The notes under the pieces were generated by a model. That model did not search any database. It was given only the letters and a program-made list of their open reading frames with translations, and had not been told where the DNA came from. Both the position numbers and the translations under genes were made by a program. From an uncultured Thiocystis sp. (GTDB lineage: Bacteria; Pseudomonadota; Gammaproteobacteria; Chromatiales; Chromatiaceae): a stretch of DNA of 32,669 bases. Positions 1 to 32,669 of this stretch are shown here, in pieces. Location: assembly GCF_903866365.1 (NCBI RefSeq), contig NZ_CAIPNF010000216.1, positions 1 to 32,669 on the forward strand, given 5' to 3'. The first letter of the stretch is position 1; each line of letters starts with the position of its first letter.

Positions 1-873
1 AGACCGATCCTGACCACTGGATCTTTCGCAAGCTCGCCCGCTCCTGTCTCTCCTGGTTTCAACGGGGACTGAGAAAACTCCTGCGGTTCGCTGAACTCGG
101 GCGACCCTTGCCCTGCTTTGCACCCTCTGGATGAAACTGATCGGTGGTGAGGAGATGGGACCGATGACCTTGAAGCTGCCGGCCCACTTCTGCATGTCGA
201 GCATGAGGTCGGGGATGTCCAGGAGCGGCAGATCGGCATCCAGGTTGAGCAAGGCGGGCACCATCTCGTTGATGTTGCTGCTCTTGGTGTAGGCGCACAG
301 CTCGATCCCCTGACCTTTCATTCCATAGTTGGCTGGATCGAGACAGGTCTTTTCCATGATCAGCAGACTCTGGGCACCGATGAGTGCCTTGGTCTCCTGG
401 TTGTCTTGGAGTAGATCCTCGCTGCCCTGGATGGGCTGGATCGGCGAGTCGGCGCGGGCGATCAGCATCACCTGGGACGGAAAGGTCGGTTCGAAATAGA
501 GCAGGACTTGCTCGCGCCAAGGCAGCACCGTGAATCCGGTCGCTATCATGTCCCCCTTGATGGGAAAGTCGCCTTCCAGGGTCACGCTGTCGCCCGCGCG
601 CACGACGTTCTTGCCGAGCAGGTCGCGGAACACCGAGTAGAAGTCGCTGTAAACCAGCTTGTAATCCACGTCCAGGAATTTGGCGAATCCCTGGATCAGC
701 TCGGCATCGAAGCCATCCCCGGCACCGGTCACGAAGTTAACATAGCGGATACCCAGGTGGCGTAGCTCGCCTCGGGCCTGGATCTCGGACAGGTCGGCCG
801 CGGCCGTGGCGAGGCTCGCAACGAGCAAGTAAACGAGGAGAATTAAGAGCGAGAGCAGGCGATACGGAGCCAT
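1..873 (-). CDS. Periplasmic solute-binding protein, SBP family 3-like (partial, C-terminus abnormal)
   Basis: This frame starts at ATG 873 and stays open to the left edge, so 291 codons are visible and the stop is outside the window. An N-terminal hydrophobic signal peptide (about residues 5-26, ending in ASLATAAA) leads into ELRHLGIRYVNFVTG and then GDGFDAELIQGFAKFL, the layout of the extracellular solute-binding fold that captures a small ligand in the periplasm. The family-like sequence continues to KVIGPISS at about residue 242. After that the frame becomes rich in Arg and Ser and no longer resembles the usual C-terminal helix and strand, which suggests a junction or frameshift near base 140. 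An AAGGA ribosome-binding site lies about 11 bases before the ATG. It is the first gene after hybD in the same direction but 245 bp away, so it is probably a separate unit. The ligand is unknown. Confidence 0.6.
   Translation of the reverse strand, partial: MAPYRLLSLLILLVYLLVASLATAAADLSEIQARGELRHLGIRYVNFVTGAGDGFDAELIQGFAKFLDVDYKLVYSDFYSVFRDLLGKNVVRAGDSVTLEGDFPIKGDMIATGFTVLPWREQVLLYFEPTFPSQVMLIARADSPIQPIQGSEDLLQDNQETKALIGAQSLLIMEKTCLDPANYGMKGQGIELCAYTKSSNINEMVPALLNLDADLPLLDIPDLMLDMQKWAGSFKVIGPISSPPISFIQRVQSRARVARVQRTAGVFSVPVETRRDRSGRACERSSGQDRS
3..134 (+). CDS. Possible 3' end of a rightward gene (low confidence)
   Basis: A plus-strand frame is open from the left edge and ends with TGA at 132-134. 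Its 43 residues (including DPDHWIFRKLARS and RKLLRFAELGRPLP) have a more protein-like composition than the opposite solute-binding frame over the same bases. If it is real, a gene from the left ends here and the leftward solute-binding gene has lost its true 3' end. I do not recognise the family. It may be chance. Confidence 0.25.
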   Translation, partial: TDPDHWIFRKLARSCLSWFQRGLRKLLRFAELGRPLPCFAPSG

Positions 874-1118
874 TTGTACACCTATCCTTCTCGGCGGCTA
901 GCACGAATAACCTAGACAATTGATGGTTATGCGCGACAATCCGCAGGCCTTCGCCCCCGTCGACACGACACGCCCTAGCGTACATGCGGCGACCCACAAG
1001 CGCGGTGTCGCTTCGTTAAAGCGACCCGACAAAGCCCGGTACTTTTCTCCGACAAGCGAATCAGCGGGGCATGATCGGGGATGAAGGTGGAGCCGTCGGC
1101 GCTCGGGCGATCCTAACG
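874..1118. other. Intergenic region between hybD and the solute-binding gene
   Basis: These 245 bases hold no convincing gene; the open frames here are Arg-rich shadows. A perfect 7-bp hairpin, GTCGCTT with a 5-base loop and AAGCGAC, lies at 1007-1025. It could help end or stabilise the hyb transcript, but it has no T-run. The leader of the solute-binding gene should lie in 874-960; a TTGTCG to TAGGTT pair with 19-base spacing is too weak to call as a promoter. Confidence 0.4.
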
Positions 1119-1658
1119 CTACCGCTCCAGAAGGCGGACGCCCCAGTCCCACAGAAGCGCGCCGACCCTTTCGATCACCTGGGGGAGCGCGTCGGCAACG
1201 GTCGCTGACAACTCAAGATCCAGCTCCATCCGCTCGGGGACGATGCCGATCAGGACGATTTCGCTCGGCGGATAATCGAGCAGCTTGGTCATCGCCAGCA
1301 CGTCGGTGACACCCAGATGATGCACCGAGAGCTTTTCGGACAGGACCGCCCGGATCTCCTCGTCGCGGATCACGGCGATCGAGCCGGGCGGGCGGTCGAG
1401 CGCGATGGCGTCGATCATCAGGATGCGCCGGTAGTCGGCGAACAGCGGTAGCAGATCCATGCCGGAGGTGCCGCCATCGACCAGCGCGATGGCGGGCTCG
1501 AACCGATAGTCGGCTTCGAGTCGACGCAGGACGTGGACGCCCACGCCCTCGTCGCCCAATAGCAGATTGCCCCAGCCGATCAGCAGCACATCGGACAGGT
1601 CGGTGCCCGCTGCGTCAGAAGGTATTGACACGGACGATGTGACTGCGTTCGTTATCAT
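1119..1658 (-). CDS. hybD: Hydrogenase maturation protease HybD
   Basis: This is the endopeptidase that removes the C-terminal tail of the [NiFe] hydrogenase large subunit once nickel has been inserted. The protein has 179 residues. It carries the family opening GWGNLLLGDEGVGVH (residues 28-42). Residues matching the three nickel ligands of E. coli HybD are visible: Glu37 in GDEGVG, Asp83 in MIDAIAL and His113 in SVHHLG. VDGGTSGMDLL at 60-70 is also typical. It follows hybC, its expected substrate gene. The ATG at 1658 gives a 44-base overlap with hybC and about 20 more N-terminal residues than E. coli HybD. In-frame GTG codons at 1631 and 1589 are alternative starts, and none has a clear ribosome-binding site, so the start is uncertain. 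The family assignment is secure. Confidence 0.92.
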   Translation of the reverse strand: MITNAVTSSVSIPSDAAGTDLSDVLLIGWGNLLLGDEGVGVHVLRRLEADYRFEPAIALVDGGTSGMDLLPLFADYRRILMIDAIALDRPPGSIAVIRDEEIRAVLSEKLSVHHLGVTDVLAMTKLLDYPPSEIVLIGIVPERMELDLELSATVADALPQVIERVGALLWDWGVRLLER

Positions 1659-3318
1659 GCAGATGGATGGCGCAGGCCAGACAGGGGTCGAACGAATGCA
1701 CGGTGCGCAGCACCTCCAGCGGACGGTCTTCTTCCAGGATGGGATTGTCGATCAGCGAAGCCTCATAGGGGCCGCGCGCGTCGTTCTGATTACGCGGTCC
1801 GGCGTTCCAGGTCGAGGGCACCACGGCCTGATAGTTCTTGATCTTGCCGTTTTCGATCACGACCCAGTGCGAGAGTACGCCGCGCGGTGCCTCGTGGAAG
1901 CCATAGCCCATGATCTCGCCCTTGGGGAAGGTGGGCGGATTGAAGCTGGTGGTGTCGCCGCTGGCGATGTTGGCGACCAGCGCATGATAGTTTTCGACCA
2001 TCATGTCGTAGAGCACCTGGGTGCGCACGCAGCGGGCCAGATGACGGCCAAGGGTGGAATGCAGGGCGGTCATCGGCACCTGGCCGCCGGTCAGTGCGCC
2101 GATGCGCTCCAGCGCGTGATTGAGATAGCCGATGGTTCCCTCGTGTCCGGCGGCAACCATCGCCAGCACGTTGGCGAGCGGTCCGACCTGCGCCGGCTCA
2201 TTGAGAAATGACGGCGACTTGACCCAGGAATAGGCGGCGTCTTCATTGAAGTCGGTGTAGTCGGGATCGGTTTCGCCTTCATAGGGCGAGCGAGTCCAGT
2301 CGCCCTTGTACCAACTGTGCTTGATGCTCTCCTTGACGTTTTGCTCGAAATAGGGATCGCCGAAGTGGTTGATGGCATGGAATTGACTGAGGTCCGCCCC
2401 CGGAATATAGCCGCCGGGCATGCCGAAATCGGTTCCCTTGGTATCGCGCGGGAAATCGGGTACCGAGAGATAATTCATCACGCCCGCGCCATAGGGCAGC
2501 CAATCGGCATAGAGCGCGGCGATGGCGATGAGGTCGGGCAGATAGACTCGACGAATGAAGCCTTCCAACTCGTCCATCAAGGTCTTGATATAGGCGAGGC
2601 GCTCCATGTTTAGCGCCGACTGATCGTCGGGGTTGATGGCGTTCGCCACGCCGCCGACGGCCAGGTTTTGGATATGCGGTGTCTTGCCGCCCAGGATCGC
2701 GGTGATCTGATTGGACTTGCGTTGATAGTCCATCGCTTCGAGATAATGGGAGACCGCCATCAGATTGGCCTCGGGCGGCAGCTTCATGGCTTTGTGGCCC
2801 CAATAGCCATAGGCGAAGATGCCGAGTTGACCGCTCTCGACCAGCTTCTTGACCCGTGCCTGCACCTCGGCGAAATGGCGCGCGTTGTTGTTGGGCCAAT
2901 CCGATAGGCTCTGCGCCAGCTTCTCGGTCGCCATCGGGTCGGCGCTCAGGGCCGAGACCACGTCGACCCAATCGAGCGCGGACAGATGATAGAAATGGAC
3001 GATATGATCATGGATGCCGTGCGCGGCCACGATCAGGTTGCGGATCAATTGCGCGTTCAATGGGATTTCGAGCTTGAGCGCATCCTCGACCGCGCGCACC
3101 GAGGCGATGGCATGCACCGTCGTACAGACGCCGCAGATGCGTTGCGTATACAGCCAGGCGTCGCGCGGGTCGCGTCCGATCAGAATGGTCTCGATGCCGC
3201 GCCACATCTGCCCGCTCGACCAAGCGTCGACGACCTTGCCATCCTTGATATCGCAATCGATCCGCAAATGACCCTCGATGCGGGTGACTGGATCCACGCA
3301 AATTCGTTTCGTTGTCAT
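1615..3318 (-). CDS. hybC: [NiFe] hydrogenase large subunit HybC
   Basis: This is the catalytic subunit of a periplasmic uptake hydrogenase, holding the Ni-Fe(CN)2CO site that splits H2. It has 567 residues, the normal size. The N-terminal nickel motif RICGVC (Cys62 and Cys65) and the C-terminal motif DPCLACAIH (Cys546, Cys549, His552) provide the four cysteine ligands. Fifteen residues follow His552 and would be cut off by the HybD protease. It has no signal peptide of its own, as expected for a subunit carried through the Tat system by the small subunit. The start ATG 3318 lies one base after the hybB stop. Gene order O-A-B-C-D matches E. coli hydrogenase-2, a group 1 membrane-linked enzyme that normally reduces quinone and can work in reverse. 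Direction in vivo cannot be read from the sequence. Confidence 0.96.
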   Translation of the reverse strand: MTTKRICVDPVTRIEGHLRIDCDIKDGKVVDAWSSGQMWRGIETILIGRDPRDAWLYTQRICGVCTTVHAIASVRAVEDALKLEIPLNAQLIRNLIVAAHGIHDHIVHFYHLSALDWVDVVSALSADPMATEKLAQSLSDWPNNNARHFAEVQARVKKLVESGQLGIFAYGYWGHKAMKLPPEANLMAVSHYLEAMDYQRKSNQITAILGGKTPHIQNLAVGGVANAINPDDQSALNMERLAYIKTLMDELEGFIRRVYLPDLIAIAALYADWLPYGAGVMNYLSVPDFPRDTKGTDFGMPGGYIPGADLSQFHAINHFGDPYFEQNVKESIKHSWYKGDWTRSPYEGETDPDYTDFNEDAAYSWVKSPSFLNEPAQVGPLANVLAMVAAGHEGTIGYLNHALERIGALTGGQVPMTALHSTLGRHLARCVRTQVLYDMMVENYHALVANIASGDTTSFNPPTFPKGEIMGYGFHEAPRGVLSHWVVIENGKIKNYQAVVPSTWNAGPRNQNDARGPYEASLIDNPILEEDRPLEVLRTVHSFDPCLACAIHLHDNERSHIVRVNTF

Positions 3319-3319
3319 C

Positions 3320-4474
3320 TTACCCGCGCCCCTCTAATTTCGCATGCCCGACGGTCAACACCGGCGTCTTTTTGACAAAGAAGAGATACGCCATGATCTC
3401 GATCGCCACGATGCCGAGCGTAATCAGCATTTCGCCGACGCCAGGGAAATAGTACCAACCCGGCCCAGGGTTATAGGCAATCATGAAGGCGTCGAAGCGA
3501 TAGAGCGCCCCGCCCAGCACCACGGCGAGCGCACTCCAGAACAGAACCGTTGGACGCTCGCGCAGACTGCGGTTGAGCAGCGTGACGATAGCGAAGAGAA
3601 ACATCGCTATTTCAGCCGCGAAGAGGAATGGCTCCGATCCCGAGCGCGTCAGTGCCGCGAGATTGCCCGTCATGACGAGATCGCCGATCCGCAGAACCAG
3701 ATACAGCAGCAGCAGCCAGGGAATGACGGCACCAATCCGGGACAGCATGTCGGATTCGAGTTCGCGCTTGAGATTGACCGAGGCATAAAGCGACTCGAAG
3801 ACCACCATGCCATAGCCCATGGCGATGGCCGTGATCAGAAAGAGCAGCGGAATGATGTTGGTCTGCCAGAGCGGATGGACCTTGTCGCCAGCAATAATCA
3901 ACAGCGAGCCGAGCGAGGATTGGTGCATCGTCGGCAGCAGAATGCCCAGTCCAATGAAAAAGAAGAGGACATGGCGCAGTTGACGCAGCAGCCGATTGGC
4001 TTTCATCGCCTCCAGAATGGCTGGGGAGAATTCGATCCAGAGGACCAGCGTATAGAGCGTCACGCAAAAGGCGACTTCGAGCATCACCGAATTGAGATTC
4101 GCGTATTGCGGCAGAAAGACGTTATAGAGCTGCCAATAGCGACCGACATCGATAACGATTGAGATGCCCGCCAGGGTATAGCCAAAAACACTGGTCAGGA
4201 GCGCGACCCGAATGATGGGGTGGAATTGGCCGCGATTGAACACATAGACCAGCAGGGCCATCGCATAACCGCCGCAAGCGATGGCCGTACCAGTGACCAC
4301 GTCATAGGTGATCCACATTCCCCAGGGATAGCCATCGCTGAGATTGGAGACATCGCCGATGCCGAAGATGAACCGGCGAATAATGAAATAGCCGGCGATC
4401 AGCGCCAGAACGCCCATGAAATAGAACTGTCTGGTCAGCAGTTTGCCGCCGATGGGCCGATAGACTTCAGTCAT
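3320..4474 (-). CDS. hybB: Hydrogenase-2 integral membrane subunit HybB (NrfD family)
   Basis: This is a polytopic membrane protein of the NrfD/PsrC/HybB family that exchanges electrons between the ferredoxin subunit HybA and the quinone pool without heme. The start at ATG 4474 (MTEVYRPIGGKLL) overlaps the hybA stop as ATGACTGA. The longer frame upstream of it is an Arg-rich shadow of hybA and was discarded. The protein has 384 residues and about ten hydrophobic segments, for example FYFMGVLALIAGYFII near the N-terminus and MLITLGIVAIEIMAYLFFV near the C-terminus. Its place between hybA and hybC confirms the role. In E. coli Hyd-2 this subunit is needed for energy-coupled H2 metabolism with menaquinone; here the quinone is unknown. 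Confidence 0.93.
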   Translation of the reverse strand: MTEVYRPIGGKLLTRQFYFMGVLALIAGYFIIRRFIFGIGDVSNLSDGYPWGMWITYDVVTGTAIACGGYAMALLVYVFNRGQFHPIIRVALLTSVFGYTLAGISIVIDVGRYWQLYNVFLPQYANLNSVMLEVAFCVTLYTLVLWIEFSPAILEAMKANRLLRQLRHVLFFFIGLGILLPTMHQSSLGSLLIIAGDKVHPLWQTNIIPLLFLITAIAMGYGMVVFESLYASVNLKRELESDMLSRIGAVIPWLLLLYLVLRIGDLVMTGNLAALTRSGSEPFLFAAEIAMFLFAIVTLLNRSLRERPTVLFWSALAVVLGGALYRFDAFMIAYNPGPGWYYFPGVGEMLITLGIVAIEIMAYLFFVKKTPVLTVGHAKLEGRG

Positions 4475-5504
4475 GGCGGCGCGCCTCCGCCTTGGCTTCG
4501 GCCTGATCCTTGTCCTGCTCCGCGGTCGGATCTTCCCGTTCCTCGTGGGTATGCCGATAGGCGGCATAGACCAGTCCGCCCAAGAGGACGGTCGGCGCCA
4601 TCATGCCCTGATAGAGAGTGTGCTGGATGGTCTCCGACAGTTGGGCGCGCGACTCATCGCCGAGCGCCGGGAACCCCAGTTTCTCGAAGGGGACCGCCGC
4701 CATCAGCAGGGATTGGGTACCACCGGTTTCGGTTTCGCCATAGATTTTGGGGTAATACGCGGCGACCTCGGCGGTCCGAGTCGCGCCGCCATCCAGACGG
4801 TTGACGGGATAGTCCTGCCGTTCGCCGGGTTGGAACGTCAGGCGGCGATGGCCTTCGTTCAGCAGGTCGGACACGCGCCCGAAGAGACTGGCACCGGTCG
4901 GGCAGGCCTCGCAGCAGGCCGGAATCGCACCTTCCGCGAGACGATCGGAACACATCTCGCATTTGACGATCTTCGGAAACGGCTTGTCGTATTCGAATTT
5001 CGGGATATTGAACGGACAGGCTAACTGACAGTAACGGCAGCCGATACAGGCATCGGGGTTATAGCGCACGGCGCCGGTCACCGGATCCTTGGTCAGGGCG
5101 CTGACCGGGCAGGCCGAGACGCAATTGGGGTCGACGCAATGCATGCAGTTGCGCTTGACGAAGCTGAAGCCATCCAGCTCGCGGTCCTTCACCTCGGCTG
5201 TACCGTTGGTGTAGACCTTGATCTTATTCAGCGTCCGGCTGCCGAGGTCGTTATCGGCATCCCACACGCCGCTGACGCCGTGGGCCTGTTCGAGCGGGGT
5301 GTCATGGGCCATGGGTTTCGCGTTGGCCTCCTTGCAGCCGACCTCGCAGGCTTTGCAGCCGATGCAGAGCGTGGCGTCATAGAGAATTCCGACGGCATCG
5401 GGCGACAGTTCCCTGGGCGGTCGCGCCTGGGCCGTGGGAGCGGTCAATGCCGTCGCGGCACCAGCGAACACGACCTTGAAAAACTCGCGACGATCGATGT
5501 TCAT
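4467..5504 (-). CDS. hybA: Hydrogenase-2 iron-sulfur electron-transfer subunit HybA
   Basis: This 345-residue periplasmic protein carries electrons from the hydrogenase small subunit to HybB. A Tat signal is visible at the N-terminus (DRREFFKVVFAGAA). Four cysteine groups follow: CIGCKACEVGCK (Cys47, 50, 53, 57), CMHCVDPNCVSACP, CIGCRYCQLACP, and CEMC with a later CCEACP. These fit four [4Fe-4S] clusters, as in other HybA/DmsB-type subunits. A C-terminal hydrophobic stretch (MMAPTVLLGGLVYAAYR) would anchor it, followed by a charged tail rich in Glu, Asp and Lys. The start overlaps the hybO stop as ATGA and has a strong AGGAGGG ribosome-binding site, so translation is coupled and the start is secure. 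Confidence 0.95.
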   Translation of the reverse strand: MNIDRREFFKVVFAGAATALTAPTAQARPPRELSPDAVGILYDATLCIGCKACEVGCKEANAKPMAHDTPLEQAHGVSGVWDADNDLGSRTLNKIKVYTNGTAEVKDRELDGFSFVKRNCMHCVDPNCVSACPVSALTKDPVTGAVRYNPDACIGCRYCQLACPFNIPKFEYDKPFPKIVKCEMCSDRLAEGAIPACCEACPTGASLFGRVSDLLNEGHRRLTFQPGERQDYPVNRLDGGATRTAEVAAYYPKIYGETETGGTQSLLMAAVPFEKLGFPALGDESRAQLSETIQHTLYQGMMAPTVLLGGLVYAAYRHTHEEREDPTAEQDKDQAEAKAEARRHD

Positions 5505-6715
5505 TGGTTTCCCTCCTCTTCGGTCTTGGATTCGGTCGAGGATGCAGTCTCGGTCTCAAGCTGCTTGAGTTGCTTGTGGGCACCCAGGGCGTACACCATC
5601 GCTCCGCCGCCAATCGCTCCGGCAACCGCCGCCGCGCCAGCGGTGACACCTCCCGCATGCTCGGTAAAGATCTCCGGGAACAACGACGGCGGCCTCACCG
5701 ACTCGACATCCGACTGTTCGTGCAATGCCTTGTGGAAGCCGACGCCCTGCTCGGCGCAGCCGAAACAGGGATGGCCGATCCCGACCGGCCAGGTATTGGC
5801 ACCGACATCGCCGAACTCGATGGCGGGACAATTGGCATAGGTCTCTGGCCCCTTGCACCCGAGCTTGTAGAGACACCAGCCCTGACGATGGCCTTCGTCG
5901 CCGAACTGCTCGGCAAAGCGGGCGGCGTCGAAATGCGGCCGGCGTTCGCAGTTGTCGTGGATCAGGCGCCCATAGGCGAAGGTCGGGCGACCCTTGGCAT
6001 CGACCTCGGGCAGTTTCTTGAGGGTCAGGTAATAGAGCACGGTCGACAGCAGGTTGTAGGGCGAGGCGGGACAGCCGGGCAGATTGATGACGGGCAGCGC
6101 GGTGCCATCGGCCTTGACGATGCCTTCGCGCGTCAGGGCTTCCTGCAGGCCGACCGCCTCGGTGGGATTCGGCGCGGCGCTCTGCACCCCGCCCCAGGAG
6201 GCGCAGGAACCGATCGCGACCGCCGCCACGGCATGCGGCGCGATTTCGTGCAACAACTGCTGCGGCGTCTTGCGCCCGATCTTGCAGTAGATGCCACCGT
6301 CGCGCATGGGCACCGAGCCCTCGACGACCAGGATGAACTGGCCCTTGTTCTTTTCCAGTGACTCGTGCAGCGCCTGCTCGGCCTGATGACCGGCGGCGGC
6401 CATCAGGGTCTCCGAATAATCCAGCGAGATCAGATCCAGAATCAGCGTCTCGACGGCGGGATGCGTGGCGCGCAGCAGGGATTCGGTGCAGCCCGTGCAT
6501 TCCTGGAAATGCAGCCAGATCACGGTCGGGCGCGCCTGGCTCTGCTCCAGGGCCGCAAGAACCTGCCCGGACATGCCGAATGGCAGCCCCATGGCGGCGG
6601 TGATCCCAAGGGTGAACTTGAGGAAACCGCGCCGACTGATCCCCCGGATATCCAACTGATCCGCCAGGTAAGGTCCAATGGCCGTTTCATTCGGAAAAGT
6701 GTCAACTTCTTTCAT
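5501..6715 (-). CDS. hybO: [NiFe] hydrogenase small subunit HybO
   Basis: This is the small subunit that wires the Ni-Fe site to HybA through three iron-sulfur clusters. The Tat motif SRRGFLKF at residues 27-34 sends the folded HybO-HybC pair to the periplasm. Cluster-binding cysteines are visible in ECTGCTES (Cys73, Cys76), IGSCASWGG, NLPGCPASP, HDNCERR, CLYKLGCKG, YANCP and GHPCFGC. A hydrophobic Gly/Ala-rich segment at about 351-375 is the usual C-terminal membrane anchor. A charged tail (ESKTEEEGNQ) follows. The length of 404 residues is slightly above E. coli HybO. It is the first gene of the hyb operon; the ATG at 6715 has an AAGG-type ribosome-binding site. The preceding 549-bp region is shared with the divergent cytochrome genes. 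Confidence 0.96.
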   Translation of the reverse strand: MKEVDTFPNETAIGPYLADQLDIRGISRRGFLKFTLGITAAMGLPFGMSGQVLAALEQSQARPTVIWLHFQECTGCTESLLRATHPAVETLILDLISLDYSETLMAAAGHQAEQALHESLEKNKGQFILVVEGSVPMRDGGIYCKIGRKTPQQLLHEIAPHAVAAVAIGSCASWGGVQSAAPNPTEAVGLQEALTREGIVKADGTALPVINLPGCPASPYNLLSTVLYYLTLKKLPEVDAKGRPTFAYGRLIHDNCERRPHFDAARFAEQFGDEGHRQGWCLYKLGCKGPETYANCPAIEFGDVGANTWPVGIGHPCFGCAEQGVGFHKALHEQSDVESVRPPSLFPEIFTEHAGGVTAGAAAVAGAIGGGAMVYALGAHKQLKQLETETASSTESKTEEEGNQ

Positions 6716-7264
6716 GGATACCGCCTTGCCGCCAGGAGCGCCATCTGGATTCTGATGGTCGATCCGAGCCTGCGGATCGACACCGGGCCTAGTTTCAAAG
6801 TTAGTAATAATATTCTTATGTACTAGAATAGTTATAAGCCCAATTTCTTAAATTGTCTAATCATCGACGGCTCAATGTGTGAGCCTGATCAAAGGAGCGA
6901 CACGACGTGCGGTGGGGCGGCGAGAAACCGAATGAAATACTGCGGATAAAGACTGAATGGAATACTGTTCTATTTGGCCGAGCTTTTCGGTCAATTATCA
7001 TTAACGCCGATTTAAATTGATCTCTTCATGGTCCATCAATGATGATTGTCACTGCGTCCTTTTGGTCTCCATGGTGAATTGAGAGCCGAGCCGAGAGCAG
7101 CGAACCCTACTGCCAGACTGACCGGGACGCCATGGCAACCAACCGGGCTTTCCGCGGTCGTGAACCCGATGTACAACTTGCGGTGACTAACCTGCGATGA
7201 CGAACCTGTCCGCGAATCTAACCAGCATGCGCAATCCCAACCTCCAACCCAGGGCGGTTTTTTT
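6716..7264. promoter_or_regulatory. Divergent control region between hybO and the multiheme cytochrome operon
   Basis: These 549 bases hold no believable gene and must carry promoters for both directions. An AT-rich core lies at about 6793-6860. Several ordered signals are visible. An imperfect direct repeat GAATGAAATACTG / GAATGGAATACTG sits at 6930-6942 and 6955-6967. An inverted repeat GGCTCA-N5-TGAGCC sits at 6869-6885, and ATTGAT-N13-ATCAAT at 7016-7040. A direct repeat TGACTAACCTG / TGACGAACCTG sits at 7184-7194 and 7198-7208, with a 14-base period. No consensus sigma-54 or FNR site was found. I could not fix the -10 and -35 boxes. That these are regulator sites is inference. Confidence 0.5.
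6758..6781 (-). promoter_or_regulatory. 9-bp palindrome in the hybO leader
   Basis: GTCGATCCG, a six-base loop AGCCTG, and CGGATCGAC form a perfect 9-bp inverted repeat 43-66 bases upstream of the hybO ATG. It could be an operator or an mRNA hairpin that stabilises the leader. There is no T-run next to it, so a terminator is unlikely. Confidence 0.5.
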
Positions 7265-8209
7265 TTGACAAACCTTGCCTTGAGTGGGGCGCTGTTACTG
7301 ACACTCATCGCCGTGGCGACCCCCGCCGCGAGCGGGTCGCCGGCAACCGAGAATAAGTCCTGTCTGCGTTGTCATGCCATGGCGACGCTGGCCTATCGCG
7401 ACCCAGGAACGGGCGACATTGTCGATCTCGCGGTCAACCCGCATGCGCTGTCGCATTCGGTTCACGGAGAAATCGACTGCATCGATTGCCATGAGGGGGA
7501 CTTCGGCCGTTATCCGCACCCAGCGGACGCCGCGAACGAGACACTCTCCTGTGTCGGTTGTCATGAGAAAGACGATACGAAGGACGATACGAAGGACGAT
7601 ACGAAGGACAACATCGCGCGCTTCAAGTCGATCGATGCCGAATATGCCGAGAGCGTCCACGCGACATCCGACTCCGCCGAGGCCGAGGGATTCAGTTGCC
7701 ATTCCTGCCACGATCCGCATGGCTTCCGCGCCTCACAGGTCGGCGAGGAAATTGCGGCCATCGTCCGCGACGATAACCAGGTCTGTCTGTCCTGCCACGA
7801 GAAGGTGCGCGATCCACTGAGCGACCCGCATGCCTGGCTACCCAACCGGGAAAAACATTGGAATGCCGTGCGCTGTCTCGACTGTCACACACCCTTATCG
7901 GACAATGGGAAAACGGTCTCGCATCAGGTTTTGAAGGCGGAAGACAGCAACCGGGACTGCGTCAACTGTCACTCCCGGGAGTCCAGTCTGCTGAACCGAC
8001 TCTATCAATATCGGTCGGAAGAAGATCTGGCGACCAAAGGCTGGCTCAACAAGGCGGTCTTCAACGATGCCTATGTGGTCGGCATGAGCCGTAACGCCAC
8101 GCTCGACCTCCTCGGCCTGATCGTCACTGGTCTAACGCTGCTGGTGTTGGCCGCGCATGGCTTCGGGCGTTACAAAGCCTACCAACGGACCAAGGGGAAA
8201 CCAGAATGA
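7265..8209 (+). CDS. Membrane-anchored seven-heme cytochrome c
   Basis: This 314-residue protein has seven CXXCH heme sites: residues 33-37, 72-76, 96-100, 145-149, 174-178, 204-208 and 232-236. An N-terminal signal (ALSGALLLTLIAVATPAASG) exports it and a C-terminal helix at about 279-297 (LDLLGLIVTGLTLLVLAAHGF) anchors it, so the hemes face the periplasm. The start is TTG at 7265: no ATG or GTG exists in frame before the upstream stop at 7184, and AGGGCGG lies eight bases before it. Residues 103-114 are three exact copies of DDTK. Its stop overlaps the start of the cytochrome b gene as ATGA, so the two are translationally coupled. The most likely role is an electron wire between the cytochrome b and the eight-heme cytochrome. 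I do not recognise a named ortholog. Confidence 0.9.
   Translation: MTNLALSGALLLTLIAVATPAASGSPATENKSCLRCHAMATLAYRDPGTGDIVDLAVNPHALSHSVHGEIDCIDCHEGDFGRYPHPADAANETLSCVGCHEKDDTKDDTKDDTKDNIARFKSIDAEYAESVHATSDSAEAEGFSCHSCHDPHGFRASQVGEEIAAIVRDDNQVCLSCHEKVRDPLSDPHAWLPNREKHWNAVRCLDCHTPLSDNGKTVSHQVLKAEDSNRDCVNCHSRESSLLNRLYQYRSEEDLATKGWLNKAVFNDAYVVGMSRNATLDLLGLIVTGLTLLVLAAHGFGRYKAYQRTKGKPE
7571..7606 (+). repeat. Three perfect 12-bp tandem repeats inside the cytochrome gene
   Basis: The unit GACGATACGAAG occurs three times head to tail and in frame, encoding DDTK three times between heme sites 3 and 4 of the seven-heme cytochrome. Unit gain or loss would keep the reading frame, so length may vary between strains. 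Confidence 0.95.
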
Positions 8210-8853
8210 ACGCGCTGTATCTCTATTCGGGTTGGGTGCGCGCCTGGCATTGGCTCAATGCGCTGCTGTTTCTGGTGCTGATCCTGTCCGGAGCCAGCAT
8301 GCACTTTGCCGGCGCTGGATGGCTGCTGAATTTCGAGATCGCCCGCCCGATCCATAATGTCGCCGGCATTCTGGTGACCATCGGTTGGATCGGCTTTGTC
8401 ATTGGCAATCTGGTGACCGACAACGGACGCCATTATCGGGTGCGCTTGCGCGGCTTTTTCCAACGGCTGTTCTCGCAGATGCGCTACTACGGCTACGGCA
8501 TCTTCCAAAACGAGCCACATCCCTTTCATCCGAGCGCCGAGATGAAGCTCAACACGCTGCAACAACTCAGCTATCTAGGCGTCATGTATCTGCTGATGCC
8601 GGTGTTGATCCTGAGCGGCTGGGCCTTTTTGTTCTCGATCTATCTCCCGGAGACGCTGTTCGGCCTCGGGAGTGTCTGGGTCGTGGCCATGACGCACCTC
8701 ACGGTCGCCTATTTTCTGGCACTCTTCGTCCTGGTGCATCTCTATATCATCACCACGGGCGAGACCCTGACATCGAATCTGCGCGCGATGATCACGGGCT
8801 GGCACCGGGAGCCCGACCTGGAGACGCAACCACGCTCGGAAACACAGGGATAA
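8206..8853 (+). CDS. PhsC-like cytochrome b (thiosulfate reductase cytochrome b type)
   Basis: This 215-residue membrane protein has four hydrophobic helices (about residues 15-36, 50-70, 120-145 and 158-183). Histidines placed to bind two b-type hemes are visible: His15 in WVRAWHWLN, His50 in ARPIHNVAG, and His164 and His178 in the last helix. The segment LNTLQQLSYLGVMYLL followed by MPVLILSGWAF resembles the PhsC-like cytochrome b group, which oxidises quinol on the membrane and feeds periplasmic partners. The start overlaps the upstream stop as ATGA. It sits between the two multiheme cytochrome genes, which suggests that it delivers quinol electrons to them. HyaC-type hydrogenase cytochrome b is the alternative, but the hyb operon already has HybB and this gene lies on the other strand. 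Confidence 0.85.
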   Translation: MNALYLYSGWVRAWHWLNALLFLVLILSGASMHFAGAGWLLNFEIARPIHNVAGILVTIGWIGFVIGNLVTDNGRHYRVRLRGFFQRLFSQMRYYGYGIFQNEPHPFHPSAEMKLNTLQQLSYLGVMYLLMPVLILSGWAFLFSIYLPETLFGLGSVWVVAMTHLTVAYFLALFVLVHLYIITTGETLTSNLRAMITGWHREPDLETQPRSETQG

Positions 8854-8908
8854 GCGTGCGCACGCCGACGCATCACTGTCTTGTTCGATAACCCCAAGGG
8901 TTAGACCG

Positions 8909-11086
8909 ATGAAACGCATTGCTCTGAAACCGCTTTCCCCGACCGCGAAACGTCGGCTCATCGTCACCGTGCTCGTCCTGATCGGACTGACGGTCGCCTA
9001 CAAGGTGCTCTATCCGCTCGCCTTCGAGTCCTATGTCGGCAAAACCAACGCCCCGCTGACCTATGCCAGCAGCACGGCATTGACCAAGACAGAATTCGAG
9101 GCGCTGGCCCAGGAACTCAGCACGAATGCGCGCCAGCGCAAGGCTGCGGCGATTGTCGACACCGATCAGGAGCCATTCGCGCGCCAGGTCAAGATCGAGA
9201 TGCTGATGAACACGGAGTCCTTCATCCGCGATACCGAGCCATCGCACATCAAGTATTTCCGCGAAGCCGGCATCCATCGTTACGAAGGCCCGCAGACCTG
9301 TCTGCATTGCCATGCCACGATCCAGGTCACGCACGGCGATGGAACCGTCAAGAATGTCGATACGCTTGGCGACATCGTCAATTCGGTTCATTTCAAATTT
9401 CAAAGCGAATCGGGCGGTTTTTCCACCTATGGCTATGACGGGCGCCAGGTCAACAGCGGTCCGCACAAGATTCCGGTCGGCAAGATCAACCGCGCCTGCG
9501 GGATTCCGGGGAGTTTCACCTGGACGGGCTGGGCCGCCCTGGTCGCGAGCCGCCCGGAGCATGGCGAAGGCGAGGTGACGATGCGCAGCGAGGGCTGCGG
9601 TCAATGTCATATCGGCGGCAACTATCAGCCCGCCACCGAGAAGATGATGCCGATCGGCGATGTCCCCTCGGAGGCCAAGGAGGGCATCGACTGCCTGATC
9701 TGTCATTCCACCGATTACGACATGAATGAGCGTCATGTGATCCAGGATGACAAAGGGCTGCGCTGGAATCAGGATCGCAGTCTGCGCGCCGCGCTGACGG
9801 TCGGGCCGATCAGCTCCGAGACCTGTCTGCGCTGCCATCAGCACAACATGGGCGGCGACGCCTATCTCCACAATGAAGCCGCGCGGTCACTCGGACATAT
9901 CAATCAGCGCATCCTCCACCGGGGCGCGAAACGCGGCAATCCATTCAGTCCACACGACGACACGCATGCAGCGTCGGGCATCCAATGTACCGACTGTCAC
10001 GTCCCCGAGGGACACAAGATCCCCCGTGGCCGGAAGGGTGTGGACTTGGTCGCCAACGACATCCCGACCAAAGATGTCACCTGCGAGAGCTGCCACACCC
10101 AGGCACCGCACAACCAGTCCGAGCACAAGGCGCTGCTCAATGGCCATATCGCGCGTCTGGCCTGCGAAACCTGCCACATCAAGGAGTTGGAAGCCGAAAA
10201 TGTGGTTCTGCGCGATTGGGTGCACCCGACTTGGGATTCCGACGAAGGTCTGTTTGAACCAACCGACATCTATCGGTCAGGCAAGCCCGGCAAGGGTTTC
10301 ACCTTCCTCTGGTTCAACGGCAACGGAACCTTCCTGGCCAATGCGCTCGGCAACAATCCGAACGGTTCGGATACTTACAATCCGCTGATGCAGCAGGTCG
10401 CGCGCATCGATGATCCCGAAATGATCGCCGCTGTGCGGAGCAAGGCCACCGAACTCAAACAGCAGTATCCAGAGATCGATGTCGATGCCTATGTCCGGAT
10501 GGCAACCGATCCACTCTCGCAGCTTTCCCCGGAAATGCTCGCCAAGCGCGAGGCGATGATCCAGAATAACCTGCGCGCGGTGATGAGCCAGGGCGAGAGT
10601 CGGATCTATCCGTTCAAACTTTTCAACGCCATGATGTTCGAGGACATGTCGAATCAGGGGCCGTTCGGGGCCATGATCCTGCCGTTCGACTACGCCAGCT
10701 ATTATGAAACCGGCGATACGCCCGCATCGGTCAAGAAAGCCATTGCGGACCCCATCGTGCAACGCATGTATCAGGAGCCGTTCAAGCTCTACATGATGGA
10801 TGAGTTCATGTCCTATTTCGGCATCACCGAGGGCTGGAAAACGGTCTATCCGCTGGTCGATGGACGGCTAGAAAATGTCGAACCGCACTGGATGCGCCAG
10901 ATGGGTACGCTGATGGTCAACCACGGCATCCAGGGTAAAGGCCGCGACTGCATCGAGTGTCACTCGCCGGATGGCATTATGAATTTCAGGCAACTCGGCT
11001 ATTCACCGGAGCGCGTGGCTGAATTGGAGGATATCGACATTATCGAGAATCTTAAGGAACAGCCCGACAGCGCGGCGGCCCAGTAA
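8909..11086 (+). CDS. Eight-heme periplasmic cytochrome c, possible terminal reductase
   Basis: This 725-residue protein has an N-terminal membrane helix (about 16-37, signal anchor) and eight CXXCH sites: residues 131, 230, 262, 306, 360, 392, 419 and 681 mark the first Cys. Seven hemes are packed into residues 131-423. A stretch of about 255 residues without heme follows (with EVEPHWMRQM late in it), and the eighth heme sits 45 residues from the C-terminus. Segments such as GIDCLICH, and GIQCTDCH followed by GHKIPRG, recall multiheme families including octaheme tetrathionate reductase, but the match is too loose to name a substrate. It is 55 bp after the cytochrome b gene, in the same operon. 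The substrate could be a sulfur or nitrogen oxyanion, or it could be an electron conduit; this is unresolved. The stop codon TAA begins a copy of the TAAACCGC repeat. Confidence 0.88.
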   Translation: MKRIALKPLSPTAKRRLIVTVLVLIGLTVAYKVLYPLAFESYVGKTNAPLTYASSTALTKTEFEALAQELSTNARQRKAAAIVDTDQEPFARQVKIEMLMNTESFIRDTEPSHIKYFREAGIHRYEGPQTCLHCHATIQVTHGDGTVKNVDTLGDIVNSVHFKFQSESGGFSTYGYDGRQVNSGPHKIPVGKINRACGIPGSFTWTGWAALVASRPEHGEGEVTMRSEGCGQCHIGGNYQPATEKMMPIGDVPSEAKEGIDCLICHSTDYDMNERHVIQDDKGLRWNQDRSLRAALTVGPISSETCLRCHQHNMGGDAYLHNEAARSLGHINQRILHRGAKRGNPFSPHDDTHAASGIQCTDCHVPEGHKIPRGRKGVDLVANDIPTKDVTCESCHTQAPHNQSEHKALLNGHIARLACETCHIKELEAENVVLRDWVHPTWDSDEGLFEPTDIYRSGKPGKGFTFLWFNGNGTFLANALGNNPNGSDTYNPLMQQVARIDDPEMIAAVRSKATELKQQYPEIDVDAYVRMATDPLSQLSPEMLAKREAMIQNNLRAVMSQGESRIYPFKLFNAMMFEDMSNQGPFGAMILPFDYASYYETGDTPASVKKAIADPIVQRMYQEPFKLYMMDEFMSYFGITEGWKTVYPLVDGRLENVEPHWMRQMGTLMVNHGIQGKGRDCIECHSPDGIMNFRQLGYSPERVAELEDIDIIENLKEQPDSAAAQ

Positions 11087-11100
11087 ACCGCATCACGTCG

Positions 11101-11143
11101 ATCGTCATCGAGCCGCCGCGAGACTGCGGCGACTCGCCACGAT
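11101..11143. terminator. Hairpin between convergent genes
   Basis: CGAGCCGCCGC and GCGGCGACTCG form an 11-bp stem with one G-T pair and a six-base loop (11109-11136). ATCGT and ACGAT extend it outside an internal loop. It lies between the end of the octaheme gene and the end of the leftward gene at 11149, the right place for a two-way terminator. No T-run is present, so intrinsic termination is not certain. Confidence 0.5.
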
Positions 11144-11148
11144 GCCAA

Positions 11149-11532
11149 TCAATCAGAACGCGGTTTCGGCACAACGATCATCCTTTCCACATCGGCGAGA
11201 CGAATCTCCCGACCATCGATGGTCTGGAAGCGCCGGTCATCCACGCTCCCCCAGAGCGCCTCGAAAGACATCACCTGACCAGTATTGGCGTTGACGACCT
11301 GCACCAGAACGACCTCGTGTTCACGCTGCCATCCCGTATACAGATGCAAGGAGCTGCCGACGACCATCAAGGTCAGGACCGCTGACAGGGCGAGTCGAAT
11401 CAACCCAGGCGGGAACAGCGGCGGCCTTGGCGGCTCCAACCCCCGAGCAACACGGTCAGACCGGATACGCGCGCGGATGATGCCATAGGCACCGAGGATC
11501 ACAGCGAAGGTTAACAGCAGTTTCCAGAGCAT
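11149..11532 (-). CDS. Small two-helix membrane protein of unknown function
   Basis: I do not recognise this protein. With the start at ATG 11532 (MLWKLLLTFAVILGAYGIIR) it has 127 residues. A longer frame to 11628 exists, but its extra residues look non-coding. There are two hydrophobic helices, about 1-19 and 52-72. A soluble C-terminal half contains NANTGQVMSFEALWG and ends in ADVERMIVVPKP. That half looks like a small beta-rich domain. It stands alone on the minus strand, convergent with the octaheme cytochrome and divergent from the ankyrin lipoprotein. No ribosome-binding site of good quality is visible, so the start is tentative. Confidence 0.6.
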   Translation of the reverse strand: MLWKLLLTFAVILGAYGIIRARIRSDRVARGLEPPRPPLFPPGLIRLALSAVLTLMVVGSSLHLYTGWQREHEVVLVQVVNANTGQVMSFEALWGSVDDRRFQTIDGREIRLADVERMIVVPKPRSD

Positions 11533-11668
11533 GGCGCATACGATAACACGGCAAATCGACGGAAGCAGCCGACTGACGAGGTGCATCCCGATCAGTTGCA
11601 ACTGACCAACACACGGCCTTAACATCAACTCTGTTGCCAGGACCAGCCGTGAACTCAGTCACCCGAAC

Positions 11669-12382
11669 ATGTATCGCCCACTGCCTGCCGTGCTCCTGTT
11701 GATGGCCGCCGCACTCGCCGGTTGCCAGGAGCCGAGCCGCCCAACCATGAACCTTGAGCGTGCCGTCGGCAGCAGCGATCTGGATCAGGTCAAGCGTCAT
11801 CTGTATTGGAAAACGAATGTCAATCTCGCGGATCTCAGCGGAGATTTCCCGCTCCATGTCGCGGCACGGAATGGCCATGTGACGATCGCCCGCGAACTGG
11901 TCACGCATGGCGCGGACCCAGGCGTGTTGAACCGCAGTGGTAAAACGCCGCTGGAGGTCGCGCTTGAAAACGGCAAGACTCAGGTCGCGCAGATGCTGGT
12001 TGAACAGGGAACGCCCCTAAACCCGCAAGACATGTTTTTTACCCTGGCGCGGGACGGCAACTCGGATCGGGATGTCTTTGAATTCCTGTTCCGCCGTGGA
12101 GCGAAGGTCGATCAACCCGATGCAAAAGGCGAGACTCTACTGCATATCGCGATCTCAGAGGGCCACCTTGGTACTGTTTCGCGACTGATCGGATACGGTG
12201 CCGAGGTGAACCAAGCGGATGCCAACGGCCGTTTGCCATTGGATATCGCCCAATCAAAAGACATAGGCCGGTACTCAAAGAATATCGTCGAATTATTGAT
12301 CCGTAACGGCGCGCGCGCCACCACTCACACGCCGGAATCAGTCCCGGCCCCAATCAGTCAGTCAAGACCCAGGGGAAGCTAG
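11669..12382 (+). CDS. Ankyrin-repeat lipoprotein
   Basis: This 237-residue protein starts with a lipoprotein signal: MYRPLPAVLLLMAAALAGC, with the lipobox LAGC giving Cys19 as the lipid-bearing residue. Several ankyrin repeats follow. Clear ones are GDFPLHVAARNGHVTIAREL, then GKTPLEVALENGKTQVAQML, then GETLLHIAISEGHLGTVSRL, and NGRLPLDIAQSKD near the end. Ankyrin repeats bind other proteins, so it is probably a scaffold on the periplasmic side of a membrane. The residue after Cys19 is Gln, which under the E. coli +2 rule would favour the outer membrane. The gene ends one base before the next start, so the two form an operon. The partner is unknown. Confidence 0.85.
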   Translation: MYRPLPAVLLLMAAALAGCQEPSRPTMNLERAVGSSDLDQVKRHLYWKTNVNLADLSGDFPLHVAARNGHVTIARELVTHGADPGVLNRSGKTPLEVALENGKTQVAQMLVEQGTPLNPQDMFFTLARDGNSDRDVFEFLFRRGAKVDQPDAKGETLLHIAISEGHLGTVSRLIGYGAEVNQADANGRLPLDIAQSKDIGRYSKNIVELLIRNGARATTHTPESVPAPISQSRPRGS

Positions 12383-12383
12383 A

Positions 12384-12671
12384 ATGAGCGAGAAGCTCGA
12401 AGACCTGACCGTCAGCTATTCGGAAGACGGCATCGAAACCACCAGGGAACTGGGGAAAGTGATTCTCTCCAAGGGAAGCTGGACGACCATTATCTTCCGT
12501 TATCAGGATTGGGACCGAGCCAAGGAGGACTACGGCCCCGAAAAATACACCATCCGACGTTATCAAAAACGCAATGGCGAGTATCGCCAGCAATCGAAAT
12601 TTAATATTTCCAGCCGCGCGCAAGCTAAGTCACTGATTGACGCACTGCAAGGGTGGCTGCTGGAGGATTAA
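12384..12671 (+). CDS. Small conserved-looking protein of unknown function
   Basis: This is a 95-residue soluble protein without signal peptide or membrane helix. It contains GKVILSKGSWTTIIFRYQDW and KYTIRRYQKRNGEYRQQSKF, followed by a helix SRAQAKSLIDALQGWL. The mixture of alternating strands and a final helix, high in charged and aromatic residues, suggests a compact alpha/beta domain. The ATG lies one base after the ankyrin gene stop and has AGGGGA eight bases upstream, which supports both the start and co-transcription. I cannot name a family or function. Confidence 0.75.
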   Translation: MSEKLEDLTVSYSEDGIETTRELGKVILSKGSWTTIIFRYQDWDRAKEDYGPEKYTIRRYQKRNGEYRQQSKFNISSRAQAKSLIDALQGWLLED

Positions 12672-12679
12672 GCGATTTC

Positions 12680-12704
12680 AACCGCGTCCAGACAGGACGC
12701 GGTT
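12680..12704. terminator. Perfect 10-bp hairpin at the bamC stop, a copy of the TAAACCGCGTC repeat
   Basis: AACCGCGTCC, a five-base loop AGACA, and GGACGCGGTT form a perfect stem between convergent genes. On the minus strand it starts within the bamC TAA stop codon (12704-12706). The arms are the same sequence as the palindromic repeats near nuoI/nuoJ. It probably acts as a two-way transcript end or 3' stabiliser. Confidence 0.65.
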
Positions 12705-13870
12705 TAACGCATCTGCTCCTGCATCAGCGTGAGAATCCGCCGACCGCTCTCCGATTGATCTGGCTTCCCAGTTGCATCAAGCACGCTGACTCGCGATTCG
12801 GTGTCCTTGCCGACCACCTGAATCCGATACTGCTTGACGGGATCGATCTCGTTCTTGCGCCAGAACGCAAGTCGCGAGCCTAAGCCCGGTTTTTTACCGT
12901 CCGACCGCTCGGCATTGTCCTTGCCCGCATAACGCACATAGAAAAGACCGCTACTCTGATCACGGTCCTCGACCGCAAAGCCCGCTCGATCCAGGGCGGA
13001 TCCGGTCAGACGCCATGCCCGACGGAACTCTTCCGGAATCAGCAGGACTTGAGCGCCGCCTTCGGTCAACAGACGCGACCTTGGACCCTGGGCTGGAGCG
13101 CTGGAAGGATCAGCACTCACAGCGACACTTGCTTTTGCTGCGCCCATAAAGACCATCAGACGCCGGAGCATCTCGGCCTCCTTGGCCGAATCGGTGCCAC
13201 TCGGCTCCCAGATGGTCCGACTTCCGTCGCCAATCGCGTTGGTCACCAGTTTCTCTTCCATCCCCCGGTGGGTCAGATGAATGTCCGTGGTTCCCGCGCT
13301 CGTCCCCTCTTCGATACGCAGACTGTATTGATCGCGGGTCGAGGTCGCGTAGACGCCTTCGATCAATTTTCCCGCCATGCGGGTCAAAAAATCCTGCCGG
13401 ATTTCCGCGCGATTATCGAGCCAGTCGGTTCGCATCACCCCCACGGCTGGATCCTGTTCCACCAGCAAGATGCCCTGCTCGCGCCAGAAGGCGATCACTT
13501 TAGGCCAAACCTGCTGTGGGGGTGCCTGGACCGCCAACCAGCGCTCATTGCCGGTGCGCTTGAGTTCGATGTTCGACACCGCAGGCAGGACGTCGCCATT
13601 CGAGGCGATCTGCTGACGTTGCGCGCGACTTCCTGTGTACTCCGAGAACGTCGCCGCCCCGCCACCGGAAGGGATATCCAGGGCGTCATCGAAATTACTG
13701 CCAGTGAGATCCGGTGGAATCTCAAGATTTAGGCCAGCCTCGCGTTGCTTCTTGTAAACAAGCCGCTGATCCGGGATCGCCTCGTCGAGACCGAGCGAGC
13801 TACAGCCAATCAGTTGGGAAAGTACGATCAACAGGGTAATCGCACCGACAAGCTTAAAACCTGAAATCAA
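12704..13870 (-). CDS. bamC: Outer membrane assembly lipoprotein BamC
   Basis: BamC is the lipoprotein subunit of the BAM complex, which inserts beta-barrel proteins into the outer membrane. The start chosen is TTG 13870, which gives a clean lipoprotein signal (MISGFKLVGAITLLIVLSQLIGC) with Cys23 as the lipid site. No ATG lies in frame between the dapA stop and this point, and the longer frame runs back into dapA. Next comes the unstructured N-terminal region with YKKQREAGLNLEIPPDL, the part that contacts BamD in E. coli. Two helix-grip domains follow (about residues 105-215 and 260-380). The length of 388 residues is slightly above the E. coli protein. Its place directly after dapA is the same as in E. 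coli, which supports the call. Confidence 0.88.
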   Translation of the reverse strand: MISGFKLVGAITLLIVLSQLIGCSSLGLDEAIPDQRLVYKKQREAGLNLEIPPDLTGSNFDDALDIPSGGGAATFSEYTGSRAQRQQIASNGDVLPAVSNIELKRTGNERWLAVQAPPQQVWPKVIAFWREQGILLVEQDPAVGVMRTDWLDNRAEIRQDFLTRMAGKLIEGVYATSTRDQYSLRIEEGTSAGTTDIHLTHRGMEEKLVTNAIGDGSRTIWEPSGTDSAKEAEMLRRLMVFMGAAKASVAVSADPSSAPAQGPRSRLLTEGGAQVLLIPEEFRRAWRLTGSALDRAGFAVEDRDQSSGLFYVRYAGKDNAERSDGKKPGLGSRLAFWRKNEIDPVKQYRIQVVGKDTESRVSVLDATGKPDQSESGRRILTLMQEQMR

Positions 13871-13940
13871 TGTCTGGAACTCTCGGTCAGTGCGGTCATC
13901 ATGTGACGACGCGATGTGAAGAGGCTGGACCGTGGATGCC

Positions 13941-14816
13941 TCAAACAAGGCCGGCCAGTTCCATGGCATGGCGGACACGCGCATGATATTCCTCGGAAAG
14001 CCAGGTGAGTGGCAGACGAATTCCCCGCGCGCACAGCCCCATTTCGGCGGTCGCCCATTTGACGGGGATGGGATTGGACTGCACGAACAACTCATGGTGC
14101 AGCGCATCGAGCGGCTGGTTGAGTGCATGCGCCCCTTCACGATCGCCGCTCAAGGCGGCCTCGCACATGGATTGCATCTGGCGTGGCGCCAGGTTGGAGG
14201 TGACCGAGATGACGCCATCTCCGCCCAACAGCATGAATTCGCAGCCGCTCGCGTCGTCGCCGCTGTAAAGCAAAAAATCGCCCCCGCAATCCTGACGCAG
14301 CCGGGCAACCCGCGCGAGATCTCCGGTGGCTTCCTTCATGCCGATAATGTTCTCGATCGGCGCCAGCCGGGCGACTGTTTCGGGGAGCATGTCGCAGGCG
14401 GTACGCCCCGGTACGTTGTAGAGAATCTGCGGAAGATCCACTGCCTCGGCCACCGCCTTGTAATGCAGGTAGAGACCTTCCTGCGTCGGCTTGTTGTAAT
14501 ACGGCGTAACCAGCAGCGCGGCAGCAGCGCCGACATCCCGGGCGCAACGGGTCAGGGTGATGGCCTCGCGGGTCGAATTCGCGCCCGTTCCCGCAATCAC
14601 CGGAATCCGTCCGGCCGCGAATTCCACCGTGCGACGGATGACCTCGCAATGTTCGTTTTCGTCCAGAGTCGCCGACTCGCCGGTCGTGCCGACCGCGACG
14701 ATGGCCGTGGTTCCGCCAGCGATATGGAAATCGACCAAACGTCGCAGGCTGGCATCATCGACCCCGCCATCCGAATGCATGGGCGTTATAAGCGCAACGA
14801 TGCTGCCGCGAAACAT
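13941..14816 (-). CDS. dapA: 4-hydroxy-tetrahydrodipicolinate synthase DapA
   Basis: DapA condenses pyruvate with aspartate semialdehyde, the first committed step to diaminopimelate and lysine. The protein has 291 residues, the family length. Catalytic residues fall at the same positions as in E. coli: Lys161 (GMKEATGD) for the Schiff base, Tyr133 (ILYNVPGRT), Thr44 (GTTGES), Tyr107 (YYNKP) and Arg138. It is a cytoplasmic enzyme. It precedes bamC by 70 bp and follows nuoN by 91 bp. No clear terminator is seen after nuoN, so read-through from the nuo operon is possible. Confidence 0.97.
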
Positions 14817-14907
14817 GCTTCAACTCCAGTCGACCCGTTCATTGGATGCAAGCTGGCATGGTAGCTTGCGCGACCCTGTCGAGACAACCGCTGAACGTCC
14901 TCGGCAG

Positions 14908-16347
14908 TCAGACAAAAGCGGCTTGGCAGAGCGATAGCAGCGCGGCTGGAAACAGACCGAGCGCAAGCAGGGCCAGGCCGTTGAGCGTCATGGCCGCCCG
15001 CACGCCACCGGTCGTGACGAGCACGGGTGCGTTTAGCGCCGGACGATCAAAATAGATAAACTTGACCACGCGCAGATAGTAAAAGGCACCGATGATGGAG
15101 AAGGCCACGGCCAACAAGGCCAGCCAGACCAGATCGAGGCGGATCACGGACTCCAGCACCAGCAGTTTGGCCATGAAGCCGACTGTCGGCGGAACCCCGG
15201 CCATGGAGAACATGATGATCGCCATCATTGCCGCGTACCAGGGATCGCGATCGTTGAGACCCTTGAGGTCGTCCAGATTCTCGGCATCGAAACCTTCGCG
15301 GCTGAGAATGAGCAGAATCCCGAAGGCGCCGGCGGCCATGACCGCATAGACGATGGCGTAGAACATGGCGGACGCATAGCCCTGGGCGGAGCCGGCGAGC
15401 AGACCGAGAAAGATGAAGCCGACATGCGAGATGGTCGAATAGGCCAGCATGCGCTTGATGTTCGTTTGCGCGATGGCGACCAGATTGCCCAGGCCCATCG
15501 AGAGGACAGCCAGGATGATCAGCATCCCCTGCCAGTCGGCCAGCAGACCCTGCAGGCCATCGGCCAGCATGCGGATTGCCAGCGCAAAGGCGGCAATCTT
15601 CGGGGCGCTACCGAGGATCAGCACGGCGGGCGTCGGCGCGCCTTCGTAGATATCCGGCACCCACATGTGAAACGGCACGGCGCCGAATTTGAAGCCGATG
15701 CCGATCACCAGGAAGACGATTCCAAACACCAGCACCTTGTTCGAGATACCCTGCTCGGCGACGGCCTGGGCCACCGGACCGAACTCGATGGAACCGGTGG
15801 CGCCATAAATCATGGAAATGCCGTAGAGCAGCATGCCGGAGCCTAGGGCGCCCAGCACGAAATATTTCATGGCGGCCTCGGCGCCCTGTTTGGAATCGCG
15901 ATCGAAGGCGACCAGCGCGTAGAGACAGAGTGCCTGGAGTTCGAGCCCGAGATAGATGGTCAGGAAGCTGTTGGCCGACACCATGATCAGCATCCCGAGG
16001 ACCGCCAGCAGACCGAGGACATAGAATTCCCCGACCAGCATGCCGCGATCCTTGAGCCAGGGGCGCGCATAGATAAAGGCAAACAGACTGACCAGCAGGA
16101 TCGCGCCCTTGAGCAGGTCGCTCATGGCGTCCCGGACCAGATTCCCGTCGAAGAAAATCTGGCGTTCGCCACCGCCGACGGCGCCGGTCAGCGCGATCGC
16201 GACCACCAGGCCGAGCAGGCTCAGGGTGTGATTGAAGCCCTTGTCCTTTTCCTTCAGATAGAGATCGACCACGAGCACCACGCAGGCGGTGATCAGGATG
16301 GCGATCTCCGGCAGGATGGGCAGCAGATTGGCGGCGTCAAATGGCAT
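14908..16347 (-). CDS. nuoN: NADH-quinone oxidoreductase subunit N
   Basis: This is one of the three antiporter-like proton-pumping membrane subunits of complex I. It has 479 residues and about 14 hydrophobic helices. Glu136 in YLGLELQALCLY and the lysine in KFGAVPFHMWVPD are the conserved charged residues of the proton path. The start ATG 16347 gives MPFDAANLLPILPEIAILI. It is the last gene of the operon, 38 bp after nuoM. The last helix (ALLALGLFPAALLSLCQAAFV) runs almost to the end, as usual. Confidence 0.96.
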   Translation of the reverse strand: MPFDAANLLPILPEIAILITACVVLVVDLYLKEKDKGFNHTLSLLGLVVAIALTGAVGGGERQIFFDGNLVRDAMSDLLKGAILLVSLFAFIYARPWLKDRGMLVGEFYVLGLLAVLGMLIMVSANSFLTIYLGLELQALCLYALVAFDRDSKQGAEAAMKYFVLGALGSGMLLYGISMIYGATGSIEFGPVAQAVAEQGISNKVLVFGIVFLVIGIGFKFGAVPFHMWVPDIYEGAPTPAVLILGSAPKIAAFALAIRMLADGLQGLLADWQGMLIILAVLSMGLGNLVAIAQTNIKRMLAYSTISHVGFIFLGLLAGSAQGYASAMFYAIVYAVMAAGAFGILLILSREGFDAENLDDLKGLNDRDPWYAAMMAIIMFSMAGVPPTVGFMAKLLVLESVIRLDLVWLALLAVAFSIIGAFYYLRVVKFIYFDRPALNAPVLVTTGGVRAAMTLNGLALLALGLFPAALLSLCQAAFV

Positions 16348-16385
16348 GTGGATCTTCCAATTCTATTGAGTCATCGGTGCCGGAG

Positions 16386-17981
16386 TTAGTGCGTCGCCGC
16401 CACGGGCCTGCCGTTCAGCTCGGCGATCGGCGCGGGCCGCGCCAGGACGCAGTCGGCGCTCTCGGCGGCGGGCAGCTTGCAGACGCTGACCTGAGTGACC
16501 AGATTCTCCACCGTCGCATGCATGACGTTCATCAGCGGCGCGGGCCACAGACCCAGCGCCAGTACGGCGGCGGCAAGCGCGCCCAGGTTGAAGGTCTCGC
16601 GGGCGTTCAGATCCTGCAGGACCGCGACCTTGTCGTTCTTGACCTCGCCAAAGACGACCCGCTTGACCATCCAGAGGGTAAAGGCCGCCGCCAGGATCAA
16701 CGTGGTCGCGGCCAGCACCGCCCACCAGAAGTCGGCGCGGAAGGTCGCCAGAATAACCATGAACTCGCCGACAAACCCGGAGGTACCCGGCAGACCCGCG
16801 TTGGACATGGCAAAAAAAACCATGAAGGCGCCGAACCAGGGCATGGTGTTGACCACGCCGCCGTAGTCGGCGATCTCGCGCGAATGGACCCGATCATAGA
16901 GCACGCCCACGCAGAGGAAGAGCGCGCCGGAGATGAAGCCGTGCGAGATCATCTGCACCATGCCGCCCTCGATCCCCATCACCGATCCGGAGGATAGCGC
17001 CGGGTTCTGGATGATGGTGAAGACGATGAAGAAACCGAGCGTCACGAAGCCCATGTGAGCGATCGACGAATAGGCGATCAGCTTCTTCATGTCCTGCTGC
17101 ACCAGCGCGACGAAGCCGATGTAGAGAATAGCGATCAGCGACAGCGCAATGATCAGCCAGGCCAGCGAGGCGCTGGCGTCCGGCGTGATCGGCATCGAAA
17201 AGCGCAGGAAACCGTAACCGCCGATCTTCAGCATGATCGCCGCCAGGATCACCGAGCCGCCGGTCGGCGCCTCGACATGGGCATCCGGCAGCCAGGTATG
17301 GACCGGAAACATGGGCACCTTGACCGCGAAGGCGAGCAGGAAGGCGATGAAGATGAGGATCTGCGCGGTCATGCCGAGTTGCAGTCCCTGGAAGTCCAGG
17401 ATGCTGAAACTACCGGACTGGAAATACAGGTAGATCAGCGCGACCAGCATGAAGACCGAGCCGAAGAAGGTGTAGAGGAAGAACTTGATGGTCGCGTAGA
17501 CCCGGTTCGGTCCGCCCCAGACCCCGATGATGATGAACATCGGGATCAGCATCGCCTCCCAGAAGACATAGAAGAGGATGGCGTCCAGCGCCGAGAAGAC
17601 ACCGACCATGATGCCATTCATGATCAGGAAGGCCGCCATGTATTGCGACGGCTTGTAGGTGATGACCTCCCAGCCCGCGACGATCACGAAGATGGTGATG
17701 AAGGTCGTGAGGATGATCAGCGGCATGGAGATGCCGTCGACGCCCAGGAAATACTCGACGTTAAAGGTTGGAATCCAGGCCGAGCGTTCGACGAACTGCA
17801 TCTGGGCCGTGGTCGAATCGAAACCGATCCAGAGTCCGAGGCTGACCAGGAAGGTCAGTACGGCGAAGGTCAGCCCGATCCATTTGGAGAGATTCGCGGA
17901 TTTATCGCCGCTCGCCAGGACCACCACGCCGCCGATGATCGGCAGCCAGATGACCAGTGTCAGCAGGGGGAACTCATTCAT
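16386..17981 (-). CDS. nuoM: NADH-quinone oxidoreductase subunit M
   Basis: This antiporter-like proton-pumping subunit of complex I has 531 residues. Glu142 in FYVFWEAMLIPMFI and Lys221 in FAVKVPMFPVHTWLPDAH match the key charged residues of the family. The discontinuous-helix region is visible after HTWLPDAHVEAPTGGS. The C-terminus has an extra hydrophilic tail of about 35 residues with Cys in VSVCKLPAAESADCVLARP, which is longer than in E. coli NuoM. It lies 21 bp after nuoL. Confidence 0.96.
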   Translation of the reverse strand: MNEFPLLTLVIWLPIIGGVVVLASGDKSANLSKWIGLTFAVLTFLVSLGLWIGFDSTTAQMQFVERSAWIPTFNVEYFLGVDGISMPLIILTTFITIFVIVAGWEVITYKPSQYMAAFLIMNGIMVGVFSALDAILFYVFWEAMLIPMFIIIGVWGGPNRVYATIKFFLYTFFGSVFMLVALIYLYFQSGSFSILDFQGLQLGMTAQILIFIAFLLAFAVKVPMFPVHTWLPDAHVEAPTGGSVILAAIMLKIGGYGFLRFSMPITPDASASLAWLIIALSLIAILYIGFVALVQQDMKKLIAYSSIAHMGFVTLGFFIVFTIIQNPALSSGSVMGIEGGMVQMISHGFISGALFLCVGVLYDRVHSREIADYGGVVNTMPWFGAFMVFFAMSNAGLPGTSGFVGEFMVILATFRADFWWAVLAATTLILAAAFTLWMVKRVVFGEVKNDKVAVLQDLNARETFNLGALAAAVLALGLWPAPLMNVMHATVENLVTQVSVCKLPAAESADCVLARPAPIAELNGRPVAATH

Positions 17982-18002
17982 TCAGGGTGTCTCCCGTGCG
18001 CG

Positions 18003-20009
18003 TCAGAGCGTTACGAAAAGCGTCAGCAGGCCAACCAGCCCGATGATCATCGCAATGGCGTAATGGTAGAGGAAGCCGGTTTGCAGATGGCGCGCCGATT
18101 GTGCCATGCGGGCGACCCACTGGGCCGAACCGTTAATGATCGCCCCGTCGATCACCGCCCGGTCGCCGGTCATCCAGAGCGCCCGGCCCAGGTTGCGGCT
18201 CCCTCCGGCGAAGACCCGCTGATTGAAGTCGTCGAAGCCATATTTGTCTTGAAGGATCCGGGTGACGGGTCCGCCCCATGCCTGTAACTGCTCGTCGATG
18301 CGTGGTTTGAGCGCAAAGACGCCCCACCAGATGACGGCCGCCAGCACCAACCCGGTCATGGCCAGGAAGAAGGGCAGCGCGGCGAGACCATGCTGGACGA
18401 AGGCCGCCTGACCATGCCAGTGCTCGCGCAGATGGTGCAACGTGTCGTGTTCATGAGCGACCACGATGGGGCTCCAGTCGCCCGTGGTAAACCAATCGTT
18501 CACCAGGAGCGGCTCGACGGTATACCAGCCGATGAAGACCGACGGAATCGCCAACAGGATCAGCGGAATCGTGACCACCCAGGGCGTTTCGTGCACATGA
18601 TGTTTGGTGTGTTCGTCCATGCGCTCCTTGCCATGAAAGACCAGGAAATACATGCGGAAGCTGTAGAGCGCGGTGATCAGCACGCCGACGGTCAGCAGGA
18701 TCGAGGCATAACCGGCGCCGAAGAGTTGCGAGGCACCCACGGCCTCGATGATCGCATCCTTGGAAAAGAAGCCCGAGAAACCGGGAAAACCGATCAGCGC
18801 CAGCGAACCCAGCAGCGCCGTCACCCAGGTGATCGGCATGTATTTGCGCAGACCGCCCATGTCACGGATATCCTGCTTGTGGTGCAGCGCGATGATCACC
18901 GAGCCCGCGGCCAGGAACAGCAGCGCCTTGAAGAAGGCATGGGTCATCAGATGGAAGATGCCCGCCGCGTAGGCCGAGGCGCCCAGCGCGGTGACCATGT
19001 ACCCGAGCTGGGACAGGGTCGAATAGGCGACTACCCGCTTGATGTCGTTCTGGACCAGTCCGATCAGTCCCATGAAGAAGGCCGTGGTCGCGCCGATGAT
19101 CAGCACGAAGCTGAGCGCCGCCTCGGAAAGTTCGTAGAGCGGCGACATGCGCGCCACCATGAAAACGCCGGCGGTGACCATGGTCGCGGCATGGATCAGG
19201 GCCGAGATCGGGGTCGGGCCTTCCATCGAATCCGGCAGCCAGACATGCAGCGGCACCTGGGCCGATTTGCCCATGGCGCCGATGAACAGCAGCACGCAGA
19301 TCAGGGTCATCAGCGAGACGCCGCCGAAGAGCGCGACCTGCGTGTCGGCCAGTTCGGGCGCCCGCGCGAAAACCTCGGCGTAATCCATCGAATTGAAATA
19401 CATCCCGACCGCGGCGATGCCGAGGATGAACCCGAAGTCGCCCACCCGATTGACCAGAAACGCCTTCATGTTGGCGAAGATGGCACTCTCGCGGGTCGAC
19501 CAGAAGCCGATCAGCAGATAGGACACCAGACCCACCGCCTCCCAGCCGAAGAAGAGCTGCATGAAGTTGTTCGACATCACCAGCATCAGCATCGAGAAGG
19601 TGAAGAGCGAGATATAGCTGAAGAAACGCTGATAGCTGTTCTTGCCGGTCAATGCGCCATGCGGCCAGTTGTGCTCGTCATCGGCCATGTAACCGATGGT
19701 GTAGATGTGCACCATCAGCGAGACGAAGCTCACCGTGGCCATCATCAGGACCGTGAGCTTGTCGACCAGGAAGCCGACCTCGAAGCGGATGCCATCCGAG
19801 ACCATCCAGGTATAGACAGTGTCGTTGAACACCGGCTGATCGTGCCAGATGAAGCGCGACAGCACCCAGAGCGAGAGTCCGGTGGAGATGCCCACGCCGG
19901 CGATCGTCACCGAATGCGAGGCGCGCCGCCCGATCTTGCCGCCGAGGAAACCGGCAACGATGGCGCCGAGGAGTGGCGCGAGCACAATGGTCAGGTAGAC
20001 GTTTTCCAT
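18003..20009 (-). CDS. nuoL: NADH-quinone oxidoreductase subunit L
   Basis: NuoL is the distal proton-pumping subunit of complex I and carries the long lateral helix. It has 668 residues. Glu157 (FFGWEAVGLVSYLLIGFW) and Lys248 (MGKSAQVPLHVWLPDSM) are the conserved proton-path residues. Histidine-rich stretches are visible near the C-terminal third (EHTKHHVHETPW and HEHDTLHHLREHWHG), in the region before the lateral helix. The start ATG 20009 is seven bases after the nuoK stop. The last hydrophobic segment (YHYAIAMIIGLVGLLTLFVTL) ends the protein. Confidence 0.97.
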   Translation of the reverse strand: MENVYLTIVLAPLLGAIVAGFLGGKIGRRASHSVTIAGVGISTGLSLWVLSRFIWHDQPVFNDTVYTWMVSDGIRFEVGFLVDKLTVLMMATVSFVSLMVHIYTIGYMADDEHNWPHGALTGKNSYQRFFSYISLFTFSMLMLVMSNNFMQLFFGWEAVGLVSYLLIGFWSTRESAIFANMKAFLVNRVGDFGFILGIAAVGMYFNSMDYAEVFARAPELADTQVALFGGVSLMTLICVLLFIGAMGKSAQVPLHVWLPDSMEGPTPISALIHAATMVTAGVFMVARMSPLYELSEAALSFVLIIGATTAFFMGLIGLVQNDIKRVVAYSTLSQLGYMVTALGASAYAAGIFHLMTHAFFKALLFLAAGSVIIALHHKQDIRDMGGLRKYMPITWVTALLGSLALIGFPGFSGFFSKDAIIEAVGASQLFGAGYASILLTVGVLITALYSFRMYFLVFHGKERMDEHTKHHVHETPWVVTIPLILLAIPSVFIGWYTVEPLLVNDWFTTGDWSPIVVAHEHDTLHHLREHWHGQAAFVQHGLAALPFFLAMTGLVLAAVIWWGVFALKPRIDEQLQAWGGPVTRILQDKYGFDDFNQRVFAGGSRNLGRALWMTGDRAVIDGAIINGSAQWVARMAQSARHLQTGFLYHYAIAMIIGLVGLLTLFVTL

Positions 20010-20016
20010 CTCTTCA

Positions 20017-20322
20017 TCACCCCTTCAGCGAATCCAGATCCTCGACATTGATGGTCTGCCGATTGCGAAACAGCACGACCAGAATCGCCAAGCCGATGGC
20101 GGCCTCGGCAGCGGCGACGGTCAGGATGAAAAAGACGAAGACCTGTCCGGTCATGTCGCCGAGAAAATGCGCGAAGGCGACAAAGTTCATGTTGACCGCC
20201 AGCAGCATCAGCTCGATGCACATCAGGAGCAGGATGACGTTCTTACGATTCAGAAAGATCCCGGCAACGGCAATGGAGAAGAGAAAACCGCCGAGGATCA
20301 GATAGTCGGAGAGTGCGATCAT
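20017..20322 (-). CDS. nuoK: NADH-quinone oxidoreductase subunit K
   Basis: This is a small three-helix membrane subunit of complex I, 101 residues, the exact family size. Glu37 ([11 protein letters not shown]) and Glu73 ([11 protein letters not shown]) match the two membrane glutamates needed for proton translocation in E. coli NuoK. Its start overlaps the nuoJ stop as ATGA, so it is translationally coupled. Confidence 0.97.
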
Positions 20323-20978
20323 TCGGTCTCTTCCTTATCCTGAGAGTGGCCGCCCGCCAAGGCTGGCATCGGAACCTGGTCTTCCGTGGCCATCTTGACG
20401 ATCCGAATCCGGTCCGGTCCCTTTTTGACGCTGACCTGGCGGGAGGGGTCGATGTACTTGGTGTCGGGCCGATGACGGAGCGTCAGTCGGATGGCGGCGA
20501 CAATGGCGACCAGCAGAATCACCGAGGCGATCTCGACCGGATAGAGATACACCGTATAGAGCAGCAGTCCGAGTTCGCGGGTATTGCTGACATCCGCGCC
20601 TAGTGGTGCGGGCGCTGGAAAGGCATCCAGACCGAAATTCGCCGGCCCCACGACCAGAAACATCTCGATGGCCATCACCACGGTCACCAGGGCGCCCAGC
20701 GGCAGATAGCGGATGAACCCGGCCCGCAGGGTCGCGATGTCCACATCGAGCATCATGACCACGAACAGGAACAGCACCATGACCGCGCCGACATAGACCA
20801 GGATCAGCACGATCCCCAGGAACTCGGCCTCCAGCAGGATCCAGAGCGCCGCGCTCGTCACAAAGGCCAGAACCAGGAAGAGCACCGCATGGACCGGGTT
20901 GCGCCGGGTGATCACCATCCCCGCGGCCCATAGGGTGATGAGCGCGAAGACATAAAAGAGAAATTTTTCAAAGCCCAT
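20319..20978 (-). CDS. nuoJ: NADH-quinone oxidoreductase subunit J
   Basis: This five-helix membrane subunit of complex I has 219 residues. It opens with [20 protein letters not shown] and carries [19 protein letters not shown] and the conserved [20 protein letters not shown], the helix with the pi-bulge. A hydrophilic C-terminal tail of about 50 residues ends in [10 protein letters not shown]. The start ATG 20978 is unusual in being 198 bp after the nuoI stop, where most genomes have close spacing. The codon before the ATG lies inside a TAAACCGCGTC repeat. No strong ribosome-binding site is visible in front of it. Confidence 0.95.
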
Positions 20979-21061
20979 AAACCGCGTCCAGTGTGATATG
21001 CGTAGTTGTGAGTTGGAGCAGGCTCACTTGAACCAATGAACGTCACCGCTGACGCGGTTTA
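20978..21061. repeat. Palindromic repeat element 1, 84 bp, ends TAAACCGCGTC in inverted order
   Basis: TAAACCGCGTC at 20978-20988 is matched by its exact reverse complement GACGCGGTTTA at 21051-21061. The 62 bases between show no gene. Its left arm touches the nuoJ start codon. The structure resembles a REPIN (two inverted REP sequences), or a very small non-coding insertion. Confidence 0.75.
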
Positions 21062-21092
21062 AAATATTCAATTTTTTCATCTTTTTATCATC

Positions 21093-21179
21093 TAAACCGC
21101 GTCTGGCGCCAAGGTCCGGATGTCGCTGAGGAGTTAGTATCCACTGAAAGCATCGTGTTTCACTCCGGGACGCGGTTTA
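21093..21179. repeat. Palindromic repeat element 2, 87 bp, same ends
   Basis: TAAACCGCGTC at 21093-21103 is matched by GACGCGGTTTA at 21169-21179. The right arm contains the nuoI stop codon TAA. The inner sequence differs from element 1, so the ends rather than the core are conserved. A 31-bp AT-rich spacer (21062-21092) separates the two elements. Confidence 0.75.
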
Positions 21180-21668
21180 GCGGTAGGGCGCGTCGGCCGC
21201 GCGGGCTGCGGCAATCTCGGCCTCGTATTGATCCCCGATCGCGAGCAGCTTGTCCTTGGTCATGATGTTCTCGCCGCGATTCTCGAAGTGATATTCATAG
21301 ATGCCGGTCTCGACAATGGAGTCGACCGGGCAGGACTCCTCGCAGAAACCGCAATAGATGCACTTGAATAGATCGATCTCATAGCGCGTGGTGCGACGCG
21401 AACCATCCTCGCGCGGCTCGCACTCGATGGTAATGGCCAGCGCCGGACAGACCGCCTCGCACAGCTTGCAGGCAATGCAGCGTTCCTCGCCGTTCGGATA
21501 GCGGCGCAGCGCGTGCAGCCCGCGGAAGCGCGGCGAGAGCGGCGCCTTCTCCTCCGGATACTGGACGGTGAATTTGCGCTTGAACAGATAGCCGCCGGTC
21601 AGGGAAAGCCCCTTGAACAGCTCGATCATGAACAGGCTCTGGAGATAGTCGCGCGCGGCTTTCAGCAT
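21177..21668 (-). CDS. nuoI: NADH-quinone oxidoreductase subunit I
   Basis: This subunit carries clusters N6a and N6b in the arm of complex I that leads to the quinone site. The start ATG 21668 ([17 protein letters not shown]) gives 163 residues, the normal length; the longer frame is an artefact. Two ferredoxin motifs are seen: Cys64, 67, 70, 74 ([12 protein letters not shown]) and Cys103, 106, 109, 113 ([12 protein letters not shown]). The TAA stop is the first three bases of a TAAACCGCGTC repeat. Confidence 0.97.
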
Positions 21669-21682
21669 CGGTTGTCTCCGGT

Positions 21683-22717
21683 TCAAGCGGACCACCAGGG
21701 CGGCAGTCGGTAAATCACCGCCAGCGCCACGACCAGGATCCAGACGATCGTGATCGGAATAAAGACCTTCCAACCCAGGCGCATGATCTGGTCATAGCGG
21801 TACCGGGGAAAGGTTGCCCGGAACCACAGGAAGAGGAACATGAAGAAGAAGGTCTTCAGCAGCAGCCAGTGGAATCCGTCATCCAGCAGAAAGACGCCAG
21901 CCACCCAGGACTGCGGCAGCGGCGACAGCCAGCCGCCCGCGAACAGCAGGGCGGTCAGGGCCGAGATGAGGATCATGTTGGCGTATTCGGCCAGGAAGAA
22001 GATCGCGAAGGCCATGCCCGAATATTCCACATGGAAACCGGCGACGATTTCGGACTCGCCTTCCGCCACGTCGAAGGGCGCGCGGTTGGTTTCGGCGACC
22101 CCGGAGATCACATAGACCCCAAACAGCGGCAGCAGCGGCAGCCAGAACCAGGTGAGGATGTTGCCCGACTGCGCGTTGACGATATCGCCCAGATTGAGGC
22201 TCCCGGCCGCGACCAGCACCCCGACCAGCGCGAACCCCATGGCGATCTCGTAGGCCACGATCTGGGCGGCGGAACGCATGGCACCGAGCAGCGCGTATTT
22301 GGAGTTGGAGGACCAGCCGGCGATGATGATGCCATACACCCCGAGCGAGGTGAGCGCCAGGATATAGAGCAGACCGGCGTTGATATCGGCCAGCACCAGA
22401 CCTTCATCGAAGGGGAACACGGCCCAGGCGGCCAGCGCCGGGGCGATGGCGATCATGGGCGCCAGCAGAAACAGCACCTTATCGGCCTTGGTCGGGATGA
22501 TGATCTCTTTCATCATCAGCTTGACGGCATCCGCGATGGGCTGCAGCCAGCCACGCCAGCCGACGCGGTTGGGACCGATGCGGACCTGGATGTAGCCGAT
22601 GACCTTGCGCTCGGCATAGGTGTAATAGGCCACCAAAAGCAGCAGGGGCAGGACGATGGCGGCGATCTTGAGCAGGATCTGGATCACCAGCGGGAGTGCG
22701 TTCCAAAGTTCGATCAT
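21683..22717 (-). CDS. nuoH: NADH-quinone oxidoreductase subunit H
   Basis: NuoH is the membrane subunit of complex I that builds the quinone chamber with NuoB and NuoD. It has 344 residues and about eight helices. The conserved segment [20 protein letters not shown] is present near residue 50, and the acidic loop [20 protein letters not shown] lies near residues 208-227. The start ATG 22717 is 10 bp after the nuoG stop. Confidence 0.97.
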
Positions 22718-22727
22718 CGTTGCCTCG

Positions 22728-25154
22728 TCACTGCTCGCCAGTGGTCGACGGTTCGGTCATGCGCGCGAGGCTGATCGGGCCGATCTGATCGCCCAGCCCC
22801 GCGCTCCCCTCGACACCGGCGGGAATGCAGGCGCAACCCGGCGGCACCCGCTCGTCGATGAACACGCGCGCCAGCACCTCACGCTCGCTCACGTCGACAT
22901 CGCTTGGCGCGGGCTGCTTCACCAGGACCAGATCCATGGCGGCGAGTCCCTCGCGGGCGGCCTGCTCGGGATGCAGATAGACACCGAAGGCCGATCCCGG
23001 CAGTTGCGTCTGCTGAAGGGCGGGCGCGCGCCGAACCAGCGGGTCCGTGGCATACATGGGCACGCCGCCGATGCGCGTCAGATCCGCTTGGGCAGGTTGA
23101 CCCGCCACCTCGAAGTTGCCGCGTGGAGCATTGTCGAACTGGCTGTCGCCACAAAGCGCGGCGAGTTCGTCATGCACCTGAGCCCCATCGCGATAATCGA
23201 AGCCTTTCAGATCCAGCAGATTGCCGAGCACCCGCAGCACCTTCCAGCCCGGACGGGCCTCGCCCGGCGGCGGCACGACACCTTGGAAGCGCTGCCAGGT
23301 TCCACTGGCATTCACATAGGTTCCCGAGGTTTCGGCGAAGGCACCGATGGGTAGTAGCACATCGGCCGCCGTCTCCAGCGACGGCGAGCGGAAGGCCGAG
23401 CAGGCGACCACGAAATCGGCCTTGGAGCAGGCAAACATGGCGCCGGCCGGATTGCCGAGGTCGAGATCCGGCTCCAAGCCCCAAAGGACCAAGGTCTTGA
23501 GCGGAGCGGTCAACATTCCGGCAACGGACAAACCTGGCTGATCGGTCGGTTGAGCACCCGGCAGGCGATCCGGATGCGCTCCAGCCAGATAGGCGCCGAC
23601 GCTGTTGGCGGAGGCTGGCAGATAGCCCAACCGGCAGTGAGCGGCATCGGCGATCGCATGGGCCAGCGCCTTGAGCAGCGAGTAATCCGGATGTGCCGCA
23701 GCGAGTGCGCCAAGCAAAATCAAGCCGATCCCCTGCTGGCCGGCCTGACTCAGACAGGCTGCGGCGGCGGTATGCTCTTCGGTCGGTTCGCTCGCCGAGA
23801 TGACATCTCTCAGCACACCCGAGCCGGATACCTCCAGCGTTTTGGCGATTGCGGCCAGATCCGCGACCATCGCCGACGGCGTGCCAACGAACTGACGGGC
23901 CGGATGATTCAGATCCAACCGAACCGGATTGACGCACACCACTTGAGCGCCCGCCAGAACCGCCTTGCGGACGCGGTGCGCCAAAAGCGGCTGCTCCTGA
24001 CGGAAATCGCTTCCGATCAGCAGAATGCCCTGCTGAACCTCCAGTTCCGCAATCGTCACGCCCAGCCAGGGCAGGAGCGGATCGGCCGAGTCGCCGTTGA
24101 AATCCTGCTGACGCAGACGGTGATCGAGATTCGGGCAACCCAGATCGCGCGCGATGCGCTGGGCCAGATAGAATTCTTCCAGAGTCGCATTGGGGGCCAT
24201 GAGCCAGCCTATGTCGGCGGCCTCGGCGGATTTGAGCCGCTCGGCGACCAGGGTCAGCGCATCCGACCAATCGACCTCGCGCCAGACCCCATCCTGTTTG
24301 AGCATGGGAGCCGTCAGCCGGTCGTCGCCGTTGAGTCCGGCATAACTGTAGCGGTCGCGATCCGAGATCCAGGTCTCGTTGACCGCCTCGTTCTCGTTCG
24401 GGTGCACACGCATGACCCGCTGGCCGCGCACATGCAGACGCAGGTTCGAGCCGACGCCATCGTGCGGCGCGATACTGTTGGCGCCGGTTAGCTCCCAGGC
24501 GCGGGCGGTAAATCGATAGGGCTTGGAGGTCAGCGCGCCCACCGGGCACAGGTCGATGACATTACCCGAGAGTTCGTGGCTGACGGCATGGGCGACGAAG
24601 GTGCCGATCCGCATGTCCTCGCCCCGACCGGTCGCGCCCAGTTCGCGGACACCAGCGATTTCGGCGCAGAAGCGCACGCAGCGCGTACATTGAATGCAGC
24701 GCGTCATGTCGGTCGCGATCAGCGGCCCCAGGTCCTCGTCCTTGACGACCCGCTTGCGCTCGGTGAACCGGGAGACATCGTCGCCATAGCCCATGGCGAC
24801 ATCTTGCAACTCGCACTCGCCGCCCTGATCGCAGATCGGACAGTCCAGCGGGTGATTGATCAGCAGGAACTCCATCGTGCCCTGCTGGGCCTCGATCGCC
24901 TTCGGCGAGCGCGTCCAGACCTTCATGCCATTGCCAACCGGGGTCGCGCAGGCGGGCACCGGCTTGGGAAGGGGGCGGCCGCCCTGCTCCGCCTCGACCA
25001 GACACATCCGGCAATTCGCGGCGATGGACAGCTTTTTGTGATAGCAGAACCGGGGAATGGAGACACCGACGCGGTCGGCGACCGCGATGATCATCTCTCC
25101 CGGCGCCGCTTCGCAGGCGCGACCGTCGATCTCGATGGTGATCTTATCCGTCAT
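22728..25154 (-). CDS. nuoG: NADH-quinone oxidoreductase subunit G
   Basis: NuoG is the large iron-sulfur subunit of the peripheral arm of complex I. The start ATG 25154 ([16 protein letters not shown]) gives 808 residues; a longer frame to 25190 was discarded. The N-terminal [2Fe-2S] site uses Cys37, Cys48, Cys51 and Cys69. The His-Cys3 cluster region is [18 protein letters not shown], and a ferredoxin-type motif [11 protein letters not shown] follows. The rest is a molybdopterin-oxidoreductase-like domain that has lost catalysis. Family lengths vary between about 680 and 910 residues, so this is normal. Confidence 0.96.
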
Positions 25155-25167
25155 GAGTGTGTCTTTC

Positions 25168-26451
25168 CTAAGCCGCCAGCGCGCGGCCATGCTCGATCAG
25201 ATAGGCAAACTCGTGCCGATAGTGCTTGAGAAAGCTCTGCACCGGCATCGCCGCCGCATCGCCCAAGGCACAGATGGTGCGTCCGCCGATCCGACCCGCC
25301 ACGCTTTCGAGCAGATCCAGATCCTCGGGGCGACCCTTGCCGTCCAGAATCCGGCTGAGTACCCGCGCGAGCCAGCCGGTCCCTTCGCGACAGGGAGTAC
25401 ACTGACCGCAGGACTCGTGCATATAAAAGTGCGCCAGGTTGTGCAACAGCTTGACCATGCAGGTGCCCTCGGCGATCACGATGACCGCGCCCGAACCCAG
25501 CATGGAGCCCGCCTTGGCGATGCAGTCGTAATCCATGTCGACGTCCATCATGATCTCGCCCGGCACCACCGGCACCGAGGATCCGCCCGGAATCACCGCC
25601 TTCAGCGCCCGACCGTCCAGAACGCCACCAGCAAGATCCAGCAGATCCCGGAACGGAGTTCCGAGCGGAACCTCGAAATTGTTAGGCCGGTTGACGTGGC
25701 CGCTGACCGAAAACAGCTTGGGACCGCCGTTGTTGGGACGCCCCTGCTCCAGGAACCACTGGCCGCCCTTCTCCAGGATGACCGGAACCGAGGCGAGCGT
25801 CTCGGTGTTGTTGATGGTCGTGGGCCGGCCATAGAGTCCGTATTGAGCCGGAAAGGGTGGCTTGAAGCGCGGCTGACCCTTTTTGCCCTCGATGGATTCG
25901 AGCAGTGCCGTCTCCTCGCCGCAGATGTAGGCGCCGGCGCCCAGGTGCGTGTAGAGATCGAAATCGACCCCGGAACCTTGAATGTCCTTGCCGAGCAGAC
26001 CCGCCGCGTAAGCCTCCTGGATGGCGGCCTCGAAGCGTTCGATGGGCTCGTAAAATTCGCCGCGAATGTAGTTGTAGCCGACGGTCGCGCCAATGCAGTA
26101 GCCGGCGATCGCCATGCCCTCGATCAACTGATGCGGGTTGTAGCGCAGGATGTCGCGGTCCTTGCAGGTTCCCGGCTCGCCCTCGTCGGAGTTGCAGACG
26201 ATGTATTTCTGACCGGGCGCGGTGCGCGGCATGAAGCTCCACTTGAGCCCGGTCGGGAAACCCGCGCCACCACGCCCGCGCAGATTCGATGCCTTGACTT
26301 CGTCGATCAACTGGTTCGGATCGAGCTTGTCGCGCAGGATCTTTTCCCACTGCGCATAGCCGCCAAGGCCTCGATAGGCGTCCAGGGTGTGACGGACATC
26401 CGCCGCGAGATGCAGGTTGCGAAAGCAGACCGTATTCTGATTCTGGACCAT
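25168..26451 (-). CDS. nuoF: NADH-quinone oxidoreductase subunit F
   Basis: This is the NADH-oxidising, FMN-binding subunit of complex I, 427 residues. Visible are the glycine-rich FMN loop [10 protein letters not shown] (59-68), the nucleotide segment [20 protein letters not shown] (175-194), and the cysteines of cluster N3: Cys348, Cys351, Cys354 ([12 protein letters not shown]) and Cys394. The start ATG 26451 is four bases after the nuoE stop. Confidence 0.97.
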
Positions 26452-26455
26452 GATC

Positions 26456-26983
26456 TCACTCCAACCCGTCGATCAGCTTGTCCAGCGACTCGGGGGACAG
26501 ATTCTCGTGGTAGGTCTTGTCCACCAGCACTGCCGGCGCATCGCGGCAGGCGCCCAGACACTCGACCTCCTTGAAGGTGAAGCGGCCATCCGCCGTGGTC
26601 TCGCCAGGATGCACGCCATACTTGGATTCGACGTGATGGATCAAGTCCTCGGAGCCGCGCAGCAGACAGGAAATGCTGTTGCAGACACAGACCTTGTGTT
26701 TCCCCTGGGGCTCCAGATCGTACATGCCGTAAAAGGTCGCGACCTCATAGACCGAGACCTCGGGCATGTCGAGATAAGCGGCGATATCGTCCATCAACTC
26801 GCGCGTCAGCCAGCCGCCATTGGCGTCCTGCACGAGGGTCAGGGCGGGCATCGCCGCCGATTGTTTCCAGCCGGACGGATACTTCGCGATCAGGGCGTCG
26901 ATGGCCGCGCGAATCTCCGAAGTGAAGAGGGCCGATTTGTCGCGATCATGGATGACGGCGAGGGGTACATTACGAAAACTCAT
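26456..26983 (-). CDS. nuoE: NADH-quinone oxidoreductase subunit E
   Basis: This thioredoxin-like [2Fe-2S] subunit of complex I has 175 residues. The cluster ligands are Cys101 and Cys106 (CNSISC) and Cys142 and Cys146 (CLGAC), the spacing known for NuoE. The helical N-terminal domain with [19 protein letters not shown] precedes it. It overlaps nuoD by one base (TGATG), typical of coupled translation. Confidence 0.97.
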
Positions 26984-28239
26984 CAGCGGTCGATCTCCCC
27001 GAACACGATATCCAGTGTGCCAATGATCGCCACGACATCGGCCAGCATGTGCCCCCGGGACATCTCATCCAGCGCGGCCAGGTGTGGGAAGCCGGGCGCG
27101 CGCACCTTCAGACGATAGGGCTTGTTGGCACCATCGGACACGATATAACAACCGAACTCGCCCTTGGGCGCCTCGACGGCGGCGTAGACTTCGCCGGGCG
27201 GCGGACAGTAGCCCTCGGTGAAAAGTTTGAAGTGATGGATCAGGCTTTCCATGTCGTCTTTCACGGCCGCGCGCTTGGGCGGCATGACCTTGTGGTCATC
27301 GATCGCGACCGGCCCAGGATTTGCGCGCAGCCATTGCACGCATTGTTTAACAATGCGATTGGACTGACGCATCTCTTCCATGCGCACCAGATAGCGGTCG
27401 TAGCAATCGCCATTGACACCGACCGGGATATCGAAATCGACTTCGCCGTAGGCGGCATAGGGCTGTTTTTTGCGCAGATCCCATTCAACCCCGGAGCCGC
27501 GCAGCATGGGGCCGGTAAAGCCCAACTGGAGCGCGCGCTCGGGAGACACCACGCCGATCCCGACGGTGCGCTGTTTCCAGATGCGGTTATCGGTCAGCAG
27601 GGTCTCGTACTCGTCGACATGCGCGGGAAAGCGGTCGGCGAAGTCATCGATGAAATCCAGCAATGACCCATGACGAGCGTCATTCCGCTGGGCAATCGTC
27701 TTCGCGCTGTGCCATTTGGAACTGCCCTGATATTGGGGCATGCGATCTGGCAGGTCACGATAGACACCGCCCGGACGATAATAGGTCGCGTGCAGTCGTG
27801 CGCCCGAAACCGCCTCGTAGCAGTCGAGCAGATCCTCGCGCTCGCGGAAGCAGTAGAGGAAGATACTCATGGCGCCGATATCGAGCCCATGCGCGCCGAG
27901 CCACATGAGGTGATTCAGGATGCGCGTGATCTCGTCGAACAGGGTGCGGATGTATTGCGCGCGCACCGGCGCCTCGACCCCGAGCAATTTTTCGATGGCG
28001 CGCACATAACCGTGTTCATTGCACATCATGGACACGTAGTCCAGCCGATCCATATAGCCGATGCTTTGGTTATAGGGCTTGTATTCGGCCAGCTTCTCGG
28101 TGCCCCGATGCAGCAGACCGATATGCGGATCGGCGCGCTCGATGACCTCGCCATCCATCTCCAGCACCAGACGCAGCACGCCGTGAGCCGACGGGTGTTG
28201 AGGACCGAAATTCAGGGTGTAATTGCGGATCTCAGGCAT
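26983..28239 (-). CDS. nuoD: NADH-quinone oxidoreductase subunit D
   Basis: This 49-kDa-type subunit forms the quinone pocket of complex I and is related to [NiFe] hydrogenase large subunits without the metal. The start ATG 28239 ([20 protein letters not shown]) gives 418 residues and overlaps the nuoC stop by eight bases. [20 protein letters not shown] and the C-terminal [19 protein letters not shown] are family hallmarks. NuoC and NuoD are separate here, unlike the fused E. coli protein. Confidence 0.97.
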
Positions 28240-28945
28240 GTGCCGACTCCTTGCCATCCTCGGCCTTGACGTAGCGGCTATCCTCGCGAATCACCTTCGG
28301 CACCAACACGCGAGGCGGAATGGACACCGGTTGATAGATGACGCGCCGCTGTTCGGGGTCATACCGCATCTCGACCTGTCCGCTCAGCGGAAAATCCTTG
28401 CGAAAGGGATGACCGATAAAGCCATAGTCGGTCAGGATGCGCCGCAGGTCCGGATGGCCGCGGAAGAGAATCCCGTAGAGATCAAATGCCTCGCGCTCGA
28501 ACCAATTGGCCGTAGCCCAGACCGAAATCACCGAGTCCACCATGGGCCGGTCGCCACCAGCATAGACGCGCAGACGCAGACGACGATTGTGCGCCAGCGA
28601 GAGGAAATGGTAGACCACGGCAAAGCGCTTCGGATCGTCGACCGCCAGGTCAAAATCGCGGTCCACGCCCCGCCCGAAGCCGGTATTCGACGCCTCCTCG
28701 GTCTCCCACTCGGACTGGCCGAAGGCCGCGTAATCCACACCGCAGAGGTCGATCAATTGCTCGAAGCGAAAATCCGCATGATCGCGCAGAATCCAGGCGA
28801 CCTCCAGCAGACGATCCACCGGAACGATCAGGGTCAACTCGCCGAATTCATCGAGCAGATCGCAGCCAAATCCCGCGAAGCGTTCGCGAACGTTGGCGGC
28901 AAGCGCATCGAGCCTGGCATTGCGGGTCAGGGAATATGTAGCCAT
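28232..28945 (-). CDS. nuoC: NADH-quinone oxidoreductase subunit C
   Basis: This 30-kDa-type subunit of the peripheral arm of complex I has 237 residues. The conserved core [17 protein letters not shown], then [18 protein letters not shown] and the terminal [19 protein letters not shown] are all present. The start is ATG 28945. The last bases overlap nuoD. The C-terminal tail after [10 protein letters not shown] is a little longer than in many relatives. Confidence 0.96.
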
Positions 28946-28959
28946 GTGATCTGAAATAC

Positions 28960-29436
28960 TCAGCGGGCAATGGTATTCGTGCGGCGAATTTTATTCTGGA
29001 GTTGCAGAATGCCGTAGAGCAGCGCCTCCGCCGTGGGTGGACAACCCGGCACATAGACATCGACCGGCACGATCCGGTCGCAGCCACGCACGACCGCATA
29101 GGAATAGTGGTAATAGCCACCGCCGTTGGCGCAGGAACCCATGGAGATTACCCAGCGCGGTTCAGCCATCTGATCGTAGACTTTACGTAGAGCAGGGGCC
29201 ATTTTATTGACCAAGGTTCCGGCGACGATCATCACATCCGATTGGCGTGGACTCGGGCGAAAAACGATACCGAAGCGGTCCAGGTCATAACGCGCGGCGC
29301 CGGCGTGCATCATCTCGACGGCGCAACAGGCCAGACCGAAGGTCATGGGCCAGAGCGAACCGGTGCGCGCCCAGTTGATCAGCTTGTCGGCGGTCGTGGT
29401 AACGACGCCTTCTTCAAGGATGCCTTCTATTCCCAT
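28960..29436 (-). CDS. nuoB: NADH-quinone oxidoreductase subunit B
   Basis: NuoB holds cluster N2, the last iron-sulfur cluster before quinone. The start ATG 29436 ([19 protein letters not shown]) gives 158 residues and overlaps nuoA by 10 bases. The four ligands are Cys37 and Cys38 ([10 protein letters not shown]), Cys102 (MGSCANGG) and Cys132 ([11 protein letters not shown]). Confidence 0.97.
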
Positions 29437-29783
29437 TCCAGCGCCCCCTTCTTCCACTCGTAGAGAAAGCCAACGACCAGGATGCCAAGGAAGACCGCCA
29501 TCACCCAGAAGGCAAGGATTCCGAGATCGCCGATCACGACGGCCCAGGGAAAGAGAAAGGCGATTTCCAGATCGAACACGATGAACAGGATCGCCACTAG
29601 ATAAAAGCGCACATCAAACTTGAGACGGGCGGTCTCGAATGCTTCAAAGCCACATTCATAGGGGGCGTCCTTATCCTTGTCTGGCCGACGCGGACCGAGC
29701 AAGTAACCAAGTACGAGCGGACCGACGCCTACCAGAATCCCGACGAGGATGAAGATCAGGATCGGAAGATAGTTCTCAAGCAC
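29427..29783 (-). CDS. nuoA: NADH-quinone oxidoreductase subunit A
   Basis: This is a three-helix membrane subunit of complex I, 118 residues, and the first gene of the operon. The conserved loop is [20 protein letters not shown], followed by [20 protein letters not shown]. The start is GTG at 29783 with GAGGGG about five bases upstream; no ATG is available in frame nearby. A sigma-70-like promoter lies about 45-75 bases before it. Confidence 0.96.
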
Positions 29784-29827
29784 TGTCCCCTCACTGTCAT
29801 TATTTTTATGCTTCTAGGCGATGTGGG

Positions 29828-29857
29828 AGTCTAGTGCAGCCGTTGTTTATATGTCAA
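29828..29857 (-). promoter_or_regulatory. Likely promoter of the nuo operon
   Basis: On the minus strand TTGACA (29852-29857) and TAGACT (29828-29833) are separated by 18 bases. The -35 box is perfect. The predicted start of transcription near 29821 would leave a leader of about 38 bases before nuoA. It lies downstream of the tRNA-Leu terminator, so complex I has its own promoter. Confidence 0.65.
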
Positions 29858-29913
29858 CCCAAAGATCAATCAAAAACATTAAGTTTTTCAAGCCTTTGGA
29901 CTGCTTTGTTACC

Positions 29914-29954
29914 AAAAAAAACGGCATGCCGCGTAGGCGACATGCCGTTTTTTG
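29914..29954 (-). terminator. Rho-independent terminator after tRNA-Leu
   Basis: ACGGCATG (29921-29928) pairs with CATGCCGT (29941-29948) across a 12-base loop. A/T runs flank both sides, giving a long T-run on the minus strand. It ends the tpiA-secG-tRNA transcript before the nuo promoter. Confidence 0.85.
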
Positions 29955-29958
29955 CGAT

Positions 29959-30043
29959 TGGTGCCGACGGCCAGACTCGAACTGGCACGGCTTACGCCAC
30001 TACCCCCTCAAGATAGCGTGTCTACCAATTTCACCACGTCGGC
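29959..30043 (-). tRNA. tRNA-Leu (anticodon GAG)
   Basis: Read on the minus strand, GCCGACG at the 5' end pairs with CGTCGGC, followed by discriminator A and an encoded CCA. The anticodon arm is CTATC-TTGAGGG-GGTAG, giving anticodon GAG for CUC/CUU codons. The long variable arm and the TTCGAGT T-loop fit a class II leucine tRNA, 85 bases with CCA. It starts only eight bases after the secG stop, so it is probably cut out of the tpiA-secG transcript. Confidence 0.96.
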
Positions 30044-30051
30044 AAGATAAA

Positions 30052-30570
30052 TCATTTACTCGTTTCGTCATTCGAAGCGGGAGTTACGTCCGCTGCTGGC
30101 GATGAATCAACCCCGTCATTCGCTCTCTCTGAAGGCAATCCGCCCTGAATTTCGGGAACTGTCTCAACCGCGCCGGGCAATGCGGGTACATCGGTCGCGG
30201 TATCGCTCTTGATCGATCCAGAATCATCGGGAATCGCCGGGATGTCGGATACCGGAGCCTGATTCGGTTCGATCACCTTGGGAGACCCATCGATGATCGC
30301 GGTATCGCCAAGGTTGTCCATCAAGCCGGCGGGCTCGTTACCCTGAGTGGCATAATACGCCAGCGCCATACTCGTCAGGAAGAACAGGGTCGCTACGATA
30401 GCAGTGATTCGCGTCAAAAACGAGCCCGAACCCTGGGATCCAAAAACCGTCTGAGAGGCCCCGCTCCCGAAGGCAGCGCCAGCATCCGCCCCTTTTCCAT
30501 GCTGAATCAGCACCAGACCGATCAGTCCGAGCGACAAAAAGACTTGAGCAACTGTCAAAATGGTTTGCAT
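30052..30570 (-). CDS. secG: Preprotein translocase subunit SecG
   Basis: SecG is the small membrane subunit of the SecYEG translocon that helps protein export. The first 75 residues are typical: helix [18 protein letters not shown], the loop [20 protein letters not shown], and a second helix [19 protein letters not shown]. The remainder, about 95 residues, is an acidic tail rich in Pro, Asp, Ser and Thr ([10 protein letters not shown] and [10 protein letters not shown] look like a loose duplication). At 172 residues it is much longer than E. coli SecG (110). It follows tpiA by 35 bp and precedes tRNA-Leu, the same neighbourhood as in many gammaproteobacteria. Confidence 0.95.
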
Positions 30571-30605
30571 GCGCTACTCTTCGTTGGAAACTCAGCGGTC
30601 GAGTC

Positions 30606-31370
30606 TCAACCCGCCACCAGATCGCCAGCCTGACAGATCGCCAGAAAATCGGCGGCGACCAGGGAAGCTCCACCGATCAGACCCCCATCGATATCGGGTT
30701 GCGACAGAAGGTCGCGGGCATTCGCGGCTTTCATGCTGCCGCCGTAGAGAATCCGAATCTTCTCGGCAATCGTTTGACTGCGCTCCGCGATACGCTGACG
30801 TATGAATGCATGCACGTCCTGCGCCTGCTCGGGCGACGCCGTCATCCCCGTGCCAATCGCCCAGACCGGCTCATAGGCAATCTCGGCCTGATCGAACGCA
30901 TCGATCCCAATTCGACCGATAACGCCTTCGAGTTGACCGGCAATCACGTCTTCCGTCAGTCCCTGCTCACGCTGCTGTAGGGTTTCGCCCACGCAGAGAA
31001 TGGGGATCATACCCTGACTCGCGCAGGCGGTCAGCTTTTCCGCGATGATCGCGTCCGTCTCGCCGTAATATTCGCGGCGCTCGGAATGACCGCAGATGAC
31101 ATAGCGACAACCGAATTCAGCCAGCATGGCGGCGGACACTTCACCCGTGTAGGCGCCGACATCCTTGGTGCAGACATTTTGCGCGCCGAGTTTCACTGAC
31201 GTGCCCGAAAGCAACTGCTGGCCGAGAGACAGAAATGGAAACGGCGGGCAAACCACGATTTCCGTTTTGGAAATCGTCAACGCGCCCGCGATCAGCCCAG
31301 ACAACAGCGCTTCGGCGCTCGTCTTGGTGCCGTTCATTTTCCAGTTTCCCGCGATCAATGGCTGGCGCAT
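30606..31370 (-). CDS. tpiA: Triosephosphate isomerase
   Basis: This enzyme interconverts dihydroxyacetone phosphate and glyceraldehyde 3-phosphate in glycolysis and the Calvin cycle. The length of 254 residues is standard. Catalytic residues are visible: Asn9 and Lys11 (GNWKMNG), His95 (CGHSERR) and Glu167 in AYEPVWAIGTG; the phosphate loop ILYGGSMKAANA is also intact. ATG 31370 has a GGAG ribosome-binding site and a good promoter 28-55 bases upstream. It is cytoplasmic. Confidence 0.98.
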   Translation of the reverse strand: MRQPLIAGNWKMNGTKTSAEALLSGLIAGALTISKTEIVVCPPFPFLSLGQQLLSGTSVKLGAQNVCTKDVGAYTGEVSAAMLAEFGCRYVICGHSERREYYGETDAIIAEKLTACASQGMIPILCVGETLQQREQGLTEDVIAGQLEGVIGRIGIDAFDQAEIAYEPVWAIGTGMTASPEQAQDVHAFIRQRIAERSQTIAEKIRILYGGSMKAANARDLLSQPDIDGGLIGGASLVAADFLAICQAGDLVAG

Positions 31371-31397
31371 AACGGATCTCCATAAAGTGAGCCAGCG

Positions 31398-31425
31398 ATC
31401 ATAGCCATTTTTTGGCGGATTTCAA
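31398..31425 (-). promoter_or_regulatory. Likely promoter of tpiA-secG-tRNA-Leu
   Basis: On the minus strand TTGAAA (31420-31425) and TATGAT (31398-31403) are separated by 16 bases, close to the sigma-70 consensus. Transcription would start near 31391, about 20 bases before the tpiA ATG. Confidence 0.7.
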
Positions 31426-31515
31426 GTGTAAGTTTGGCAGCGGGGTGTGAATCCAGGCAACATACAGCCAAGAGAACCATTTATACCCCCGGCATCTTTC
31501 CTTTAAACTGACGAC

Positions 31516-31995
31516 ATGACAAACGCTAAAAAAAGCAAGACCCCCGGCACCGCGACCATCGCTCTCAACAAGAAGGCGGGCCACGATTTTTTCATCGAGC
31601 AGCGCATCGAGACCGGCATGGTCCTTGAGGGTTGGGAGGTCAAGAGCCTGCGCGCGGGGCGGATCCAGCTCAAGGAAAGCTACGTCAAGATCCTGCACGG
31701 CGAGGGCTTTCTCATCGGCTCCCACATCTCCGCCCTAGCCGCCGCCTCCACCCACGTCAACCCGGACCCCACGCGCAGCCGTAAGCTGCTGCTCAAGCGC
31801 GCCGAACTGAACCGCCTGATCGGCCTGATCGAACGCGCCGGATACACCCTGGTGCCCACCGCGATGTACTGGAAACGCGGTCGGGCCAAGCTCGAAATCG
31901 GCCTCGCCAAGGGCAAAAAACAGCACGACAAGCGCTCGACCGAGAAGGATCGCGACTGGCAGCGCGACAAGGAGCGATTGTTCAAGACCGGCTGA
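31516..31995 (+). CDS. smpB: SsrA-binding protein SmpB
   Basis: SmpB binds tmRNA and brings it to stalled ribosomes for trans-translation. It has 159 residues. The oligonucleotide-binding barrel begins with [20 protein letters not shown] and includes [19 protein letters not shown]. The basic C-terminal tail ([20 protein letters not shown]) is the part that enters the ribosomal mRNA channel. The ATG at 31516 has only a weak ribosome-binding site. The gene is divergent from tpiA and ends 47 bp before its RNA partner ssrA. Confidence 0.98.
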
Positions 31996-31997
31996 AC

Positions 31998-32026
31998 TTG
32001 CCACGGAACCAAAGCACGCCTATAGT
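31998..32026 (+). promoter_or_regulatory. Strong promoter of ssrA
   Basis: TTGCCA (31998-32003) and TATAGT (32021-32026) are separated by exactly 17 bases. The start of transcription would be near 32033, leaving a short leader to be removed by RNase P before the mature 5' end. Confidence 0.8.
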
Positions 32027-32042
32027 GACCAATCGATCACCT

Positions 32043-32397
32043 GGGGGCGACATGGCTTCGACGTGGGTCGCAAAACCTAAGGTGCATGCCGAGGCGCGGT
32101 TACCTCGTAAATCCATCCGCAAACTTATAGTTGCCAACGACGACAACTACGCTCTCGCTGCTTAACCCAGCGAGCCTCTGACCGTTTCTCGCCTGTGGGC
32201 GACGGGTTCCAGGGGTAAAATTACACAGGATCGTGGAGACGGGCGTCCGGACCTGATCCACTAAAACTCACGGAATCGCCGACTCATCGCCCTGCCCCTC
32301 GGGCGTGGGAAGGTTAAAAACAATAGAACGGGCTAAGCATGTAGAACCAAGGGCAGAGGGCTTGCGGACGCGGGTTCGATTCCCGCCGCCTCCACCA
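32043..32397 (+). ncRNA. ssrA: tmRNA (SsrA), one-piece form
   Basis: The 5' end GGGGGCGACATGGCTTCGACG and the 3' end TTCGATTCCCGCCGCCTCC-A-CCA form a tRNA-like acceptor: GGGGGCG pairs with CGCCTCC with one G-T pair. CCA is encoded. The T-arm is GCGGGTTCGATTCCCGC. The total length of 355 bases is typical. The tag frame at 32133-32165 (GCC AAC GAC GAC ... TAA) reads ANDDNYALAA, one residue different from E. coli ANDENYALAA. It rescues stalled ribosomes with SmpB, whose gene is just upstream. Confidence 0.97.
32133..32165 (+). other. tmRNA tag reading frame, ANDDNYALAA
   Basis: After the resume codon GCC the frame encodes ANDDNYALAA and ends with TAA at 32163-32165. The final ALAA is the signal recognised by ClpXP and ClpAP in E. 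coli. Confidence 0.95.
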
Positions 32398-32431
32398 TTT
32401 CAGCATCCGCGACCATCCGTAGACGTTCGAG

Positions 32432-32457
32432 AACCCGCCTAAGTGCGGGTTTTTTAT
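32432..32457 (+). terminator. Rho-independent terminator of ssrA
   Basis: AACCCGC and GCGGGTT form a seven-base-pair stem with loop CTAAGT, followed by TTTTTTA. It lies 35 bases after the tmRNA CCA end. Confidence 0.9.
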
Positions 32458-32669
32458 TGCAGGAGAGCGGATCATCCGCCGCTTGTGCGCGGTATTTTAG
32501 TAGGGGCAATTTCATTCGCCCCGTCGGCGGCACGGATTCAGGCGAATTTCGAGGAGTTGGGGTAGCAAGCCTTTTTCGGGGGTAACTTTAGAGGGTGACT
32601 CCAGCGAATGCTTTACGAGAAACTCTTTTTAGACAATCGGTTATACGTTCGATTCGGCAGATTCCGCCC
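32458..32669. other. Region right of ssrA, no clear gene
   Basis: These 212 bases lack a supported gene. A frame starting at ATG 32608 (MLYEKLFLDN) is open to the window edge for 20 codons, too short to judge. A minus-strand frame at 32333-32533 overlaps the tmRNA and is an artefact. Positions 3' of ssrA are frequent insertion sites for mobile islands. Confidence 0.3.

Follow-up and report, generated by a model that had tools for sequence, protein, structure and literature searches.

A heptaheme cytochrome c, cytochrome b, and octaheme cytochrome c trio and its hydrogenase neighbors in Thiocystis and other Chromatiaceae

Two divergent operons in an uncultured Thiocystis sp. raise the question of whether H2 oxidation and a set of multiheme cytochromes constitute one respiratory module or whether the cytochromes serve a purpose of their own. 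In the window, i.e., the whole 32,669-nucleotide stretch of DNA analyzed (contig NZ_CAIPNF010000216.1), the minus-strand genes hybO, hybA, hybB, hybC, and hybD lie head-to-head with a plus-strand trio encoding (i) a heptaheme cytochrome c, (ii) a PhsC-like cytochrome b, and (iii) an octaheme cytochrome c. The gene calls and exact CxxCH counts bear out this layout, which had been proposed in a sequence-only reading together with a shared regulator and an electron path from H2 through quinone to a periplasmic or extracellular acceptor. The answer favored here, with a little better than even confidence, is that the trio works on its own as a membrane-bound quinone:periplasmic-substrate oxidoreductase to which hydrogenases are exchangeable inputs.

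The Hyb operon and the intergenic element

Thiocystis Hyb resembles E. coli hydrogenase-2 (HybOABC) in possessing subunits O, A, B, and C plus the protease HybD in the same order, as the E. coli genes run O, A, B, C, D; it differs by the adjoining multiheme trio. The [NiFe] hydrogenase small subunit HybO (5501–6715) has a weakly matching Tat signal and scores 434 bits against TIGR00391, which is over the cut-off. The ferredoxin-like iron-sulfur subunit HybA (4467–5504) and the NrfD-like membrane subunit HybB (3320–4474) both exceed curated hydrogenase-2 cut-offs (NF008134, 424 bits vs. 263; NF008133, 510 bits vs. 450). The start of hybB is approximate and was presumptively placed at the ATG within a longer open reading frame (ORF; 3320–4567). 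The large subunit HybC (1615–3318; PF00374, 1.8e-220) carries the metal-site motifs CGVC and CLAC, and the maturation protease HybD spans 1119–1658 (PF01750, 2e-28; TIGR00072, 141 bits). Against the E. coli hydrogenase-2 models, HybO attains 459 bits (NF007779) and HybC 825 bits (NF007778), leaving the narrow cut-offs of 659 and 969 unreached.

The 549-base gap between hybO and the heptaheme gene (6716–7264) contains a conserved element (6807–6862, minus strand) that was aligned in 8/8 hyb-flanked intergenic regions. On the minus strand, it consists of TAGACA, 17 bases, and TATAAC, followed downstream by a conserved AT-rich block, and it reads as a putative hyb promoter; a simple promoter scan returned nothing above chance. 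A model of the element, built from four loci with hyb and so partly circular, matches all seven such loci, one of them no better than E 0.18, and none of 66 other upstream regions at E values up to 5. The element was not found upstream of the trio in these 66 regions, where hyb is absent, and its specificity for hyb speaks against both a shared regulator and a single module.

The three cytochromes

The first gene of the trio (7265–8209, found in 73 loci) encodes seven CxxCH motifs and a C-terminal membrane helix, predicted from hydrophobicity at residues 277–301. Seven motifs are kept in 72/73 complete heptaheme genes of relatives and eight in 77/78 complete octaheme genes, so that the heme counts are not due to chance. 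A fold search with the heptaheme subunit gave no outstanding match, the best multiheme match being at Z 3.6. Its best sequence match is 28pb_A, an entry named only Cytochrome c.

The cytochrome b gene (8206–8853) overlaps the heptaheme gene by four bases. Its product matches the PhsC-like model NF011582 over residues 3–201 with 194 bits, just under the cut-off of 204, as well as the Pfam family Ni_hydr_CYTB (PF01292, 1.4e-24). Four histidines (H15, H50, H164, and H178) are invariant among 73 sequences and suffice for two b hemes, and the hydrophobic stretches fit four helices. While the protein shares the NF011582 match and the four invariant histidines with the cytochrome b of thiosulfate reductase, neither PhsA nor PhsB is among the scanned window genes beside it. 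A second likeness, drawn from published description and not from sequence, is to CbcBA of Geobacter sulfurreducens, which also combines a multiheme cytochrome c with a cytochrome b in a low-potential, quinone-linked system. CbcA is likewise a heptaheme protein, and we know of no octaheme partner for CbcBA.

The octaheme cytochrome (8909–11086) has eight CxxCH motifs and a predicted fold like that of octaheme tetrathionate reductase (OTR). The profile match to OTR of Shewanella oneidensis (1sp3, 3.7e-17) spans heme 2 to heme 8, and a structure model with a mean pLDDT of 72 superimposes on 1sp3 with a Z of 9.7 and an rmsd of 4.2 over 359 aligned residues, the next best Z being 4.9. Besides the eight CxxCH motifs and the fold common to these 359 residues, a motif of the form N-x-x-C or D-x-x-C that precedes heme 2 in the octaheme family resembles OTR residues 61–64. 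In contrast, identity to OTR is 18%, and the TIGR04315 score of 81.6 bits is far under the cut-off of 375. The octaheme protein also has about 110 extra N-terminal residues, which include a membrane helix predicted from hydrophobicity at 15–39, and a dedicated cytochrome b partner.

A further difference concerns the active site. In OTR, a lysine ligates the catalytic second heme (PMC11024163, as described in the available excerpt); the corresponding residue of the Thiocystis protein, placed by sequence alignment rather than by coordinates, is a leucine (L320). This position is variable in the octaheme family, in which a lysine at OTR spacing is present in 11/81 members, compared with 10/10 OTRs; some of the 11 lie inside an alignment insertion and are hidden when column 320 alone is inspected. 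The Thiocystis genome also encodes a true OTR at another site. Assignment of the octaheme gene as tetrathionate reductase proper is rejected on the basis of the TIGR04315 score, the lysine site, and this separate OTR. By alignment and structure prediction, the octaheme protein represents a putative separate subfamily within the OTR fold. Over 37 octaheme sequences, column identity averages 59% and many non-heme residues never vary, a degree of conservation that points to an enzyme rather than a wire, and the subunit retains at least 55% identity to the Thiocystis protein across records of eight named phyla.

Distribution of the trio and its hydrogenase neighbors

The trio occurs in Chromatiaceae, Magnetococcales, Thiotrichaceae, and seven further named phyla. 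Its members include Ignavibacteriota, Latescibacterota, and Spirochaetota records, which argue for a substrate that is not special to sulfur oxidizers. Across 80 loci, only the trio is conserved as a unit; ORF clustering of these loci revealed no partner gene kept in most of them, and it missed scattered hydrogenase clusters because these are of different kinds. Many of the other clusters are antisense frames of GC-rich genes, response regulators, or local repeats. At one locus (L082), no cytochrome b was seen between the two cytochrome c genes.

A survey of adjacency, the very test by which the sequence-only reading proposed to be judged, finds the trio normally without Hyb. Among the 63 loci whose upstream flank extends 2.5 kb or more, hybO adjoins the trio in seven, all labeled Chromatiaceae (7/39 vs. 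0/24 others), and the remaining 56 weigh against a single module. Within the family, on the other hand, the association is genuine: all 15 of the 146 Chromatiaceae genomes that encode a close Hyb also carry the octaheme gene, with the same head-to-head arrangement in 12 (at 4.1–4.8 kb). The histories of Hyb and the trio at seven loci are congruent (Mantel r 0.945, 7 of 5040 permutations) with identical unrooted topologies, which, like the shared layout, favors one module. Among phototrophs alone, the association of Hyb with the octaheme gene has a Fisher p of 0.049, a value that overstates independence because the 15 Hyb genomes are mutually related.

The trio can also outlive hyb. At the Allochromatium humboldtianum locus L037, hybD and a 28-residue hybC match remain ahead of the trio, with no hybO, hybA, or hybB seen there. 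To judge from these remnants, L037 is a hyb deletion scar, and it counts against a single module, as the trio was retained there; the organism retains two other full-length hydrogenases. The tree of the loci needs six changes in hyb, at least five of them forced, and a 24-row set containing all eight hyb rows has a support of only 85. Loss rather than repeated gain appears to be the likelier course, with repeated gain also compatible with the tree. By extension from its relative A. humboldtianum, Allochromatium vinosum presumably lacks Hyb as well.

Hydrogenases other than Hyb recur around the trio. Where 8 kb is visible on both sides, 11/27 Chromatiaceae loci have a hydrogenase gene nearby compared with 0/12 others; by a rough estimate, fewer than one such locus would be expected, so that the count exceeds chance. 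Types other than Hyb are (i) HupSL-like, downstream of the trio (L040, L045, and L046), (ii) Isp-type, in a cluster 2–4 kb beyond it (L039 and L051), and (iii) Hox-type, upstream of it (L060, L064, L069, and L073). In addition, among the matches listed, at least six family genomes (G420, G468, G498, G499, G504, and G519) have a strong hydrogenase match that lies 2.7–7.1 kb from the octaheme gene, on the flank opposite to that of hyb. The three other hydrogenase types and these six genomes are further points for one module. The Isp type is also that of Thiocapsa, whose Hyn hydrogenase couples H2 to sulfur metabolism on the periplasmic side and is described, in the available part of PMC5944118, as the H2-sulfur link of purple sulfur bacteria; Hyn uses Isp1 and Isp2, whereas Thiocystis Hyb uses HybA and HybB. 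The H2 link inside Chromatiaceae is real, and the repeated neighborhood with four hydrogenase kinds in this family is a new lead.

At the genome level, a strong [NiFe] hydrogenase match is present in 45/50 family genomes with the octaheme gene. The other five have no PF00374 match better than 1e-17.6 (best 2.4e-18); the weakest are G419, which is 99% complete and reaches only 8.3e-9, and G449, with none. No PF00374 match was found in three trio genomes from other groups, namely one Magnetococcales, one Melioribacteraceae, and one Latescibacterota record. Such hosts without a strong match again speak against a single module. Chromatium okenii is described as being without a hydrogenase in the excerpt available of PMC6374484. 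A 494-residue protein of C. okenii LaCa nevertheless has a weak PF00374 match and the metal-site motifs CGIC and CLSC, and its score is similar to that of the Hox-type protein of L060, so that the strain does encode a soluble-type hydrogenase large subunit; C. okenii was therefore rejected as a hydrogenase-free host of the trio.

The octaheme gene is present in 47/57 family genomes with reaction-center genes vs. 3/89 others. Since dsrA is over the cut-off in 121/146 family genomes, it fails to discriminate, and sulfur oxidation was rejected as the explanation of the trio's distribution. The association with phototrophy tracks lineage as much as sulfur.

Possible roles of the trio

In the self-contained oxidoreductase, electrons would pass between the quinone pool and the four-helix di-heme cytochrome b; the heptaheme cytochrome, anchored by its C terminus, would act as a relay, and the octaheme cytochrome, with its N-terminal anchor and OTR fold, would be the catalytic subunit on the periplasmic face. 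An inorganic sulfur compound is the likeliest substrate, a link favored by the concentration of the octaheme gene in reaction-center genomes and by the reported sulfide induction of the A. vinosum pair, and the direction of electron flow may vary with conditions. HybOABC would be a separate H2:quinone oxidoreductase that was placed beside the trio in a Chromatiaceae ancestor, inherited jointly with it, and then lost repeatedly, while other hydrogenases would have come near the trio in other lineages. H2 would accordingly be a common, replaceable electron partner whose only contact with the trio is through quinone. As most relatives keep the trio without Hyb, H2 is probably an optional electron source and not the trio's purpose; the 45/50 genomes and 11/27 loci with a hydrogenase imply that it may matter more than a stand-alone oxidoreductase allows.

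Possible, at perhaps one chance in a handful or slightly better, is that the trio runs in reverse: sulfide, polysulfide, or some other reduced donor in the periplasm would supply electrons that the trio hands to quinone for photosynthesis, with hydrogenases as parallel donors to the same pool. Its association with reaction-center genes fits this direction, but the trio also has members in phyla for which we know of no sulfide-driven phototrophy. The b561/octaheme pair of A. vinosum is reported to be induced by sulfide (a secondhand citation in PMC6374484), its 7- and 8-heme cytochromes are reported as enhanced on pyrite (PMC11267869), and reverse operation of CbcBA has been proposed in Seep-SRB2 (PMC10553843), each according to the excerpts available; on the opposite side, published work treats Shewanella OTR as a reductase (PMC4484225, in the part available).

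That both operons form one H2-to-multiheme module with a shared regulator, at least in Chromatiaceae, is rather doubtful. Of this claim, the link through quinone stands as a chemical possibility, and the association within the family and the hydrogenases at other loci uphold it in part; its completeness as a single module gives way to the rarity of hybO beside the trio and to the hosts and the locus that keep the trio without it. Nor is the gene combination wholly undescribed, since a 2019 genome paper, in the excerpt available, already records conservation of a b561/octaheme pair among purple sulfur bacteria (PMC6374484).

A bolder joint proposal is still somewhat less probable. In it, the trio would fill the place of a missing quinol-dependent enzyme that reduces stored sulfur or polysulfide, by which purple sulfur bacteria and other organisms that form sulfur globules respire these in the dark. 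The hydrogenase repeatedly placed beside it in Chromatiaceae would provide an H2-driven version, and the octaheme protein, its active-site heme altered, would found a new catalytic subfamily within the OTR fold; as part of the same claim, Hyb would serve the Thiocystis/Allochromatium/Thiodictyon group and other lineages would use their own hydrogenase type.

Quite improbable is a role for the trio as the inner-membrane portion of a conduit that carries electrons out of the cell to minerals: the pairing of a heptaheme cytochrome c with a cytochrome b is reminiscent of low-potential CbcBA as described from Geobacter, the enhancement on pyrite would fit, and a genome of the same genus (G529) has an MtrB/PioB match at 4e-72, but there is no MtrB/PioB (PF11854) match in the genome of the window (G000), one under 1e-50 occurs in only 10/50 family genomes with the octaheme gene, the octaheme subunit has a predicted N-terminal anchor, and no porin-cytochrome gene recurs beside the trio in the ORF clusters of the 80 loci. 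An extracellular acceptor is weakened for the Thiocystis genome by this one test, MtrB/PioB being the sole porin-cytochrome system tested.

As a self-contained oxidoreductase, this widely conserved three-gene quinone-linked complex may well catalyze a respiratory or photosynthetic reaction that has yet to be described. Its independence from Hyb means that first tests fit a presumably Hyb-less host such as A. vinosum. Should stored sulfur prove to be what the trio acts on, a long-standing question on the dark metabolism of purple sulfur bacteria would become testable.

Layout and distribution of the cytochrome trio

The window carries hybO, hybA, hybB, hybC, and hybD of a hydrogenase-2-type [NiFe] hydrogenase (Hyb) on the minus strand (6715 down to 1119; gene calls and profile matches), head-to-head with plus-strand genes for a heptaheme cytochrome c, a PhsC-like cytochrome b, and an octaheme cytochrome c (the trio, 7265-11086; gene calls, heme motifs, and profile matches). 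The sequence-only reading had described this layout soundly. There is a 4-base overlap between the heptaheme and cytochrome b genes. Further along the plus strand, past the octaheme gene, lies an ankyrin-repeat lipoprotein-like gene (11669-12382), complex I (nuo) operon genes occupy 14908-28257 on the minus strand, and beyond them lie a tRNA-Leu (29959-30043) and a tmRNA (32043-32397). The 5.5 Mb draft genome to which this 32,669-base contig belongs contains reaction-centre genes, and the organism evidently belongs to the purple sulfur bacteria within the Chromatiaceae, since Thiocystis minor has the closest named counterpart of its octaheme gene (94% identity).

A single scan of a named genome collection yielded 101 confirmed stretches, 80 of which were kept as loci (L-numbers). 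All three genes are present in 72 of the 80; the heptaheme gene was not found in 7, with cytochrome b also missing in 4 of those 7, and most contigs of incomplete-trio loci start near the octaheme gene. In L082, an Ignavibacteriota record, the octaheme gene comes directly after the heptaheme gene (both within 9030-12187), and no cytochrome b was found in between. By record name, the loci comprise Pseudomonadota (68), Ignavibacteriota, Calditrichota, Bacteroidota, and Latescibacterota (2 each), Coatesiibacteriota, Chlorobiota, and Spirochaetota (1 each), and 1 unplaced; many are metagenome bins, and individual taxon labels could be mistaken, as perhaps for the Spirochaetota row, which adjoins a Caldithrix row in the octaheme tree. 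ORF clustering found no further gene recurring beside the trio in most of the 80 loci. In Magnetococcales, loci L084, L088, L091, L092, L093, and L098 have ankyrin-like genes, recognised by clustering with the L034 relative of the window gene, immediately before the trio.

The octaheme gene occurs in 37 of 398 genomes of a phylum sample (E up to 1e-20) and in 50 of 146 genomes of a family sample (E up to 1e-100). Within the latter, it is found in 47 of 57 reaction-centre genomes versus 3 of 89 others. As a discriminator of this distribution, dsrA was dropped, being above cut-off in 121/146 family genomes.

Hydrogenases around the trio

The sequence-only reading had joined Hyb and the trio into one complete H2 module, to be checked by their adjacency across genomes. 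Such adjacency is scarce: divergent hybO lies within 2.5 kb in only 7 of the 63 loci in which the heptaheme gene begins past base 2,500 (7/39 labelled Chromatiaceae, 0/24 others), the window being an eighth case outside this count. A strong [NiFe] hydrogenase match is present in 45 of the 50 octaheme-bearing family genomes, while the other five (G419, G449, G488, G511, and G522) have no match to PF00374, the large-subunit profile, better than 2.4e-18. The clearer hydrogenase-poor genomes are G419 (99% complete, best match 8.3e-9) and G449 (no match; octaheme match partial). Hox-type enzymes may lie behind matches near 1e-18 (G488, G511, and G522), as a weak match in C. okenii LaCa shows. That strain carries the trio (L048) and no membrane-bound uptake hydrogenase at PF00374 strength. 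Its protein at L146 325-1809 (G676:C17) has the metal-site motifs, scores like a Hox-type protein, and is a soluble-type [NiFe] hydrogenase large subunit, despite the genome paper, passages of which report no hydrogenases (PMC6374484). No PF00374 match was found in the genomes of L084, L090, and L103, whose completeness is not stated, and L076 (Thiomargarita) has partial matches. The occurrence of the trio in genomes without a strong or uptake-type match argues that it does not need an uptake hydrogenase.

The Hyb association is nonetheless well marked within one lineage. A hybB gene at ≥77% identity is found in 15 of 146 family genomes, all 15 of which carry the octaheme gene, at a distance of 4.1 to 4.8 kb in 12 (window included), 14 and 17 kb in 2, and on separate contigs in 1; the hybB of another 21 family genomes is less similar (47-53%). 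Fisher tests of close Hyb with the octaheme gene, uncorrected for kinship, give p 2e-8 family-wide and 0.049 among the 57 phototrophs. Across 7 loci, Hyb and trio distances correlate with r 0.945 (7/5040 permutations as high), and the two trees have identical unrooted topology. All 8 hyb-adjacent rows of the octaheme tree fall inside one 24-row set (support 85), and hyb adjacency takes 6 changes on this tree, with 5/500 shuffles equally low. In Allochromatium humboldtianum (L037), hybD and a 28-residue hybC match lie directly before the trio (7643-8276), and this region has no hybO, hybA, or hybB match; the remnant is a hyb deletion scar, in a genome that keeps two other full-length hydrogenases. 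Given the tree changes and this scar, a single gain of hyb followed by repeated loss is the simplest reading. The Hyb-trio pair is real and co-inherited in a single group of purple sulfur bacteria, but calling it one complete H2 module goes too far.

A regulator shared by both operons, also proposed earlier, finds no backing in the intergenic region. All 8 hyb-flanked regions compared contain a common element (window 6807-6862), read on the minus strand as TAGACA, 17 bases, and TATAAC. The element model has no match in the trio upstream regions of 66 loci without adjacent hyb, and the element is for this reason best read as a putative hyb promoter.

Other kinds of hydrogenase also gather near the trio in purple sulfur bacteria. 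Among 39 loci in which each side of the trio has 8 kb or more, HybO or HybC matches occur in the flanks of 11/27 Chromatiaceae and 0/12 others, with Hyb itself beside the trio in 4 of the 11 (L036, L049, L051, and L110). In Thiocapsa L040, L045, and L046, a small and a large subunit lie 2.8-6 kb past the octaheme gene; these HupSL-like genes are at 14880-18691 in L040, where a b-type hydrogenase cytochrome follows (233 bits, cut-off 121.5), and at about 18110-20930 in L045 and L046. A partial large-subunit match lies several kb upstream of the trio in Thiohalocapsa L060, L064, L069, and L073; it is of soluble (Hox) type in the two checked (L060 and L073), and HoxU is above cut-off in L060, the sole locus checked for it (Hox genes at 1127-4632). 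In L051 (14393-20604) and L039 (11685-18727; upstream <8 kb, outside the 39), an Isp-type cluster flanks the trio on the side opposite Hyb. It is classed as Isp-type from the CCG-domain protein that separates its small and large subunits in L051 and from the Isp gene order. In at least 6 family genomes, a strong hydrogenase match lies 2.7-7.1 kb from the octaheme gene, away from the hyb side. All these cases come from a small number of lineages, and the counts are uncorrected for kinship. The several hydrogenase types near the trio count for the H2 link claimed earlier, and favour some connection of the trio with H2 in Chromatiaceae, whether functional or historical.

Relation of the octaheme subunit to OTR

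The octaheme protein resembles the octaheme tetrathionate reductase (OTR) of Shewanella (PDB 1sp3) in a profile search (3.7e-17), and its profile matches that of 10 OTRs with a probability of 99.85 (profile-profile comparison). Its predicted fold, a model of middling confidence (mean pLDDT 72, pTM 0.76), aligns 359 residues with 1sp3 (Z 9.7, rmsd 4.2; runner-up Z 4.9). Identity as an OTR proper was rejected because it scores well under the TIGR04315 family cut-off and a separate, true OTR with the catalytic lysine is encoded elsewhere in the genome (610 bits, G000:C281:43209-44576, L120).

In sequence alignment, the window protein has a leucine in place of this lysine (GGDAYL versus GGGGDAVK). 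Passages of one source describe the lysine as the ligand of the catalytic heme in OTR (PMC11024163). At this variable position, 11/81 trio octaheme proteins have lysine, compared with 10/10 OTRs. The OTR-spaced lysine is seen in Magnetococcales L084, L086, L087, L088, L091, L093, and L098, as well as in four other loci, L081, L089, L106, and L112. A motif G-K-I/V-N/D-R-A-C precedes heme 2 in 81/81 proteins and resembles N61-N-F-C64 of OTR, residues that presumably line the active site. The higher mean column identity of the octaheme protein (59%, 37 chosen members) versus the heptaheme protein (37%, 36 proteins) suggests that the octaheme subunit is the catalytic part of the trio.

Sulfur metabolism and proposed electron path

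Purple sulfur bacteria use their sulfur globules as an electron acceptor in the dark. Passages of the C. okenii genome paper describe a cytochrome b561 and an octaheme cytochrome as conserved among purple sulfur bacteria and, after Weissgerber 2013, as upregulated on sulfide in A. vinosum (PMC6374484). In the portions of literature searched, this pair is mentioned and nothing was found on the Hyb neighbourhood. For A. vinosum, parts of another source list one 7-heme and two 8-heme cytochromes, and note, for the larger ones, that some lack an annotated function and that expression is enhanced on pyrite (PMC11267869); these cytochromes presumably include the trio. In Thiodictyon syntrophicum, sulfide rises as stored sulfur is consumed in the dark, cited as unpublished in passages that also present Isp hydrogenase as an H2-sulfur link (PMC5944118).

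From hydrophobicity, a membrane helix is predicted at the C-terminus of the heptaheme protein, whose N-terminus looks signal-like, and a single one at the N-terminus of the octaheme protein; four histidines of cytochrome b are invariant (n=73 sequences). This layout would place 15 c hemes on the periplasmic side and 2 b hemes in the membrane, and the three proteins probably form a single complex. OTR acts on tetrathionate, nitrite, and hydroxylamine, according to passages of one source (PMC4484225). The direction and substrate proposed here for the trio would follow from the OTR analogy, the reported sulfide induction, and the distribution: electrons would most likely pass from quinone through the b hemes and the heptaheme relay to the octaheme active site and a sulfur compound. 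Where Hyb is present, HybOABC would feed electrons from H2 into the quinone pool used by the trio.
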